From positions 62,001-126,000 of the forward strand of contig JAMONP010000052.1 in the NCBI GenBank assembly GCA_027065695.1: DNA of 64,000 nucleotides. The letters run 5' to 3'. The stretch is from Desulfuromonadales bacterium. GTDB taxonomy: Bacteria > Desulfobacterota > Desulfuromonadia > Desulfuromonadales > BM103. Each line of letters begins with the position of its first letter. Positions within the stretch are counted from its first letter, which is position 1. Shown here piece after piece: positions 1-64,000 of the stretch. The notes under the pieces are model-generated. The model saw nothing but the letters and a program-made list of their open reading frames with translations. It did not search any database and was not told the DNA's origin. Made by a program: the position numbers and the translations under genes.

Positions 1-1553
1 TGGTCGTTGCGGCCGGGAAAGTCACCGCGAGCCATGTATGGGAACTCGGTCCGGTAAAGGCCAACACCTTCGGCACCGAAGCGCTTGGCCACGTTGATGT
101 CGCTGATCAGACCGATATTGGCGCGCAGGATGATGCGTTCACCGTCAGAAGTCGTCGCCTGTTGGTCACGGTACTTCTCCAGGCGACAGAGTTCACGTGT
201 CTGGTCCAGTTGCAGTCGCTGGTACTCATCCTTGACCGTATCCAGGGGTTTGATGTAAATACGCCCGGTGTTGGCATCTGCAATCAGGTTGTCTTCTGGA
301 GCAATGTGCTTGAGAGCCCCCCGTACGGCGACGATTGCAGGAATACCCATCGATTTCGCCATAATGATGGCATGAGCATTCTTCTCACCACTTTCGGTGA
401 TGATACCGAGAATCTGTTCGGTATCAAGTGTGGCCATGTCCGAGGGTAAAATCTGCCGCGCCACCAGAATACTTGGATGCTTCAGGCGCAAGTTCTGTTC
501 CGAAGCATCACCGACCAGATTGGCGAGGATACGACGGCCGATATCCTCCATGTCCGTGGCGCGCTCCCTGAGGTAAGGATCATCCATCTTATGGAAGGCT
601 TCTATATAGTTGGCAACGATTTTCTCCAGGGCGTAAGCAGCGCTGTGACCTTTGTTGATTTCGTCCTGAAGCTTTTTGATAAAACTGCGGTCTTCAAGAA
701 TCATCAGGTGCGTATGGAAGATTGCAGCATCGCTCTCGCTAAGGCGCTCCGCAACGCGTTTTTCAAGAAAGATTGTCTGGATACAGGTCTTCTCCAGGGC
801 ACTTTCAAGATTCTTCAGTTCGGCTCCTGTGTCCACTTGTTCTTCGTGAAGAATATCGGCAAAACCAAGGCGCTCTTCAAGAATCGCTGCAGGTCCAATA
901 GCAACCCCCGGATAAGCAACTTTGCCGGTGAGAACTGCCTGTGGAGAGGTCTCGATTGATTCTTCAGCACCTGTCAAAAATTGCTGTGCTTGGGCAAGCT
1001 CTTGGGTGACGCGTTGGCTCTCTTTCTGGTGCAGGTGGATAGAGTCGAGCAGACGAGCGTTGATGACAATTGAAGTGATCTGAAAGGCAATTGTCGACAG
1101 GGCGCTGATTTCTTCTTTACTGAACTTCCGGGAGTCTTTGGTCTGCAGAACAATGACACCAAGTGGGTTGTTGCGTTCAAAGAGAGGTATCCCCAGGAAT
1201 GAATGAAAACGTTCCTCACCGGTCTCCTTAAAATAACGGTAGCTGGGGTGATCCTGGGGTTCCTCAATAGCTATTGCATGGCGCTTTTGTGCGGCCATCC
1301 CGGTGAGTCCCTCGCCTATACGCAAGGTAACCTTACCAACAGCTTTGCGGGACAGGCCTTTGGAGGCTTGCAAGCGCAAGGTTTCACTGTCGGGATCCAG
1401 GAGATAAATTGAGCAGACATCTGTGTGCATCCGCTTTGCTACAAGGGTCACAATGTTACGCAGGGTATCGTCGAGATCGTGCGACTGCAGAATCAGTGCA
1501 CTGATATCCTCGAGAGTGGTAATGCCTATTTTTGAGTTTGGCTTGCGTGGCAT
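1..1553 (-). CDS. ptsP: PtsP-like phosphoenolpyruvate-protein phosphotransferase with GAF domain (3' end outside window)
   Basis: The reading frame is open from the ATG at 1553 down to base 1, so about 517 codons are visible and the C-terminus is missing. The first ~170 residues form a GAF sensor domain (start MPRKPNSK). Then come the N-terminal domain of enzyme I, the mobile domain with the phosphohistidine loop (ESGEKNAHAIIMAKSMGIPA), and the start of the PEP-binding TIM barrel (GAEGVGLYRTEF). GAF plus enzyme I is the architecture of PtsP (EI-Ntr), which passes phosphate from PEP to NPr in the nitrogen PTS. The phosphohistidine loop is less canonical than the usual GGxTSH form but keeps the His. 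The gene is divergent from the tRNA gene. The family call is secure; the downstream partner is not visible. Confidence 0.88.
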   Translation of the reverse strand, partial: MPRKPNSKIGITTLEDISALILQSHDLDDTLRNIVTLVAKRMHTDVCSIYLLDPDSETLRLQASKGLSRKAVGKVTLRIGEGLTGMAAQKRHAIAIEEPQDHPSYRYFKETGEERFHSFLGIPLFERNNPLGVIVLQTKDSRKFSKEEISALSTIAFQITSIVINARLLDSIHLHQKESQRVTQELAQAQQFLTGAEESIETSPQAVLTGKVAYPGVAIGPAAILEERLGFADILHEEQVDTGAELKNLESALEKTCIQTIFLEKRVAERLSESDAAIFHTHLMILEDRSFIKKLQDEINKGHSAAYALEKIVANYIEAFHKMDDPYLRERATDMEDIGRRILANLVGDASEQNLRLKHPSILVARQILPSDMATLDTEQILGIITESGEKNAHAIIMAKSMGIPAIVAVRGALKHIAPEDNLIADANTGRIYIKPLDTVKDEYQRLQLDQTRELCRLEKYRDQQATTSDGERIILRANIGLISDINVAKRFGAEGVGLYRTEFPYMARGDFPGRND

Positions 1554-1666
1554 GAGATCGTCAGGGTTAGTAATTAGTTGTTGATTAGTATGATAGCGGA
1601 CGCTAATCATTTTGGCGAACAAAAAAACGCCAGCATGTTGTCCTTTTAACTATGTCCTCTTAACTC

Positions 1667-1695
1667 TTGACCACACAAGGGCTAATCCCTATAAT
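1667..1695 (+). promoter_or_regulatory. sigma-70 promoter of tRNA-Leu
   Basis: A TTGACC -35 box (1667-1672) and a perfect TATAAT -10 box (1690-1695) are separated by exactly 17 bp. Transcription would start near 1702, a few bases before the mature tRNA 5' end. It is the clearest promoter in the window. Confidence 0.85.
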
Positions 1696-1707
1696 GCACA
1701 CCTCTTT

Positions 1708-1793
1708 GCCGAAGTGGTGGAATTGGTAGACACGTCGGTCTCAAAAACCGATGCCCTCTGGGCGTGCCGGTTCGATTCCGGCCTTCGGTACCA
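1708..1793 (+). tRNA. tRNA-Leu (anticodon CAA)
   Basis: The acceptor strands GCCGAAG and CTTCGGT pair, with a G-U at the first position, followed by discriminator A and an encoded CCA. The anticodon loop CTCAAAA sits on a TCGGT/ACCGA stem and gives anticodon CAA, which reads UUG. A long variable arm (TGCCCTCTGGGCGT) and A73 fit a class II leucine tRNA. The T-loop GGTTCGATTCC is canonical. Confidence 0.95.
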
Positions 1794-1828
1794 TTTGCGA
1801 ATCTATCGCAGTCCAACGCGACACAGTG

Positions 1829-1853
1829 AGCCCGCCTAAACAGCGGGTTTTTC
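1829..1853 (+). terminator. intrinsic terminator after tRNA-Leu
   Basis: A CCCGC/GCGGG stem with a 7-base loop is followed directly by five T residues, 36 bases after the tRNA. It makes the tRNA a single-gene transcript. Confidence 0.8.
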
Positions 1854-1941
1854 TGTATATAGCGTCATCCCCTGTCCAAAGGCATCCGAGTTGTTTACAA
1901 CGACAGGGAGGAAATTCTTAAATTCATTACAGGAAAGAACC

Positions 1942-1973
1942 AGGAGCCTGTCCAACAATAAGGATCGAAGCGA
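1942..1973 (+). repeat. family A repeat, solitary left-arm fragment
   Basis: This stretch matches the left end of the complete fold-back element at 5151-5313 with about three mismatches in 32 bases. No matching right arm follows before glpK, so it looks like a decayed or truncated copy. It lies in the glpK leader. Confidence 0.65.
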
Positions 1974-2016
1974 ATTCCTCTGAGACTGACGTAGTAACAG
2001 CTGCAAAGGGAGCAAT

Positions 2017-3498
2017 ATGAGTGACTACATCCTTGCCATAGATCAAGGAACCACCGGCACAACAGCACTTCTGGTTGGCCATGATTTACTCATCCACGGC
2101 CAGCAGACTGTCGACTTCCCACAACACTTCCCTAAGCCCGGCTGGGTGGAACACGATCCGGAAGAGATCTGGGCATCGCTACGCCAGGCGATTCTTGATC
2201 TGCTTGCAGCAACCGGCACATCGACCAGCCAAATCCAGGCAATCGGCATAACAAATCAACGTGAGACCACCCTGCTCTGGGACCGTGCAGACAACCGTGC
2301 AGTTGCCAATGCCATCGTCTGGCAGTGCCGACGCACAGCAGAAATCTGCCATAAATTGAAAGATCAGGGCCTGGAGGAGAGATATCGCCGTCAGACCGGC
2401 TTGGTTCTCGACCCTTATTTTTCCGGAACCAAGTTGACATGGCTCTTCCAGGAAGCCCCTGAGATAAAAAGCAGAGCCAAATCAGGACACCTTGCCTTCG
2501 GCACCATAGATACTTTCCTGGCCTGGCGTCTGACCGGCGGCAAAGCCCATGTTACAGACGTTTCAAATGCCTCGCGAACACTGATGATGGATTTGCAGTC
2601 ACTCGAGTGGGATGACGCACTACTCGAACCGCTCGGAGTGCCACGGACAATTCTCCCCGAGATCACTTCTTCATCACAAATCTTCGGCAAAACCTTCGGA
2701 CTCGATTTTCTGCCTGATGGTATCCCTATTGCCGGCATAGCCGGCGATCAGCAGGCGGCCCTCTTCGGTCAGGCGTGTTTTGCGCCGGGCCAGACAAAAT
2801 GCACTTACGGAACCGGGGCATTTATCCTGGAAAACATCGGTGCTACACCTCTGCCCAGCAAGCACGGTCTCCTGACCACAGTCGCCTGGCAAGTTAACGG
2901 CCAGACCTGCTACGCCCTGGAAGGCAGCGCTTTCATTGCCGGAGCCGCTGTGCAGTGGCTGCGCGACGGCATTGGGCTGATCAAAACCGCTGGTGACATT
3001 GAAGCCCTGGCTCAACAGGTGCCCGATAGCGACGGTGTGATCTTTGTTCCGGCCCTGACCGGGCTGGGCGCGCCACACTGGCGTAGCGAAGCCCGTGGCC
3101 AGATCACCGGGCTGACTCGCGGCACAACCGCTGCGCATCTGGCTCGCGCCACACTGGAAGGCATCGCCTTACAGATCCATGATCTGGTCATGGCAATAGC
3201 CGATGACCGTGGCGAGCCTGGTTCCATCCTCAAGGTAGATGGTGGTGCAGCGCAAAACAACCTGCTGATGCAGATACAGACGGATCTGATTAATCAACCG
3301 GTGTCACGACCGAAAACTCTCGAGACAACAGCCCTTGGAGCAGCAATGCTGGCTGGTCTGGCTATTGATTTTTGGAATGATACGGATGAGCTTGCTGCAA
3401 GCTGGCAGGAGGAGCGTTGTTTTGAACCACAGGTAGAGAGTGGCTGGCGAGAGTCGCTGTTGGAGCAATGGCAGGCGGCCATCAACAAAATTCAATAA
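2017..3498 (+). CDS. glpK: glycerol kinase
   Basis: The 493-residue product is full length for GlpK, which makes sn-glycerol 3-phosphate from glycerol and ATP in the cytoplasm. The FGGY signatures are visible: the N-terminal phosphate loop DQGTTGTTALL, the WVEHDPEEIW stretch, the ITNQRET segment near residue 80, and the ATPase loops GDQQAALFG and TKCTYGTGAF. AAAGGGAGCAAT before the ATG supplies the ribosome site. No transporter or GlpD gene is adjacent, so the gene seems monocistronic between the tRNA and a family B fold-back repeat. The call is secure. Confidence 0.96.
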   Translation: MSDYILAIDQGTTGTTALLVGHDLLIHGQQTVDFPQHFPKPGWVEHDPEEIWASLRQAILDLLAATGTSTSQIQAIGITNQRETTLLWDRADNRAVANAIVWQCRRTAEICHKLKDQGLEERYRRQTGLVLDPYFSGTKLTWLFQEAPEIKSRAKSGHLAFGTIDTFLAWRLTGGKAHVTDVSNASRTLMMDLQSLEWDDALLEPLGVPRTILPEITSSSQIFGKTFGLDFLPDGIPIAGIAGDQQAALFGQACFAPGQTKCTYGTGAFILENIGATPLPSKHGLLTTVAWQVNGQTCYALEGSAFIAGAAVQWLRDGIGLIKTAGDIEALAQQVPDSDGVIFVPALTGLGAPHWRSEARGQITGLTRGTTAAHLARATLEGIALQIHDLVMAIADDRGEPGSILKVDGGAAQNNLLMQIQTDLINQPVSRPKTLETTALGAAMLAGLAIDFWNDTDELAASWQEERCFEPQVESGWRESLLEQWQAAINKIQ

Positions 3499-3509
3499 CA
3501 GGGTCACCG

Positions 3510-3613
3510 TGTAGGGGCGAAGCAAGGTCCATCTGCTTCGCCCGGTTTTCAACCCGTTCTTATGGTAATTATGAAAAGGGCAAAGCAGGTAAAACTCTTG
3601 CTTTGCCCCTACA
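3510..3613. repeat. family B fold-back repeat, copy 1
   Basis: The ends TGTAGGGGCGAAGCAAG and CTTGCTTTGCCCCTACA are inverted repeats. A second inner pair, CTGCTTCGCCC and GGGCAAAGCAG, lies inside them. The 104-bp unit starts 11 bp after the glpK stop and can fold into a long hairpin, so it may also act as a terminator. A second copy is at 6444-6536. Confidence 0.8.
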
Positions 3614-3650
3614 GAGCTGGTGTGGTGGCTTCCTCACTCCTCACAGGTTC

Positions 3651-3968
3651 TTATAGATCATTAAGTAAGCGATAGATTTGCTGCTGCAGTTCCCAAGTCG
3701 CTGTTACCTGCTCGTCGAGGCCCTCCTCATCAAAGATAAGGCGAGCCCGATCAAGGTTATTGTAAACCTTAAGCAAAACCGGCGTTAACTGGAATTCGAG
3801 GCGCATGCGGGGTATTTCACCGACCTGATCAACCAATTCCTGCAGTCCGCGACTGGCTTTTTTAACCACTCGCGCACCCTGGTCAGCATTGGAGCCACAG
3901 TCCTTCAGTTTTATCCGAAAAGCGGCAACGTCTTTGGCAATATCACGATAGCGGTTGGAAATACTCAT
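3651..3968 (-). CDS. small hypothetical helical protein
   Basis: I do not recognise this family. The start at 3968 (MSISNRYRDI) is chosen because AAGGATGTGGTGG precedes it; the open frame extends upstream to 4019 without a better site. The product is 105 residues, predicted to be largely helical and charged, with one Cys (KDCGSNADQG). It has no signal peptide or membrane segment. The gene is convergent with glpK and divergent from the thiamine operon. It could be a coiled-coil adaptor, but there is no motif to support a function. Confidence 0.6.
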   Translation of the reverse strand: MSISNRYRDIAKDVAAFRIKLKDCGSNADQGARVVKKASRGLQELVDQVGEIPRMRLEFQLTPVLLKVYNNLDRARLIFDEEGLDEQVTATWELQQQIYRLLNDL

Positions 3969-4159
3969 CCACCACATCCTTTCATGGCAATCAAATTTTA
4001 TTAAAGGGAGATTCCCCACTGGAAAGTCACATCCTAATCGAAGTATGCCCTTATGACAACTGTGAAAAGAGAGTAAACTGACAGGGGTGAAAGATGGGTT
4101 TGCTGTTGACTGAAAGTGAAGGAGCCTGTTAGTCTTCTTATCTTACAAACAACTTAAGC

Positions 4160-4275
4160 CAAAAGCCCTGGGGGAGTAGACACTACTGAGAGTCTGCCCA
4201 AGAGAGTCTCACTCTCTCAATGACAGACGACCCCTTGAACCTGATCCGGATTATGCCGGCGTAGGGAAGCGGCAC
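4160..4275 (+). ncRNA. TPP (thiamine pyrophosphate) riboswitch
   Basis: The two hallmark blocks of the THI box are present: the CTGAGAG segment (4185-4191) and the strongly conserved CTTGAACCTGATCCGGATTA (4234-4253) followed by TGCCGGCGTAGGGAAG. It lies directly upstream of thiF-thiS-thiG-thiH-thiE. With the terminator at 4301-4327 it should shut transcription off when TPP is bound. Outer boundaries are approximate. Confidence 0.95.
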
Positions 4276-4300
4276 GATTTTCGGGAACCAGCCCGAAAAG

Positions 4301-4327
4301 AGCCGCCATGTGCGGCTTTTACTTTTT
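4301..4327 (+). terminator. riboswitch-controlled intrinsic terminator
   Basis: An AGCCGC/GCGGCT stem with loop CATGT is followed by TTTACTTTTT. The GCGGC at 4269-4273 next to the aptamer 3' end could pair with the GCCGC of this stem and serve as an antiterminator; that pairing is inferred. The ATG in the hairpin loop at 4308 is therefore not the thiF start. Confidence 0.8.
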
Positions 4328-4346
4328 ATGTAAGCAAAACTTTCTT

Positions 4347-5198
4347 ATGCAAGTCAAAGTCAACGAACAGAACTACACCGTCGATACCAATGAATCCGTG
4401 GGCTCAGTCAGAGATCGTATCAAAGCTGACGCCGACCTCTTGATTGTCAACGGTTTTCCCGCCGAAGCAGAGACGCTGCTAAACGACGATGATCAGGTGA
4501 TCCTGATCAAGCGTGGCGAAATCCCTGATGCCGACGAACTCGATGCTCTTCTGACTGCCCGTCACACGCCGGGTGTTCACGAAGTCGTCAAAGAGTCAAC
4601 TGTCGGCATTGCTGGTGTCGGTGGCCTCGGTTCCGCCATCGCTATCGCACTGGCCCGTACCGGCATTGGTCATCTGATTATTGCCGACTTCGACATTGTC
4701 GAGCCATCCAACCTGAATCGACAGCAGTTTTTTATCGATCAGATCGGCCTGCCTAAAGTCTATGCTCTGCGCGACACCCTGGCACGCATCAATCCGCATG
4801 TGCGAATCACAGCATGCCATTTACGTTTGACGCCAACCAACATTGAAGAGGTGTTTGGACACGCTCAGATTCTGGCGGAAGCCTTTGACCGGGCAGACCA
4901 GAAGGTAATGCTGATCGAAACCTTTGCCACCAGACTCCCTGGTCGACCAATTGTGACCGGATCCGGCATGGCGGGCTACGGTCCGGCCAACACTGTGCAG
5001 ACACAAGAGGTCGCCGATAATCTCTACCTTTGCGGTGACGGCTGCACCGCTGCGGCTCCAGGCACCGGTCTGATGGCACCTCGCGTCGGCGTCGCCGCTC
5101 ATCACCAGGCCAACGCGGTATTGCGACTATTGCTTGGCCACAACCCTGTTAGGAGCCTGTCCGACAATAAGGGTCGAAGCGAAAGCCCAGAAGTTTGA
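4347..5198 (+). CDS. thiF: ThiF, sulfur carrier adenylyltransferase with N-terminal ThiS-like domain
   Basis: ThiF adenylates the C-terminus of ThiS so that sulfur can be loaded for thiazole synthesis. Residues 1-65 resemble ThiS (start MQVKVNEQNY) but lack the Gly-Gly end. The rest is an E1-like Rossmann domain with GVGGLGSAIAIALARTGIG, the adenylation motif NLNRQQF, and a C-terminal CGDGCTAAAPGTGLMAPRVG. The 4347 start is used because the in-frame ATG at 4308 lies inside the terminator hairpin. The last ~15 codons (after GHNPV) come from the family A repeat at 5151, so the native C-terminal tail has been replaced. This fits the ThiF family 2 type; the separate ThiS follows. Confidence 0.9.
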   Translation: MQVKVNEQNYTVDTNESVGSVRDRIKADADLLIVNGFPAEAETLLNDDDQVILIKRGEIPDADELDALLTARHTPGVHEVVKESTVGIAGVGGLGSAIAIALARTGIGHLIIADFDIVEPSNLNRQQFFIDQIGLPKVYALRDTLARINPHVRITACHLRLTPTNIEEVFGHAQILAEAFDRADQKVMLIETFATRLPGRPIVTGSGMAGYGPANTVQTQEVADNLYLCGDGCTAAAPGTGLMAPRVGVAAHHQANAVLRLLLGHNPVRSLSDNKGRSESPEV

Positions 5199-5313
5199 GA
5201 ACAGATTTTGGCTCGTTTGAGAGTAATAGCCATAGCTATTGGTAGAAAAGGAGCTGAAATATGGGCCAAACAGCTGGGTTTGCAGCCAATCATTGATTGT
5301 CGGACAGGCTCCT
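5151..5313. mobile_element. family A MITE-like fold-back element, complete copy
   Basis: The perfect 18-bp terminal inverted repeats AGGAGCCTGTCCGACAAT and ATTGTCGGACAGGCTCCT bound a 163-bp unit. The centre is a small palindrome, AATAGC-CATA-GCTATT (5225-5240), and the two arms match imperfectly throughout, so the unit can fold into one long hairpin. It has no coding capacity of its own. I see no clear target-site duplication. It overlaps the 3' end of thiF and stops 17 bp before thiS, whose GGAG ribosome site straddles its right edge. Confidence 0.8.
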
Positions 5314-5330
5314 GGAGAAAAAGAATAGCG

Positions 5331-5531
5331 ATGGAAATTATTTTCAACGGTAAAACCTGTGAGCTGCAAACCAGTATCAATATCCAGGAGTTCCTTGATC
5401 AGAGACAACTTGATTGTCTGCAGGTCGTGGTGGAACATAACCGCAACATCATCTCGCGCCAGAGGCTGGCAGATACTCTTTTAAGTAATGGCGACACCCT
5501 GGAAGTGATTCACTTTGTCGGGGGCGGTTAA
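5331..5531 (+). CDS. thiS: ThiS, thiamine biosynthesis sulfur carrier protein
   Basis: The 66-residue product has the ubiquitin-like ThiS length and ends in FVGGG, giving the C-terminal Gly-Gly that ThiF adenylates and that carries the thiocarboxylate to ThiG. The start MEIIFNGK is used; upstream codons in the same frame are only the family A repeat. The region from 5191 to 5330 looks non-coding, and GGAG lies about 13 bases before the ATG. Second gene of the riboswitch-controlled operon. Confidence 0.92.
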
Positions 5532-5536
5532 AACCT

Positions 5537-5615
5537 GGGACGAGGAGCGAGGAACGAGGAACGAGGAGAGTCAAAGGCTTTTCGCGTCCCGCGTCCCGCG
5601 TCCCGCGTTCCTCTC
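5537..5615. repeat. family F fold-back repeat (GGGACGAG / CCCGCGTTCC type)
   Basis: A purine-rich arm made of GGAACGAGG-like units is followed by a pyrimidine-rich arm made of CGCGTCCCG-like units, which is roughly its reverse complement. It fills the thiS-thiG gap and ends just before the thiG ribosome site GAGG. Related copies are at 21399-21604, 22462-22482 and 24138-24165. Confidence 0.6.
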
Positions 5616-5630
5616 TTTTCGAGGTTTAAG

Positions 5631-6401
5631 ATGGATAAATTAATTATTGCTGGACGTTCTTTTAAATCACGTCTGATGGTCGGGACCGGTAAGTTTGCGT
5701 CAAATGAGGCGATGGTTGCTGCCATGGAAGGTTCCGGCAGCGAGATAGTCACCGTTGCCCTGCGCCGGGTGGATGTTGATAATCCACAGAACAGCCTGCT
5801 CAAACATATCGACCCAGAACGCTACTTGCTGTTGCCTAACACCAGCGGTGCCCGCGATGCCGAAGAGGCGATTCGTCTCGCCCGCATTGCTCGCGCTGCC
5901 GGTTGCGAGCCCTGGGTCAAACTTGAGGTCACACCGGATCCTTACTATCTGCTGCCAGATCCAATCGAGACGTTAAAAGCAGCAGAGGTTCTGGTCAAAG
6001 AAGGCTTCATCGTACTGCCATACATCAACGCCGACCCGGTACTGGCCAAGCACCTGCAGGAAGCCGGAACAGCAACAGTCATGCCTTTGGGAGCACCGAT
6101 CGGTACGAACAAGGGTGTACGCACCCGTGATAACATCGCCATCATTATCGAGCAAGCCACCGTTCCCGTGGTGGTTGATGCCGGACTGGGCGCACCTTCC
6201 CATGCCGCAGAAGCAATGGAGATGGGTGCCGATGCTGTTCTGGTCAACACCGCTCTGGCTGTCGCCCGCGATCCGGGGGCTATGGGTGTTGCCTTCAGAA
6301 AAGGTGTCGAAGCTGGACGCGAAGCCTATCTCGCCGGACTCGGCAAACAACAAGACAAGGCTGAAGCGAGTAGTCCGTTGACTGGTTTTTTACATCAATA
6401 A
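5631..6401 (+). CDS. thiG: ThiG, thiazole synthase
   Basis: The 256-residue product is full length. ThiG condenses 1-deoxyxylulose 5-phosphate, dehydroglycine and ThiS-thiocarboxylate to form the thiazole ring. The TIM-barrel signatures are clear: [10 protein letters not shown] near the N-terminus, [51 protein letters not shown] and [20 protein letters not shown]. The Lys of VKLEV is the expected Schiff-base residue. GAGGTTTAAG precedes the ATG. The gene lies between thiS and thiH with repeats in both gaps. Confidence 0.97.
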
Positions 6402-6443
6402 CCTTCTTAGGCACGCGGTAATTGCTGACAGACCATTTGCATC

Positions 6444-6536
6444 TGTAGGGGCTAAGCAAGCATCATCTGCTTCGCCCGTATTTAGGCCCCATGACGACAA
6501 GGGCGAAGCAGGTGAAACGTTTGCTTAGCCCCTACA
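6444..6536. repeat. family B fold-back repeat, copy 2
   Basis: This 93-bp unit has the same outer ends (TGTAGGGGC / GCCCCTACA) and inner pair (CTGCTTCGCCC / GGGCGAAGCAG) as the copy after glpK. It sits between thiG and thiH and ends only 10 bp before the thiH ATG, leaving no obvious Shine-Dalgarno sequence there. Confidence 0.8.
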
Positions 6537-6546
6537 AACTTTAATT

Positions 6547-7671
6547 ATGAGTTTTCTTAATATTATTCAAAGATACGATCAGCGGCAGGTAATTGCCGAG
6601 ATCGAAGCCATGACCGCAGCAGATGTGCGACGAGCATTGGCCTCGGAGCAGATCGACAATCGCGATTTCATGGCCCTGCTGTCGCCAGCTGCCGAAGATT
6701 TCCTTGAAGAGATGGCCCAAAAAGCCCACGCCATCACTTTGCGGCGTTTTGGTCGAACCATTCTGCTTTATGCCCCGCTTTACCTCTCCAACGAATGCCA
6801 CAACAGTTGCCTCTATTGCGGCTTCTCGGTTAACAATCCAATTCCCCGCCGCACCCTGACCCTTGACGAGATCGAACAAGACGCCCGCATTCTGCACGAT
6901 CAAGGTTTTCGTCACATCTTGCTGTTGACTGGTGAAGCTCCAGGCAAGGTCGGCAATGACTTTATTGCTGCAGCTGCCGAGCGCATCAGACCACTGTTTT
7001 CCTCCATCAGCATTGAAGTCTATCCGATGGAGACTGCGGGTTATAAAGAAATGGTGGCTGCCGGAGTTGACGGTCTGACAATCTACCAGGAAACCTACGA
7101 CCCGGAACTTTACCAGCAACTCCACCCAAGCGGCCGCAAACGTGACTACAACTTCCGACTGAAAACACCGGAGCGCGGCGGTGCCGCCGGTTTACGCCGC
7201 ATCGGCATCGGTTTCCTGCTCGGCCTCAGCAACTTCCGCAGTGAAGCATTCTTTGCCGGATTACATGGCCGTTACCTGATGCATCATTACTGGCGCACCC
7301 TGCTGACGGTCTCCTTTCCTCGCCTGCGTCCAGCGGAAGGTGGGTTCCAACCAATCAACCCGGTCTCTGACCGACAATTTGTTCAGCTGATGTGCGCCAT
7401 GCGCCTACTGCTACACGATGCTGGCCTGGTACTCTCCACCCGGGAAAGTGCCAAACTGCGTGACAATCTACTGCCCCTCGGCATCACCCAGATGAGCGCC
7501 GGATCATGCACGGCTCCGGGCGGCTACGCGGAAGAAAATTCTGCGACAGAACAGTTCACCATTGATGATGACCGCTCCCCGGCTGAAATCGCTGAGATTC
7601 TGAGATCACACGGTTACGATCCGGTTTGGAAGGATTGGGATGGCGCATTCTTACAAAAAGAAACAGGTTGA
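6547..7671 (+). CDS. thiH: ThiH, radical SAM tyrosine lyase (2-iminoacetate synthase)
   Basis: ThiH cleaves tyrosine to dehydroglycine and p-cresol, supplying the glycine part of the thiazole in anaerobes. The CX3CX2C iron-sulfur motif is CHNSCLYC near residue 85, followed by GFSVNN. The C-terminal cysteine-bearing region (SAGSCTAPGGY) is also present. At 374 residues it is full length. The family B repeat ends 10 bp upstream and no clear ribosome site is seen. This suggests translation from a weak site or by coupling. The family call is secure. Confidence 0.95.
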   Translation: MSFLNIIQRYDQRQVIAEIEAMTAADVRRALASEQIDNRDFMALLSPAAEDFLEEMAQKAHAITLRRFGRTILLYAPLYLSNECHNSCLYCGFSVNNPIPRRTLTLDEIEQDARILHDQGFRHILLLTGEAPGKVGNDFIAAAAERIRPLFSSISIEVYPMETAGYKEMVAAGVDGLTIYQETYDPELYQQLHPSGRKRDYNFRLKTPERGGAAGLRRIGIGFLLGLSNFRSEAFFAGLHGRYLMHHYWRTLLTVSFPRLRPAEGGFQPINPVSDRQFVQLMCAMRLLLHDAGLVLSTRESAKLRDNLLPLGITQMSAGSCTAPGGYAEENSATEQFTIDDDRSPAEIAEILRSHGYDPVWKDWDGAFLQKETG

Positions 7672-7705
7672 ATTTTCTAACCTTACAGCTTATAGCCAGG
7701 GTCCT

Positions 7706-8341
7706 ATGTCTAACCCAATCGACTTTCCCCTCTACCTGATCACCGACCGCACCCAGGTTGCAACCAACCACACCCTCCTCTCTGCAATTGATTCTGCACT
7801 GCAAGGTGGCGTTAAAGCCATTCAGCTTCGTGAAAAAGATCTCACTGCGTCAGAGCTTCTGCCACTTGCGCGGAAATTACGAGATCTGACCAGGCATTTT
7901 GATGCCCACTTGCTGATCAATGACCGAATTGATGTTGCCCTTGCCGTGCAAGCAGATGGTGTACATCTCGGCGAACACTCCCTGCCAACTGCTGTCGTCC
8001 GGCAACTGATCGGGCCAAAACTTTTGATCGGTGTCTCCACACACAGTAACGCTGACATCAGCCGTGCGGCCGAACAGGGTGCAGACTTTGTCACTTTCGG
8101 ACCGGTTTATGCGACTCCCTCCAAAGCGGCGTTTGGAGCACCACAGGGGTTGCAGGCCTTGACAGAAGCGTGCCGTGACAGTTCATTGCCGGTGTTTGCT
8201 CTCGGTGGCATAACTCTACCTAGAATTGCTGAGGTCCGTCAGGCTGGTGCCGGTGGTGTTGCTTTGATTTCGGCTATTCTAGCCAGCGATAATCCGTGTG
8301 CAGCGGCAGAAGTCTTCAGTAGTTATTATTCAGTGGAATAG
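7706..8341 (+). CDS. thiE: ThiE, thiamine-phosphate synthase
   Basis: ThiE joins the pyrimidine and thiazole phosphates to make thiamine phosphate. Motifs in order are YLITDR, IQLREKD, LLINDRIDVALAVQADGVHL, GVSTHS, FGPVYATPSK and ALGGI, all in the expected positions of a 211-residue TIM barrel. The start at 7706 has AGGG seven bases upstream; an earlier in-frame ATG at 7640 would overlap thiH by 32 bases. Last gene of the riboswitch operon. A second ThiE domain, fused to ThiD, is at 62765. Confidence 0.95.
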   Translation: MSNPIDFPLYLITDRTQVATNHTLLSAIDSALQGGVKAIQLREKDLTASELLPLARKLRDLTRHFDAHLLINDRIDVALAVQADGVHLGEHSLPTAVVRQLIGPKLLIGVSTHSNADISRAAEQGADFVTFGPVYATPSKAAFGAPQGLQALTEACRDSSLPVFALGGITLPRIAEVRQAGAGGVALISAILASDNPCAAAEVFSSYYSVE

Positions 8342-8394
8342 TTATAACAGGTAACATCAAAACCTGTTCACAGGGATGAGAGTCTTGAAGAATC

Positions 8395-8823
8395 AAGGTC
8401 AAGACCGTCGGGTCGCGTCCCGACAGACGCCTTACTTTTTACAACGCCAAAAAAGTATGCAAAAAGGCTTTTCTCCTGTGGAGGGCACTTCTTTCGCCAT
8501 TGGTCGGTGTTTTGTGCAGCTATAAGGTTGATGAGAAAGGTGATTCTGCGTGGCAACAAATAAACAGGACGTTTTTTTGCGAGATGTCTGGTCTTCGCCC
8601 TGTAGCCCATTGTTTCAGTCCTGACGAAAAGCTGGCTCACCACAACTGCTTAGCAGCATAAACAAAACAGCACCAGACCTTGCTCATCAAGAACCGCCAG
8701 CAATTAACTCACCGACCACTGGCGAAAGAAGTGCCCAGCGCCGCGCAAAGCGTTCTTTGGTTACTTTCTTTGGCTTTGGAAAGAAAGTTACCCGGCTGTC
8801 GGCCGGGACCGGCGATCTTGACC
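8395..8823. repeat. family H long inverted repeat in the 8342-8897 gap
   Basis: No gene is supported in this gap. An outer pair (8395-8426 and 8796-8823, both carrying the GGTCAAGACCGTCGGG type of sequence) brackets an inner 27-bp pair at 8482-8508 and 8710-8736 that differs at one position. Open frames crossing it, such as 8368-8643, read repeat sequence. A weak AACAGGT/ACCTGTT pair just after thiE (8346-8366) might help end transcription but has no T run. Confidence 0.7.
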
Positions 8824-8897
8824 CTAAAAGCTTTTGACCCTAAAGCTTTTGACCTTAAAACCCGAAACCTTGCACAAGGAACTAGGAACACGAAAAA

Positions 8898-9788
8898 TCA
8901 GAAATTATCTTCAGAATAATCCGGAACCTCATCAAACCAAACCATATCCCGCTTAGCCTGCACCAAGGCGCTTTCAGCCAAAGCAATAATCCTCTCCCGA
9001 TCCTTAGGGTAAGAGCCGGCAAGATTAAGGATATTAGAGGCGTGGTTAGAACGCAGAATGGTCTTTTGCGGCGCAAGATGACGGACTATTTCGAGAGTTT
9101 CTTCGATAATACCACCATTGGTTTGCAAGGTAATTGAACGCAGGAAATCATCATTGTGGCGACGGAACATGGTCAGCAGCGAAAAAAATTCCGGAGAGAG
9201 TTCTGTAACCCATTTTGCGGTACCTCTGGCATGTTCGACACTGCGCTCCCGACCTGCCAATCCGAGGATAGCTGTCACCGAGAGTTTCAGCCCAGCCTGC
9301 TGAGCCTTACGGCACAAATCAAGCATCTCGGCCGGGCTGAAGCCTTTCTTGATAGCTGACAAAGTCTGCTCATCACCACTCTCCAGACCAAAGTAAAGAA
9401 TTCGCAGCTTCTTTTCCCGCAACCGGGACAACTCCGCCACCGACTTGCTTCTCAGGCTGTTAGGAGAGGCATAAATACCGATACGGGTCAGCTTCGGAAA
9501 AGATTCAGCCAGTAACTCGAGAATTTCAATCAACCCTGCCTGAGGGTAAATGAGGGCATCTCCGTCAGCCAGGAAAACTTTTTGAATACCACCTCGGTGA
9601 AAGATGGGAATTCTTTCGATTTCCGCCTTAACCTCTGCAATAGGTCGCACTTTGAACTGCTTGGTTTTGTACATCCCGCAAAAAGTGCAATGGTTCTGAG
9701 AACATCCCAGGGTAATCTGGAATATCTGGCTGTACGCCTCACTTGGTGGGCGGTACAGGGGATAGTCGTAATTGAAATAATTGTACAT
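8898..9788 (-). CDS. radical SAM protein
   Basis: The 296-residue protein has a radical SAM cluster motif near residue 29, GCSQNHCTFCGMY, a CX4CX2C spacing like the GCSHNKCTFC group of COG1032-type enzymes. It also has the glycine-rich FLADGDALIYP strand and the YFGLESGDEQTLSAIKKG SAM-binding segment. AAGG lies eight bases before the ATG. It is transcribed after the rhomboid gene with a 40-bp gap. The substrate cannot be told from the sequence. Confidence 0.85.
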   Translation of the reverse strand: MYNYFNYDYPLYRPPSEAYSQIFQITLGCSQNHCTFCGMYKTKQFKVRPIAEVKAEIERIPIFHRGGIQKVFLADGDALIYPQAGLIEILELLAESFPKLTRIGIYASPNSLRSKSVAELSRLREKKLRILYFGLESGDEQTLSAIKKGFSPAEMLDLCRKAQQAGLKLSVTAILGLAGRERSVEHARGTAKWVTELSPEFFSLLTMFRRHNDDFLRSITLQTNGGIIEETLEIVRHLAPQKTILRSNHASNILNLAGSYPKDRERIIALAESALVQAKRDMVWFDEVPDYSEDNF

Positions 9789-9828
9789 GACAATAACCTT
9801 TGATTTGTGATTTGTGTCAGTTGACCGA

Positions 9829-10998
9829 TTACTGCTTCCCTTCCTCTATCATCTTCATATATCGGCGAGCATTCTCGGTGACTTCAGGGGTTTGTGCCAG
9901 ATCAACAGCAGCGACAAAATAGTGCCAGGCAGAAGTTTCACAACGGTCTTTGTGCAGTAATGCCCGCCCTGCTCCCAAGTAGGCCCGATCAAGACCTTTA
10001 TCGCCTGGCCGTTCGGCGATCAGTCGTCTAAACACTGTCAAGGCTTCGTCTGGAGAGCCACTATCCAGCATATACTCGCCAATAGTAAGGATATTATTGG
10101 TCGACAGTTGGCTCCGCTGACTGCGACCATCCATTTGAGCGAAGCGTGCGACCGCATGCGCCAGATCATCACGATCTATGGAGCTAACGATATCGGTCAC
10201 CGCATTGACAAGATTGGCCCGTTTACGGCCAACTCGTGGAGTTGTTCCTTTCATCCGTAATAAGCCGGGCAAACGATCAACTGCCAGAGCCAGGCCAAGA
10301 CCAGCAAGGAAGCCGCCAATATGCGCCCCGTGTGCAACGCCACTCCCTTCTGCCGAACTCATCATGAAAGGCAAGAGGTTATCGATCACCAGATAAACCC
10401 CAAGAACGATGCGAGATGGAATCAGAAAGGTGGTCATGATCAAGGGAAAAAGAAAAACAAAAACCTTGATCCGGTTACGCGGAAACCATAAAAAATAGAA
10501 ACCAAGTACACCTGAGATTGCTCCCGAAGCGCCGAGCATCGGTATCTGTGAATTCGGCACAAACATACCGAAAAAGAGTGTCGCCACCAGACCAGCACCG
10601 AGATAGGCCATAAGATAGCCGACATGGCCAAGGCGGTGCTCAACATTATCACCGTATATCCAGAGGAACAGCATATTACCGGCCAGATGCATCCAGCCAG
10701 CATGCAGAAACATCGCCGTAAACATACTCAGCAGAGAGAACTCGGCAGGCCTGAAGCCGTATTTAAAAACCACCAGATCGTAGGCCGAGACATGCTGGTA
10801 AACCATCTGTGTCGACCAGTTACCACTGGCACCAATAAGGCTCAGATATTCCAGCAAGGCAGGATCATTGAGATCAGGGCGCGTCGCACTCATAGGGAGA
10901 GTGATCGCCAGGAACACAACAACATTGATCCCGATCAACAGCCAGTTGACATAGGGAGTTGTTTTGGGATTGGGAACATCGCCGATCGGCAGAAGCAT
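9829..10998 (-). CDS. rhomboid-family intramembrane serine protease with C-terminal TPR region
   Basis: Rhomboids cut single-pass membrane proteins within the membrane. Of 389 residues, about the first 250 are hydrophobic segments. The catalytic Ser is in MLGASGAISG (about residue 160) and the catalytic His in GVAHGAHIGGFLAG; the HAGWMHLAGNMLF loop is typical. The last ~130 residues are soluble and helical with TPR-like repeats (GEYMLDSGSPDEALTVFRRL), probably a cytoplasmic adaptor. GAGAAG before the ATG is a modest ribosome site. Confidence 0.9.
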   Translation of the reverse strand: MLLPIGDVPNPKTTPYVNWLLIGINVVVFLAITLPMSATRPDLNDPALLEYLSLIGASGNWSTQMVYQHVSAYDLVVFKYGFRPAEFSLLSMFTAMFLHAGWMHLAGNMLFLWIYGDNVEHRLGHVGYLMAYLGAGLVATLFFGMFVPNSQIPMLGASGAISGVLGFYFLWFPRNRIKVFVFLFPLIMTTFLIPSRIVLGVYLVIDNLLPFMMSSAEGSGVAHGAHIGGFLAGLGLALAVDRLPGLLRMKGTTPRVGRKRANLVNAVTDIVSSIDRDDLAHAVARFAQMDGRSQRSQLSTNNILTIGEYMLDSGSPDEALTVFRRLIAERPGDKGLDRAYLGAGRALLHKDRCETSAWHYFVAAVDLAQTPEVTENARRYMKMIEEGKQ

Positions 10999-11062
10999 CA
11001 GTCTTCTCAGGGATGGGTTAATTTACCTAACAAATTCGTGTCATCATAACACATTGCCAAAG

Positions 11063-11202
11063 GTAACTATTCAGCACAATTTGAATGCCTTACAAAAACG
11101 TCTGTCATCCCCGAATGATTCTATCGGGGATCCATGCTCTAAAGTCTGGATTCCCGATTACACCTTCGGGAATGACAATATTTTGTAATGCTGAAGAGTT
11201 AC
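11063..11202. repeat. family E fold-back element, complete copy
   Basis: Ends GTAACTATTCAGCA and TGCTGAAGAGTTAC are inverted. Inner arms TGTCATCCCCGAATGA and the CGGGAATGACA segment also pair. The 140-bp unit fills most of the gap between the divergent rhomboid and FAH-family genes. Nothing else is evident in this gap. Shorter derivatives lie at 18928-18982 and 38361-38459. Confidence 0.75.
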
Positions 11203-11302
11203 GGCCAGAGCATATTATTTACCTAACGCATCTTTCCTCTGTACCATTAGTCTTTCACCCTGTACCCTGTCCGCTAAATTCATCTTCCTCATGGAGACCA
11301 AC

Positions 11303-11953
11303 ATGCACACCATAAACCTCGATGGCCGCAATATCCCAGTCGGTAAAATTGCCTGTATCGGCCGCAACTATGCCGAACACATCAAAGAACTCGGTAACAA
11401 AACACCGGACAAACCGGTTGTCTTTATAAAGCCTCCCAGCTCCATCGTTGACTCAGGAGGAACAGTAGTTATTCCAGCTTATTCCAGCAATTGCCATCAT
11501 GAGATCGAGCTCGCGGTACTAATCGGTAGAAATGCAAAAGAAGTCAGTACCGAAAAAGCTCTCGATTACGTAAGTGGTTACGGTGTCGCTCTGGATCTGA
11601 CTCTCAGGGATGTGCAAAACACACAAAAGGAGAAAGGACTACCTTGGGAAATTGCCAAAGCCTTCGACACCTCCTGCCCACTTTCGGCATTTGTAGGCAC
11701 GGATCAGGTGGCAGACCCGCAAAACCTGCAGCTTAAATTGACTGTGAATGGGCAAGTACGTCAGGACGGCAACAGCAGCGACATGATGCGCACAGTAGCG
11801 GAACTGATCGCTGCTGTGTCTTCTTACTTCATCTTGGAGGCAGGAGATATCCTGCTTACCGGAACCCCGGCAGGGGTTGGCAAAATTATGAGTGGAGACC
11901 AACTAGAGGCGACGATTGAGAAGGTTGGCAGATTACAGGTATCAGTAGAGTAG
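11303..11953 (+). CDS. fumarylacetoacetate hydrolase (FAH) family protein
   Basis: The 216-residue protein has the single FAH domain found in acylpyruvases, oxaloacetate decarboxylases and related enzymes. Signatures are CIGRNYAEHIKELGN, VFIKPPSS, the metal-binding HEIELAVLIG (E-x-E), DLTLRDVQ, FDTSCPL and the terminal GDILLTGTPAGVG. The start at 11303 has GGAG six bases upstream; an ATG 12 bases earlier lacks a site. It stands alone between a repeat-filled gap and a convergent gene. The exact substrate is not readable from sequence. Confidence 0.9.
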   Translation: MHTINLDGRNIPVGKIACIGRNYAEHIKELGNKTPDKPVVFIKPPSSIVDSGGTVVIPAYSSNCHHEIELAVLIGRNAKEVSTEKALDYVSGYGVALDLTLRDVQNTQKEKGLPWEIAKAFDTSCPLSAFVGTDQVADPQNLQLKLTVNGQVRQDGNSSDMMRTVAELIAAVSSYFILEAGDILLTGTPAGVGKIMSGDQLEATIEKVGRLQVSVE

Positions 11954-11972
11954 CTGTTTTTTGTGCCACCCG

Positions 11973-12458
11973 CTACTCACTACCATCATCAAAAACCAGG
12001 CCATCACCATCATTCATGCGATTAAGATAAGATTTGAGTCGCACGGTGTGTTCCCGGTCTGCTTCAGCCAGGGCCTTGAACATAGTCTGCAAATCAGGTT
12101 GATTGCCTAACTCTGCAAAACCGAGGTGAGCTTTCAGGAAGGCATCTTCAAGTTCTACAGAGGCGTAGATTGCTTCATCTAGAGAAAGGCTGCCCTCCTG
12201 AGCATCGAGCAGAATTTCACCGGCACGATCAAAAAGCTCCTGCACTTCCTCAAGATTCAGCCCACACTCCAGCACACCAGCGATCTCAAATAGGTCATTC
12301 ACCAAGCGAATGCGATGCGCATGACGCAGCTCATCATCAGCCATCTCCTGCCAGATCTCACGTAACTCATCGTTGGCATCCGGATGGTTCACCAGTTGCT
12401 GGTAGATTTCACCGACCCGTTCTTCTACATCGATGCAGCTTTGCAGGATTGCTTTCAT
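11973..12458 (-). CDS. ferritin-like / rubrerythrin-related diiron protein
   Basis: The 161-residue, almost entirely helical, acidic protein has carboxylate and histidine pairs at helix positions expected of a ferritin-like four-helix bundle: CIDVEERVGEIY, ADDELRHAHRIR, ASVELEDAFLKAH and ADREHTVRL. There is no C-terminal rubredoxin domain. AAGGAGGACTCT precedes the ATG at 12458; longer TTG-started forms are unlikely. It is transcribed after ppdK, across a terminator-like hairpin. A role in oxidative-stress defence or metal handling is inferred. Confidence 0.75.
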   Translation of the reverse strand: MKAILQSCIDVEERVGEIYQQLVNHPDANDELREIWQEMADDELRHAHRIRLVNDLFEIAGVLECGLNLEEVQELFDRAGEILLDAQEGSLSLDEAIYASVELEDAFLKAHLGFAELGNQPDLQTMFKALAEADREHTVRLKSYLNRMNDGDGLVFDDGSE

Positions 12459-12536
12459 AGAGTCCTCCTTATAAATAACTGAAATGAGTCTATCATATAG
12501 ATAACGCATGAGACAGTTAAGAAGAGATTCAAACAA

Positions 12537-12567
12537 CAAAAGCCCCCGTCATGGACAGAGGCTTTTG
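12537..12567 (-). terminator. intrinsic terminator downstream of ppdK
   Basis: On the minus strand CAAAAGCC and GGCTTTTG form a stem 20 bp after the ppdK stop, followed by a T-rich stretch (TTGTTTG). It separates ppdK from the ferritin-like gene. Confidence 0.6.
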
Positions 12568-12586
12568 TTGATTTGACAATTGATTT

Positions 12587-15247
12587 CTAGTTTTCTTCCA
12601 GCACCGCCTGCGCCGCAGCCAGTCGGGCAATCGGCACGCGGAAGGGCGAGCAGGAGACATAGTCTAGGCCGATACGGTGACAGAACTTCACCGAAGAAGC
12701 CTCACCGCCGTGCTCGCCGCAGATACCAAGTTTGATATCAGGGCGGGTCTTGCGGCCCAGCTCACAACCCATCTTCACCAGTTGACCAACCCCGTCCTGG
12801 TCGATGGCGACAAAGGGATCGCTAGGAAATAGATCCTGCTCAACATAAGCGGGCAAGAACTTGCCAGCATCATCACGGGAAAGACCGTAGGTGGTCTGGG
12901 TCAGGTCGTTGGTACCAAAGGAGAAGAACTCGGCCTCATTGGCAATAACATCAGCAGTCAGGGCCGCGCGAGGCAGTTCGATCATGGTACCTATCAGATA
13001 GGTGACTTTGACACCGTAACTGGCGATGACTTCATCGGCAACGCGGATGGCGTTAGCACGCAGGATCGCCAGCTCCCTCACTTCACAGACCAGCGGAATC
13101 ATAATCTCGGGAACAATGTCGAAACCATCATTTTTGACCAGCTCGCAGGCAGCTTCCATAATCGCCTGCACCTGCATATCGTAAATTTCAGGGTAGGTAA
13201 TCGCCAGTCGGCAACCGCGGTGACCAAGCATCGGGTTGAACTCGTGCAACGACTCAACCTTAGACTTCAAGGTCTGCACCGGAACATTTATCTCACCAGC
13301 CAAGGTTTCGATATCCTTATCACTGTGCGGCAGGAATTCATGCAGAGGTGGGTCAAGCAGACGAATAGTGACTGGCAGGCCCTTCATAACCTTGAAAAGA
13401 CCAAGGAAGTCGCCTTTTTGCATTGGCAGAATCTTCGCTAACGCCTGTTTGCGACCTTCCATATCTGCAGCAAGGATCATCTCACGTACAGCGGTAAGAC
13501 GATCACTCTCGAAGAACATATGTTCGGTCCGGCAGAGGCCAATGCCCTCAGCACCGAAGTCACGAGCCACCTGGGCATCATAAGGAGTATCGGCATTGGC
13601 ACGCACACGCATACGACGGATGTCATCAACCCATGCCATCAATTGACTGAATTCGCCCGTCAACTCCGCCTGCACTGTCGGCACTTCGCCCTGCATAACT
13701 TCACCGGTAGAGCCATCAAGAGTAATCACATCGCTCTTCTTGAAGATCCGACCATTCCTGGCGGTAAATTGCTGCTTAGCATAATCAACCTTGATTTCGC
13801 CGCAACCAGAGACACAGCATTTACCCATGCCACGGGCCACCACCGCCGCATGAGAAGTCATCCCACCACGAGCGGTAAGAATCCCCTCGGCGGCATGCAT
13901 GCCGTGGATATCTTCGGGGCTGGTCTCAACACGCACCAAAATCACCTTGAGACCAATTTTGGCCGCCTCTTCCGCCTCATCAGCGGAAAAAACCACCTGG
14001 CCGCTGGCAGCACCTGGAGATGCAGGCAAGCCTTTAGCAACCACTGTTTTCGAAGCATCAGGATCAAGCGAGGGGTGCAGTAACTGATCGAGTTGTTCCG
14101 GCTCGACCCGCATCACCGCTTCCTTTTTACTAATCAATCCTTCAGCAACCATATCAACGGCAATTTTCACCGCAGCCTTGGCAGTACGCTTGCCACCGCG
14201 GGTCTGCAACATATAGAGCTTGTGCTTTTCGATGGTGAACTCAATATCCTGCATATCCTTGTAGTGCGTTTCGAGGATGCTGCGGATCTTATCTAACTGC
14301 GCATAGCAATCAGGAAGGACATCTTCCATAGCTGGCAAATCACCCGGTTTGTATTTGGCCTTGTTGATTGGCTGCGGCGTACGGGTACCAGCGACCACGT
14401 CCTCGCCCTGGGCGTTGATCAGATATTCACCGTAGAAGTAATCCTCGCCGGTGGCGGGGTCGCGGGTGAAGGCAACGCCGGTGGCGCAATCGTCGCCCAT
14501 ATTGCCATAGACCATCGACTGGACATTGACAGCAGTGCCCCATTCTGCGGGGATGTTATTGAGTTTACGATAGGTTTTGGCTCGAAAATTCATCCAGGAA
14601 CCGAAGACCGCGCCGATGGAACCCCAGAGCTGTTCTTTGGGGTCCATGGGGAAATCATGGCCGAGGTCTTCCTTGACCTTAGTCTTGAACAGACTGACCA
14701 GCTCTTTCAAATCATCGGCAGTCAAAGCAGTGTCTTCCTCAACACCGCGATCGGACTTCATCTTCTCGAGAATATGCTCAAGGATGTCGCCATCCATATC
14801 GAGGACGACATTGGCGTACATCTGGATAAAACGTCGATAGGAATCATAGGCAAAACGGGCATCACCACTCTGGGCGATCACTCCCTGGACAGTATCGTCA
14901 TTGAGACCGAGGTTGAGAACTGTATCCATCATCCCTGGCATCGAAGCCCGGGCTCCGGAACGCACCGAAACCAGCAGCGGATTCTGCGCGTCACCAAATT
15001 TCTTGCCCATCAACTTCTCAACCTGCGCCAGGTTCTGGTTGACTTCCTCCTCAAGACCGGCCGGGTAGTTACGGTCATTCTTGTAGAACTCGGTGCAGAC
15101 TTCCGTAGTAAGAGTGAAACCGGCTGGCACTGGCAGACCGATACTGGTCATTTCCGCCAGATTGGCACCCTTGCCGCCGAGCAGGTTTTTCATGTCGCCG
15201 CGACCTTCGGCTTCGCCATCACCAAAGAAATAGACATACTTTGCCAT
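12587..15247 (-). CDS. ppdK: pyruvate, phosphate dikinase
   Basis: PPDK interconverts pyruvate, ATP and phosphate with PEP, AMP and pyrophosphate. The 886-residue protein is full length. The N-terminal nucleotide-binding domain begins [12 protein letters not shown] and has [12 protein letters not shown]; the swivelling phosphohistidine domain carries [18 protein letters not shown]; the C-terminal barrel ends with GICGEHGG and [14 protein letters not shown]. The start at 15247 is chosen because GGGAGGAATCAAAA precedes it; a longer frame to 15313 has an atypical N-terminus. It is a single-gene unit with repeats upstream and a terminator downstream. Confidence 0.97.
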
Positions 15248-15318
15248 TTTTGATTCCTCCCAAAGTAAGGTTGCTATGAATATTGATTCGTTAGATTCAG
15301 AACCCGAAACCATTTATT

Positions 15319-15689
15319 TAGCCGCGATCAAAATCTATAAAAATCTATAAAAGACAAGGGTTTTAAAGTTCTATGCTTTTCAACAAATAGACCTTGATAG
15401 ATTTTCATTGCGGCTAATTTGTTTTTGACCTTAAAATCAAAGACTTTTATTTAGCCGCGGTCAGAATCTGTGAAAATCTGTAAGGGCTAAAAACAAGGAC
15501 TTTTGGTTTTATGCTTTTAAACACAGACCTTGATAGATTTTCATTGCGGCTAATTTGTTTTTGACCTTAAAATCTAAAGACTTTTATTTAGCCGCGGTCA
15601 GAATCTGTGAAAATCTGTAAGGGCTAAAAACAAGGACTTTTGGTTTTATGCTTTTAAACACAGACCTTGACAGATTTTCACCGCGGCTA
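15319..15689. repeat. family C fold-back repeats, three tandem copies
   Basis: Three units at about 15319-15416, 15452-15552 and 15599-15689 each run from TAGCCGCGGTCAGAATCTGT to the roughly inverted ACAGATTTTCACCGCGGCTA, with a short middle holding GGGCTAAAA and a TTAAACACAGACCTTGA-type segment. Linkers between units are also conserved (TTTTGACCTTAAAATC). They fill the ppdK-glyS gap, which shows no gene. Confidence 0.85.
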
Positions 15690-15712
15690 ATATGCTTTTG
15701 ACTTTAAAGTTT

Positions 15713-17779
15713 TCACGCGGATATCCTTGTAAAGTCTGCAATATCTGCAAACAGGCTTGCTACCTTGGTCAGCAGAGCCAACCGATTGGTCTTGACCTTG
15801 TCATCCTCAGCCATAACCATGACACCATCAAAGAAGGCGTCAACCGGCTCACGTAGTCCAGCGATAGTCTGTAACGCAGCGCCATAGTCACCATTGCTGA
15901 CCTGGTCGGCCACCACCTGGCGGGTTATCTCGACCGCAGACGCTAAAGCACGCTCGCAATCATCTTCGAACAGCTCGGTCTGTACAGCGGCATCGACGCC
16001 ACCTTTAATAATATTGCCAACCCTCTTGAAGGCCACAGCCAATGGCTCGAAATCAGCCGCGCCCTTGAGCGCTGCAAGGGCCGCCACTCTCGCTACCGCA
16101 TCGTCAGGCTCATCGAAACGAGCCGACAGAACAGCATCGACCACATCGGTCGAGTAATCGCGACTGGTCAGCATATTCGCAAGCCGCAAGCGGATAAACT
16201 CAACCACATTGGCCTGCACTTCGGCCTGCGGTCGTGTCAGTTTTCTTTCCAGTAAACCCAGGCTCTGCTCAACCAGTTGAGGGATGCTGATCTGGTAGCC
16301 GCGATCAAGGATGATATTGAGGACACCAATGGCACTGCGACGCAGTGCATAGGGATCGGCGGAACCCGTCGGAATCAGGCCGACACCGAAACAGCCGCAG
16401 ATCGTATCGATCTTGTCGGCAATGGAGACAAAAGCGCCGAGATTATCCGACGGCAGAGTACCTCCCGCTTCGGTGGGCAGGTAGTGTTCAAAGATGGCGA
16501 TTGAAATACGCGGATCCTCGCCCTCGATGCGTGAGTATTCGCGCCCCATGATTCCCTGCAATTCGGGGAACTCATAGACCATCTTGGTCTCAAGGTCACA
16601 CTTGGCCAACTGAGCCGCGCGTTCTGTCAGGGCAACCGCCGTTGGCTCAAAACGCTCTGCCAGACTCTTGGCAATCTGCGTGAAACGTTCAACTTTTTCA
16701 AAGCTGCTGCCGAGCTTTGCCTGGTAGATCACCTGCTTGAGAGATTCCAGATTACTCTCCAGCTTGACCTTCTGGTCTTCTACCCAGAAGAACATGGCAT
16801 CATCCAAACGCGGCCTGATGACCCTCTCGTTACCCTTGATGACGACCTGTTCATCTTCGGGGCGAGTATTGGATATGGTGATGAATTTGTTAAGGAGTTT
16901 CCCCTGATTGTCTTCAATGGTGAAGTAACGCTGATGTTCACGCATTGACGTTACCAGCAGTTCACGCGGCAGCTGCAGATATTTTTTGTCGAAGCTGCCA
17001 CAGAGGGGAGTCGGATCCTCTACCAGATAGGTGACTTCTTCAAGGAGTCTTTCATCAAGCGAAGTCTTACCTCCGGCAGCCTTGCCCGCCGTTTCAACCT
17101 GCTCGCGAATAACGGCCTTGCGTTCGTTATGGTTAGCGGTGACAAAATGCTTGCGGCAACCTTCCAGCCAATCGACCATCCCGGTCACGGCAAACTCCTG
17201 CGGTGCCATAAAACGGTGACCACGCGACTTATTGCCACTGGTCAGATTGCCGTGCGTAAAGGAAACAACTTCACCACCATAAAGAGCAACAATCCAGTGC
17301 ATTGGCCGGGCGAAACGAACATCGAGGGTTTCCCAACGCATCGATTTCTTGAAGGTCAGGCCAGCAACCACGCGCTGCAGAATCCCGATCAGGAGTTCCG
17401 CTGTCGGTCGTCCGGGCTCTTCTTTCTCAATAAACAGATACTCACCCTTATCGGTTTCCACCAATTTGAGATCGGCGACATCAACCTTCTGCCCGCGGGC
17501 AAAGCCGATAGCAGCTTTGCTAGGATTACCTTCGGCATCATAAGCGATCTGCTTGGCCGGCCCCATAGCCTCGGTGCGCAAAGTCGGTTGATCCTCAGCG
17601 ACATCACTCACCGCCAGCGCCAGACGACGTGGTGTCGCAAAGGTTTTGATCTCAGCAAATTCCAGCCGCGCGGTGTTCAGTTCTTTGCGTATCATCCGCT
17701 CCAGATCAGACATTGCCTTCGGCAAAAAACCTGCGGGAATTTCTTCAGTACCTATTTCAAGGAATATTTCTTTGGACAT
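15713..17779 (-). CDS. glyS: glycine-tRNA ligase beta subunit
   Basis: GlyS is the large subunit of the bacterial alpha2beta2 glycyl-tRNA synthetase. The 688-residue length is normal. Recognisable segments are the N-terminal FLEIGTEEIPAGFL, FATPRRLAL, MRWETLDVRFARPMHW, TSMREHQRYF, LEGRKLTR-type helical regions and the C-terminal DFTRISA end. CGGAGTAACGA precedes the ATG. It follows glyQ on the same strand after a gap holding a family G repeat. Confidence 0.96.
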   Translation of the reverse strand: MSKEIFLEIGTEEIPAGFLPKAMSDLERMIRKELNTARLEFAEIKTFATPRRLALAVSDVAEDQPTLRTEAMGPAKQIAYDAEGNPSKAAIGFARGQKVDVADLKLVETDKGEYLFIEKEEPGRPTAELLIGILQRVVAGLTFKKSMRWETLDVRFARPMHWIVALYGGEVVSFTHGNLTSGNKSRGHRFMAPQEFAVTGMVDWLEGCRKHFVTANHNERKAVIREQVETAGKAAGGKTSLDERLLEEVTYLVEDPTPLCGSFDKKYLQLPRELLVTSMREHQRYFTIEDNQGKLLNKFITISNTRPEDEQVVIKGNERVIRPRLDDAMFFWVEDQKVKLESNLESLKQVIYQAKLGSSFEKVERFTQIAKSLAERFEPTAVALTERAAQLAKCDLETKMVYEFPELQGIMGREYSRIEGEDPRISIAIFEHYLPTEAGGTLPSDNLGAFVSIADKIDTICGCFGVGLIPTGSADPYALRRSAIGVLNIILDRGYQISIPQLVEQSLGLLERKLTRPQAEVQANVVEFIRLRLANMLTSRDYSTDVVDAVLSARFDEPDDAVARVAALAALKGAADFEPLAVAFKRVGNIIKGGVDAAVQTELFEDDCERALASAVEITRQVVADQVSNGDYGAALQTIAGLREPVDAFFDGVMVMAEDDKVKTNRLALLTKVASLFADIADFTRISA

Positions 17780-17805
17780 TCGTTACTCCGATATAAAAAC
17801 ATTTT

Positions 17806-17910
17806 TAACGCCCGTTCGCTTTGCTCACTCAAAACGCAAAGTCGCAGAGTAAAACAAATGAGTGGACATGAAATATAAACTTTCTTTGCGCCTTAGCGTC
17901 TTTGCGTTAA
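17806..17910. repeat. family G repeat, copy 1 (glyQ-glyS gap)
   Basis: A left arm AACGCAAAGTCGCAGAG and a right arm CTTTGCGCCTTAGCGTCTTT face each other across ~45 bp, preceded by CGCCCGTTCGC and a TTGCTCACTC segment. The same composite occurs on the other side of glyQ at 18851-19052. Confidence 0.65.
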
Positions 17911-17929
17911 ACAACGCCTGAATTCTGAA

Positions 17930-18799
<870 letters not shown>

Positions 18800-18850
18800 A
18801 ATACCTCCAGGGGCGTAAGGCCCGTCAGATCAATAAGGTCGGACAAAAAA

Positions 18851-19052
18851 CATTTAACACCCGTTCGCGTTGCTCACTCAAGACGCAAAGTCGCAGAGCA
18901 AGGGAATTATGAGCCTTTAAGACAGTTCACAAAAACGCCTGTCATCCCCGAATGACAATCTTTTGTAATGCTGAATAGTTACAATCATCTAACCAAAGTT
19001 TTCAGTCTTTTAGTGTTTTGTCTTTCTTTGCACCTTAGCGTCTTTGCGTTAA
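18851..19052. repeat. family G repeat, copy 2, with a family E fragment inserted
   Basis: The arms (left around 18882-18900, right around 19024-19052) match those at 17806-17910. The longer spacer contains a family E derivative at 18928-18982. This tract occupies the recO-glyQ gap; the rest of the gap (19053-19188) shows only a short T- and C-rich stretch and no gene. Confidence 0.65.
18928..18982. repeat. family E repeat, internally deleted copy nested in family G
   Basis: TGTCATCCCCGAATGACA runs straight into the TTTTGTAATGCTGAATAGTT end seen in the complete copy at 11063-11202, so the middle of the element is missing. It lies between the two arms of a family G repeat. Confidence 0.65.
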
Positions 19053-19188
19053 AACAGGGCTAAATGTTTAGTAAAAATAAACCAGGTTCAGGGAGCCTTA
19101 AGACCACAGCCCACCTGCAAACAATAGTTCGGCATACTAGCTTTGCCCCCCCTGCCCTGTCAAGAGATTCCCCCGCTAAAACCCTGCC

Positions 19189-19962
19189 TTAAGAGCTCTT
19201 TTCAATCGTCTCCTGCGGGCTGAATCGGTTGAGGAATTTAAGGGTTTTCAAAGGTCTGTGCAAATGGCGTTGCAGGGCATCATTCAACAACGCCTGTCCT
19301 TCCAGTCGAGATTGTGAACTGAGCCGAAAACCAGTAAAGCTGGTCAGAGGTGTTTGCAGGATCTTACCAAAAGTACCGAGTGTCATGCGGTCGACCTTGA
19401 GTGTGGCTCGGCCGCCATCACAGGCCGGGCAGAGGCTACCATCGGCCGCTGCGGAAAAGCTTACCGGACCGCTCGGCAGAGGACCAAAGCAGTCGGCGCA
19501 ATGCTGTAAGTGGGGAACATAACCAGCCAGAGAAAGGGTACGGATTTCCATCAGTAGGCGCGCTTCGACCGAATAACCCTCGCCATCAAGGTGGTCGAGA
19601 AAAGCCTGCAGAAGTTGAAAAACCTCAACCCCGACTCCCGACTCATCAAAAAGGACCTCGGTCAGTTCACAACCGTAGCCTGCCAATGTCAGGGTTTCCA
19701 GATCACGACGTAGTCCAGAGCGCAACGTGACCAACTCAGCATCACGCAGACTGATCAGATCCCCTGAACTGCGAGCAGCCCAATGCAATTTCACTTCAGC
19801 AAAGGGTTCAAGGGCAGCACCGAAACGCTTACGGCTCTTACGAGCAGCACGGGCAAAACCTTTGAGGCGGCCATGATCAGGGGTCAGAAAAGTGACGATG
19901 CGGTCAGCTTCACCGTAATCGGTATGGTGGAGGATGATGGCTTGGGAAATCTGCGATTTCAT
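19189..19962 (-). CDS. recO: RecO, DNA repair and recombination mediator
   Basis: RecO helps load RecA with RecF and RecR at SSB-coated gaps. The N-terminal OB fold starts AIILHHTDYGEADRIVTFLT with HGRLKGFARAARKSRKRFG. A four-cysteine zinc-binding segment (HCADCFGPL ... LCPACDGG) lies in the helical C-terminal domain. The 257 residues match the family. Its ATG overlaps the mgtE stop by four bases (ATGA), so translation is probably coupled to mgtE. Confidence 0.93.
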   Translation of the reverse strand: MKSQISQAIILHHTDYGEADRIVTFLTPDHGRLKGFARAARKSRKRFGAALEPFAEVKLHWAARSSGDLISLRDAELVTLRSGLRRDLETLTLAGYGCELTEVLFDESGVGVEVFQLLQAFLDHLDGEGYSVEARLLMEIRTLSLAGYVPHLQHCADCFGPLPSGPVSFSAAADGSLCPACDGGRATLKVDRMTLGTFGKILQTPLTSFTGFRLSSQSRLEGQALLNDALQRHLHRPLKTLKFLNRFSPQETIEKSS

Positions 19963-21314
19963 CGCAAATAAGAGATAAACGCCGTAGCTGTAGCAAAATA
20001 GATGAGAATACCGGTGATGTCATTAGCCGTCTGTACAAAAGGCATCGAGGCAATCGCCGGGTCAATGCCGAGTTTTTTGAAAGCAGCCGGAGCGATCACG
20101 CCCATCGATGAGGCCACTACCATGGCCACCACCATCGCCAGGCCGACGACCAGACCGAGATATGGATTCCCATGCCAGGCCCAGGCAACCAGACCAACGG
20201 TAAAGCCGCAGACACTGCCCATAATCAAACCGACACGCACCTCTTTCAAAAAAACCTGGCGCATCATGGTAAAATCAATTCGGCCGGTGGCAAAACCGCG
20301 CACAATAATTGTCGCCGACTGACCGCCGACATTGCCACCCATACCGGTGATAACCGGAATGAAAGAGATCAGGGCGATCACTTCCTTGAGGGTCACTTTG
20401 AAGCTCCACATCAGGTAACCGGTAATCACACCACCAAACAGGTTAACCAGCAGCCACGGCAGGCGCAAACGGGCGACCTTGAAGGCCTTGTAGCCATAGA
20501 GGAGCTCTTCCTCGCTGGCACCAGCCATCTTGTAGATATCCTCGGTCGCCTCCTGGCGGATCACGTCGATGATATCATCAACCGTAATGATTCCCTTCAG
20601 GCTGTTCATTTCATCAATAACCGGCACCGCAAGGATGTTGTATTTTTCAACAATCCGCGCAACCTCTTCCTGATCCATGTCGGTACGCACACTGAAGACA
20701 TCGGTAATCATGATGTCTGAAAGTTTTTTTGTCGGTGAGACGGTCACAAGCTGGCGCAGGGAGAGCACCCCAACCAGTTGCCCGGCCTCGTTAACCACGT
20801 AGATGTAGAAGACCATCTCTACATCGCCAGCCTGCTGGATCGCCTCAATGGCAGCCTTGACGGTACAATCCTCATCCAGAGAGAAAATATCGGTCGACAT
20901 AATGCCGCCGGCGGTATCTTCTTCATACTGCAGTAACTGCTCGATCTCCTCAGAATCCTCATCGTGCATAATATTGAGGATCTCGTCCGCCAATTCATCC
21001 GGCATGTAGCCGATGATATCAGCAGCATCATCCGAGGACATCTCCTGCAAAACCTCGGTAATCGTCTCTTTGTCGAGCTGTTCGAGTAACTGGGCACCGA
21101 TAGCATGATCAAGTTCCGCCAACACATTGGCACTCTTCTCCGCATCTTCAATCAGATTGAAAAGAATACGCTGCTCCTTCAGATCGAGGTAGCGGAAGAG
21201 ATGGGCGATGTCAGCAGGATGAGACTTGGCAAGAAGTTTCGCCAGATTAGGAAAGGCTCCGCGCCGGATCAGCCGTTTGGTGGCATCAAGCAATAGCTGT
21301 TGTTTTTGATCCAT
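19959..21314 (-). CDS. mgtE: MgtE magnesium transporter
   Basis: This Mg2+-gated channel of the inner membrane has the full MgtE layout in 451 residues. An N-terminal superhelical domain (HPADIAHLFRYLDLKEQR) is followed by tandem CBS domains near residues 135-255 (MSTDIFSLDEDCTV, IMITDVFSVRTDMDQEEVA). Five membrane helices follow, containing PVITGMGGNVGGQSATIIVRG and the ASMPFVQTANDITG pore segment. AGAGG precedes the ATG. Confidence 0.95.
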   Translation of the reverse strand: MDQKQQLLLDATKRLIRRGAFPNLAKLLAKSHPADIAHLFRYLDLKEQRILFNLIEDAEKSANVLAELDHAIGAQLLEQLDKETITEVLQEMSSDDAADIIGYMPDELADEILNIMHDEDSEEIEQLLQYEEDTAGGIMSTDIFSLDEDCTVKAAIEAIQQAGDVEMVFYIYVVNEAGQLVGVLSLRQLVTVSPTKKLSDIMITDVFSVRTDMDQEEVARIVEKYNILAVPVIDEMNSLKGIITVDDIIDVIRQEATEDIYKMAGASEEELLYGYKAFKVARLRLPWLLVNLFGGVITGYLMWSFKVTLKEVIALISFIPVITGMGGNVGGQSATIIVRGFATGRIDFTMMRQVFLKEVRVGLIMGSVCGFTVGLVAWAWHGNPYLGLVVGLAMVVAMVVASSMGVIAPAAFKKLGIDPAIASMPFVQTANDITGILIYFATATAFISYLR

Positions 21315-21398
21315 GGGAGCCTCTTATCACGGGTTGTCGCAGTTTAAAGTAAAACTTGGTGAGTTTAGCACCGCGACTTCGGGGGTGTCAATGACACC

Positions 21399-21604
21399 GG
21401 AACACGGGACGAGGGACGAGGGACAAGAAAACCTTGAGATTAGAAGCTATTACTGGAGGCTAACAAGTACCCTGGATTCATGACTTTCGAAAACTCAACC
21501 AGAAAAGATCATATTTTATCTGCGACCTATTTGCCTTTAATTTTAGAGAGTTTACGGTTTAATGCTTTTGACCTTCACATCCCTCGTCCCGCGTTCCGTG
21601 TTCC
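21399..21604. repeat. family F inverted repeat in the 21315-21683 gap
   Basis: The arms GGAACACGGGACGAGGGACG (from 21399) and the reverse-complementary CCCTCGTCCCGCGTTCCGTG (21581-21600) are about 150 bp apart. No gene is seen between the divergent mgtE and the small membrane protein gene. The arms are close in sequence to the repeat in the thiS-thiG gap. Confidence 0.65.
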
Positions 21605-21683
21605 GATTTCTTAACCATTTGACTTTAACGAAACGCCAAGCATAAACTGACGGTTAAGATGACTCTACCGAAAGGCATCACCC

Positions 21684-21941
21684 TTGGACATCGAAATCAA
21701 CATCGCCCTGATCAGCATGCTGGCCTTTGCTCTTTTGAGCAACATACCCCTTGGCTACCTGCGTCAGGGGTGCCCCAAATATTCCATCCGCTGGTTCGTC
21801 TTCATCCATCTATCAGTGCCGTTTATTATTGGGCTACGTATTTCCAACAATATTCATTGGCACGTCATTCCCACCTCGATTGCCCTGGCCGTTGCCGGAC
21901 AGATGATTGGTAGCCAGCTCTATCGTCGGAGACGTTTGTGA
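21684..21941 (+). CDS. small hypothetical membrane protein
   Basis: The start is a TTG with GAAAGG about nine bases upstream. The 85-residue product has two or three hydrophobic stretches (IALISMLAFALLSNIPLGYL, FIHLSVPFIIGLRI, IPTSIALAVAGQMIGSQL) and a basic RRRRL end. I do not recognise a named family. Its stop overlaps the next gene's GTG by four bases, which supports real translation and coupling to the DciA-like gene. An overlapping ATG-started frame at 21659-21913 looks like a shadow. Confidence 0.65.
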   Translation: MDIEINIALISMLAFALLSNIPLGYLRQGCPKYSIRWFVFIHLSVPFIIGLRISNNIHWHVIPTSIALAVAGQMIGSQLYRRRRL

Positions 21942-22438
21942 GAAGGCCCAGACGACCTAAATTAAAGCAGGCAGCCCGTGCTGGCGACCTGGTCGATAAG
22001 CTGCTAAAAGGGCTGGGTCTCGACGAGCGCCTGCAGCAATACCGGGCCCTGATTATCTGGGATGAGGTCGTCGGCCCACAAATTGCCGCCCGCACTCGCC
22101 CAGTTAGAATCCGCGAGGGAGTACTCGAAGTCAATGTCGATCAGCCAACCTGGCGACAGCAATTACAGTTGATGAAACCGAAGATTCTCACCCAACTGAA
22201 CGCTGAACTGGGCAAAGCAACCATCAAGGATCTTTACCTCAAGCGCGGTAAAGTCAATGTGTGTGCAAAGAAACAAGAGGAACCACCACCGGCGTGGCGG
22301 ATGGTGCAGTTGGATGATAGTGAGAAACAACAGATAGGTGGACTGTTGACAGCCATTGACGATCCTGAATTACGCGATGAGATGGAGAAATTCCTGCAGA
22401 AACAAATGAGACTGATTAAAGCTGAGGCTGGTGGGTAA
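21938..22438 (+). CDS. DUF721 / DciA-like protein
   Basis: DUF721 proteins include DciA, the ancestral loader of the replicative helicase DnaB. The 166-residue product starts with a basic stretch (MRRPRRPKLK). The KH-like domain contains LIIWDEVVGPQIAARTRPVR, LEVNVDQPTWRQQLQLMKPK and LNAELGKATIKDLYLKRGK. A disordered, then helical C-terminus follows. The start is GTG in a GTGA overlap with the upstream gene. Assignment to DUF721 is firm; a helicase-loading role is inferred from the family. Confidence 0.8.
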   Translation: MRRPRRPKLKQAARAGDLVDKLLKGLGLDERLQQYRALIIWDEVVGPQIAARTRPVRIREGVLEVNVDQPTWRQQLQLMKPKILTQLNAELGKATIKDLYLKRGKVNVCAKKQEEPPPAWRMVQLDDSEKQQIGGLLTAIDDPELRDEMEKFLQKQMRLIKAEAGG

Positions 22439-22448
22439 GACCTAAGGG

Positions 22449-23210
22449 CTAGGGGCTGGGGGCTTTTCGCGTCCCGTCCCCTTCATACATCGCCAAAACT
22501 TCCGCCGTATAATCCCGCCCTTCCCCCTTATAAATAGTCAACGGCGCTTCGACGATCATCCCCGGCTTGCCATTCATACGCCCTTCCACCAGCACCAACC
22601 TCGCGATCTCTCCTTTACGGGAGTGCACCATGCGTAATCGTTTTGGTTCCAGACGGCAACAACGCATTCCAGATAAGAGTTCAGCCAGGCGTTCAGCCAG
22701 GTAGACAAGGTAAAAGCCGCCACCCGGATTGAGCAGAATAGTTGCCGCTCGCAGGAAAGCGTCAATACCGCCAGCAAGTTCATGGCGAGCCATGGCACGT
22801 TCATCATCCGAAGAGACTCGGCCGGAGTCTGATTTTCGATACGGCGGGTTGGCCGTGACGATATCAAAGCTACCGGCACACAGTGCCTCGGGCAATTCAC
22901 GGATATCACCCTGAACGATCTGTATCGATTCCCCCAAGCCGTTCAATTGTACTGAACGCTTGGCACGATCAACCATTTCTGCTTGAAGTTCAACACCGGT
23001 GATCGCTTGAGCTTCTTGCCGAAATGATAAGAGGAGAGGAATAATGCCATTGCCGGTGCCCAGGTCCACCACCCGAGCATTTTTCAAGGAGGGTACGAAT
23101 GCGCTGAGCAAAACCGGGTCAATGGAAAAACGATAGCCGTTTTTCGCCTGCAAGATTTTCAGACCACTAACAGTCAGGTCGTCGAGGGTTTCATCCGAGA
23201 GTGCTGTCAT
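22449..23210 (-). CDS. TrmN6-like tRNA (adenine-N6) methyltransferase
   Basis: This is a class I SAM-dependent methyltransferase of the COG4123 group, which methylates A37 of tRNA1(Val) in E. coli. The SAM-binding loop VVDLGTGNGIIPLLLS, the acidic strand GVELQAEM and the amino-methyltransferase motif TANPPYRKS are all present, with the extended N-terminus FSIDPVLLSAFVP. I take MTALSDETL at 23210 as the start (253 residues); a longer frame reaches 23246. Neither start has a clear ribosome site. The tRNA target is inferred from homology. Confidence 0.8.
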   Translation of the reverse strand: MTALSDETLDDLTVSGLKILQAKNGYRFSIDPVLLSAFVPSLKNARVVDLGTGNGIIPLLLSFRQEAQAITGVELQAEMVDRAKRSVQLNGLGESIQIVQGDIRELPEALCAGSFDIVTANPPYRKSDSGRVSSDDERAMARHELAGGIDAFLRAATILLNPGGGFYLVYLAERLAELLSGMRCCRLEPKRLRMVHSRKGEIARLVLVEGRMNGKPGMIVEAPLTIYKGEGRDYTAEVLAMYEGDGTRKAPSP

Positions 23211-23403
23211 GGGATAGATTGTCAAACTACGGATGAATATTGTCAATTTAATTTACAATTCACAAGAATACGCAGGATGAACAAGATTTATACCCTTTCC
23301 AAGGCAGCGAAAAAACTTGTTCTATAAAATCAGAATGACGGCTACAATGGCAGGATGACAAACAGATTTGATGATCAACTGCCAAAAGATCAGGGAGTCT
23401 GGA

Positions 23404-24126
23404 ATGAGAACCTGCTTCATCATGTGGGCTGGGTTGATCATATGCATCTCGGTGCTCACAGGCTGCTCGAGTACTACACTGAAAGATTCCAGTAAAGACG
23501 CTCAGTTCACCAGTAAAGTTAACACAGTATACATTATTGGCTACGCTGATAATCAGTCCACTCGCCAGCGATTTGAAGACACCGTCGCTGAAACTCTTAC
23601 GAGCTACGGCGTGACAGGCATCTCAAGCTATCAGGACCAGCCCGTTCTGAGTGAAGTCAATGATGAAACTATTGGAAATAGTGTCGAAGCAACAGGTGCA
23701 GACGCCTTGTTATTAACCATGGCGGCAGGTCGTGGAACCATCTCCGACACAGATATCATTCAACCGGATGCCTACAAATATGACAGGGTCATTCGAGACT
23801 TCGGGTCAGGAATTTATCCACAGCCATACTACAAGAGGTATGGCACCTATGATCACGTCCCACAGAGTTATAAACCTTATGGGTCTTATCGACAGCCTGC
23901 GTTTTCAGACTATCACAGCTTTGACGCCCCCAACATGGAGGTTATCTATACTCCCACCAATAAACATGAAACCGTTATCATTCAAACATACTTGTTCGAT
24001 ACGCAGACAAAAAAACTAATATGGTCGGCCGAACTTGAAACCAAGAGCAGCACCGCTCCCGACACGGTAATCACTGATTTCATTAATACAGTTACAGACG
24101 ACCTCAAGAAGCAGGGGCTGATCTAA
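23404..24126 (+). CDS. putative lipoprotein
   Basis: A lipoprotein signal peptide ends in the lipobox VLTGCSS, so the mature protein should be anchored by its N-terminal Cys. The soluble part has an early strand KVNTVYIIGYADNQSTRQRF, a Tyr/Pro-rich middle (YPQPYYKRYGTYDHVPQSY), and a segment ETVIIQTYLFDTQTKKLIWS typical of DUF4136-like envelope lipoproteins. The start at 23404 has GGGAGTCTGG upstream. It is a single gene with no obvious partner. The function is unknown. Confidence 0.75.
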   Translation: MRTCFIMWAGLIICISVLTGCSSTTLKDSSKDAQFTSKVNTVYIIGYADNQSTRQRFEDTVAETLTSYGVTGISSYQDQPVLSEVNDETIGNSVEATGADALLLTMAAGRGTISDTDIIQPDAYKYDRVIRDFGSGIYPQPYYKRYGTYDHVPQSYKPYGSYRQPAFSDYHSFDAPNMEVIYTPTNKHETVIIQTYLFDTQTKKLIWSAELETKSSTAPDTVITDFINTVTDDLKKQGLI

Positions 24127-24216
24127 AGAAACAGTAGCGCGGGACGCGGGACGAGAAACGCGAAAGATCAAAATCAAGATCTCGAATAGTAAACTACCCC
24201 CAAGCAAAACTCCACA

Positions 24217-25761
24217 TTATGGTGGCACAATAGCAGGATCAAACTGTCCACGTTTGAGCTGCACACGATATTTCATCAAAAGATGCGCCTGCAACCGCAA
24301 CACATCCTTATTCCATGGCCCATAAGCAACGTTAACAAACTGCTGATAATATTTAAGCGCCACCGGTATATTCCCCTGATTCTCAAAAATATAGCCGAGA
24401 TTATACCAGGCTGTCGGGTTAACTGGATTCGCCTTGATCGCCTTCTGATAATAAGGCAAGGCACCAGCCACATCATTTCGCACCAGATGAAGATTCCCCA
24501 CATTGTTAAGCACAAAAGATGATTGCGGATTGACCTTGAGAGCATGCATCCACAATGTCTCAGGGGAGGCCCAAACTCGGTTCTGTTGCCAGGTAAAAGA
24601 AACCAGGAGAATAGCTAAAGCACACGTAAGAGAGGCTGAAACTACGGGACGAGGCAAATACCGGCAGAGCAACCAGGCTATAATCATAGACATAGCTGCC
24701 CAGGGTACATACAAATAACGATCGGCAGCAAGGTAGACCAAAGGCCAGATATTGGAAACGGGGAGATAGAAAACGCTTCCCAGAACGAGCCATAAGAACA
24801 AAGGCGACCTATGGAGACCCGACCATACGAGAGCAGCAGCTATGCCAATCACCATCACCAAACCTGAAAGCACCCAAGGGTCCAGCCAACTTTGAGGCGG
24901 GAGGATAATATACTCAGTGGACAAGCCAGCTGGAAAAAGCAGTTTACTAAAACTGAAAGCCCAGGATTTCAGCAGGGTCAGGAGATAGACTTCAAATTGA
25001 GCTGCACCTAAAAAATTCGCCTTCGATTGCAGTAAGCCCTGGAATCCAGAGACATAACGAGCGACACCGTCAATCTTCCAGAACCAGAACAACCCACCCG
25101 TCCCACCAATCACTGCCAATCCCGCCAGAACTTTCCAACAGCGCAAGAGCAACCATTTTGAGCGCTCAACAAAGATCCATTCATACGCCAGAAAAACAAA
25201 TGGCAGGCACACAGCCGTCTGTTTGCTCTGATAAGCAATAGCAGCCAGACAAAAACTGCCGATAATGTATAACCAGGGCAGATAAGAAGACTTGAATGCT
25301 CTCTGATATGTGAGCAGAGCCAGCAAGGAGAAAACCAGAGACAAGCTCTCCTTGCGATGAGAGATATTAGCAACAGCCTCTACTGTGATGGGATGGACGA
25401 TGAACAGGACTCCTGAAATTAACCCGGCCAGCCAGCCGAAACCAAGGGCAAGCATAACCCGGTAAATCAAAAATCCAGCCAGACCGTGCCAGAAGATCGA
25501 TTGGACATGATACCCGGCGGGATTCGAACCAAACAGGGCGTGATCAACGAGATAGGTAAGCTCCCGGACCGGTCTCCCAGGGTAGCTGTCTTCAAGAAAA
25601 GCTGACCATGACTTGGTGTCCGGGTTATCGACAACTACTGGAAAATCATCATAGGTCCACTCGTGACCGATAGTATTACCGAAGACACAGAAGGCTAAGG
25701 CCATGAGCAATAGCAAAGGCAACAAGTTGGTCTTTATAACGGTCGGTAAAGATCCGTTCAT
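24217..25761 (-). CDS. polytopic membrane protein with C-terminal TPRs (GT-C glycosyltransferase-like)
   Basis: The 514-residue protein has about ten membrane helices followed by TPR repeats (LNNVGNLHLVRNDVAGALPY, AWYNLGYIFENQGNIPVALK). The first periplasmic loop EWTYDDFPVVVDNPD carries acidic residues where GT-C enzymes such as the TMTC/DUF1736 group bind the lipid-linked donor. A conserved HRKE loop follows. A role as a glycosyltransferase in the polysaccharide cluster is inferred. Its ATG overlaps the stop of the upstream gene by one base (TAATG), so the two are co-translated. Confidence 0.7.
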   Translation of the reverse strand: MNGSLPTVIKTNLLPLLLLMALAFCVFGNTIGHEWTYDDFPVVVDNPDTKSWSAFLEDSYPGRPVRELTYLVDHALFGSNPAGYHVQSIFWHGLAGFLIYRVMLALGFGWLAGLISGVLFIVHPITVEAVANISHRKESLSLVFSLLALLTYQRAFKSSYLPWLYIIGSFCLAAIAYQSKQTAVCLPFVFLAYEWIFVERSKWLLLRCWKVLAGLAVIGGTGGLFWFWKIDGVARYVSGFQGLLQSKANFLGAAQFEVYLLTLLKSWAFSFSKLLFPAGLSTEYIILPPQSWLDPWVLSGLVMVIGIAAALVWSGLHRSPLFLWLVLGSVFYLPVSNIWPLVYLAADRYLYVPWAAMSMIIAWLLCRYLPRPVVSASLTCALAILLVSFTWQQNRVWASPETLWMHALKVNPQSSFVLNNVGNLHLVRNDVAGALPYYQKAIKANPVNPTAWYNLGYIFENQGNIPVALKYYQQFVNVAYGPWNKDVLRLQAHLLMKYRVQLKRGQFDPAIVPP

Positions 25762-27485
25762 TACTTCACCCAGCGACTGAGCACGCTGACAGCCCGTTTG
25801 GCTTCCTGGTCATCAGGGTAGAATCCCAGAAACTTTTGATAGGCGCTCAACGCCTCGGTATGACGGCCAAGCCGCATGGCTGCCCGTCCCATAGCAAGCA
25901 GTGACCGTTTACGTGAGCCATCCTCAGAATAAAGACGTGACGCCTCGGCAAACATGGTAGCAAAAGCACTTTTCATCGGCTGAGCATTCTGTGCCAGAAA
26001 ATCCCGCTCAGCAGCAATCCTGCGAATATAAACAACCGCGACATCATCACTGTAGACCAGAGCCCAGCGGTTGTCTCGGGCCAGGCCATCGATCAGGTTG
26101 AGCGGACCACCGGTGTCTGAGAAACAGGTTCGGGTGATGATGGTGTTGATGCCGTATTCATCCAGGACATCTTCCCACCCAGGGCGCGCGAGTTCAATCT
26201 CAATGGAATCGCGGAAATGCTTGTTACTAGTGGAGCGACCGTCGATAAATACCAGGTAATCAGGGTAGAGTTGCCACATCAGGTAGCCGCCCCAATCGTA
26301 GGCGTTATAAATGGTGGCTGGTAGCTTATTATTGGCCAGGAACTCCGTTGCCTTGATCGGGTAATCCGATGCCTTCAAACCGACACCCAGAACCCCTCGG
26401 CTGCCCTCGAACAAGATCATTACCACAAGAAGAGCAATCGTTCCCCATTTCAGAGCCCCATCAACCATCTTTTGTTGTGTAACTTTACTCAACAGGGGTT
26501 TAAAAATATCCTGCATTGCCACAGGTAGGAAATATCCGGCCAGCAGGGCAACCAACGTAGTGTGACGGATCTGGCTGAACCCCATGTAAGAAAAGCCGAC
26601 AAAAAAGACAATTTCGGCCACATCCATCCGGCGGCGGCACAAGCGCCAGAGGATAGTCACACCCCATAGTGCCATGACAACATAGAACCACGGCACCTGC
26701 TCAAAGTTCGGCGGCAACCACTCCATGTTGCCCAGCATGCCGATCGGCGCATCTCCCGTTGCTACCTGGTACTGATTCAGATGTCCCAATAACTGACCAA
26801 CGGGTATACGGTAACCATAGGGGTTTACAAAGGCTGCGGCGAAGGTCAGCAGGCTGCAGAAGGTCAGTGTGCCGAGGGAGCGCCAGGAAGCAGTACCCCG
26901 CCAGGCCCGCCACAATTCGCCAATCCAGAAGGCAGCTATCAACGCAAAACCGAAGATGCAGGCGGCATGCAGATTGGCCCAGATCAGCATTAGCGGGATC
27001 ATCCAGAACCAGGCACGTCCCCCCCGTTCTCGACCGAGATACAACAGGTGAAGATAAAGCAGTCCGAATAGAAATGTCCAGAGTTGTGGACGTAACAACC
27101 AGGAATCTGCAGAGGCAATCAGGCAGAGTGTCAAGACCGGTAGGGCGTAAGCTAAGTCCACTCCCTTCTTTAGAGCCCAGCGCAACAGCAGCCCACCACA
27201 GATGGTGATCAGCAGTGGCTTCAATAGGGAAAGCAGCGGGTAACCGCCAGCAACATAAGTTATATAGAGGATGATGTCGTGCAGCCAGCAGTGCTCCAGG
27301 CGGAAGAGGTCACTAGCCAGGCTGAAGGTGTCCTGGTAGATGAACTGGCCGGTCTGCCAGATGTACTTGCCGGACTGGAGTTGCCAGAAGGTGTCGAAGG
27401 CTTCGATGGGGCGCAGGGCAAGAAGGAAGAGGCCTAGAATCCAAAGCCACGCTAAGATGTAGTTATTCCCCAACTTACGCATCAA
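25761..27485 (-). CDS. polytopic membrane protein, GT-C-like, paralog 1
   Basis: The 574 residues hold about a dozen hydrophobic helices, then a soluble region and TPR-like end (AMGRAAMRLGRHTEALSAYQ). It shares with the protein at 42483-44246 the order FDTFWQLQSGKY, RLEHCWLHD and YNAYDWGGYLMW-PDYLVFIDGR. The acidic and His residues of the first loop are placed as in GT-C enzymes. I infer a membrane glycosyltransferase, polymerase or ligase working on lipid-linked sugar; the exact activity is unknown. It overlaps the next gene by one base. Confidence 0.65.
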   Translation of the reverse strand: MMRKLGNNYILAWLWILGLFLLALRPIEAFDTFWQLQSGKYIWQTGQFIYQDTFSLASDLFRLEHCWLHDIILYITYVAGGYPLLSLLKPLLITICGGLLLRWALKKGVDLAYALPVLTLCLIASADSWLLRPQLWTFLFGLLYLHLLYLGRERGGRAWFWMIPLMLIWANLHAACIFGFALIAAFWIGELWRAWRGTASWRSLGTLTFCSLLTFAAAFVNPYGYRIPVGQLLGHLNQYQVATGDAPIGMLGNMEWLPPNFEQVPWFYVVMALWGVTILWRLCRRRMDVAEIVFFVGFSYMGFSQIRHTTLVALLAGYFLPVAMQDIFKPLLSKVTQQKMVDGALKWGTIALLVVMILFEGSRGVLGVGLKASDYPIKATEFLANNKLPATIYNAYDWGGYLMWQLYPDYLVFIDGRSTSNKHFRDSIEIELARPGWEDVLDEYGINTIITRTCFSDTGGPLNLIDGLARDNRWALVYSDDVAVVYIRRIAAERDFLAQNAQPMKSAFATMFAEASRLYSEDGSRKRSLLAMGRAAMRLGRHTEALSAYQKFLGFYPDDQEAKRAVSVLSRWVK

Positions 27486-27775
27486 GATAATCCTATGTGG
27501 TCATAAATATTCGTGAGGCCGCTCGGCGCATGGCAGGGATGTAAAAGCCGTTCATGGTGAGGTTCAAAAGCCCTACTGAAAACCGAAATTTCACAGAAAT
27601 CTGAAACGGGTCAAATCATTTCCCCTTACAATACCGTGCATGTTGATTTTACCATAAAGTCGGCATAACCCACAGTAGACCAGTTGTACTACGTCTGTAT
27701 GATTGTCGCTGGTCAGAGGCAGCTATTAAGTTAGTTTATTAATGTCCCTTCCGCCCCAACCTTGGCCGGTTAAGG
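27486..27775. other. gap between gmd and the membrane-protein pair
   Basis: No gene is seen. At its gmd end AACCTT and AAGGTT (27758-27777) can form a short stem at the gmd stop, without a T run, so it is at best a weak terminator. The rest shows no convincing promoter or repeat. Confidence 0.4.
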
Positions 27776-28759
27776 TTATAGTTCTTTAAGCTCGGCCTGA
27801 ATCATCATGCAAACAACATCATGCATTTGGTATTCAGCTTGCCAGTCAAGCATTTCCTTTGCCTTTGTTGGATCGGCACGACCGACAAGGATATCCGACG
27901 GTCGCAACAGAGACGGATCGTTCTGAACATGATCGCGCCAATCCAGATTTACGGCCATGAAGGCTTCCGCAACAAACTCCTCCAAGCAGTAAGTTCTGCC
28001 TGTTGCGATGACAAAATCTTCAGGAACATTAAGCTGCAACATACGCCACATTGCCTCAACATATTCCGGTGCCCATCCCCAGTCCCGAGAGATATTCATA
28101 GCCCCCAATTGTAGCTTTTCATCGCTTCCATGAGCAATGCGGCATGCGGTAGAAACAATCTTTCGGGTCACAAAACGTTCAGGTCTCAGCGGAGACTCGT
28201 GATTGAAGAGCATACCCGAGCAAGCGTAGAGACCATAGGCTTCACGGTAGTTGGCAACCAACCAATAAGCTGCGGCCTTGGCTACGGCATAAGGTGACTG
28301 CGGATGAAACGGTGTAGATTCATTCGCTGGAGCGTCCTCTGTGTCACCAAAACATTCACTTGAACCTGCATTATAAAAACGGATTGGTTTACCGACGAAC
28401 CGAATTACTTCCAAAAGATTCAAGGTTCCGGTGCTGATGCTTTCAAGAGTTTCAACAGGTTGGTCGAAGGAAAGTCCAACCGAACTCTGGCCCGCTAGAT
28501 TATAGAGTTCATCCGGGGCAATTTTGCTGACCATCTGTAAGACACTGCGAAAATCGTTGAGAGACATAGATTCACTGTGCACACGTTCCTTAATCCCCAA
28601 CTTTGCTAAATTATTAAAAGTCGCCATTTGTGCATCACGTGCGGTTCCCCAAACCTCGTAACCTTTGTCGAGGAGCAACTTGGCCAGATAGGCGCCGTCC
28701 TGTCCAGAAATCCCGACGATCATGGCAACCGCTTGTTTGTTCTGCTTATGTTTTGTCAC
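27776..28759 (-). CDS. gmd: GDP-mannose 4,6-dehydratase
   Basis: This short-chain dehydrogenase makes GDP-4-keto-6-deoxymannose, precursor of GDP-fucose, GDP-rhamnose and GDP-perosamine. The NADP-binding motif is IVGISGQDGAYL, the catalytic Ser/Glu sit in NAGSSECFGDTE, and the Tyr/Lys pair in SPYAVAKAAAYW. LFNHESPLRPERFVTRK and NISRDWGWAPEYVEAMW are characteristic. At 327 residues it is slightly short but complete. The start is a GTG preceded by GGGAGG and overlaps the upstream glycosyltransferase gene by 14 bases. No epimerase or reductase follows, so the final sugar is unknown. Confidence 0.92.
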   Translation of the reverse strand: MTKHKQNKQAVAMIVGISGQDGAYLAKLLLDKGYEVWGTARDAQMATFNNLAKLGIKERVHSESMSLNDFRSVLQMVSKIAPDELYNLAGQSSVGLSFDQPVETLESISTGTLNLLEVIRFVGKPIRFYNAGSSECFGDTEDAPANESTPFHPQSPYAVAKAAAYWLVANYREAYGLYACSGMLFNHESPLRPERFVTRKIVSTACRIAHGSDEKLQLGAMNISRDWGWAPEYVEAMWRMLQLNVPEDFVIATGRTYCLEEFVAEAFMAVNLDWRDHVQNDPSLLRPSDILVGRADPTKAKEMLDWQAEYQMHDVVCMMIQAELKEL

Positions 28760-29876
28760 CGTGACCTCCCACAGATCGATATATTTTCAAGACTTCTTCA
28801 GCAGTGTTTTTCCAAGAGAATCTGGCCGCCTGCTTTAGCCCTTGTTCACGCAACGTGATGGATAGAGAGGGATTAACAAGCACCTCTCTGATTGCCTCGG
28901 CAACCGCAGAGACATCGGTCGGTTCAACCGTAATTCCAGCGTCTCCTACTACCTCAGGTATTGAGGTAGTGTTTGAGACAACCACTGGAATCCCGCAGGC
29001 CATTGCTTCCAGAGGAGGAAGGCCGAAGCCTTCAAACAGGGAAAGATAGGCAAAAACATTGGCACCTGCATAAATAGCTGGCAAGTCTTCATCCGGGACG
29101 AAGCCCGTAAACAGAACAAACTCTTCCAACCCGAGTGAACGGATGCGCACAAAAAGATCATCATAAAGCCATCCTTTGCGCCCGACAATGACCATTGAGG
29201 GTGGCATGGGTATTGATTCACGCAGTAGAGCATAGGCCTCTATCAAGGTCTGAAGATTTTTCCTGGGCTGAATTGTACCGACATAGAGGATATAACCCTC
29301 TCCTATTCCATGACGGTCACGTACAAGCTGTGCCACCTCTCGTCTTGGCTGTTGCTGACTCATTACCGGTTCGAAACCAAGTGGAACGACTTGAATCCGG
29401 TCTTCTGCAACAGCGTATTCAGAAATAATCTCATTTTTTGCATGCTCTGAATCTGTCATGACAAACCGGCTTTTTCGTGCTGCCCGCGGAATATGCAAGC
29501 GCCAGTAGAGTTGCGCAAGACGACCCTCCGTCTCCGAATGTTTGATCGGGATCAAATCGTGCAGGGTGACCACCACTGGACAATGGGGAGAAATTAGTGG
29601 GATAGCGCTTTTCGGACAGTGCAGCAAATCGACTTTTTCATCTCTACACAGAAGTGGCAGTCGGACATGCTCGCGCCAGAGCCTAGCTAGAGGCTTCTTT
29701 CCTGGGATGGCGACTTCTTTGGCCAGAGGGAACCGCCCCAAATGAGTTGCATCATTGTAAATGACAACATATTCGTTATCTTTATCCATAGGCAAAAGAG
29801 CGTCGAGTAATCCAAGAACATAAGTCCTCGGCCCTCCTTGGGTGGAAATGGTTGAAGCATCAATGGCAATGCGCAT
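28746..29876 (-). CDS. glycosyltransferase family 4
   Basis: The GT-B fold retaining transferase has 376 residues from the start MRIAIDASTI. The donor-binding C-terminal half shows VGTIQPRKNLQTLIEAY, LFTGFVPDEDLPAIYAGA and the EX7E region FEGFGLPPLEAMACGIPVV. AAAGGAGATG before the ATG at 29876 supports this start; the frame reaches 29957 without a better site. It begins two bases after the stop of the family 2 gene and overlaps gmd, so it is part of one operon. Confidence 0.9.
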   Translation of the reverse strand: MRIAIDASTISTQGGPRTYVLGLLDALLPMDKDNEYVVIYNDATHLGRFPLAKEVAIPGKKPLARLWREHVRLPLLCRDEKVDLLHCPKSAIPLISPHCPVVVTLHDLIPIKHSETEGRLAQLYWRLHIPRAARKSRFVMTDSEHAKNEIISEYAVAEDRIQVVPLGFEPVMSQQQPRREVAQLVRDRHGIGEGYILYVGTIQPRKNLQTLIEAYALLRESIPMPPSMVIVGRKGWLYDDLFVRIRSLGLEEFVLFTGFVPDEDLPAIYAGANVFAYLSLFEGFGLPPLEAMACGIPVVVSNTTSIPEVVGDAGITVEPTDVSAVAEAIREVLVNPSLSITLREQGLKQAARFSWKNTAEEVLKIYRSVGGHGDKT

Positions 29877-29878
29877 GT

Positions 29879-30676
29879 TCAGGCATCTCCTTTGTGAAAA
29901 CGGGGATGAAGCCGAAGTAGACCATGTAACCCCAAGCGCCTCAAAATACCCTTGCAAAAGCCTCTCAATACATTGTCACCCAGCCAGAACAATGCCTTGT
30001 AACGTGGATAACCTCGTTGAACTGTGACCCTATACACTTCTCGCCGCACGTCAATAAACCTTTCGTCACTGGCTCCACCGTAACTCATCTGCGCCAGGAT
30101 TTTATTGATATAAAAGAATTTCTTCCCGGCCAGATAGAATCGCAAAACAAGTTCATAATCCATGGCAACCTTGAGTGACACATCGAAATCACCAAGCTCT
30201 TCATAAACTTTCCGTGCAACAAATGTCGCCGGATGATTGATTGGCATCTGGTGCCATATGACTTTCCCAACCTCGACCGGTTTCAACAGGAAAAGCTCCT
30301 CTCCGCTTTCATCAAGACGTAGTAGGTCACCGTGAACAATCTCTGCCAGAGGATTTTTCCTGATTGCTTCGCAAACCTTGGACAGGGTCTCAGGAACATA
30401 ACGATCATCTGAATTGAGGATACCGATCCAATCTCCGGTCGCCATTGCCAAGCCTTTATTGAAAGCATCTGCAATACCATCATCAGGCTCTGACAACCAG
30501 CGTACAAATGGCCGGTCTTTAGCGTAAACCTTGATCAAATCAAGTGTTCCATCCACAGATCCGCCATCGATAAAAAGGTATTCAAGTTCCTCATAATTTT
30601 GGTTGAGGACGCTAATAATTGACTTTTCTAGGTACTCAACACTGTTAAACGTTGGCGTAATAATTGTGATTTTCAT
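29879..30676 (-). CDS. glycosyltransferase family 2
   Basis: An inverting GT-A transferase of 265 residues, starting MKITIITPTFNSVEYLEKSI. The nucleotide-sugar site is visible as FIDGGSVDGTLDLI, DDGIADAFNKGLAMATGDWI and the DxD-type ILNSDDRY. The acceptor side has HQMPINHPATFVARKVYEEL. There are no membrane helices, so it is cytoplasmic or peripheral. Its ATG overlaps the upstream gene's stop by four bases. Confidence 0.9.
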   Translation of the reverse strand: MKITIITPTFNSVEYLEKSIISVLNQNYEELEYLFIDGGSVDGTLDLIKVYAKDRPFVRWLSEPDDGIADAFNKGLAMATGDWIGILNSDDRYVPETLSKVCEAIRKNPLAEIVHGDLLRLDESGEELFLLKPVEVGKVIWHQMPINHPATFVARKVYEELGDFDVSLKVAMDYELVLRFYLAGKKFFYINKILAQMSYGGASDERFIDVRREVYRVTVQRGYPRYKALFWLGDNVLRGFCKGILRRLGLHGLLRLHPRFHKGDA

Positions 30677-31917
30677 TTATTGACAACTTCTTCATAAAGA
30701 GACTGGTATTTTTGTGCAATCATTGTAAGCTCAAAAGTATTAATAACTTTGTCCCTTGCTCGAGCGGAGGCTTTCTTAAGAAACTTGTCATTCTCAATCA
30801 GTCGAATGATGCCCGTTGCAAAAGAGTTTGCATCAAATGGAGTAGCCAGATAGCCGTTGCTGCCATTATCGATCATATCCGGCATTCCCCCTATATCAAA
30901 AGCAACACAAGGGGTTCCGCAGGCCAAAGCCTCCATAACGGTATTAGCCAGGTTTTCCTGAACTGAAGGGGCTACAAAAACATCTGCTGCGGAATATGCA
31001 TCAACTATACTTTGCTCATCATTCAACACGCCAAGAGAATGTGTTTTAAGACCATGCGCATCAATGGTTTCCTCAGATGAGCCGAAAACAACGGCCTCGC
31101 AATGATCGCCCCAACCATTCTGTCTGATGATTTCCAAGACCTCGCGAAGCAAATAAAAACCCTTCCTGCGATCACTAGTCGCCTGCATGGCTCCGAACAA
31201 AATCAATTTTTTGTCAACAGGCAGGCCAAGATGTTGCCGCACAGTAATTTTGTCCTGTGGCTTATAAACTTCAAGATTCAACCCGTTGGGAATAACTTCT
31301 ATGCGGAATCTTGAGAGTAAAGGACTCTTTTGAGCACATTCTGCAAGCCAATAACTGGGTGTTACAATTGTGAGGGGCAAATCCCGCCAGGCCTTTTCTT
31401 TACGCGTCCAGACCCAACGGCTGATATCCCTGTCACTTTTGGACTCCAATTGAGGGCATTTACCACAACGTTCTTTGTATTTCTCGCAATCACCCGTATA
31501 TAAGCAACCTCCAGAGAAAGCCCACATATCATGTAATGTCCAGACAATAGGGACATGCAATGACTTCAAGGCATCAATAGACAAGAATCCGGAATTGACC
31601 CAGTGCAAATGGACGACATCGGTACCGAAACGCTTGACTCTTCTGGGCAAATTTCCAGGTAACCATGCAAGGCTGAATGAGGGGCTAATAGATGGATACA
31701 ACATGCGTAAAGGTAGTTTGTCCAGCGAGAAACGGGCAACATGAACACCTTGTTTGCCTCCCACAGCGTGCCCATTTATGCCAACGTCTCCGCCAAGGTT
31801 TTCCTGGACGAACATTGTAGCAGACAAACCATTTGATCGCAGGCCTTGGAGTAACCGGCAAGCTGCTCTTGCAGCTCCCCCGGAAGAATCGCTGGTATTT
31901 ACCAGAGCTACTTTCAC
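30673..31917 (-). CDS. glycosyltransferase family 4 (WcaC-like)
   Basis: The 414-residue GT-B enzyme opens MKVALVNTSDSSGGAARAAC, where the Gly-rich loop follows strand 1. It has VWTLHDMWAFSGGCLYTGDC and the cysteine cluster ERCGKCPQL, typical of the WcaC-type branch used in colanic-acid-like polysaccharides. The donor site shows FVAPSVQENLANTVMEALAC. It starts with GTG in a four-base overlap with the fusion gene before it. Confidence 0.88.
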   Translation of the reverse strand: MKVALVNTSDSSGGAARAACRLLQGLRSNGLSATMFVQENLGGDVGINGHAVGGKQGVHVARFSLDKLPLRMLYPSISPSFSLAWLPGNLPRRVKRFGTDVVHLHWVNSGFLSIDALKSLHVPIVWTLHDMWAFSGGCLYTGDCEKYKERCGKCPQLESKSDRDISRWVWTRKEKAWRDLPLTIVTPSYWLAECAQKSPLLSRFRIEVIPNGLNLEVYKPQDKITVRQHLGLPVDKKLILFGAMQATSDRRKGFYLLREVLEIIRQNGWGDHCEAVVFGSSEETIDAHGLKTHSLGVLNDEQSIVDAYSAADVFVAPSVQENLANTVMEALACGTPCVAFDIGGMPDMIDNGSNGYLATPFDANSFATGIIRLIENDKFLKKASARARDKVINTFELTMIAQKYQSLYEEVVNK

Positions 31918-34283
31918 CTGAACCTCTCACGTAAGACCTTACCGAACATCGCAGGAAAAGTTGCAGGTTTGACGGGGATTACTTTTTTCGGGCTGGATAT
32001 AATTGCTGTCATTTCTTTGACCAGAAATTCTGTATCGATTTTTTCAAGTGATCGATGCGGCACTTGATAAGACTCAGCTAAAGAAGTCACCTTACCACGA
32101 CCTAAGGTGTAATCAATTGCAACTGTCGGCAAGCTGGCATCTAGCGCAAAAACCAGAGAATGGAAACGCATAGCCAGAGCAGCATCGGCCATACGGAAAA
32201 CATTTAGAGCTTCAGCCGGGGTCAGTTCTTTTGACAGATATGACGTATTGAATCGATCCTTGAGCGAGGGGATTTTACGAAGAAGGCTCCTCAGGTACCA
32301 GCGGTCATCACCACCATGAGAATTTGTACACATCGGGAAGGGGACAAGCACAAGGTTCTTATGCTTTGTGGCGATCTCTATTAAAAATTCAATAAGACAT
32401 TCTTCAAAATGTTCTTTAATTCGATAAGCTTTAGCTCTCGAAAAATGCCCTGCATACTGTTCGACAGGCCAATCCCGCAGACCGAGTAACAACCGGAATT
32501 TTCCGTCATTCTCTACATTGTGGGCGATAGGCAATGCAGAGAGACTCGTTTGCAACCAGGCAAAGGCTGGGTCTTCTACAACTAAGTCTGTGTTAGTAGA
32601 GATTCCAATACTTTGAGCGTTATAAAGAGATTTATGATCACGGTAAATGCGAATAGCAGCAGATGATAGCACTGCTTTTATTGCTTGGTTGTGGTACTGC
32701 CTACCAAAAGGGCCTACACCACATCCGGCCACGACACTTTTTTTCTTAAGGTGTTTGGCTTTCTCAAAGAACACCTGCATTTCAGCCATATTGTCGATTG
32801 CCATGAGAGGGCCGCCACCAAAAATGAGCAGGTCGATATCAGTTAGCAGTTTTAAGCCATCTTCAACATTGCAAATCGAGATATCACCAAGATCGGGCAT
32901 CTGTTCCAATGTGACCGCGCTGACTGTTTGGTCCAGAGAAACCAGGTGGATATCAATAGCACTGTAACTATTCCTTAAGACTCCGACAATACCACCGAGA
33001 ATGGCTTTGTCGCCAAGGGTTTCCGTCCCATACCAACCAACAACCAGAACTCTCATCTTTCTGTTCTGTTCCTCAGGAGCCCATTTCGAAGATTTCTCTA
33101 AATCCTCAGCAATATTTCGATAGGCTTTCAGCCTCTTGGCGAATGTACGAGCTCCTGTAATACTGTTGATCGATGCTGAAATACGTCTTCGGCGATTCTG
33201 AGTCAGAGGCAGTCCTAATCTGTCGAGCAGGGAGACAAGAAAGTGCCTCGCGGCCACTCTTGGTGATGGCAAGCCAACATAATCGTGCTTACAATCTGCA
33301 CAACGGCTGGCAACAATTTCATGTAAATGTTTTTTGTTATTGAAATAAAGTTTTTCACTATCGCAATCTATTGCTGAACCCAGCACATCACTTTCTACTG
33401 CGCAATAAAGCAACTCCCCTCGGGCCGATAGTGTAACGCCTCTGTGTTGCCAATCACACCCTGCCTTACGAGGGCTGCCATTGAGTAGTTGATCCACCAA
33501 TGAGCGATAAAAAAATTTCTGAATCTCAGATGTCTCATACAGCCTTATGGCCCCCTCTAAGAACATACCGAAATGCAACTTTTCCGCAGAGGACAGAGCA
33601 AAGGGCTCAGTCAATTCGTCAGCATACAAACGCTGATGCGGTATCCCGAGCCGGAACTTTATATGCACCCCTTTTAGAATCGCAAAATCTAAAAGATCAT
33701 GTAAACCAAAAATGTTTTCGCGAATTACTGTACAGCCGAGATGAAGGCGATCAACCGCAGACGATACAAGACAATGCTCTATCACTCTTACTGCATTTTC
33801 AAAACTTCCTGCCCGACCCCTGACTCTATCATGAACATCCCCAACACCATCGAGTGAGACCATGACAGAAAATATCTTATTTGAGTCTTGCAGGCCAACA
33901 CCAAGGGCATCAATCTGCGCTATGACATTTTCCGCATTTAGTGCATTTGTAATCAGTGAAATAGTTCTTAATTTTGGTAGACGTGCAACCAGTATACTGG
34001 CAATTTCCGGTAAATCTTTCCGGAGGGTTGGCTCACCCCCATTCAATCCAACGCCTGAGACCTCAGCGAATAACCGGTTGGATAAAATGACCGCTAGATC
34101 TGCTGTTGAAATTTGAGAATCCAACTTTTTCTGCCAGACATTGCACATCTGGCAAGAAGAATTGCAAATGTCATTGACCGGAAACTGAATGACATGAGGC
34201 TTCTCCAAGGAAAGTCTATTGTCAACCCCCTGTAGTCGCTTGGCCATGCATTGCAAATCCTTCAGTTTACCTAGGATCGACAT
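31914..34283 (-). CDS. radical SAM / polysaccharide pyruvyl transferase fusion protein
   Basis: This 789-residue protein joins two enzymes. Residues ~30-400 are a radical SAM domain with CX3CX2C at Cys40, Cys44 and Cys47 (CNSSCQMC), GLNGGEPTLR, SLDGVGDVHDRVRG, and auxiliary cysteines (GCDWQHRG, LLYCAVES, CADCKHD) like SPASM or twitch enzymes. Residues ~410-789 are a CsaB/PssM-type polysaccharide pyruvyl transferase with GWYGTETLGDKAILGGIV, LIFGGGPLMA, AGCGVGPFG and MRFHSLVFALDAS. Met410 (33056) has GAGG upstream, so a separate C-terminal product is possible. It lies between the sulfotransferase and a glycosyltransferase, four-base overlap downstream. The combination is unfamiliar to me; both domain calls are good, the joint function is unknown. 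Confidence 0.85.
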   Translation of the reverse strand: MSILGKLKDLQCMAKRLQGVDNRLSLEKPHVIQFPVNDICNSSCQMCNVWQKKLDSQISTADLAVILSNRLFAEVSGVGLNGGEPTLRKDLPEIASILVARLPKLRTISLITNALNAENVIAQIDALGVGLQDSNKIFSVMVSLDGVGDVHDRVRGRAGSFENAVRVIEHCLVSSAVDRLHLGCTVIRENIFGLHDLLDFAILKGVHIKFRLGIPHQRLYADELTEPFALSSAEKLHFGMFLEGAIRLYETSEIQKFFYRSLVDQLLNGSPRKAGCDWQHRGVTLSARGELLYCAVESDVLGSAIDCDSEKLYFNNKKHLHEIVASRCADCKHDYVGLPSPRVAARHFLVSLLDRLGLPLTQNRRRRISASINSITGARTFAKRLKAYRNIAEDLEKSSKWAPEEQNRKMRVLVVGWYGTETLGDKAILGGIVGVLRNSYSAIDIHLVSLDQTVSAVTLEQMPDLGDISICNVEDGLKLLTDIDLLIFGGGPLMAIDNMAEMQVFFEKAKHLKKKSVVAGCGVGPFGRQYHNQAIKAVLSSAAIRIYRDHKSLYNAQSIGISTNTDLVVEDPAFAWLQTSLSALPIAHNVENDGKFRLLLGLRDWPVEQYAGHFSRAKAYRIKEHFEECLIEFLIEIATKHKNLVLVPFPMCTNSHGGDDRWYLRSLLRKIPSLKDRFNTSYLSKELTPAEALNVFRMADAALAMRFHSLVFALDASLPTVAIDYTLGRGKVTSLAESYQVPHRSLEKIDTEFLVKEMTAIISSPKKVIPVKPATFPAMFGKVLRERFR

Positions 34284-34286
34284 AAC

Positions 34287-35069
34287 TTACTCAACCAGCT
34301 CGGGATAATATTTTTTGATAAGTCCTCTCGTGTTTTTCAAAATATAGGATTTGTCTTCATCATGAATGTCATAATTCTTTTCACCTTTCCTGACAAACTT
34401 GTAATTTCTAACCGGACATTTTTTCAAAAAAAGTACATTGTCCTCTTTCATATTCTCAAATGAAGACATTTCTACAGATTCCCGGATCGTTTTTTCACTA
34501 ATTAAAACCCCCAAATTATTAAACAGGGTTCTCATCTCTTTGTAAGTATCGTCTTTTAAATCTTCGTACCTCTGAATATGTATTTTTATTGATCGATCCA
34601 CCCCAAGCCAGGATTCTACGTGCCGGTTCCAGGCCATGGCACCATATCTTTCATCCTTGATGAAGTCCGAAAATGTCCCCTGGTAGCCTATCCGTCCTTG
34701 TAAAAATGCATAGTAACTTACCATGACACTTATTGGGTTTCTCACCAAGTAGATAACGTGACGGTAAGAGACATTGAATTCTTCATGGCTTTTGATGAGA
34801 CGGTAACCCGGAAGAGACAGTATGCTGGGTCCGATCTGGTGAGACTGATGAACATCACCTACGAACTGCTCAAGGTTGAAATGGGTCGCTTTTTGCTTCA
34901 TTCCTGCCTCCACGAGACAGCAATTGACAAATAATGTCGTGAACCAGGTTACCCCACTCTTTGGGAACTCGACAAAAAACAAATCACTGTTATTAAACCG
35001 ACCTTTAACTTGGCTTAGCGAAGAAAAAGTATGCCATATCCTTTTTAATTTTCTGCTTAAGTTATTCAT
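34287..35069 (-). CDS. sulfotransferase
   Basis: The 260-residue protein has the two PAPS-binding elements of cytosolic-type sulfotransferases: the 5'-phosphosulfate loop FVEFPKSGVTWFTTLF near residue 35, and the 3'-phosphate motif YLVRNPISVMVSYYAFLQG. The catalytic base may be the His of RLIKSHEEF. It would transfer sulfate from PAPS to a glycan hydroxyl. No ribosome site is obvious before the ATG. The sequence is AT-richer than the flanking housekeeping genes, as are the next two genes upstream, which suggests transfer as a block. Confidence 0.88.
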   Translation of the reverse strand: MNNLSRKLKRIWHTFSSLSQVKGRFNNSDLFFVEFPKSGVTWFTTLFVNCCLVEAGMKQKATHFNLEQFVGDVHQSHQIGPSILSLPGYRLIKSHEEFNVSYRHVIYLVRNPISVMVSYYAFLQGRIGYQGTFSDFIKDERYGAMAWNRHVESWLGVDRSIKIHIQRYEDLKDDTYKEMRTLFNNLGVLISEKTIRESVEMSSFENMKEDNVLFLKKCPVRNYKFVRKGEKNYDIHDEDKSYILKNTRGLIKKYYPELVE

Positions 35070-35114
35070 GGAGTCATTAATATTTCCCTTTAAATACTCA
35101 TTTACACTCTATAC

Positions 35115-36410
35115 CTAGCGGATAAGCCCGTACTTTTTAATCACCCGCGAAAAATCCAAAAAACATAAAGTTTTCAGTTGCATAAAAAACAATGGTCGAG
35201 ACTTATTATAAATTGCATTCGAAAAAACATAAGCAAAAGCATATGAAATCAACGTGGAATATGCCGCGCCGACTATTCCATAAATGGGAAGAAGATAATA
35301 ATTAAGAAAAATATTCACAAATGAAGCGGAAACATTGGCATACATAATAAACTTTACATAACCTTCTGTTGTAGCCCACAAGCTTCTCGCCATGCCAACA
35401 AAAATTATGATATTTGAAAGGATATGAACAATTAAAACACCTGACGACTCAATATATTGTTTTCCGTAAATCAGATGAAGAATTTCTGCAGGAAACATTA
35501 CAAAGGGAATGCAGATTAGCAAAGATAGGGCAAACAACACTGTAAAGACATCTTGCATTCGCGCTTCATATAAAGAAGCACTTTGATCTTTTGCCTCAAC
35601 GATGAATTTTTGAACTGAGTGCACAACTGAAACTGGAAGAAAATACCAAACTACCGAAATTTTCACGACAGCGCTATATTGACCAAGTGCATAATTACCC
35701 AACATCTGCCCGATCATTAACTGGTCGACCTGCTGATACAACATGGAGAAGAGACCCGAAAAAATCAACGGCCAGCTTTCGCCCAACAGTGCAACAGAAT
35801 CCCTTTGTGTAACCGACCAACCATCCTGTCCGTTCATCCGCCGGTAAACCCACAACAAACCGCCAGCAACGAGCACTCCCTCGAAAAAGTAGGTGGCACC
35901 AAGCAAAACAAGTGACCCACCAGCAACCAGGACCAGTATGCGGGCTAAGGACGCCAACAATACCCCCACCAACTGTGGAATAACTGAGTACTTGGCTAAA
36001 ACTAATGACCGCAGCCACAACTCAACAACATCTAAGGACCGCGCTAAATGCCCAAAAGAAAGTAGAATAACTAACCAGAAAAGAACTGTATCCTCTGGCC
36101 TGAGTAACATCGAGAAGAAACCTGTCGTTACAATCAGTACCAATCCACCCAGGCAGCGCAACAAAAATGCGCTGCCCAACAGAGTCCCCTTTCGGTCAGG
36201 ATAACGAACCAGTTCACGCACCAGAATCCCGTCAAGACCCAATCGTGAAAAAATGGAAAATATGCCAACCAATGCCAATCCGAAATTCAGCCGTCCAAAG
36301 TCTGTAGCTCCCAAAGACCGGGCCATCCAGGCAACAACGAACAAACCAACTACCATCCGAATGATACGGTCAAACCATAACCAGCTTAAATTGACAAGCA
36401 CCTGCTCCAA
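35115..36410 (-). CDS. Wzx-type oligosaccharide flippase
   Basis: The 431-residue protein is almost entirely membrane helices (about 12-14) in the MATE/PST fold. It opens LVNLSWLWFDRIIRMVVGLF and has the common FGRLNFGLALVGIFS and WPLIFSGLFSMLYQQVDQLM segments of flippases that move undecaprenyl-linked repeat units across the inner membrane. It is the only flippase candidate in the cluster. Codon use is AT-rich. Substrate unknown. Confidence 0.87.
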   Translation of the reverse strand: MEQVLVNLSWLWFDRIIRMVVGLFVVAWMARSLGATDFGRLNFGLALVGIFSIFSRLGLDGILVRELVRYPDRKGTLLGSAFLLRCLGGLVLIVTTGFFSMLLRPEDTVLFWLVILLSFGHLARSLDVVELWLRSLVLAKYSVIPQLVGVLLASLARILVLVAGGSLVLLGATYFFEGVLVAGGLLWVYRRMNGQDGWSVTQRDSVALLGESWPLIFSGLFSMLYQQVDQLMIGQMLGNYALGQYSAVVKISVVWYFLPVSVVHSVQKFIVEAKDQSASLYEARMQDVFTVLFALSLLICIPFVMFPAEILHLIYGKQYIESSGVLIVHILSNIIIFVGMARSLWATTEGYVKFIMYANVSASFVNIFLNYYLLPIYGIVGAAYSTLISYAFAYVFSNAIYNKSRPLFFMQLKTLCFLDFSRVIKKYGLIR

Positions 36411-36543
36411 TCCGGGGAATTTTTTACAAAACGTCCTTAGTATAGTAGGCCTCCACCTAGCAAGGAAAATCTATAACGTCTAATGTTGCCTACCTGCACC
36501 AAGTTAGACGACAACACAAACGGATAGGATGAATAATATTGGA

Positions 36544-37419
36544 CTAAATCTCTACATACGTCAGGAAAGAGAATCCACCATACCGTGTGGTCCCTCCAAC
36601 ATCGGGAAAAATTTTATGGTTTTTGATATACGTAATGGCGGTAGCCGCTTCTAATCGGTCAAGCTTTCGGCACAACTCTTTTCCCTGCCAGCACCAGGCA
36701 ACCTCTTCCAGTTCCAGCACACCTTTGGAGACCAACATGTTTGCAGTCGGGAAACCAGGCAAACCATAACCATACAACTTGTGCAAAGGCGGATTATCAT
36801 CAAACAAAAGGTACTGAAATCCTCTTTCCTTTGCCTCAATAATTCTACGAGCATGACTCACATGACAATCAAAAAACACCATCGCTTTTCGAGGGTCAAC
36901 GGACCCGAAGTCAAACAAAGACCAATCTTGCTCAAAATACTCAACATTTCCATCCTTATATTCAAGATTGTCCAAATCGATATCAAAGCCAAGAACAGTT
37001 GCATCGGGACACGCACTTTCGAGTAACCACGAAGTATGTCCTTTCCAAACACCACTCTCCACAATCAGTTCCGGCTTAAGGGCCCGAACAAAAAGGAATA
37101 TCCAAAACATATTATGAAACCCGCTGCCACCGGTATTGTTCTGCAGACCCCGATTAGAATAGAGCTCATAAAAAAAATCAATTTCCACTCGAAGATCAAT
37201 TTTTTCAAAATTCAATTGATTTTCTTCAAAAAACATGATAGACACGGCCACCAATTCATCAATCAGTACCTTTTTCAACCCGTCATCTTTCATAAATGAA
37301 AGAGCTGGATCGTGTACCTGCTGGAGAGGGCCGCTGCCTAAAGCTTTTTTCTTCTCAATTTTGAGCCCAAAGGGAGCCAAAACACTATTTACTGTTTTTG
37401 ATATTTTTTGCCTGCTCAT
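36544..37419 (-). CDS. SAM-methyltransferase-like protein of the polysaccharide cluster
   Basis: The 291-residue protein has a central Rossmann-like segment ELIVESGVWKGHTSWLLES, which resembles SAM-binding motif I, followed by an acidic strand (GFDIDLDNLEY) and MVFFDCHVSHARRII. This is the pattern of CmcI-type and macrocin-type methyltransferases. A sugar O-methyltransferase is the most likely role, from context. GAGG lies 11 bases before the ATG. It is first in line before the flippase gene and AT-rich. The family call is moderate. Confidence 0.55.
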   Translation of the reverse strand: MSRQKISKTVNSVLAPFGLKIEKKKALGSGPLQQVHDPALSFMKDDGLKKVLIDELVAVSIMFFEENQLNFEKIDLRVEIDFFYELYSNRGLQNNTGGSGFHNMFWIFLFVRALKPELIVESGVWKGHTSWLLESACPDATVLGFDIDLDNLEYKDGNVEYFEQDWSLFDFGSVDPRKAMVFFDCHVSHARRIIEAKERGFQYLLFDDNPPLHKLYGYGLPGFPTANMLVSKGVLELEEVAWCWQGKELCRKLDRLEAATAITYIKNHKIFPDVGGTTRYGGFSFLTYVEI

Positions 37420-37570
37420 AACCGTGAAATCCTCACATTTAAAAACTTTGCTACTAGGTTCAACCAGTCATCTTCAAAGTGGTTTCGACAAATCTTCGAT
37501 CAAATGAACCGTTTCCACTAGTGACAAGGATAGACTGTTCTACAAACATCAATGACCTTATCTTATCTAC

Positions 37571-38167
37571 CTATTCTACAGACCTTATCCCCGGGCAGTA
37601 GATCGACACCGCAAGATTCATGCTCTGCACTGTTTCAAACAAACGCTCCCGCTCTTTTGCTACTGTTACAATAACAGGACCACTGTTCCACAAACAGATC
37701 TCTTCCAAAGGTCTGATGGTCTGTTGGAAGAAACCTCCACCTACATGGTCTTCCGCAAAAACTTCCCCCACATCAATAGATGTCTCCCGCAAAGAAAGCA
37801 AGGCAATTTCAGCTACCTCATCGACACCGCAGAAAGCAACACTATCGACATTCTGCTCAGCCAACGAAACAAACAGCTCGGCATAATCGCGACGAGCTGT
37901 TTTATACAAAGTGTTGAAATAATTTAGATGCCGGTAAGCCAGGCGACTTTTTTCAGTCAACCCTTTTGGAGTCAGCAAATAGCCATAGCGATTACGCGGA
38001 TAGTTCTTAACCCGCACATACCCTTTGGCAACAAAGTTTTTCAGATAGGAATTAATAAGACCGACAGCGACACCAAGCCGACCAGCGAGTTCTCGCTGAG
38101 AAACCGACTCACCATCTTCAAGCTCATTCATCAATTGCAGGGCACGGAAGGACTCTTGATCGTTCAT
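37571..38167 (-). CDS. winged-helix transcriptional regulator of the cluster
   Basis: Residues ~8-75 form a MarR-like winged helix (SQRELAGRLGVAVGLINSYL, KGYVRVKNYPRNRYGYLLTP). The following ~120 residues form a Rossmann-like sensor domain (DSVAFCGVDEVAEIALLSL, GPVIVTVAKERERL). I know this architecture from regulators placed beside polysaccharide gene clusters. An inverted repeat overlaps its start codon and a second lies 60 bp upstream, which suggests self-regulation. No Shine-Dalgarno sequence is visible. It is divergently placed from nothing nearby and probably heads the cluster. Confidence 0.72.
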   Translation of the reverse strand: MNDQESFRALQLMNELEDGESVSQRELAGRLGVAVGLINSYLKNFVAKGYVRVKNYPRNRYGYLLTPKGLTEKSRLAYRHLNYFNTLYKTARRDYAELFVSLAEQNVDSVAFCGVDEVAEIALLSLRETSIDVGEVFAEDHVGGGFFQQTIRPLEEICLWNSGPVIVTVAKERERLFETVQSMNLAVSIYCPGIRSVE

Positions 38168-38177
38168 ATTATGAACG
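38161..38177. promoter_or_regulatory. putative operator 1 at the regulator start codon
   Basis: CGTTCAT-ATT-ATGAACG is a perfect inverted repeat spanning the ATG of the winged-helix gene (38165-38167). A related site lies at 38222-38236. Confidence 0.5.
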
Positions 38178-38221
38178 ATACACGAGAATCACACGATAAA
38201 TCAAGGGGTTTGTTGCAGTAT

Positions 38222-38236
38222 GTTCATTTTTTGAAC
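38222..38236. promoter_or_regulatory. putative operator 2 upstream of the regulator
   Basis: GTTCA-TTTTT-TGAAC is an inverted repeat with the same half-site (GTTCA) as operator 1, about 60 bp (six helical turns) further upstream. Confidence 0.45.
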
Positions 38237-38282
38237 GTGAAAGACATGAAGGGCCTTAGAACAAAATCTTTTATTGGCCGCG

Positions 38283-38336
38283 AACACCCCCTGCTCGTGG
38301 TACTCGCTTCCCCCCTGTAAAACAAGGGGGATTGAG
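38283..38336 (+). repeat. family D repeat, copy 1
   Basis: The unit runs AACACCCCCTGCTCG, TACTCGCTTCCCCCCTG, then AAAACAAGGGGGATTGAGG; CCCCC and GGGGG form a short stem. Other copies: 42394-42450, 56111-56165 (inverted) and 61232-61290. Confidence 0.7.
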
Positions 38337-38360
38337 GATCTGAATTGTTAGTAAATATAC

Positions 38361-38459
38361 GTCAACCCTGAGTGATTTTATCGGGGACCCATATTTTAAG
38401 GTCTGGATTCCCGATTATACCCTCGGGAATGACAATCGTTAATCATAAGCTGAAGTTAC
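38361..38459. repeat. family E repeat, divergent copy
   Basis: It carries the core TTTTATCGGGGACCCAT, GGTCTGGATTCCCGATTATA and CGGGAATGACAAT, and ends with GCTGAAGTTAC, as in the complete copy at 11063-11202. With copies of D and C it fills the 38168-38552 gap; no gene is seen there beyond the operators. Confidence 0.6.
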
Positions 38460-38463
38460 AGCC

Positions 38464-38556
38464 TTTAACCATAGACCCTGATAGATTTTCATCGCGGCTA
38501 ATTATGCCTTTGACCTTGTGTTTTGATCATAACCACAGAGCCTGATAGATTCTCAC
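38464..38556. repeat. family C right-arm fragments
   Basis: Two right arms without left arms: CCCTGATAGATTTTCATCGC at about 38476-38495 and a shorter GAGCCTGATAGATTCTCACC near 38538. The second abuts the stop of the HepT-like gene. Confidence 0.6.
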
Positions 38557-38924
38557 CTAACATCACTAATAATTTTCTTTATAGTTGCGGTGAGCGGTTT
38601 CATCCTGTTCTCGCAAACCCAAAAGATTTCCTCAGCATCGACATCAAAATAATGATGCGAAATTATATCCCTCATCCCTTTTGCGCCCTTCCAATCTATC
38701 TCTGGATATTGTGACAAAAGTTTTTTGTTGGTGATCTTGTCAATATTCTTTAGACTTTCACCGATTGCGATTATGACCATACAAATGGCATCAAGTTTTT
38801 CCATGCCCTCCGGAGTATCCGTAAAGTAATCAACTGAAGCTACAGGTTCAAAGCGTTTCATAACCAGGTCTATGGCGTCAGATGTCTGCTTCAACACCTC
38901 GAGAAGCATCTCCTTATCGCACAT
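38553..38924 (-). CDS. hepT: HepT-like HEPN toxin (DUF86)
   Basis: HepT toxins are HEPN ribonucleases whose activity is blocked when the partner MntA adds AMP to a Tyr. The 123-residue helical product has the catalytic RX4HXY motif as RDIISHHY near residue 90. The start at 38924 (MCDKEMLLEV) is preferred because AGAGGCGGTTT precedes it. It overlaps the upstream nucleotidyltransferase gene by 11 bases. The 3' end touches a family C fragment. Confidence 0.85.
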   Translation of the reverse strand: MCDKEMLLEVLKQTSDAIDLVMKRFEPVASVDYFTDTPEGMEKLDAICMVIIAIGESLKNIDKITNKKLLSQYPEIDWKGAKGMRDIISHHYFDVDAEEIFWVCENRMKPLTATIKKIISDVR

Positions 38925-39207
38925 AAACCGCCTCTTTTTCAATCCGCCGTCTCAAAAAAGGATTCATCTTTTCACGAAACCTTACCAGGTCAACAGGCAT
39001 CCGTAGTCGTTCCTCCAAATCTTCCTTTATATGCACCATAATAAAAGGGTCTGGTGTTTCCGTCATTACGACAATGTCTGCATCACTGAATTCTGAAGCC
39101 TGCTCCCTTGCGAAAGAGCCAAAAACCCCAATGGACAGGAGGCCATACTTATCGCCTTCAATCCTTTTGAATTCTGCCAAGGTGTTCAGTAAATCAGATC
39201 TGTTCAT
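38914..39207 (-). CDS. mntA: MntA-like minimal nucleotidyltransferase antitoxin
   Basis: This 97-residue protein has the nucleotidyltransferase signature GSFAREX9-type loop followed by the metal-binding SDADIVV. MntA partners adenylylate and neutralise HepT. The start at 39207 (MNRSDLLNTL) has GGAGAATGAA upstream; longer in-frame ATGs are less well placed. It is the first gene of the pair, and its 3' end overlaps hepT. Confidence 0.85.
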   Translation of the reverse strand: MNRSDLLNTLAEFKRIEGDKYGLLSIGVFGSFAREQASEFSDADIVVMTETPDPFIMVHIKEDLEERLRMPVDLVRFREKMNPFLRRRIEKEAVYVR

Positions 39208-39252
39208 TTCATTCTCCATACAGAGTTGACCAAACAAAAGTAAACATTTATT

Positions 39253-39312
39253 TAGCCACGATCAGAATCTATGAAAATTGGTAAGAGCAAAAGACCTGAT
39301 CTTGACAAATTT
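39253..39312. repeat. family C repeat, left arm with degraded right arm
   Basis: A TAGCCACGATCAGAATCTAT left arm is followed by GGTAAGAGCAAAAGACCTGA and a decayed CTTGACAAATT end that reaches the 3' end of the HEPN gene at 39311. It lies between the two HEPN/nucleotidyltransferase pairs. Confidence 0.6.
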
Positions 39313-39721
39313 ATTTTCGACCTTCTATCGGAAACTTCAATCGAGTATTCACAAGTTCATACAAGTTACCGGCAAATTTGAAAAAACCTTTGGCTTCGTC
39401 TATATCAGGAGCACCCTGGGGCAAAAGCCCCAACGCCCCTGGATACCTGGAATCAATATAGAGCTTGTTCAAAAGTGCGAGGATATCTTCCTCCGCCCCG
39501 ACATCCCATACCTCTGATACAATCCCATTCAGGGTAATCAGGTCGTGAGACTTGATCCCTCCCAACTCATGCTCTTCTATTATGGCCTTGAGTACCTTCT
39601 CGACGCATTGCTGTGCATGAAAAGCAACAACTGCCGTCAATTCGGCACGTCCGAGAAGTGCTTCCATTGTGAGCAAATCAGATCTGGCAGATTTAAGCCA
39701 ATCAACTGAAATCGGTTTCAT
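39311..39721 (-). CDS. HEPN-domain protein (COG2250-type)
   Basis: The 136-residue helical protein has the HEPN landmarks WLKSARSDLLTMEALL, VAFHAQQCVEKVLKAII, KSHDLITL and YIDSRYPGAL. I do not see the RX4-6H ribonuclease motif that marks HepT toxins, so it may be an inactive or non-RNase HEPN. It is coupled to the nucleotidyltransferase gene by a four-base overlap (ATGA), as in a second, distinct HEPN/MNT pair. Confidence 0.8.
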   Translation of the reverse strand: MKPISVDWLKSARSDLLTMEALLGRAELTAVVAFHAQQCVEKVLKAIIEEHELGGIKSHDLITLNGIVSEVWDVGAEEDILALLNKLYIDSRYPGALGLLPQGAPDIDEAKGFFKFAGNLYELVNTRLKFPIEGRK

Positions 39722-40047
39722 TGAAGATCAATCCCCTCAGTGAGAATTTTTTTTGAAAATTGACTTCCGGATTTGGCAAATCGCTCAAACTCTGGCTTGG
39801 TGTAGACAAGCAGATCAATCGGTACCTTTTTCTCTATACAGCGAATAGCACGGCTGATCTTCAGATAGTTCTCACTCTGTGCCTTAAAGGTCTGTGGTGT
39901 TTCGTTTTTATCCAGCACAACAAGAAGGTCGATATCGCTGTCGGAACTTGAGGTACCACGTGCATGAGAACCAAAAAGGAGAATCTTCACCGTTTTTTCG
40001 GCCGCCATTATCCTTGATGATAAGTCTTTCAATAATTCATCAGTCAT
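39718..40047 (-). CDS. minimal nucleotidyltransferase, partner of the HEPN gene
   Basis: The 109-residue protein carries GSHARGTSSSDSDIDLLV, the full two-metal nucleotidyltransferase motif, and a C-terminal half that ends FSKKILTEGIDLQ. GGAGGGTTGA immediately before the ATG is a strong ribosome site. It is more distant from the MntA at 38914 than the shared motif suggests, so the two pairs are not recent duplicates. Confidence 0.85.
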   Translation of the reverse strand: MTDELLKDLSSRIMAAEKTVKILLFGSHARGTSSSDSDIDLLVVLDKNETPQTFKAQSENYLKISRAIRCIEKKVPIDLLVYTKPEFERFAKSGSQFSKKILTEGIDLQ

Positions 40048-40097
40048 TCAACCCTCCAGTAGCATTCTGTGATTCGTTGAATCCGTAAAATCTTTTT

Positions 40098-40332
40098 TAG
40101 CCACGATCAGAATCTATGAAAACCTATAAGGGCCAAACCAATGACTTATGGTTCATGCTTCTAATCATAGACTTTGATAGATTCTCATCGCGGCTAATTC
40201 GTCTTTGACCTTAAAAACAAAACCTTTTTTTGCCACGATGAAAGTCTATGAAAATCTGTAAGAGCAAAACCAATGGCTTTTTGGGTTTAAGCTTTTAACC
40301 ATAGACCTTAGATAGACCTTCATCGCGGCTAA
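40098..40332. repeat. family C fold-back repeats, two copies
   Basis: Units at about 40098-40196 and 40230-40332, each with left arm GCCACGATCAGAATCTATGA or a close variant and right arm GATAGATTCTCATCGCGGCT. The linker CTTTGACCTTAAAAACAAAA is the same kind as between copies at 15 kb. No gene lies in 40048-40485. Confidence 0.8.
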
Positions 40333-40485
40333 TTCCTTATCTTATCATATCAGATTCTATCAGTGCTCAAAACAGGCTGTTCAGAAGACATATTACCATT
40401 TACATACAAGACTGGTAATAATTATTTCCGCTTACAGCACCATCCGGCAAGGTATGCTACTGGAGAGCAAACCACGATTGAAATG

Positions 40486-40793
40486 CTCAAAGTGTCACTA
40501 CGCTACGCCGGACAACTCCAGATATCTTCTATTTCAAGACCAGGGCTGGCCGGGAGGTAGATTTCATTGTCCAGCGTCAGGATCGCTACCGCATGCTTGT
40601 CCAGGTCTGCGAGTCTATGGCGAATCCCCAGACCCGTAAGCGTGAAACCATGGCGCTCGCCGAAGCTATGGACGAATTGGAACTGGAACAGGGGATCATC
40701 GTGACCCGTGATGAAGAAGAACTGATTCAGGTTGAATCCGGGGAAATTGAAATCATGCCTGTCTGGCGGTTTCTGCTGAACCTGCCTTCATAA
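40486..40793 (+). pseudogene. 5'-truncated remnant of a DUF4143-type ATPase
   Basis: Frame 3 from about 40503 reads LRRTTPDIFYFKTRAGREVD, then FIVQRQDRYRMLVQVCES, MALAEAMDELELEQG and ends PVWRFLLNLPS at 40793. This is the C-terminal nuclease-like domain (GREVDF ... VQVCE) of the AAA ATPases with DUF4143. No ATPase part or start codon is present, so only ~95 codons survive. An overlapping frame (40454-40639) is a shadow. Family C repeats bracket it. Confidence 0.72.
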
Positions 40794-41097
40794 CCATAGG
40801 TCAGGATAGACCTTTATCGTGGCTGATTTGCTTTTGACCTTAGAACCAAAACCTTTTTTTGCCGCGGTCAGAATCTGTGAAAATATGTAAGGGCTAAAAT
40901 ATAAGGGCTTTGGGTTTTATGCTTTAAACACAGACCTTGTACAGATTTTCACCGCGGTTAATTTGCTTTTGAATTTAAAAACTTAAAACCTTTGTTGGCC
41001 GCTGATAAGGTCCGATAAAATCTGATGGTAAATTCTTAAACCTCATTAAATGCCTTTCTTACTTCATCAAACCTTATCAGATTCTATCCGCAGCTAA
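40793..41097. repeat. family C repeats, right-arm fragment plus two units
   Basis: A right-arm fragment (about 40797-40826) is followed by a full unit at 40859-40960. The variant unit at 40996-41097 has arms GGCCGCTGATAAGGTCCGAT and CTTATCAGATTCTATCCGCA, the same variant seen at 44315-44417. The gap 40794-41104 contains nothing else. Confidence 0.8.
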
Positions 41098-41104
41098 TTT
41101 GCCT

Positions 41105-42283
41105 TCAAGGTTGTAACAAAGCAACATAGACCTGTTCCAGAGTCGCAATCCGCGTATCCCAGGAATGTTTCTTTACTGCAACCTGCCGAGAATAATCTGC
41201 CAACTCTGCACGCAACGTGTCATTCTCCAACAACTGCACCATACATCGGCATAATTCTGCAGACTCAGATGACTTCATGTAAACCCCACAGTTGCCTAAC
41301 AACTCCCGGTTAACCAAGTTATCAGTAGTGATCGTCGGCAGTCCACAGGCTATATAATTGAGCAGTTTACCGTTGGCCTCAGTGGCAGAAAGCTTTGCAG
41401 AAACGGCAATATCTCCCAGACTGAGATAACGAGTCGCTTCAGAATAGTCAAGCTTGCCAGTGAAAGTGATTCGATCATCAAGGCCAAGTACTCTTGCCTG
41501 CTCAACATAGCCACCTTCAGGATAACCCATTAAAAGAGCGTGAAAATCATTCCGTTCGGCAGATAGCTGCTTCAATGCATTGAGCAGCAGATCTACCCCC
41601 TGGTATTCGGTCATAGCACCAAGATAAACAATCAACTTTTTGTCTGCAGGGATGCCCAATCTTTTGAGCAGCTCCGTATCTTTCGGCAAGGGTATAAACA
41701 GGTTGGTATCGACTGCGTCGATAAGTGGTGTCAATCTACCAGCGACTTCAGGAAATTCTTTCTTTATCAATTCGGAGGTCGGTGTCGAGCTGGTAATTAT
41801 ATGATCAGCCTGACAGGTGATCCAGCGTTCCAGTCGAGCAAACATCTTATGCAAGAGACCACCCTGTTTCATGAAGCCGTGGTCAAACAACTCACCACAC
41901 AAACTCCCCTGGCAATCAAACAGCAGCGGTGCCTGCAAAGAACGTTTGGCGATAGCGGCCAGAAAAGCACCTTCGTGCAGGTGGGCGTGAATGATGTCGG
42001 GATTGAATCTCTTCGCGGTGACAATTGCTTTGTAAAGCAGAAGAATATCGAGATATGGTTTGTGCCAGGAAGGGCCTGCGGAAAGCTTTTTATACCAAGG
42101 AATTCTCGGGATTCTGACAACAGGAATATCGTCGACATCGCGCCCCAGGTGATAGGCGACTATGACTACTTTGTGGCCTCGGGCTTTGAGAGCTTTGGAT
42201 TCTTCGTATATGCGTACGTGACAACCACGGTCGGAGAAATATGGGGTTGGAGCGATCATGAGGATTTTCAGATTGGATGACAT
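41105..42283 (-). CDS. glycosyltransferase family 4
   Basis: The 392-residue GT-B enzyme starts with LKILMIAPTPYFSDRGCHVR. It has an acceptor-side IIHAHLHEGAFLAA and a donor side with YLGAMTEYQGVDLLLNAL and SATEANGKLLNYIACGLP. The glutamate pair of the usual EX7E motif is altered to E-X-N-G-K. It belongs to the polysaccharide region but is separated from the main operon by the HEPN pairs and repeats. Confidence 0.87.
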   Translation of the reverse strand: MSSNLKILMIAPTPYFSDRGCHVRIYEESKALKARGHKVVIVAYHLGRDVDDIPVVRIPRIPWYKKLSAGPSWHKPYLDILLLYKAIVTAKRFNPDIIHAHLHEGAFLAAIAKRSLQAPLLFDCQGSLCGELFDHGFMKQGGLLHKMFARLERWITCQADHIITSSTPTSELIKKEFPEVAGRLTPLIDAVDTNLFIPLPKDTELLKRLGIPADKKLIVYLGAMTEYQGVDLLLNALKQLSAERNDFHALLMGYPEGGYVEQARVLGLDDRITFTGKLDYSEATRYLSLGDIAVSAKLSATEANGKLLNYIACGLPTITTDNLVNRELLGNCGVYMKSSESAELCRCMVQLLENDTLRAELADYSRQVAVKKHSWDTRIATLEQVYVALLQP

Positions 42284-42321
42284 AAAACCAACACCTTTGA
42301 AACTAAGCTCAAAACCTGTCT

Positions 42322-42360
42322 TTAGCCGCGATTAAAATCTATGAGAATCTATAAGGGCAT
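42322..42360. repeat. family C left-arm fragment
   Basis: TTAGCCGCGATTAAAATCTA and GAGAATCTATAAGGGC match the left half of family C; the right half is absent and a family D copy follows at 42394. Confidence 0.65.
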
Positions 42361-42393
42361 AAGCATTGAGCCGATGTTTTTGTTTAAACCATT

Positions 42394-42450
42394 AAGAACA
42401 CCCCCCTGCTCGTTCTACTCGCTTCCCCCCTGTAAAACAAGGGGGATTGA
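42394..42450 (+). repeat. family D repeat, copy 2
   Basis: It is nearly identical to the copy at 38283-38336 (AACACCCCCCTGCTCG ... AAAACAAGGGGGATTGAGGG). It ends 33 bp before the stop of the convergently read membrane-protein gene. Confidence 0.7.
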
Positions 42451-42482
42451 GGGCAAAACCGTGAACAATAGTCGAAATAAAG

Positions 42483-44246
42483 TCACTTTTTACTCGCCTT
42501 ATTTACCACTTGAGTGAGCTGGCGATGTAGCTTTTCGGCAGCAGGGAAGCGTTTCGGTGCTCTAGCGAGATACTGGTTCAGGGCGAACAGAGCATTATTG
42601 TACTGCTTGCGCCTGGTGTAGATCTGCGCCATCTCCCACCAGGACATGTAGCGATTTGCATTGTTCTTAATCATCAAGAGAGTTTCGGAGAGAACTGTGT
42701 CGTCTATACGCTTCTTTGAGAGAGCATGTTTTTTCAGCCAGTCTTCGGAGACGCTGCCACGCCTAACGAAAACCATTGAAGATTCAGTATTGAGAACCAA
42801 ATACCAGTCGGGATGAGCGGCGAGTCGATCAAGCAACGGATACTTCTGCCCGGTATCAATTGTCGATGCTCGCGTAACAATTGTATTGACGTTAAATTTA
42901 TTTAGAATCTGCTCCCAGTCTGGCTTACCAGCCATTACATTCCAACCGAGGTTGAACATCTCTGCCGAGTTCTGGCGGCCGTCCCAGAACATCAGATAAT
43001 CAGGGAACAGCTTGAAAGCCATATAGCCGCCCCAGTCGTAGGTATTGTAGATATTTTTTGGTAACTTGTGCTCTTTGACAAACTCGGTGGCGGCAATCGG
43101 GTAGTGCCAACTGCGTAGCCCCGTGTTAAACAGTCCATAAACCCTGTAAAGAGGTTGCCAGAAATACCAGAAAGAGCCTATAGCCAAAGCACAAACCGCG
43201 ACCATGGCGATGTTGCGATACAGCTGCGGTAATCGCTGACGGAGCGGTTCCGCAAGCTGATCGAGGTAGGCCGGCAGAATGGCGACCATCCCCATGTAAA
43301 AAAACGGCACATGCCGCACGAGCTTGAGCCCCATCAGGGCCAACCCAGCCAGCAAGCAAAGGTCTGATAGCCGGAGCCTGCGCCATCCCAGCAACATGAT
43401 CACACCGGCCAAAGCCATTGCATAAAAGAATATCGGCTGATTCTGGAATGTGGTCGGCGTCCAGTCCATGTTGAACACCGCCAGGGAACTGCCGGTCACT
43501 TTGCCAGCAGCGTCGACTGTGGCACCCAATTTGTAAGAGCCCAGCAGGGTATTGAACCAGCGGGCAGGATAGGGATTGGCAAGTCCGGCCAGTAACACAC
43601 CAACCAACAGACCAAACAACTGACCGGTACCCAGCCATGAAAACCGTCTGGCAATTAGTGATTGCCCAGTCTCGCCGACCAGGTAAGCGGCAACCAGGGC
43701 TAGAGCCAGAATCGAGCCAGCATGGAGATTACTCCAGAACATCATCAGTGGCAGCAACCAGAGAATCTGCCATGACGGCCGGTTCAAGTAACCTTCTAGC
43801 CACCAGATAAAGATTGCAGTGCAAAGGAAAGTCCAGATCTGCGGCCGCTCAAGCCAACCACCACTGGTCAGCAGAAACACCGGCAGCAACGTGGCGATCG
43901 CCAACCAGGAAGATTTACGGCGACGGGCGGCCAGAGTCAGAAAGCAAGCGGTGGCAGTAATGACCAGACCCTTTAACACGCTGATGGCACCATATCCTGC
44001 AACTTTGTAAAGCCCGAAAAGGATCAGGCTGTGCAGCCAGGTGTGTTCATGCCGCGGCACATCCGCCGCCAGGGTGAAGGTGTCGGTGCGGATCATACTC
44101 ATGGTATCGACCATGTAGCGGCCGTTTTGAAGCTGCCAGAAGACGTCGAAGGAATGCACTACGGAGATTGTGACAGCGAGGATCGCGAGGAGCATCGCGC
44201 ATAATATGCCGGGGCCAAAATATGTTGTGATACGAGGGAATTTCAT
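42483..44246 (-). CDS. polytopic membrane protein, GT-C-like, paralog 2
   Basis: This 587-residue protein is the counterpart of 25761-27485: FDVFWQLQNGRYM, RHEHTWLHSLILF and YNTYDWGGYMAFKL-DYLMFWDGR occur in the same order. About twelve membrane helices are followed by a soluble region and TPR-like end (YTRRKQYNNALFALNQYLAR). The identity is too low for a recent duplication. A lipid-linked glycosyltransferase role is inferred from fold and context; no catalytic role is proven. Confidence 0.65.
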   Translation of the reverse strand: MKFPRITTYFGPGILCAMLLAILAVTISVVHSFDVFWQLQNGRYMVDTMSMIRTDTFTLAADVPRHEHTWLHSLILFGLYKVAGYGAISVLKGLVITATACFLTLAARRRKSSWLAIATLLPVFLLTSGGWLERPQIWTFLCTAIFIWWLEGYLNRPSWQILWLLPLMMFWSNLHAGSILALALVAAYLVGETGQSLIARRFSWLGTGQLFGLLVGVLLAGLANPYPARWFNTLLGSYKLGATVDAAGKVTGSSLAVFNMDWTPTTFQNQPIFFYAMALAGVIMLLGWRRLRLSDLCLLAGLALMGLKLVRHVPFFYMGMVAILPAYLDQLAEPLRQRLPQLYRNIAMVAVCALAIGSFWYFWQPLYRVYGLFNTGLRSWHYPIAATEFVKEHKLPKNIYNTYDWGGYMAFKLFPDYLMFWDGRQNSAEMFNLGWNVMAGKPDWEQILNKFNVNTIVTRASTIDTGQKYPLLDRLAAHPDWYLVLNTESSMVFVRRGSVSEDWLKKHALSKKRIDDTVLSETLLMIKNNANRYMSWWEMAQIYTRRKQYNNALFALNQYLARAPKRFPAAEKLHRQLTQVVNKASKK

Positions 44247-44263
44247 GCGGACAAGACTATATT

Positions 44264-44552
44264 TAGCCGCGATGAAAATCTATGAAAATCTATGAAAAGC
44301 AAAAACCTTTTATTTAGCCGCTGATAAGGTCTGATAAAATCTGACAGGAAAAGCTTTAACATTATTTAGAATGCCTTTTTGCTTTCATCAGATCTTATCA
44401 GATTCTATCTGCGGCTAATTGCTTTTGACCTTAGAACCAAAACCTTTTTTTGCCGCGGTCAGAATCTGTGAAAATCTGTAAGGGCTAAAATCAAGGGCTT
44501 TTAGGTTTTATGCTTTCAAACACAGACCTTGACAGATTCTCACCGCGGCTAA
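44264..44552. repeat. family C repeats, left-arm fragment plus two units
   Basis: A left arm (44264-44303) is followed by the CTGATAAGG variant unit at about 44315-44417 and a standard unit at 44451-44552. They fill the 44247-44569 gap between two same-strand genes; no gene, promoter or terminator is evident. Confidence 0.8.
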
Positions 44553-44569
44553 ATTGCTTTTGACCTTTT

Positions 44570-45523
44570 TCAAATATCTTCATCAAAATTGAGAGTTTCG
44601 AGGATGGTGTAGATCGGCTTGTTTTGCACTTCGTGGTAGGTACGCGTGACCAGTTCACCAAGGAGACCGATGGCGAAAAACTGGGCTCCGGCGAAAAACA
44701 GAAAGGCCGTTAGAACCAGCAATGGATTGCGATTCATAGCAAGCCCCTGGAACTTCATGTAAAGTGTGGCCACCCCTGACAGTCCTCCGGTGAGAAATGC
44801 CATCAAGCCCCATTTACCGAAGAGTTGCATGGGCCGGGTGGAATACTTGAGGAGAAACTTGACGGTTATAAGGTCGAGGATAACGCGAATGGTACGATCA
44901 ATACCATACTTGCTGACACCAGCCTGGCGGGCACGATGGTTGACCGGGATTTCCGTGACCCGGGCTCCGGCCTGACTGGCAAGAGCCGGGACAAAGCGAT
45001 GTAACTCGCCATACAGACTGACCTTCTGCAAAACTTCTTTGCGATATGCCTTCAAAGTACAGCCATAATCTCTGAGGTGCACACCAGTCATACGTGAGAT
45101 CAGCGAATTTGCGAGGATTGACGGCAGGCGACGGGTCAAAAACTTGTCTTGGCGTTTTTCCCGGTAACCAGAGACGATATCAAAACCTTCCGCAACCTTT
45201 GCGACCAACCGCGAGATATCTTTGGGATCATTTTGCAGGTCCCCATCCATCGGCAGGATAATCTCTCCTCTGGCAGCCTCAAAACCTGCAGACATGGCCG
45301 CAGTCTGGCCGAAATTTCTCCGCAGCCGGATAACCTTGACCCGCTTGTCGTCAGCAGCGATCTCGGTAAGCCTTTCATAAGAAGCATCCTGGCTACCGTC
45401 ATCGACAAGTATCAACTCATAGGAGTGGCCTGCAAGTTCCAACGCCTCGGTCGTTTCGGTATAAAGGCGAGGGATATTCTCGGCTTCATTAAAAAGAGGA
45501 ACAATTATAGAAAGTTTCATCAT
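44570..45523 (-). CDS. family 2 glycosyltransferase, polyprenyl-phosphate sugar synthase type
   Basis: The 317-residue protein has a GT-A domain (IVPLFNEAENIPRLY, LVDDGSQDASYERL, DxD as LPMDGDLQNDP) followed by two membrane helices near the C-terminus (MAFLTGGLSGVATLYMKF, LLVLTAFLFFAGAQFFAIGL). This is the layout of DPM1/ArnC/GtrB enzymes, which load a sugar on undecaprenyl phosphate as donor for GT-C transferases. That fits the membrane GT-C-like proteins of this region. Two ATGs in a row open the gene; no ribosome site is obvious. Confidence 0.87.
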   Translation of the reverse strand: MMKLSIIVPLFNEAENIPRLYTETTEALELAGHSYELILVDDGSQDASYERLTEIAADDKRVKVIRLRRNFGQTAAMSAGFEAARGEIILPMDGDLQNDPKDISRLVAKVAEGFDIVSGYREKRQDKFLTRRLPSILANSLISRMTGVHLRDYGCTLKAYRKEVLQKVSLYGELHRFVPALASQAGARVTEIPVNHRARQAGVSKYGIDRTIRVILDLITVKFLLKYSTRPMQLFGKWGLMAFLTGGLSGVATLYMKFQGLAMNRNPLLVLTAFLFFAGAQFFAIGLLGELVTRTYHEVQNKPIYTILETLNFDEDI

Positions 45524-45568
45524 GGGTGAGAGAGTTAATCGGCTGTTGGGTTATCAATAAGCTGGCGG

Positions 45569-47797
45569 CTAAAAGGTCTTGCGAACATTTACTTCATAAC
45601 GCTGCACAACTATTTGACGATCATCATCAGTGCCATATTCGTAATCGAAATCAACCTGGAATTTGGGGAAATGCAGACCAGTGCTGAGGCTGAAGAGCAT
45701 TATATTCTGACCGGGGTTATAGTATCTATATTCGAAGCGTCCACCGAAAGAGAGAAAATTGATTGGATAATAATTCCCAGCCAGGGTATATGTCATCCAC
45801 TCCTGGTCGAAACCACCCATAAATTTTTCATAATCAATGCGCTGTTCAATATCCGCGAGCTTGCGGATAACGCCGTTGATCGCGTAAAAGTTCCTACGCA
45901 GCTTCTGAGTGAAGAGAATAGTGCTATTATTCTTATTGCTGCTACTGCCACGCGTTTTGCCGCGACGCCACTCAACATCCAAGTCAAACTCTGCCAGCCA
46001 ATACTTGTTCGGTAGATAGTTCAAATGTGTTCTATGTCTGTACAGCCTGTCGACAGAATTGACATCCTGATTGGAGCCTAAAAAAGACTTTCCCTGGGTA
46101 TCGTTGCTCTGAATATCGCCGGTCGAAAGATAGTTCGTCATGTTTACACTGAAGGACTTCCGATCGTAGCGCAAGCGGTGTTCCAATTCAAAAACCCACC
46201 TGGATTCACGGGCATCTTCTTCGTACTTGTAGAGAGCACTCACACGGTTTGAGAGTCGGTTGCGACCTGAGTGTTCTAACGATAAACCGGTCTGGGTACG
46301 CAAGTAATTATCATCTCGCGCCACTTCGCCATCAGTGTAATCGAAACCACGAGTACTCCGAGGGACAAGATAGCTGGTTGTATAAGCACCAATCGAGCCG
46401 CTGCCGTAGAGTAATTCTTGGCTTACCTCCAGACGGAGACTTCTTGTTAAACTGTAGGTAACTCGACCTGTGCCGAAGCTCTCCCAATAGCCGGTATCGT
46501 CGTCGTTTAGTGCATCGCCGGAGAAACGACCCAGCCCCAGATTGCCATACCAGCTGAGACGATCCCTGGTAACCCTATTGGAATAAGCCTCGACTTCGGC
46601 CCGGAGGCCTTGTGCGTTTCCTTGTTTACGGGTGTTATACTCGGCTTCAACCTCGTAATTAACCCTGATTCTCCGGGTAATATTGGTCTCATATTTGGCA
46701 GTTGAATAGTAGACATCCTCTTTTTCCCGGAGACGACTATCGATTTTTTCTTCCCAGCGATTGACAACAACCTGACCACGCAAGTTCACGTCGGGGCTGA
46801 TCCTGTTGTTCAGATAAATCGGGACATCGAGATATTGTGCGACTCGGGAGCCGGTTCGTTCACGCGAAAAATAGCTAAAATTGGCAACCTTCAGATCACG
46901 CCATTGCATAGTTGAGAAAAGATTGACGTCGTAGCGGCTTTCATCACTGGTGCTGAGCTGATCTTTGGTCGTCGTGTAGCTGCCATCCACAGAGATCTGG
47001 ATCCAGTTAGTCAAATGGATCCACTGCCGCTTGAGCAGATGATCGATAGTGCCAAGCAGGACTGTTTCTTCACGCGTGTCATTGCGAGTGTTAATATAAT
47101 CCTTGAAATCATAGATCCGGTAATGAAACCAGTTGTCTTTCTTGTTAAGGGAGACAAACGCCAGATCACGCTGCCTGAATTTAGTCGGAGTGATCGCTTT
47201 GATATCACGGCGATAGATATCGCGGTAATCGAGCAGAATTCGCGGCCACTGGGAGAGGGCCTCCCGATATTTGCCGAGATAACTGCCATTGCGGATACCA
47301 GCAACAAACTGCACACCAGTGTGAATCGTCTGACCGTTGTTCAGATCCGTAGCGATCCAGGGACGAAGATAGGGGCTTCGTGAGAGCCCGACAACATTAT
47401 CCTTTGTGGTGGTGATAGCATCAAGATCGTAACTGTAGGCGTGTAAACGAAACGGCAAGCCACCAGGGGCAATCAGCAGATCGCCATTGTAGAGGATCTT
47501 GAAAGAATCCATATCGATTTCCTCACCATCGACATCGCTATCGAAGGCGGCCCATTCGGCACCGAGACCAAGAGTCCAGGAGCCGAGCCGTCCGCCACCT
47601 AGCAAGCCACTTTGGCTGTAGAGCACTGAATAGCGTTGCGAGAAACTGGAGGCACTGAAATTGTCACCATCTTTATGGTCCCTCTCGAAATTGACATAAT
47701 TCCACTCCACAGACCCATCGACAACAGCCCACGTGGACGACACAAGAACGCCAAAGAAGAGTAACAGCAATGATATCGAGAGTAACCAGGACTTCAT
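45569..47797 (-). CDS. outer-membrane beta-barrel protein of the cytochrome locus
   Basis: A signal peptide (MKSWLLSISLLLLFFGVLVSS) is followed by ~720 residues of alternating beta-strands rich in Tyr, Arg and Asp (SRSPYLRPWIATDLNNGQTI, LAGNYYPINFLSFGGRFEYR). It ends in a C-terminal Phe (NVRKTF), the usual barrel-assembly signal. About two dozen strands are likely. The start is at 47797; the frame extends upstream to 47836. By position it could be the porin of a porin-cytochrome conduit, like MtrB or Omb proteins, but I see no CXXCH and no MtrB signature. A strong terminator separates it from the 4-haem gene. Confidence 0.75.
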   Translation of the reverse strand: MKSWLLSISLLLLFFGVLVSSTWAVVDGSVEWNYVNFERDHKDGDNFSASSFSQRYSVLYSQSGLLGGGRLGSWTLGLGAEWAAFDSDVDGEEIDMDSFKILYNGDLLIAPGGLPFRLHAYSYDLDAITTTKDNVVGLSRSPYLRPWIATDLNNGQTIHTGVQFVAGIRNGSYLGKYREALSQWPRILLDYRDIYRRDIKAITPTKFRQRDLAFVSLNKKDNWFHYRIYDFKDYINTRNDTREETVLLGTIDHLLKRQWIHLTNWIQISVDGSYTTTKDQLSTSDESRYDVNLFSTMQWRDLKVANFSYFSRERTGSRVAQYLDVPIYLNNRISPDVNLRGQVVVNRWEEKIDSRLREKEDVYYSTAKYETNITRRIRVNYEVEAEYNTRKQGNAQGLRAEVEAYSNRVTRDRLSWYGNLGLGRFSGDALNDDDTGYWESFGTGRVTYSLTRSLRLEVSQELLYGSGSIGAYTTSYLVPRSTRGFDYTDGEVARDDNYLRTQTGLSLEHSGRNRLSNRVSALYKYEEDARESRWVFELEHRLRYDRKSFSVNMTNYLSTGDIQSNDTQGKSFLGSNQDVNSVDRLYRHRTHLNYLPNKYWLAEFDLDVEWRRGKTRGSSSNKNNSTILFTQKLRRNFYAINGVIRKLADIEQRIDYEKFMGGFDQEWMTYTLAGNYYPINFLSFGGRFEYRYYNPGQNIMLFSLSTGLHFPKFQVDFDYEYGTDDDRQIVVQRYEVNVRKTF

Positions 47798-47971
47798 TAA
47801 ACACCAATTATCTGTAATGGACAGTAGAAAGTTCAAAAGCTAACCGCTAGGCAAAATGCAATTTTCATTCCACAACCAGAGGGCCAAGGACCACACAGCA
47901 TTGCAACATATGAGTCCATAAAACAACGTTAAAAACTAGCTGGCAAACAGTCAAACAGCTGCCTGAAGCAG

Positions 47972-48005
47972 AAAAAAAGGCGGGGACAGAAAATCTGTCC
48001 CCGCC
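47972..48005 (-). terminator. strong intrinsic terminator after the 4-haem cytochrome gene
   Basis: On the minus strand an 11-bp perfect stem (GGCGGGGACAG / CTGTCCCCGCC) with loop ATTTT is followed by seven T residues (complement of 47972-47978), 24 bp after the stop codon. It is the strongest terminator in the window. Confidence 0.92.
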
Positions 48006-48028
48006 CGGTACTGCATGATTAAATCGAC

Positions 48029-48742
48029 TTACTTGATATGGCAGGTGGTACAAAGAGCAGAGCCAGCATTCGATATATTGAGGAATGGCTGACCAGCACC
48101 CTGATTATGCACGTCGTGGCAGGACGAACACCACATAACGCCAGTGGTAGTGTAGAGTGGCAGACCACCAACATCTACGTTGGCATTGGTTTCTGGATAG
48201 AAACCTGCGTTATCAGCAGTATAAACTGCACCATAATCCATGCCGATCGGATGGTCATTGCGCAGCATGGAACCATCGCCACCATTTGCGCCAGTGACAT
48301 TGGATGCAAGACCAACAGTATCAAAACCAAGACCCGAAGCAGCGAAGGTCGGCTGAGCATTACCGTTGCTGGCTGGCGGGTTGGTCAAACCACCAGCAAG
48401 GGAACCACCGTCGTGGCAGGAAAGACAGAGTGGCGCATCAGAGAGGTTGACAGCAGCCAGAACCGTGGTCGGGTTACTGTTGGTCTGGTCGAGAGTAGCA
48501 CTGTTGTAGAGATCTGTGGCCACAAGACCACCACCAGGAATGGAACGGTTCCACAGGGGAGCCAGAAGACCGGTAGCGCCACCGTGCGGGGTGTGGCAGA
48601 ACACACAAGTTTCATCAACGTTGTTAGTCTTGATCGTCGAAGTGCCGGACGATGACAGGTCGTGCTTGGAGTTACGGATAACCCCGAATGCGGGTGCAGC
48701 GAGCAACGCTGCAGCGATCAGTAAAACAATAACCTTTTTCAT
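48029..48742 (-). CDS. OmcE-like tetrahaem c-type cytochrome
   Basis: The 237-residue secreted protein has a signal peptide (MKKVIVLLIAAALLAAPAFG) and four CXXCH sites: CVFCH, CLSCH, CSSCH and CTTCH. The spacing and surrounding sequence (NSKHDLSSSG, CVFCHTPHGG, LCLSCHDGG, NDHPIGMDY) look like the OmcE family, whose members polymerise into extracellular cytochrome filaments. Ala/Gly/Asn-rich linkers separate the haem sites. AGGAGGTAGAAG precedes the ATG at 48742; a longer frame starts at 48868. Filament formation is inferred. Confidence 0.78.
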   Translation of the reverse strand: MKKVIVLLIAAALLAAPAFGVIRNSKHDLSSSGTSTIKTNNVDETCVFCHTPHGGATGLLAPLWNRSIPGGGLVATDLYNSATLDQTNSNPTTVLAAVNLSDAPLCLSCHDGGSLAGGLTNPPASNGNAQPTFAASGLGFDTVGLASNVTGANGGDGSMLRNDHPIGMDYGAVYTADNAGFYPETNANVDVGGLPLYTTTGVMWCSSCHDVHNQGAGQPFLNISNAGSALCTTCHIK

Positions 48743-48854
48743 TCTTCTACCTCCTGTAACCAATTTCTTGAGTGTTGGCAGTGCAAAACCTATTTTCGCC
48801 GCAGCCATAAAAGTCATACTCAAAGCAAAAGCAAACACCATGCCAGCGCGAGAA

Positions 48855-48870
48855 CTGTGCAAAAGCACAG
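48855..48870 (-). promoter_or_regulatory. leader hairpin upstream of the tetrahaem cytochrome gene
   Basis: CTGTGC-AAAA-GCACAG (plus strand) is a perfect 6-bp stem in the 209-bp gap before the cytochrome gene. No T run follows, so it is not a terminator; RNA stability or attenuation is possible. Confidence 0.35.
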
Positions 48871-48951
48871 ATGCAAACAGGCAATCACCACTAGTCTAAT
48901 TCTTCGCAAAACCAGGTTGCGGCCATATGACACAGGGCCTTCTCCGCTATA

Positions 48952-50052
48952 TCACTGAGCCTTTTTCTCCCGTTGGATACGCTTAACTTTCTTCTCAATT
49001 CTTTGCAGGGCCTCGCTATCAAGTGGATGCTCTGCCAGATAAGTCGGTGTCAGCATTTGCCAGATAGTGATGCGCCTGTTCATGCCGTCGCTGATATAGA
49101 TGCGATCATTGCGATCAATAAAAACCGATGTCGGCAATGTGAAGCCAAGTTGATGAGCGGTGCGGCCACCGCCAATTGCCGTTAAAGGCGTACCGTCAGA
49201 CTGAAACACCAGCAAGGCAGCTTTACGTGCCTCGGCAACGAAGAGGTTGCCTTCACTGTCGAAAGCCAGACCGCGCGGGCCTTCAAATTGAAAAGCTTTG
49301 TCTCCTCGCCTACCGAACATGTAGAGATGCTTGCCCTCACCGTCAAAAACTTGGATCCTGGTATTAAACTGTTCGGCAACAAAGATATTGCCATCTTTAT
49401 CGATAGCAATCCCCTGAGGTCCGTAGAGTTTACCCTTTTCTCCCCCTCTGCCACCAAAAGAAAACAGCTTCTCACCACTACTCAGATCAAAAACGAAAAC
49501 CTCACTTTTGACCACATCGGAGACATACAACCGGCCGCGTTTTTCATCCACAGCAAGAAAGGTCGGCTTACCGAATTCACCAGCTCCAATAGACCTGACC
49601 ACTTCATGATCGGAATTGAATACCAGAACCTGCTTGCCGTAAGCCTCGGCAACATAGAGCATGTCTTTGCTGTCGAAAGCCAAGCCGATTGGCAGGCCGA
49701 TCTGTGCTTTTCGTGAGTACATGGCCATCGTCTTATTAACAAAATCGATGACGCGAATATTGTTGGCATCAAGATCGGAAACGTAGACAAGTCCTTTACT
49801 ATCGACTGCGACTCCCATCGGCTTTTGCAAGAAGTGCAGGGTCTGCTTGCCCAGAAATTGCTCGGCCATGACCTGGCCCTCAGTTTTCGGGAAATTATCC
49901 TCTGAGGAGAAGGTGGTGATCCACTCCATCTTCGGCTCTGCCGGCGGCGGCGGCCAGTAAACTTTCAGTGGTGCCGGTTTTTTACTGGCACATCCAGAAA
50001 AAACCGCAACCGACAGCACAATCAAAAAGAACACAACTTTGGATACTTGCAC
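48952..50052 (-). CDS. NHL-repeat beta-propeller lipoprotein 2
   Basis: The lipobox is VFSGCAS, with Cys21 as the lipidation site. The rest is a six-bladed propeller of NHL repeats (QKPMGVAVDSKGLVYVSDLD, LYGPQGIAIDKDGNIFVAEQ, FEGPRGLAFDSEGNLFVAEA, LPTSVFIDRNDRIYISDGM). 366 residues. It shares order, lipobox and a YWPPPPAEPK-type linker with the lipoprotein at 51152. It probably sits in the periplasm or on the outer membrane as a scaffold for cytochrome assembly. 48 bp separate it from the octahaem gene. Confidence 0.85.
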   Translation of the reverse strand: MQVSKVVFFLIVLSVAVFSGCASKKPAPLKVYWPPPPAEPKMEWITTFSSEDNFPKTEGQVMAEQFLGKQTLHFLQKPMGVAVDSKGLVYVSDLDANNIRVIDFVNKTMAMYSRKAQIGLPIGLAFDSKDMLYVAEAYGKQVLVFNSDHEVVRSIGAGEFGKPTFLAVDEKRGRLYVSDVVKSEVFVFDLSSGEKLFSFGGRGGEKGKLYGPQGIAIDKDGNIFVAEQFNTRIQVFDGEGKHLYMFGRRGDKAFQFEGPRGLAFDSEGNLFVAEARKAALLVFQSDGTPLTAIGGGRTAHQLGFTLPTSVFIDRNDRIYISDGMNRRITIWQMLTPTYLAEHPLDSEALQRIEKKVKRIQREKKAQ

Positions 50053-50100
50053 TTTACTACCTCACTATATAGTTTTTAGACATCCCTAATTTTACAACGC

Positions 50101-51087
50101 CTATTTATCGTGACATTTAGCACAAAGGGAAAAACGAGATTTAACCCCCCAACGGAACAGTGCCGCGGATTGGCCAGTATGAGGATCGTGACAACTAGCA
50201 CAACTTAATTCCTCACCATTCTCCGCCGGATTGACAACTCCCTTTAAAGGATGTGGTTTACCCCCGGACCCACGGGTCACGTGGGGCTCTTTCACTACAT
50301 TTTCGTGACACCCAGAACAGAGCTCATAAGCAGGCATCACGAGTTGCGAAGGTTGATCGGTGGCATGCGCGTCGTGGCAGACCAGGCACATACCCGCCTC
50401 GATCGGCCCGTGCATAAACTTGGACGTCTTGAAGTCCTCGGCCTTGTCATCATGACACTCCAGGCAAAGGAGTGCATCACCGGAACGTGCCTGGTATTTA
50501 TATGGACGGCTCTCCACATCATGACAATAGGTGCAATCATAAACCCCTGCAGGGCCATGCACATGTTTCTTGGCAAGCATACGTGCATGACATGAACTAC
50601 ACGGATACTTGCGAGGATCTCTGGTCGCGAGATCTGCCTGCGAAGGAGACATGTTATGACAGGTGGCACAAGGTGCTTCCCGTTCCGGCAAATGGAATTG
50701 TTCCCGTCGGTAATCAGTTGGCGGTGATTCGTCGTAGCGGTCGTGGAAATAAATCTCGGCCCGGGCAACCGCCATCCGTTCTCCTCGCAGAAAGCCCTCC
50801 ACGATGATAGTGTTCTGTCCTGGGTCAAATGTCGGTTCGACAACCAGCATATCGCCGAAGCTTTGCCGATACGCTTCGTTCGTGAGATCGATGACATCGC
50901 TTTTCACGCCATTGATCTCGATACTCATGCCGTCCAGAAAGGGGTCTGTCCCTCCCTTGATCACCAGGTATTTGGATTTACTGACGTAGCTGCCATCCGC
51001 TGGGTACAAAATCTCAAGCGCATGGGCTCCAACCTGGCTGACCAATAGCAGCAAAGTGCATATAGTTATAATTTTCGTCAATCTCAT
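50101..51087 (-). CDS. octahaem c-type cytochrome with N-terminal Ig-like domain
   Basis: A signal peptide precedes an Ig-like domain (ILYPADGSYVSKSKYLVIKG) and then eight CXXCH sites: CATCH, CSSCH, CTYCH, CLECH, CLVCH, CSGCH, CASCH and CAKCH. Several are in the doubled CXXCH pattern with HGP repeats (VHGPAGVYDCTYCH, MHGPIEAGMCLVCH). The start at 51087 is supported by AAAGAGGTACGA; the frame extends to 51159. It is 328 residues long and lies between two propeller lipoprotein genes. Confidence 0.9.
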   Translation of the reverse strand: MRLTKIITICTLLLLVSQVGAHALEILYPADGSYVSKSKYLVIKGGTDPFLDGMSIEINGVKSDVIDLTNEAYRQSFGDMLVVEPTFDPGQNTIIVEGFLRGERMAVARAEIYFHDRYDESPPTDYRREQFHLPEREAPCATCHNMSPSQADLATRDPRKYPCSSCHARMLAKKHVHGPAGVYDCTYCHDVESRPYKYQARSGDALLCLECHDDKAEDFKTSKFMHGPIEAGMCLVCHDAHATDQPSQLVMPAYELCSGCHENVVKEPHVTRGSGGKPHPLKGVVNPAENGEELSCASCHDPHTGQSAALFRWGVKSRFSLCAKCHDK

Positions 51088-51151
51088 TCGTACCTCTTTT
51101 CCGGAAGAGATCATCTTATGCCATATTTTTTCTGCCTGACAATCATCACTG

Positions 51152-52210
51152 TCATTCAATCGGATGTTTGCGTAAATATTCGGGCGTCAGGTATTGGAAA
51201 TTGTGGACCATTTTGTTCAGGGTATCGACAACCCACACCGCGCTGTTCTGGTCAACATCCACCCCTCTTGGCAAATAAAACCCACCCGGGGCAATCCCTC
51301 CACTGGCAGGAGACTTGGAACCAATGCGCAGCAGCAAATCTCCTTCAAGACTGAAGATGATCAATTTATGCTCAAGGGCATCTGTAACATAAACCTGTCC
51401 GTCCCTGGATAAGGCCAGGTTCTTGGCAATGGAAAACGAACCTGCCGCAGTGCCTCTCTCGCCAAAAGTACGTAAAGGCTGGCCAGCCACATCAAACACC
51501 TTAACCCTGGCATTCATGGAGTCCATGACATACAGGTTGCCGTACAGATCGACATCAACATCAGTCGGATAGTTAAACTGGTCAGCAGCATCCCCCCGCT
51601 CACCCATGAATTTGATCAAATTCCCCTCAAGATCGAAGATAGCGATCCTGTGCAGCGGCGTATCAACAACATATAAACGGTTATTCTTGGTATCAACAGC
51701 TAATCCAGTAGGTCTTGCTAAGTCGGGATTAGAGATTGCAAACAGGAACTTTTCGTTGCGATCGAAGACACTGATTGTGCGTGCAACCACATCACTGACA
51801 TAAATCCTGCCAATATCGTCTATGGCCAATCCATAGGGAGCAGCAAACTGCGCAGCGTCACCTGAAGGCTTCAGTGACCTTAGTTCAAAACCCACCGTGT
51901 CAAGCACCAGGACCTGCTGCAACCCTGTATCTGTCACAAACACCCGACCATGCGAATCAGAAACCACGTCGACAGGTGTAATAAAAACAGACTGAGGCCG
52001 CTCTTCTCCCAAGATATACTTAGTCGCAAAACTTGTCTTTTCAGGCCGCAAATCCTGGGTGGAAAAGTAAGATTTCACATATTCGATTTTCGGCCCGGCC
52101 GGAGCAGGTGGGAAAAAGTAGCGGCTGGCCTCTTCGGGGGCAGTAGTACTGCAAGCAGATAATATCGTGCCAAGCAACAACAGGGAGATGTGACGGAATG
52201 ATAATTTCAT
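51152..52210 (-). CDS. NHL-repeat beta-propeller lipoprotein 1
   Basis: Lipobox ILSACST at the N-terminus, a linker RYFFPPAPAGPK, then NHL blades (VTDTGLQQVLVLD, FAAPYGLAIDDIGRIYVSDV, FNYPTDVDVDLYGNLYVMDS, FYLPRGVDVDQNSAVWVVDT). 352 residues. The ATG at 52210 has GGAAGTT upstream; a TTG nine bases earlier is in frame but its GGAA would then be inside the gene. Paralog of the gene at 48952. Confidence 0.85.
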   Translation of the reverse strand: MKLSFRHISLLLLGTILSACSTTAPEEASRYFFPPAPAGPKIEYVKSYFSTQDLRPEKTSFATKYILGEERPQSVFITPVDVVSDSHGRVFVTDTGLQQVLVLDTVGFELRSLKPSGDAAQFAAPYGLAIDDIGRIYVSDVVARTISVFDRNEKFLFAISNPDLARPTGLAVDTKNNRLYVVDTPLHRIAIFDLEGNLIKFMGERGDAADQFNYPTDVDVDLYGNLYVMDSMNARVKVFDVAGQPLRTFGERGTAAGSFSIAKNLALSRDGQVYVTDALEHKLIIFSLEGDLLLRIGSKSPASGGIAPGGFYLPRGVDVDQNSAVWVVDTLNKMVHNFQYLTPEYLRKHPIE

Positions 52211-52253
52211 AACTTCCAAATTTTTGCTTCAGCCCTGATTGTCCGACAGGCGG

Positions 52254-53369
52254 CTAGAGGTTCGGTATCTTGAGTGTGCGATCATAAGTCTTCGGCCGGT
52301 GGCAACCGACATAACAGGTCGCCCGCTCACCATCGTTGGCCCAGGTCAGAGGAATCTCCCACTCACCGAAGCCGGGCACCTTGCTCATCAGCAATTTCTC
52401 CTGATCGGCACCATGTACTCCGTGGCAACCCTTGCAAACCCGACCTTTCTCTGTACGGTTAACATGAAAGTAATGCAGATTCTGGTCACGATTCCTGAAT
52501 GCGGTCGCCTCGGTGGTGCGCTCAAAGAGAAATGCGTTCTTGTCGTGACAGTTGAAGCAGAGCGCAAAATTCTCATTTTCGTAGGGGACGTAGAATCCCT
52601 CCGGGTAAAAGGCCCTCAGGAAAGGCTTGTAATTCGACACATGTGGCGCATGGCAATCCCAGCAGTTGCCGTTGGCGACCGGTTCGTGCTGAGAGACCGC
52701 ATTATCGTTGATCTCCTTGATGCCGACATGGCAAGCGACGCAGGTGCCATTGCCGGGCAGAATCAGCATGGCGGGATTATTGCTGCCATGTGTCGCGTGA
52801 CAAAAATAGCAACTGCCTGCGGCAACCGGGCCGTGCACGTACTTGCCTTCCGGGGTGCAATCTTCAACATGACTGAAATCGGCAACCAGCCCGGTCTCGT
52901 CAATTTCGCCGAACAGGTCCATGGAGCCGACAGCAATGCCGTAAATGCTTTGCCCTTTGGTTTTGACGGTCTTGCCATCCATAACTTCATTATGACAGGT
53001 CAGGCATAGCTTGCCTCCAGACTGCAACACCAAGGCAGGCAAATTTCCCTGATGAGGATTATGGCAGCCGGTACACCCTTCGGCAAGAGCCGAGTGCGGA
53101 TTGGTCATATCTTTGGCCGGAGACTCATGGCACTGCAGGCAAAGTTGCGGTTCAGGCTCCACCAGTTGCATGGAACCGGACCCAGGATGAACTTCAGAGG
53201 TCGCCACGTGGCAACTCGCGCAATCGTTCTCGGCAATTGGCGCATGGACATATTCAGCCTTGCCAAAGTTCGCATGACACTCCGCCACGACACAACCGGA
53301 AGCAGCCCAAACCGATCCGGTCAGCAGGTAGAAGAATGTCAGCAACAAAACAAACAAACTAAGACGCAT
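52254..53369 (-). CDS. multihaem c-type cytochrome (9 canonical and 2 unusual haem sites)
   Basis: A signal peptide (MRLSLFVLLLTFFYLLTGSV) precedes 371 residues with nine CXXCH sites: CASCH, CLQCH, CTGCH, CLTCH, CYFCH, CVACH, CWDCH, CFNCH and CKGCH. Near the N-terminus is GCVVAECHA (CX4CH) and near the C-terminus CYVGCHR (CX3CH), which may bind two further haems. HGP-type and NPHQGN segments are common in these doubled-CXXCH proteins. AACGGAGCACG precedes the start; the frame runs to 53423. Confidence 0.87.
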   Translation of the reverse strand: MRLSLFVLLLTFFYLLTGSVWAASGCVVAECHANFGKAEYVHAPIAENDCASCHVATSEVHPGSGSMQLVEPEPQLCLQCHESPAKDMTNPHSALAEGCTGCHNPHQGNLPALVLQSGGKLCLTCHNEVMDGKTVKTKGQSIYGIAVGSMDLFGEIDETGLVADFSHVEDCTPEGKYVHGPVAAGSCYFCHATHGSNNPAMLILPGNGTCVACHVGIKEINDNAVSQHEPVANGNCWDCHAPHVSNYKPFLRAFYPEGFYVPYENENFALCFNCHDKNAFLFERTTEATAFRNRDQNLHYFHVNRTEKGRVCKGCHGVHGADQEKLLMSKVPGFGEWEIPLTWANDGERATCYVGCHRPKTYDRTLKIPNL

Positions 53370-53706
53370 CGTGCTCCGTTTCCCGGCAACGTAATCTGCG
53401 CAACACCACCACAGGTTCACCAATCTCGCTGTTTGGCGGTGTCAGTACAGTGAACTCCCCACAAGAGGGATCTCTCTTGAGAGTTAAATCAGCATAAAAC
53501 AAGCTTTACCGCGCCATAATTCAAGAAAAGAACAGCGCTCGGCAGTGTATATGCAAATTCTCGGCCTTATTAAACTGGAAGCCACAGTTTAAACAACACA
53601 GGGGAACAGAACATAACGTCCATCCCCCTGCACAGAAAAGCATCAAATAATAGTGTTCTGGCTTTTCATTAGCTTTTCATTGCTACACGTACCACATCAC
53701 GAAAGC
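53370..53706. other. leader gap upstream of the multihaem cytochrome gene
   Basis: No gene is supported. An imperfect palindrome CAAGAGGGATCTCTCTTG (53463-53480) may be a protein-binding site. I looked for a GEMM (c-di-GMP/cGAMP) riboswitch and saw no convincing conserved core. The gap is long enough for its own promoter. Confidence 0.4.
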
Positions 53707-54558
53707 TCAACCACCGTAAGAGTGTAGCCCAGAGAGTACCAGATTAACGCCAAGGTAACAGAAGATGGTCGCGGCAAAACCGAAAATCGACAGCCAGGCC
53801 ACTCGACGGCCAACCCAGCCACGCGTAAAACGAGCATGCAGAAAAGCCGCATAGATGAACCAGACGATCAGGCTCCAGGTCTCTTTCGGATCCCAGCTCC
53901 AATAGGTACCCCAGGCGTAGTTAGCCCAGGCGGCACCAGTGATAATGCCGAGGGTCAGCATCGGAAAACCGACCATAATCGCTTTGTAGTTGAGATCGTC
54001 GAGAACTTTGCTGCTGGGGAACATGCCAAGGATGCCACCAATGGGTGATCCTTCGGCAGACTTTTCTTCTTTGTTGATCTTGATCAGATACATGATCGAC
54101 ACACCACAAGCCATGGCAAAGGCGGCATAACCAATAAAACAGGTGATCACGTGGTAGGTCAGCCAGTTACTCTGCAGGGCGGGCACGAGCGGTGCGATAG
54201 TGGCATCGAGGCTCCATTGCGCCCAGATCATGCCACCGAAAGCAAAGGGGATGACAAAGGCACCGATAGCGCGTTGTTTGTATTTGAGATCGAAGATCAG
54301 ATAGATCAGTAGAATCGACCAGGAGAAGAAGACTACCGACTCATATAAATTGGAGAGCGGTGCCTGTTCGTAGCCCATGGCATAGGCCTCAACCCAGCGC
54401 ATGCCGATAGCGCCAGTGTTGGCAATAAAACCAACCCAGCAGACCAGAATGGCGAAGAAGCCGATGGCCTTGTTCTTGGCGGTCAGGAAGACGATAAAAA
54501 CCACCATGGCCGCAAAGTAGGCAACCGTTGTGATGTTGAACAAAAGTGAGCTGGTCAT
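53707..54558 (-). CDS. ccsA: CcsA/ResC cytochrome c biogenesis protein
   Basis: CcsA (ResC) carries haem to the outside of the membrane and attaches it to cytochromes with ResB in System II. The 283-residue membrane protein has the WWD-type signature WGTYWSWDPKETWSLIVWF near residue 220, about eight helices, and conserved His residues in LQSNWLTYHVITCF. It starts 10 bp after the resB stop. The neighbourhood makes it a maturation factor for the multihaem proteins here. Confidence 0.93.
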   Translation of the reverse strand: MTSSLLFNITTVAYFAAMVVFIVFLTAKNKAIGFFAILVCWVGFIANTGAIGMRWVEAYAMGYEQAPLSNLYESVVFFSWSILLIYLIFDLKYKQRAIGAFVIPFAFGGMIWAQWSLDATIAPLVPALQSNWLTYHVITCFIGYAAFAMACGVSIMYLIKINKEEKSAEGSPIGGILGMFPSSKVLDDLNYKAIMVGFPMLTLGIITGAAWANYAWGTYWSWDPKETWSLIVWFIYAAFLHARFTRGWVGRRVAWLSIFGFAATIFCYLGVNLVLSGLHSYGG

Positions 54559-54568
54559 ATTTCCTCCA

Positions 54569-55933
54569 TCAGGACGACAAGGTGTCGTCGAATTCTTTTT
54601 TCAATTCGTCAAAGTAGAGCGCAAAGGCCGGTTGGTTGCGATGGGCGTTGCCACCGAGTTTAACGCCGATGCCCTTATCTAACGGCTGGATACTGACCCA
54701 GATACGTCGATGAGAGAAGAAGAAAGCACTACAGGAACCGAGCACGATCAGCAGGCAACCGAGCCAGACCACCCAGACCCCAGGGTCTTTAGCGACTTGC
54801 AGGCCGGTATAGTAACTTTGCTGAACATCGATCAGGCTGATGGCATAGGCACCACCGCGTTTTTCATCAAATTGCGGATAGTTCTTAAAAACAATAAACG
54901 GGGTGCCGTGGGCGTGGTCACCGCTATCGATATTAACCTGAGCTGCAGGGCCAAAGCTCTGGTAACTCTCGGCATAACCCATAGGAATCAGGTCAGAACC
55001 GCCCGGCAGCTTCAGGTGTTTGCCCTGCGCTCCTCTGACCGTCACCGTCTCACCGCTTTTACGATGTTTGACGCGGAACCGGTAGACCGGATCACCAGCC
55101 GGCCCATAACTTGATTGATAAAAAGTCAGGCCTTTATAGGAGAGAGGATCGTTGACTTCGATAGTCTTTTTCAGGATTTCCTTGCCATTCTCCAGCACCA
55201 CCAGGTCACTGGTAAAATCTTTCGGCCGGCTACCACCCTCGTAGTAGGTGACTTCAAAATCATCACAGCGCAGCTCAAAGCCAATCGGAATCGGCACCTG
55301 GCCGGCGCGCGACCAGACCTCGCTGATCGACTGACCTTCGACGATATTGACATAGGCCTTATAACCCCAGACATTGCCGATCATGGCACCGAGGAAGATA
55401 ATCAGGATCGAAGAGTGGGTGACATAAACGCTGAAACGGGACAGAGCACCCTTTTGCGAGAAAAGATAGATCTTGCCATCCTCTTCGGTAACCACCGGTG
55501 TCGCAAACTTATTGCCGAGCAGGGCAACGACTTTATCGCGCACACTCTCGACTGTCCCTGTTGTAACAACTTCGCCTTTATTTGGAAAGGTACGAAACAA
55601 GCCATCGTCAGCCACCAGGATCGGTTCGCGCACAATCTTGATGATGCGCGGCAGGCGCTTGATCGAACAGCAGATCAGGTTGACGGCAAAAAGCCCCATC
55701 AGCGATAAGAACCAATAGGAGTGGTACATGTCGAAAACCTGCAAAGCATCAAGAGCCTTGTAGGTCGACTCGCTCATACCGTAGCTCTGCATGTACTCCT
55801 GCGGAGACTTGTTCTGCTCAATGACCGTACCGATAATCGAGGTCGTCGCCAGCAGAATCAGGATAATAATCGCCAGTTTCAGGGAACAGAAAAAATCCCA
55901 CAGCTGGTCGGTGAAACTCTTTTCTTTACTCAA
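54569..55933 (-). CDS. resB: ResB-like cytochrome c biogenesis protein
   Basis: ResB is the partner of CcsA/ResC. The 454-residue protein has helices FFCSLKLAIIILILLATTSI and YWFLSLMGLFAVNLICCSI, a large periplasmic domain, and a helix near the C-terminus (WVVWLGCLLIVLGSCSAFFF). The start is a TTG at 55933 with AGGAGAAAATAAT upstream; the open frame reaches 56062 but that stretch lacks similarity to a ResB N-terminus. First gene of the electron-transfer operon. Confidence 0.9.
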   Translation of the reverse strand: MSKEKSFTDQLWDFFCSLKLAIIILILLATTSIIGTVIEQNKSPQEYMQSYGMSESTYKALDALQVFDMYHSYWFLSLMGLFAVNLICCSIKRLPRIIKIVREPILVADDGLFRTFPNKGEVVTTGTVESVRDKVVALLGNKFATPVVTEEDGKIYLFSQKGALSRFSVYVTHSSILIIFLGAMIGNVWGYKAYVNIVEGQSISEVWSRAGQVPIPIGFELRCDDFEVTYYEGGSRPKDFTSDLVVLENGKEILKKTIEVNDPLSYKGLTFYQSSYGPAGDPVYRFRVKHRKSGETVTVRGAQGKHLKLPGGSDLIPMGYAESYQSFGPAAQVNIDSGDHAHGTPFIVFKNYPQFDEKRGGAYAISLIDVQQSYYTGLQVAKDPGVWVVWLGCLLIVLGSCSAFFFSHRRIWVSIQPLDKGIGVKLGGNAHRNQPAFALYFDELKKEFDDTLSS

Positions 55934-55996
55934 ATTATTTTCTCCTGGAAGAGAGACAGAAGGGCCTGACCCATGCCCTCTAAAACTTAGACTGCC

Positions 55997-56026
55997 GTAC
56001 CATGAGCAAACATACTGCTCAGGTAC
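55997..56026 (-). promoter_or_regulatory. leader hairpin upstream of resB
   Basis: GTACC/GGTAC and TGAGCA/TGCTCA form an 11-bp stem with one bulged base, located between the likely promoter and the resB ribosome site. It is not followed by a T run, so control of RNA stability or folding is more likely than termination. Confidence 0.4.
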
Positions 56027-56043
56027 GACAGAAACTCTTACCA

Positions 56044-56072
56044 AATTAATATGATTTATCAACCACTGTCAA
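56044..56072 (-). promoter_or_regulatory. putative promoter of the resB operon
   Basis: On the minus strand TTGACA (56072-56067) is a perfect -35 box, with TTAATT (56049-56044) 17 bp downstream as a weak -10 box. The leader would be about 100 bases long before the resB TTG start. Confidence 0.5.
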
Positions 56073-56110
56073 GACAAGGTATGTCGAAAGTTATTCGTAC
56101 CTCCGATCCT

Positions 56111-56165
56111 CCTTGTTTACAGGGGGAAAGCGAGTATGAGTATAACGAGCAGGGGGGTGTTCTTA
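56111..56165 (-). repeat. family D repeat, copy 3 (inverted)
   Basis: It carries CTTGTTTACAGGGGGAAAGC and CGAGCAGGGGGGTGTTCTTA, the reverse complement of the other D copies. It overlaps the last two or three bases of purE at 56163. Confidence 0.7.
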
Positions 56166-56681
56166 ACTGAAATCCTGCGCGAGCCGCTTATCGAGAGCAG
56201 CGGCTTTAGCCTCAACACCCGCAGCCATGTCGGCTTTGAACTGCACCAGTTTTTTACTGAGTTCGACGTCATCAACAGCCAGCAGTTGCGCAGTAAAGAT
56301 GCCGGCATTACGTGCACCGGCCTTACCAATGGCCATAGTCGCCACCGGGATTCCGGCTGGCATCTGCACCATTGCCAGCAACGCATCCATGCCGTTAAGC
56401 GCAGTTGCATCGATCGGCACGGCAATAACCGGTAGAGTCGTTTCCGCAGCAACCACACCGGCAAGATGTGCCGCAGCCCCTGCTCCAGCAATCAGGACCT
56501 TTATCCCACGCTCTTGCGCACCGCGAACAAAGTTAGCAGTACGCTCCGGGGTGCGATGAGCACTAGAGACAGTCATCTCAAAAGGGATGCCGAAATGTTT
56601 AAGGGCAACAGCTGTTTCTTTCATAATCTCGTAATCATTGTCGCTTCCCATGAGGATGCCGACTAAAGGTGTTTCGTTCAT
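56163..56681 (-). CDS. purE: N5-carboxyaminoimidazole ribonucleotide mutase
   Basis: PurE catalyses the carboxylation-shift step to carboxyaminoimidazole ribonucleotide. The 172-residue product has VGILMGSDNDYEIMKETAVA, the substrate loop SSAHRTPERT, AGAGAAAHLAGVVAA and PIDATALNGMDALLAMVQMP. GAGGTTTAACTT precedes the ATG. Last of the purH-purD-purE run. Confidence 0.96.
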   Translation of the reverse strand: MNETPLVGILMGSDNDYEIMKETAVALKHFGIPFEMTVSSAHRTPERTANFVRGAQERGIKVLIAGAGAAAHLAGVVAAETTLPVIAVPIDATALNGMDALLAMVQMPAGIPVATMAIGKAGARNAGIFTAQLLAVDDVELSKKLVQFKADMAAGVEAKAAALDKRLAQDFS

Positions 56682-56787
56682 AAGTTAAACCTCAATGAAA
56701 GGTGAAAAGTGATTAACTGTTCAGCGTTACAGAAGGTTGTCTTTCCTTAGGGAGGCGGCCTGACAATCCATGACAGACTGCTTACGG

Positions 56788-58059
56788 TCATCGATTCAGG
56801 GCTTTACGTCCAATATCCTTGCGGAAATGTACGCCCGTCCAATTGATTTTATCAACAGCAGAGTAGGCATAATCAATCGCTTCTGCAACCGTGCTGCCGA
56901 GGCCGGTGACACCTAGGACACGACCACCGGTATTGACAATCTTGCCGTCTTTGAGGCTGGTGCCAGCATGGAAAACAACGACATCATCCATAACCAGGAC
57001 GTCTTCCAGCCCGGTGATTTCAAAGCCCTTCTTGTAGGAAGCCGGGTAACCGCCACTGACCATGACGACGCAGACAGCAGCCTTATCATGCCACTCAAAC
57101 GAATTCTGCTGTAAATTGCCACGGGCGCAGGCCTGCAGTACCGGCACAATATCCGACTTCATACGCATTAACAACGGTTGAGCTTCCGGATCACCAAAAC
57201 GGGCATTAAATTCCACCACCCGTGGCTTGCCATCCTTGATCATCAGACCAACATAGAGAATCCCGCTGTACGGACAGCCGTCACTGGCCATGCCGGCAAT
57301 AGTCGGTTTGACAATAGTTTCGACAATTTCATCATGGAGTGCGGTCGTCACTACCGGGGCCGGGGAATAGGCACCCATGCCGCCGGTATTTGGTCCTTCG
57401 TCGTTGTCGAAAGCCCGTTTATGGTCCTGCGATGAGGCCAACGGCAGGATGTTCTTGCCGTCGGTAAAAGCAAAGAAAGAGGCCTCTTCGCCATCCATGA
57501 ATTCCTCAATAACAACGCTCGTCCCAGCAGCTCCGAATACCTTGTCGAGCATTATGTCATCAATTGCAGTAATGGCCTGCTGCTCACTCATGGCGACAAT
57601 CACACCTTTACCAGCAGCTAGACCATCGGCCTTGACAACAATCGGTGCGCCCTGCTCCCTGATATAGGCAACAGCGGCATCACGATCTGTAAAGGTCTGA
57701 TAAGCAGCGGTCGGGATAGCGTACTTGGCCATCAGATCTTTGGAAAAGCTCTTACTGCCCTCAATGCAAGCCGCCGCCTGATTCGGACCGAAGATCTCCA
57801 GCCCAGCCTCCTGAAAGCGGTCAACTATACCCATAGTTAAAGGCACTTCCGGACCGACTACGGTCAGGTCAATCTTCTCGGCTTTGGCAAAGTCAAGCAA
57901 AGCCTCGATATCATCAGCAGGAATATGGACGCAGTCCGCCAAGCCTGCAATCCCCGGATTACCCGGAGCACAGTAAATTGTATCGACCAGAGGCGATTGC
58001 GCGATCTTCCATACCAGCGTATGTTCGCGACCACCACCACCGACAACGAGTATTTTCAT
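56788..58059 (-). CDS. purD: phosphoribosylamine-glycine ligase
   Basis: PurD is an ATP-grasp ligase that forms glycinamide ribonucleotide. The 423-residue product starts MKILVVGGGGREHTLVWKIA, with VVGPEVPLTMGIVDRFQEAG, the ATP-grasp VVKADGLAAGKGVIVAMSEQ, EGPNTGGMGAYSPAPVV and FNARFGDPEAQPLLMRM. AAGGAGAAGGC precedes the ATG. A family C repeat lies in the gap to purH. Confidence 0.97.
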   Translation of the reverse strand: MKILVVGGGGREHTLVWKIAQSPLVDTIYCAPGNPGIAGLADCVHIPADDIEALLDFAKAEKIDLTVVGPEVPLTMGIVDRFQEAGLEIFGPNQAAACIEGSKSFSKDLMAKYAIPTAAYQTFTDRDAAVAYIREQGAPIVVKADGLAAGKGVIVAMSEQQAITAIDDIMLDKVFGAAGTSVVIEEFMDGEEASFFAFTDGKNILPLASSQDHKRAFDNDEGPNTGGMGAYSPAPVVTTALHDEIVETIVKPTIAGMASDGCPYSGILYVGLMIKDGKPRVVEFNARFGDPEAQPLLMRMKSDIVPVLQACARGNLQQNSFEWHDKAAVCVVMVSGGYPASYKKGFEITGLEDVLVMDDVVVFHAGTSLKDGKIVNTGGRVLGVTGLGSTVAEAIDYAYSAVDKINWTGVHFRKDIGRKALNR

Positions 58060-58111
58060 GCCTTCTCCTTAATGATCTCCACAACTAAAAAACACGAACA
58101 GAACCTTTATT

Positions 58112-58210
58112 TAGCCGCGGTCAGAATCTGCCAAGGTCTGTGTTTAAAGCAAAAGACCACAAGATTGTGTCTTTAGCCCTTACAGATTTTCACAGATTTT
58201 AACCGCGGCT
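58112..58210. repeat. family C repeat, reverse-oriented copy
   Basis: Outer ends TAGCCGCGGTCAGAATCTG and ATTTTAACCGCGGCTA are as usual, but the middle (CAAGGTCTGTGTTTAAAGC ... CTTTAGCCCTTACAGATTTT) reads in the opposite sense from most copies. It occupies the purD-purH gap. Confidence 0.75.
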
Positions 58211-58244
58211 AATTTGCCTTTGACCTTTGCCTTTTGACCGGTCA

Positions 58245-59810
58245 TCAATGCCGGAAATGCCGCATGCTGGTGAAGACCATCGCCATATCATGCTCATCAG
58301 CAGCAGCAATGACTTCCTCATCACGGATTGAGCCACCGGGTTGAATAACCGCACTGATACCCACAGCAGCAGCATTATCGATGCCATCACGGAAGGGGAA
58401 AAAGGCGTCGGAGGCCATAACCGCGCCTTTGACTTCGAGACCGGCGTGCTCAGCTTTGATTGCCGCGATGCGTGCCGAGTTAACCCGACTCATCTGGCCG
58501 GCACCAACACCAACGGTCATGCCGTCTTTACCATAAACGATAGCGTTTGATTTGACAAACTTGGACACCCGCCAGGTGAAGAGCAGATCTTTCATCTCTG
58601 CTGCAGTCGGTTGACGTTTGCTGACCACCTTTAACTCGGCAGTCAGAACCAGATCGGCCTCTTGCACCAGCAGGCCGCCGTTGACTCTCTTCATGTCAAG
58701 TCGAGCAGCCGACTGTTCCGGCCATTCACCACATTCGAGCAGGCGGACATTCTTCTTGGTGGCAACTACAGCAACCGCTTCGTCAGTCACCTTAGGAGCT
58801 ATGATCACCTCGACAAACTGTTTCTCGGCAATCGCCTGAGCAGTAGCCGCATCAAGCTCACGGTTGAAGGCGATAATGCCACCGAAAGCTGATTCGGTGT
58901 CAGTGCTGAAAGCACGCTGATAAGCATCAAGCAACGTCTCGCCGTAAGCTACACCGCAAGGGTTGGCATGCTTGACGATGACGCAGGCCGGGCCCTCATT
59001 GAACTGCTTGATACACTCCAGGGCGGCATCGGTGTCGGCAATATTGTTGTAGGAGAGTTTTTTGCCCTGCAACTGTTTCGCGGTTGCCAGGGAAACCTCG
59101 GCAATATCGCTTTCAACGTAGAAGGCCGCCTTCTGGTGCGGGTTCTCACCATAGCGCATAATCTCGGTACGCTGGTACTGGAAAGTCAAAGCACTTGGGA
59201 AGTTGGCGCTTTCTGCATCTATTTTACGACCCAGCCAGTTGGAAATAGCGGCATCGTAAGCCGAGGTCCGCTGGTAAACCTTGAGGGCTAGACGAAAGTT
59301 GGTTTCACAGGAGACGTCACCAGCGTTGGCTTGCATTTCATCGAGAACCACAGCGTAATCAGCCGGATCAATGACCACCGTCACCGACTGGTTGTTTTTA
59401 GCCGCACTGCGCAGCATAGTTGGCCCACCTATATCGATATTTTCGATGGCATCCTCAAGGGTGCAATCGGCATTGGCCACGGTTGCCTCGAAAGGATAGA
59501 GATTGACCACCACCATATCGATCGGCGTAATGTCATGTTCTGCCATTTTGGCGACATGGGCCGGGTTGTCGCGCAGGCCAAGCAAACCGCCGTGAATTTT
59601 CGGGTGCAGAGTCTTGACACGGCCATCGAGCATTTCCGGATAACCAGTATGTTCGGAGACATCTTTCACTTCAAGCCCGGCTTCACGCATCATACTGGCG
59701 GTGCCGCCGGTGGAAAGGATTTCTACGCCGTACTTACTTAGCTCTTTGGCAAAATCGACGATGCCAGTTTTGTCGGAAACACTGATTAGTGCGCGTTTGA
59801 TGACAGCCAT
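58245..59810 (-). CDS. purH: bifunctional AICAR formyltransferase / IMP cyclohydrolase
   Basis: PurH carries out the last two steps of IMP synthesis. The N-terminal cyclohydrolase domain begins [20 protein letters not shown], with [16 protein letters not shown] and [17 protein letters not shown]. The C-terminal formyltransferase has [48 protein letters not shown] and [15 protein letters not shown]. The start at 59810 has AGAGGTTTTACT upstream; the frame extends to 59849. 521 residues is full length. Confidence 0.97.
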
Positions 59811-59860
59811 AGTAAAACCTCTGTTGAAATGTTGATTAGATAAAACCAAAAACCTTTATT

Positions 59861-59960
59861 TAGCCGCGGTGAAAATCTGTGGAAATCTGTAAGGGCAAAG
59901 ACACAATCTTGAGGTCTTTATGCTTTAAACACAGACCTTGACAGATTTTCACCGCGGCTA
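59861..59960. repeat. family C repeat, standard copy
   Basis: A complete unit with arms TAGCCGCGGTGAAAATCTGT and ACAGATTTTCACCGCGGCTA, which are perfectly inverted over 20 bases. It fills the purH-RACo-like gap. Confidence 0.85.
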
Positions 59961-59974
59961 ACTATGCTTTTGAC

Positions 59975-61198
59975 CTAAAATTCTAGAGACGCCATAAAAA
60001 GCCTTTCGAAAGCCGGGGTACCAGAGAGCGGAAAAGGCTGAATCGTGTTTAGCAGATCAGCCAATCGCCGTTGACCATCGGCAGCGGTCAAATAGCTCTG
60101 CAAGCCCGCCAGCACTCCGTTTACGATAAAAGAGGTTTTATCTAACATGGGCTCAGGCAGCAAGGCAACCCTTTTCAGAACCTCGACAGGCAAAGCCGTT
60201 CCTAGGGCTCCTGTCACCAGTACTTGTGACACGTTTTCAGGGCTAAAGCCGCCTCGCTCGAGAAGGACCTGAACCCCGGACTGTACCGCACCTTTGGCCA
60301 ACTGGAAGTTGCGCAAATCTTCCTGCGTCAAGAGCAGTTCACTCGCAGCGCTGCGATGAAAGCGAAGCGCCCATGAACCATCCCTCTCGACCAGGTAATG
60401 TTCCAGGTTGGTCTCAACTTCATCTGCGGAAAGAATGCGTCCGCTAGCATCGATCAAGCCACCTTGGCGTGCCACGGCAACTAGTGCAGCCAGACCACTG
60501 CCGCATAAACCGCGTGGCTGCCCTCCTCCAGCAACAGTTAGTTGCAGGCGATCTCCATGCAGTTGAACATCGGTGACGGCACCATCAACAAGAACCATTC
60601 CGGTGTCGATGTTGCCACCTTCAAATGCCGGCCCGGCCGCAGCAGAGGTCACCCACCAGCAGCTGCCATCCCAAAGCGCCAGTTCAGCATTGGTACCGAT
60701 ATCGATCAGAAGAGTTCCCGGCTGAACATCCAACAGGTCAAGCAAACAGGCAACCAGATCACCACCGACGAAGCCCGAGATCAAGGGGAAAACATACAGT
60801 GGCACCGCAAGACCGAGATCTATTTCGCTGACAGGGATACAAAGCAGCTCTTTATAAGGGGGCTTGTGTGGTGGAAAGAGTAAGGATGAGACAGGCAGGT
60901 TGCACAGCAGGCAGGACATCCCGGGGTTGCCGGCAACAGCGATAGAGACAATATCATCAGAGATGCAATCAGCCTTACCAACAAGCTCTGCGACCAAAGA
61001 GCGCAGTCCAATGACAAGCAGCGCTTGCAGTTCTTCGCCAGCGCCATCATGAGCCTGCTGTAGACGCATCAGGATATCAGCGCCATATTGATGCTGAGGA
61101 TTGACGATCTGCCTCTCAAGCAACACGTCACCATTTGGGCCAAGCAATCTTCCGGCCAGAGTAGTGGTGCCTAGGTCGAGAGCGATATGTCGATTCAT
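59975..61198 (-). CDS. RACo-like ASKHA-domain ATPase (DUF4445), without ferredoxin domain
   Basis: RACo proteins use ATP to reductively reactivate corrinoid cofactors of methyltransferase systems. Here only the ATPase part is present (407 residues): ALDLGTTTLAGRLLGPNG, PGMSCLLCNLPVSSL, LLIDIGTNAELALWDG, SAAAGPAFEGGNIDTGM, GLCGSGLAALVAVA and LVTGALGTALP. The usual N-terminal [2Fe-2S] domain and its cysteines are absent. I start at 61198 (MNRHIALDLG); the frame reaches 61243 and neither start has a clear ribosome site. The next gene upstream is alr, then CooT on the other strand. Substrate protein unknown. Confidence 0.78.
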   Translation of the reverse strand: MNRHIALDLGTTTLAGRLLGPNGDVLLERQIVNPQHQYGADILMRLQQAHDGAGEELQALLVIGLRSLVAELVGKADCISDDIVSIAVAGNPGMSCLLCNLPVSSLLFPPHKPPYKELLCIPVSEIDLGLAVPLYVFPLISGFVGGDLVACLLDLLDVQPGTLLIDIGTNAELALWDGSCWWVTSAAAGPAFEGGNIDTGMVLVDGAVTDVQLHGDRLQLTVAGGGQPRGLCGSGLAALVAVARQGGLIDASGRILSADEVETNLEHYLVERDGSWALRFHRSAASELLLTQEDLRNFQLAKGAVQSGVQVLLERGGFSPENVSQVLVTGALGTALPVEVLKRVALLPEPMLDKTSFIVNGVLAGLQSYLTAADGQRRLADLLNTIQPFPLSGTPAFERLFMASLEF

Positions 61199-61231
61199 TG
61201 AGGACTTTTTCATCTCAGGAGATCGGGGGTT

Positions 61232-61290
61232 AAGAACACCCACCTGCTCGTTATAATCGCTTCACCCCTGTAAACAGTGGGCTTGAGTGG
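61232..61290 (+). repeat. family D repeat, copy 4
   Basis: AACACCCACCTGCTCG, TTATAATCGCTTCACCCCTG and AAACAGTGGGCTTGAG match the other D copies with some drift. It covers the last ~10 codons of alr. Confidence 0.65.
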
Positions 61291-62413
61291 GGCCATTAAC
61301 AAAAACTCGCGGCACTCGCTTGCTGATGTTGCAAAACACTTCATAGGTGATGGAACCAACTTTATCGGCCCATTCTTCGGCGGTAATAATTTCATCACCA
61401 TCACGGCCGAGTAAAGTGACATCATCACCGATCTGGACATCGGCAAGATCGGTCACATCAATCAGAATCCAGTCCATGCAGACTGTTCCGGCAACAGGAA
61501 ACCGTTGGCCGTGGATCAGAACTTCGCCACAATTCGTCAGCAAGCGATTGTAACCATCAGCATAGCCGACCGGAATCGCAGCCACCTTTGAATCTCTCGA
61601 AGTCACAAAGCGATGGCCATAGGAGATACCTTCTCCAGCAGGGAGTTCCTTGAGTTGTGCCACTTGACTCACAAAGCGCATGACTGGCTGTTGGCTGAAC
61701 GAAGGGTCAAAAGGACCGCCGGTCAAACCGCCATACAAAGAGATCCCCGGCCGAACCATGTTGCATCCGGTCAATTTGCGGCTGTAGATACCGGCACTGT
61801 TGGCAATGTGACGATAACAGGGGGTGAATCCGAAACTCTCAACCTTATCAACCACTCCGGCGAACGCTTGATACTGCAGTCCGGTCAATGATCGCTCAGG
61901 TTCATCAGCCACAGCAAGGTGACTCATGAGACCGGTCATATTTAGATTCTTCAGACTTTTCAGGACAGGCAGCACCTCATCAAGCAGTTTGACTCGAAAA
62001 CCCAGCCGTCCCATCCCTGTGTCAACCTTAAGATGATAATCGATAGTTCGTCCGGCCTCACTCGCGGCACGGTCTAATTGATGAGCGCAGGTCAAATCAT
62101 AGAGCACCGGTGTTAACTGATGTTGCAGGACTTCCACCTCCTGTCCATGGAAAACACTGCCCAGGATTATAATCGGCTGCTTAATTCCCAGCCTACGCAA
62201 CTCCACACCTTCTTCAAGCAGAGCGACACCGAAGAGGTCGGCACCAGCAGCAGCAAGAATCGGAGCGACATGACTGACACCATGACCATAAGCATTTGCC
62301 TTGACCACAGCCAATACATCGCAATCTGCACCGACGGTGCGTTGGATTTCCAGAAAATTATGCCGGAGAGCGACAAGATCGATTTCAACCCGGGTCGGGC
62401 GGGGTACAAGCAT
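61262..62413 (-). CDS. alr: alanine racemase
   Basis: Alr supplies D-alanine for peptidoglycan. The PLP lysine lies in AVVKANAYGHG (about residue 39). Other landmarks are YHLKVDTGMGRLGFR, LTGLMSHLAVADEPERS, MVRPGISLYGG, ISYGHRFVT, VAAIPVGYADGYNR and CMDWILIDVTDL. The 383-residue length is normal. GGAGATTTCT precedes the ATG. The last ~10 residues (GPTQAHCLQG) are read from a family D repeat. Confidence 0.96.
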   Translation of the reverse strand: MLVPRPTRVEIDLVALRHNFLEIQRTVGADCDVLAVVKANAYGHGVSHVAPILAAAGADLFGVALLEEGVELRRLGIKQPIIILGSVFHGQEVEVLQHQLTPVLYDLTCAHQLDRAASEAGRTIDYHLKVDTGMGRLGFRVKLLDEVLPVLKSLKNLNMTGLMSHLAVADEPERSLTGLQYQAFAGVVDKVESFGFTPCYRHIANSAGIYSRKLTGCNMVRPGISLYGGLTGGPFDPSFSQQPVMRFVSQVAQLKELPAGEGISYGHRFVTSRDSKVAAIPVGYADGYNRLLTNCGEVLIHGQRFPVAGTVCMDWILIDVTDLADVQIGDDVTLLGRDGDEIITAEEWADKVGSITYEVFCNISKRVPRVFVNGPTQAHCLQG

Positions 62414-62545
62414 AGAAATCTCCGCTAAGATTGAAGAGGATCGACATTAAAACATGTGGCTTTGCAGAGTGTAAAGACGTTTAAGAAGTTGACAGTCACT
62501 CATGCAATATTCTACGCTGGTGAGATCAAAATGAGAGGTTCTACT

Positions 62546-62731
62546 ATGTGTCTGAATGATGGTCATTTTCTCCTGGTTCAGGATGATCTGGAAACTGCCT
62601 TGGAAGATGTCGCTTCGTTGCTGGTCATGAACAAGAAACTACGCTTGATCGATGTTTTCGGCAAGCACCGTGACATCGATGCTACCATCCAGGAAATCGA
62701 CTTACTAAATAGTCGGATCGTCCTGGTTTGA
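62546..62731 (+). CDS. CooT-like nickel-binding protein
   Basis: The 61-residue product begins MCLNDGHFLLVQDDLETALE and ends with IQEIDLLNSRIVLV. A Cys at position 2, a central KLRLIDVFGKHRDI and the I-V-L end match the CooT family of small nickel-binding proteins linked to CO dehydrogenase. GAGAGG and seven bases precede this ATG; upstream in-frame starts have no site. It lies between alr and thiED, on the opposite strand from the RACo-like gene. No cooS is visible. Confidence 0.7.
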   Translation: MCLNDGHFLLVQDDLETALEDVASLLVMNKKLRLIDVFGKHRDIDATIQEIDLLNSRIVLV

Positions 62732-62764
62732 TCCCACGCAGAAAGCAGCAAGGAAGCAACAAAG

Positions 62765-64000
62765 ATGATCAAGGGCCTCTATCTGATTACCCCACAGGGT
62801 TCTGACGAGCACATCCTGAATATCGTGCGCGAGGGATTGCGCGGTGGTGTACAAATCGTGCAATACCGCGACAAGCAACGTTCAGCGGAAGCACAGGTCA
62901 ACCTGGCACGCCAACTGGTACAATTATGCAAGGAAGTCGAAGCTACCTTCCTGGTCAACGACAGCCCAAACCTCGCGGTTGAAAGTTTTGCCGACGGTGT
63001 GCATCTGGGGCAGAACGACGGTTCGGTTAAAGACGCCCGTAAACTGCTCGGCCCGAACAAAGTGATCGGTGTTTCCACCCGTACCGTCGATCAGGCTCTC
63101 AAGGCCGAGATGGCCGGGGCCGATTACATAGGTGTCGGCAGCATATTCCCGACCAACAGCAAGGACGACACCGAACTGGTCGGACTGGAAGCTCTGCGCA
63201 AAGCGCGCCGAGCCGTCAAGATCCCGCTGGTCGCCATCGGCGGTATCAGCTGGGTCAATGGTTCTGATGCAATTGAGGCAGGAGCCGACTCACTAGCAGT
63301 CATCTCAGCAGTTGCTGAAGACCCGAAACCCGCACTGGCGGCCAGGGAGCTTGCCCTGCTCTTCAATAGCAAAAAAGCCCTTGAAGAAACCCGGGTAATG
63401 ACAATTGCCGGGGCCGATTCCGGTGGCGGTGCAGGGATTCAGGCGGACCTTAAGTCAATTGCCCTGCTCGGCTCCTACGGCACCAGTGCCATCACCGTGC
63501 TGACCGCACAGAATACCATCGGTGTGCATGGACTTTCTCCGGCAGCGGCCGAGTTTGTTGTCAAACAGGCCGAGACGGTCCTGAATGATATCGGAACCGA
63601 CACGCTTAAAACTGGCATGCTCTACAATGCAGAGATTGTCAGCGGGGTGGCCGGAGTTGTCAAGAAATACAGTTTACTCAGCGTGGTTGATCCAGTCATG
63701 GTTGCCAAAAGTGGAACCGCACTGCTGAAACATGAAGCTGTAGAGGCCTTGTGCGGCGAGCTGCTCCCGCGCACCTATTTATTGACACCCAACATTCCGG
63801 AAGCCGAAGCATTGACCGGACTGGCGATACACACCCTTGAAGAGATGGAAAATGCCGCCAAAAGACTACAAGACATGGGCCCACGTCATGTTCTGCTCAA
63901 GGGTGGGCACCGTAAAGAGGATGCAATCGATATCCTCCTGGCAGGGGATACTATACAAAAGCTGACTGCAGAACGTATCGAGACAATCAACACCCATGGC
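62765..64000 (+). CDS. ThiE-ThiD fusion: thiamine-phosphate synthase / HMP(-P) kinase (3' end outside window)
   Basis: The frame is open from the ATG at 62765 (AAGGAAGC upstream) to base 64000, 412 codons. Residues ~1-205 are a second ThiE (LYLITPQGSDEHI, VQYRDKQRS, FLVNDSPNLAVESFADGVHL, GVSTRTVDQALKAEMAGADY, VAIGGIS). From ~212 the ThiD ribokinase fold follows: VMTIAGADSGGGAGIQADLK, the sugar loop YGTSAITVLTAQNT, VDPVMVAKSGTALL and LTPNIPEAEALTG. The kinase phosphorylates the pyrimidine that ThiE couples to the thiazole. No TPP riboswitch is seen upstream. Confidence 0.93.
   Translation, partial: MIKGLYLITPQGSDEHILNIVREGLRGGVQIVQYRDKQRSAEAQVNLARQLVQLCKEVEATFLVNDSPNLAVESFADGVHLGQNDGSVKDARKLLGPNKVIGVSTRTVDQALKAEMAGADYIGVGSIFPTNSKDDTELVGLEALRKARRAVKIPLVAIGGISWVNGSDAIEAGADSLAVISAVAEDPKPALAARELALLFNSKKALEETRVMTIAGADSGGGAGIQADLKSIALLGSYGTSAITVLTAQNTIGVHGLSPAAAEFVVKQAETVLNDIGTDTLKTGMLYNAEIVSGVAGVVKKYSLLSVVDPVMVAKSGTALLKHEAVEALCGELLPRTYLLTPNIPEAEALTGLAIHTLEEMENAAKRLQDMGPRHVLLKGGHRKEDAIDILLAGDTIQKLTAERIETINTHG

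Follow-up and report, generated by a model that had tools for sequence, protein, structure and literature searches.

The window analysed here is a 64,000-nucleotide stretch of contig JAMONP010000052.1 (positions 62,001 to 126,000 of the forward strand; assembly GCA_027065695.1) from a Desulfuromonadales bacterium. At 31914..34283 the first-pass annotation had described one uninterrupted frame of 789 codons and gave no strand for it. The frame is indeed open and lies on the minus strand, running from an ATG at 34283 down to 31914 with no internal stop. Its start is 3 bp past the stop of a sulfotransferase gene (34287..35069, PF00685), and its own stop overlaps by 4 bp the start of a gene for a GT4 glycosyltransferase (30673..31917, Pfam), which is the recurrent downstream partner of the fusion. 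After the GT4 gene the operon continues with a GT2 glycosyltransferase (29879..30676, PF00535), a second GT4 glycosyltransferase (28746..29957, Pfam) and a GDP-mannose 4,6-dehydratase-like enzyme (27776..28759; PF16363, 356 bits), while a Wzx-type flippase (35115..36410, PF01943) is found on the other side of the sulfotransferase. All of these genes are on the minus strand.

The 789-residue protein has a radical SAM domain in its N-terminal half and a polysaccharide pyruvyl transferase domain in its C-terminal half. The Radical_SAM match (PF04055) covers residues 36-172 (33768..34178, minus strand) and scores 47.7 bits against a cut-off of 29.5. It contains C40, C44 and C47 in the CX3CX2C arrangement, invariant in all 17 aligned fused proteins, and this motif together with a score above the curated cut-off places the half in the radical SAM superfamily. 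The auxiliary cysteines that had been noted alongside these three are also present, as C276, C294, C328 and C331. Excerpts of PMC6231123 give the SPASM/twitch motif as CX9-15GX4C-gap-CX2C, with its first four cysteines holding one auxiliary cluster. In the alignments the corresponding region (33291..33458, minus strand) reads C276-X12-G289-X4-C294 followed by C328-X2-C331, in keeping with a twitch domain, and the four cysteines are conserved in 17 of 17 fused proteins. The motif predicts an auxiliary iron-sulfur cluster.

The nature of the substrate is less evident from the fold. An AlphaFold model of the fused protein (pLDDT 87, pTM 0.86) has a radical SAM fold ahead of a GT-B fold at residues about 408-789, and linker residues 357-369 fall under a pLDDT of 50. 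Fold matches of the radical SAM half are SkfB (Z 22.8), BlsE (22.6, over 290 residues), SuiB (22.0), MoaA (21.1), anSME (20.3) and BtrN (16.1), and SkfB is also its best PDB sequence match (E 6e-8). Since the peptide enzymes SkfB and SuiB tie with the nucleoside-sugar enzyme BlsE, the modelled fold cannot tell a sugar enzyme from a peptide enzyme. SkfB, a twitch sactipeptide synthase, differs in having an N-terminal leader-binding domain for which the fused protein has no room, and the context here is glycan rather than peptide. BlsE, a cytosylglucuronate decarboxylase, acts on a sugar-bearing nucleoside (excerpts of PMC3715490). With the BlsE family model, relatives score 36.4 and 45.9, far under its cut-off of 400. 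To our knowledge, BlsE has no pyruvyl transferase partner. BtrN, a dehydrogenase of the twitch radical SAM type from the butirosin pathway, shares the radical SAM core with a four-cysteine twitch region and acts on a sugar-like cyclitol (excerpts of PMC9012708). In contrast to the half studied here, BtrN is free-standing and serves antibiotic synthesis; its Z score is lower than those of SkfB and BlsE, and the likeness is not decisive on dehydrogenation. MoaA also has a twitch cluster and its reaction involves no net oxidation (same excerpts).

The second half matches PS_pyruv_trans (PF04230) over residues 458-725 (32109..32912, minus strand) with 59 bits against a gathering score of 25.3. Mutation and docking identified the phosphoenolpyruvate (PEP) site residues of CsaB and Pvg1p (excerpts of PMC10435577). 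With counterparts placed by way of CsaB-model proteins, Pvg1p and the spacing of motifs instead of the P. alvei sequence, R548, R603, R706, H708 and K731 correspond to CsaB R148, R207, R306, H308 and K328, and all are invariant in 17 of 17 fused proteins. K731 falls just past the end of the Pfam match. The score above the gathering threshold and the kept PEP-site residues identify a polysaccharide pyruvyl transferase. Of the first-pass description as CsaB/PssM-like, the family thus stands and the CsaB identity does not, as the half scores 84 bits with TIGR03609 and NCBI's rule for this equivalog sets a cut-off of 213.1. PF04230, the GT-B fold and the PEP-site counterparts are shared with the ketal pyruvyl transferases CsaB, Pvg1p and WcaK, from which the fused protein differs by its attached radical SAM domain. 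The acceptor side differs as well: where CsaB has GYYGF, the fused protein has GWYGTET, within the signature GWYGTETLGDKAIL with which the pyruvyl transferase domain opens (residues 416-429; 32997..33038, minus strand). The pattern GW[YW]GTETxGDxAIL is found in 16 of the 17 fused proteins. Searched against PDB sequences, the pyruvyl transferase profile matches Pvg1p alone (5ax7; E 0.048). Pvg1p is absent among the 50 fold matches listed, which is no argument against membership; epimerases and glycosyltransferases top the fold list.

The pairing of PF04055 with PF04230 is not unique to this genome. A genome scan with the radical SAM half, using patterns built from five sequences, returned the same uninterrupted fusion in at least 16 loci among the best 80 of 315, and three further fusions were found among 244 genomes of the cyanobacterial phylum. 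The fusion is conserved down to 28% identity. Its recurrence in a single frame means that it is not an artefact, contrary to the supposition that the two domains might always be separate and joined here by error. The 16 loci are labelled as eight phyla or more. All but one come from metagenome-assembled genomes, so some of the phylum labels could be binning errors, and the remaining one is from the cultured strain Solimonas soli DSM 21787. The literature searched held nothing on this pairing. We regard the gene as a real, recurrent and uncharacterised architecture built from two known enzyme families. That both domains look intact and share one gene within a sugar operon, as first proposed, agrees with the Pfam matches, the invariant residues and the glycan neighbours.

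Closer to home, the fusion is scarce. With the pyruvyl transferase half as query and a limit of E 1e-12, the 136 searched genomes of the same order gave no fusion but this one, and no other match over both halves was found in 58 relatives or, with the best two candidates per genome scored, in 395 genomes of the phylum. Since no other fusion turned up in the searched genomes of its own order, horizontal acquisition of the fused gene is likely; one fused locus (L099, Geobacteraceae) may belong to the same wider group as the organism of the window. Plasmids yielded 10 records that each matched one half only, phages three records with the radical SAM half only, and none of the 26 viral-contig loci checked had a pyruvyl transferase match.

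The two parts also occur unfused. In sister lineages they are adjoining separate genes (L083, whose locus ends at the contig end, L087, L089, L090, L091 and L048) or close neighbours (L104, L174 and L175); in L141, relatives of both halves are about 4 kb apart, and this locus is left out of the pairs. Within the loci of four related radical SAM rows (L085, L088, L093 and L096) nothing matches a pyruvyl transferase, so the radical step may do without such a partner. Trees were built from 52 radical SAM and 40 pyruvyl transferase rows, kept from 161 and 48 matches. Radical SAM matches under 140 bits, the duplicates L021, L030, L050-L055, L151, L164, L167-L169, L171 and L173, and likewise L001 and L056 were left out beforehand. 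L165 is labelled solo in the tree only as a short locus; L175 is its longer form, with a partner judged by eye. The two trees are broadly congruent, with the main groups common to both, and the identities of the two halves correlate across the 136 pairs of the 17 fused proteins (r = 0.81, a value reached in none of 5000 permutations). The fused rows do not form one clade in the tree of the pyruvyl transferase half, where the split pairs group with the fused L101.

The surroundings recur too. With neighbouring genes called by a simple ORF picker, a GT4 of the same type directly follows the fusion in 13 of the 18 other fused loci. None of 47 control loci has it, their scores with the GT4 of the window reaching 80 bits at the highest, but the control is weak because these are general radical SAM loci and not all sugar clusters. 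The GT4 is absent within three genes in L073, L074 and L099, the contig of L073 ending after one gene. A sulfotransferase homologue is at position -1 in L075 and L079 and at -2 in L179, and a flippase homologue is at -1 in L072 and L078 and at -2 in L075.

Because the pair, joined or side by side, recurs in sugar-coat clusters of unrelated bacteria, it probably performs a two-part decoration of cell-surface sugars. The reading that we somewhat favour is that of a bifunctional glycan-tailoring enzyme, which places a PEP-derived pyruvate ketal and a radical modification on the same lipid-linked sugar unit; that radical and pyruvyl steps meet on one glycan, as the first-pass annotation had suggested, is plausible. 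In the cytoplasm, the C-terminal GT-B-fold domain would transfer pyruvate from PEP as a ketal onto a sugar residue in a lipid-linked oligosaccharide. The N-terminal radical SAM/twitch domain would form a 5'-deoxyadenosyl radical and abstract hydrogen from the sugar unit receiving the ketal. The electron would then be passed to the twitch auxiliary cluster, as proposed for BtrN, most likely leaving an oxidised sugar, and the modified unit would be extended by the adjoining GT4 and exported by the flippase. The case is strong both for pyruvyl transfer from PEP by the C-terminal half and for SAM radical activity of the N-terminal half, and moderate for the two acting on the same substrate unit; oxidation, perhaps BtrN-like, as the outcome of the radical step is suggested tentatively.

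The two activities could instead be independent, each with its own sugar within a single repeat unit, and their fusion or adjacency could serve no more than co-expression or channelling. Adjacent unfused pairs and the four radical SAM rows without a partner would fit this, although the long-lasting and largely co-inherited pairing, with the fusion kept at such low identity, hints at a tighter coupling, and we consider it the less probable account while giving it real weight. It is unlikely that the pyruvyl transferase half has lost pyruvyl transfer and now performs another GT-B reaction, or does no more than bind the sugar for the radical half: the change from GYYGF to GWYGT, the score far under the CsaB cut-off and the epimerases and glycosyltransferases heading the fold list are set against five invariant PEP-site counterparts and a passed Pfam cut-off. 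Equally doubtful is a two-stroke reaction at one position, in which the GT-B domain installs the ketal and the radical SAM/twitch domain remodels it or the ketal-bearing carbon. Less probable again is a radical SAM half whose substrate is a peptide or protein, like those of SkfB, SuiB and anSME, with the pyruvyl transferase half serving an attached or cooperating glycan. Peptide enzymes are among its best fold matches and SkfB leads its sequence matches, but the stretch ahead of the core, about 28 residues, could not accommodate a leader-binding domain of the SkfB type (excerpts of PMC6231123), the immediate flanks (the 3-bp gap and 4-bp overlap) have no space for a precursor gene, and the surrounding genes are glycan genes, so the earlier idea of radical chemistry on a peptide anchor finds little support here, though the substrate could be a peptide from elsewhere. 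That the fusion arose from faulty sequencing or assembly, or that an internal start separates its halves in the cell, is hardly credible. The fusion recurs, in one case in a cultured strain, and Met410, which does lie at 33056 with a weak GAGG 14 bases ahead of it, has no methionine counterpart in the other 16 fused proteins of the alignment, which makes a separate product unlikely.

On the favoured reading of a bifunctional glycan-tailoring enzyme, radical chemistry and glycan pyruvylation are tied together in a single protein, conserved and found repeatedly in differently labelled phyla, and the cysteine motif combined with GWYGTETxGDxAIL offers a signature for finding further fusions. Should the two-stroke reaction prove true, it would represent a radical route to acidic sugars, for example from a ketal to a lactyl ether and a ketone. 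With a pyruvyl transferase as partner, the likely substrate of the radical enzyme is confined to sugars open to pyruvylation on a lipid carrier, and the recurrent GT4 neighbour restricts the choice again, which makes the unknown radical step directly testable.

The gene at 31914-34283 is a single frame of 789 codons on the minus strand, uninterrupted from its ATG at 34283 to a stop ending at 31914, and Pfam finds in it the two domains that the first-pass annotation had read: Radical_SAM spans residues 36-172 and PS_pyruv_trans residues 458-725, and each passes its curated cut-off. The narrower label of CsaB/PssM-like held only in part: the second domain is a pyruvyl transferase by Pfam, but the CsaB model of NCBIfam gives it 84 bits against a cut-off of 213.1, and none of the 25 NCBIfam matches listed (of 52) reaches its own cut-off. 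A second, stand-alone pyruvyl transferase-like gene in the same genome (L182, 8145-9269; G000 contig C52, 248303-249235) also falls below the CsaB cut-off, at 79 bits. The G+C contents of the two halves of the fused gene are 0.447 and 0.449, versus 0.494 in the window.

The AlphaFold model of the whole protein has a pLDDT of 87 and a pTM of 0.86. For its C-terminal half the structural matches are GT-B proteins (top Z 26.5; rmsd 3.4-4.1 over 333-336 residues), and Pvg1p has been described as GT-B-like (PMC4872226). The N-terminal half, modelled alone (pLDDT 90.4), resembles SkfB (Z 22.8, rmsd 3.9, 290 residues), BlsE (Z 22.6, rmsd 3.3, 290 residues), SuiB (Z 22.0, rmsd 5.6, 292 residues), MoaA (Z 21.1), anSME (Z 20.3) and BtrN (Z 16.1, rmsd 3.2, 223 residues). 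These matches support a SPASM/twitch fold but do not favour any one substrate.

Both domains had been described as intact-looking, and the radical SAM cysteines C40, C44 and C47 are indeed invariant in all 17 fused proteins, as are C276, G289, C294, C328 and C331 in the twitch region, and H333. The auxiliary cysteines correspond to the first four cysteines in the SPASM motif given by PMC6231123. Among twitch enzymes, BtrN has a four-cysteine cluster and carries out a two-electron oxidation, while MoaA acts without net oxidation (PMC9012708). The pyruvyl transferase half has R548, S552, R603, R706, H708, Y725 and K731 invariant in the same 17 proteins. In CsaB, R148, H308 and K328 bind PEP and an R207 variant is inactive; these four residues correspond to R217, H339, K361 and R266 of Pvg1p (PMC10435577). 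Searched as a profile against the PDB, the pyruvyl transferase half matches Pvg1p alone (E 0.048), with R706-F-H708 opposite R-L-H and K731 opposite a K, and in L159 and L163, two loci with proteins above the CsaB cut-off, R, R, R and H align with R548, R603, R706 and H708. CsaB differs in having GYYGF, a motif whose Y14 and F16 influence the acceptor (PMC10435577); the fused protein has GWYGT, with the W and T found in 16 of 17 fused proteins.

Close to home, besides the window's own, no match over both halves was found among 58 relatives, no further fusion in 136 genomes of the order searched with the pyruvyl transferase half, and no further match over both halves in 395 genomes of the phylum, for each of which two candidates were scored. 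The best match in the phylum, in L048, is a radical SAM gene of 27% identity with a separate pyruvyl transferase gene about 40 bp further on. The pairing does occur elsewhere. Genome contigs were scanned for the radical SAM half, using an alignment of it, and of 315 loci confirmed the best 80 were then checked with profiles for both halves; 16 of these 80 held the two in one frame (L071-L082, L084, L086, L099 and L101). They are labelled Cyanobacteriota, Melainabacteria, Chloroflexota, Pseudomonadota (Solimonas, Methylococcaceae), SAR324, Rhodothermota, Planctomycetota, Geobacteraceae, uncultured delta proteobacterium and Halanaerobiales, and all are titled MAG except Solimonas soli DSM 21787 (15/16). 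Searches with the fused profile gave fusions in 4 of 244 genomes of the cyanobacterial phylum, counting the starting genome; only the starting genome in four further sets (1/216, 1/221, 1/203 and 1/52); and no fusions but two split pairs in 199 genomes of the phylum of genome G529. The fusion is rare yet widely spread, and the fused architecture is real and conserved.

In split pairs the two parts are adjacent genes (L087, L089 and, as far as the contig end, L083), and these three pyruvyl transferases also open with GWYGTET. By eye, transposase-like ORFs lie between the two genes of another split pair (L174, 5384-6524), and an N-terminal extension with a Rossmann-like GAG...G motif is seen in the radical SAM proteins of a fused locus (L101, 5563-8250) and a split one (L087, 5671-6993). 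A deeper group (L048, L090, L091, L104 and, by eye, L175) has a related radical SAM gene adjacent to or near a pyruvyl transferase of another type, and the loci of related radical SAM genes L085, L088, L093 and L096 have no pyruvyl transferase match; the radical SAM family is therefore wider than the fusion. The related radical SAM/twitch genes of L048, L175, L085, L088, L093 and L096 form further groups. L049 (8367-12272) encodes a 1301-aa protein with a pyruvyl transferase domain first, followed by seemingly glycosyltransferase-like sequence (second part by eye).

Trees of the radical SAM (52 rows) and pyruvyl transferase (40 rows) halves have their main groups in common. One comprises 24 rows, all 20 fused ones together with four from split pairs that carry GWYGTET (99/96 and 99/94 support); another unites the window with Microcystis, Mastigocoleus, genome G596, Chloroflexaceae, Solimonas and SAR324 (seven rows; 98/94 and 99/99). 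L099 sits on a long branch. Across pairs of the 17 fused proteins, identity in one half rises with identity in the other (r = 0.81; none of 5000 permutations as high), the pattern that co-inheritance of the two parts would give. In the radical SAM tree most fused rows have the split rows as their sisters, whereas the pyruvyl transferase tree groups the split rows with fused L101, so that a single fusion followed by splitting and the reverse order are both possible. The window's nearest rows come from outside its own order, which, with no other fusion found near home, argues for horizontal acquisition of the fused gene.

The setting in a sugar gene cluster is borne out by Pfam, with glycosyltransferase, sulfotransferase, dehydratase-like and flippase genes flanking the fused gene. 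It starts 3 bp past the sulfotransferase stop, and a Wzx-type flippase gene lies upstream; downstream come a GT4 and a GT2, each overlapping the gene before it by 4 bp, and then a second GT4 followed by a GDP-mannose 4,6-dehydratase-like gene. The cluster also holds a 291-aa gene (36544-37419) that matches no Pfam family at E 1e-3. By eye, the two large membrane proteins flanking the cluster (25761-27485 and 42483-44246) resemble paralogues with a common N-terminal pattern, FWQLQ.G.Y, and small minus-strand ORFs at 38553-40047, one HEPN-like, are possibly a toxin-antitoxin module.

Of the 19 other fused loci, all but L078 have a downstream gene on the contig. In 13 of the 18, that gene is a GT4 on the same strand, and the window gene that it matches best, among those queried, is the GT4 downstream of the window's fusion (125-463 bits). 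In L077 this partner is three genes off and in L081 it is adjacent but divergent; L073 (where the contig ends), L074 and L099 lack it within three genes. It occurs in none of 47 control radical SAM loci, a weak control. Glycosyltransferases lead the Pfam tally of 81 neighbours (25 of 68 families listed), and nucleotide-sugar enzymes, flippases, sulfotransferases and ABC exporters are also present among the families listed.

A search confined to the open-access literature returned no paper joining radical SAM with (polysaccharide) pyruvyl transferase and a single one for radical SAM together with pyruvyl and exopolysaccharide, and the main text of the review PMC6801904 contains none of the terms 'radical SAM', 'fusion' and 'fused'. 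The fused protein is most likely a bifunctional sugar-tailoring enzyme, with both predicted reactions serving one glycan unit, and the fusion represents an uncharacterised combination of known enzyme families.
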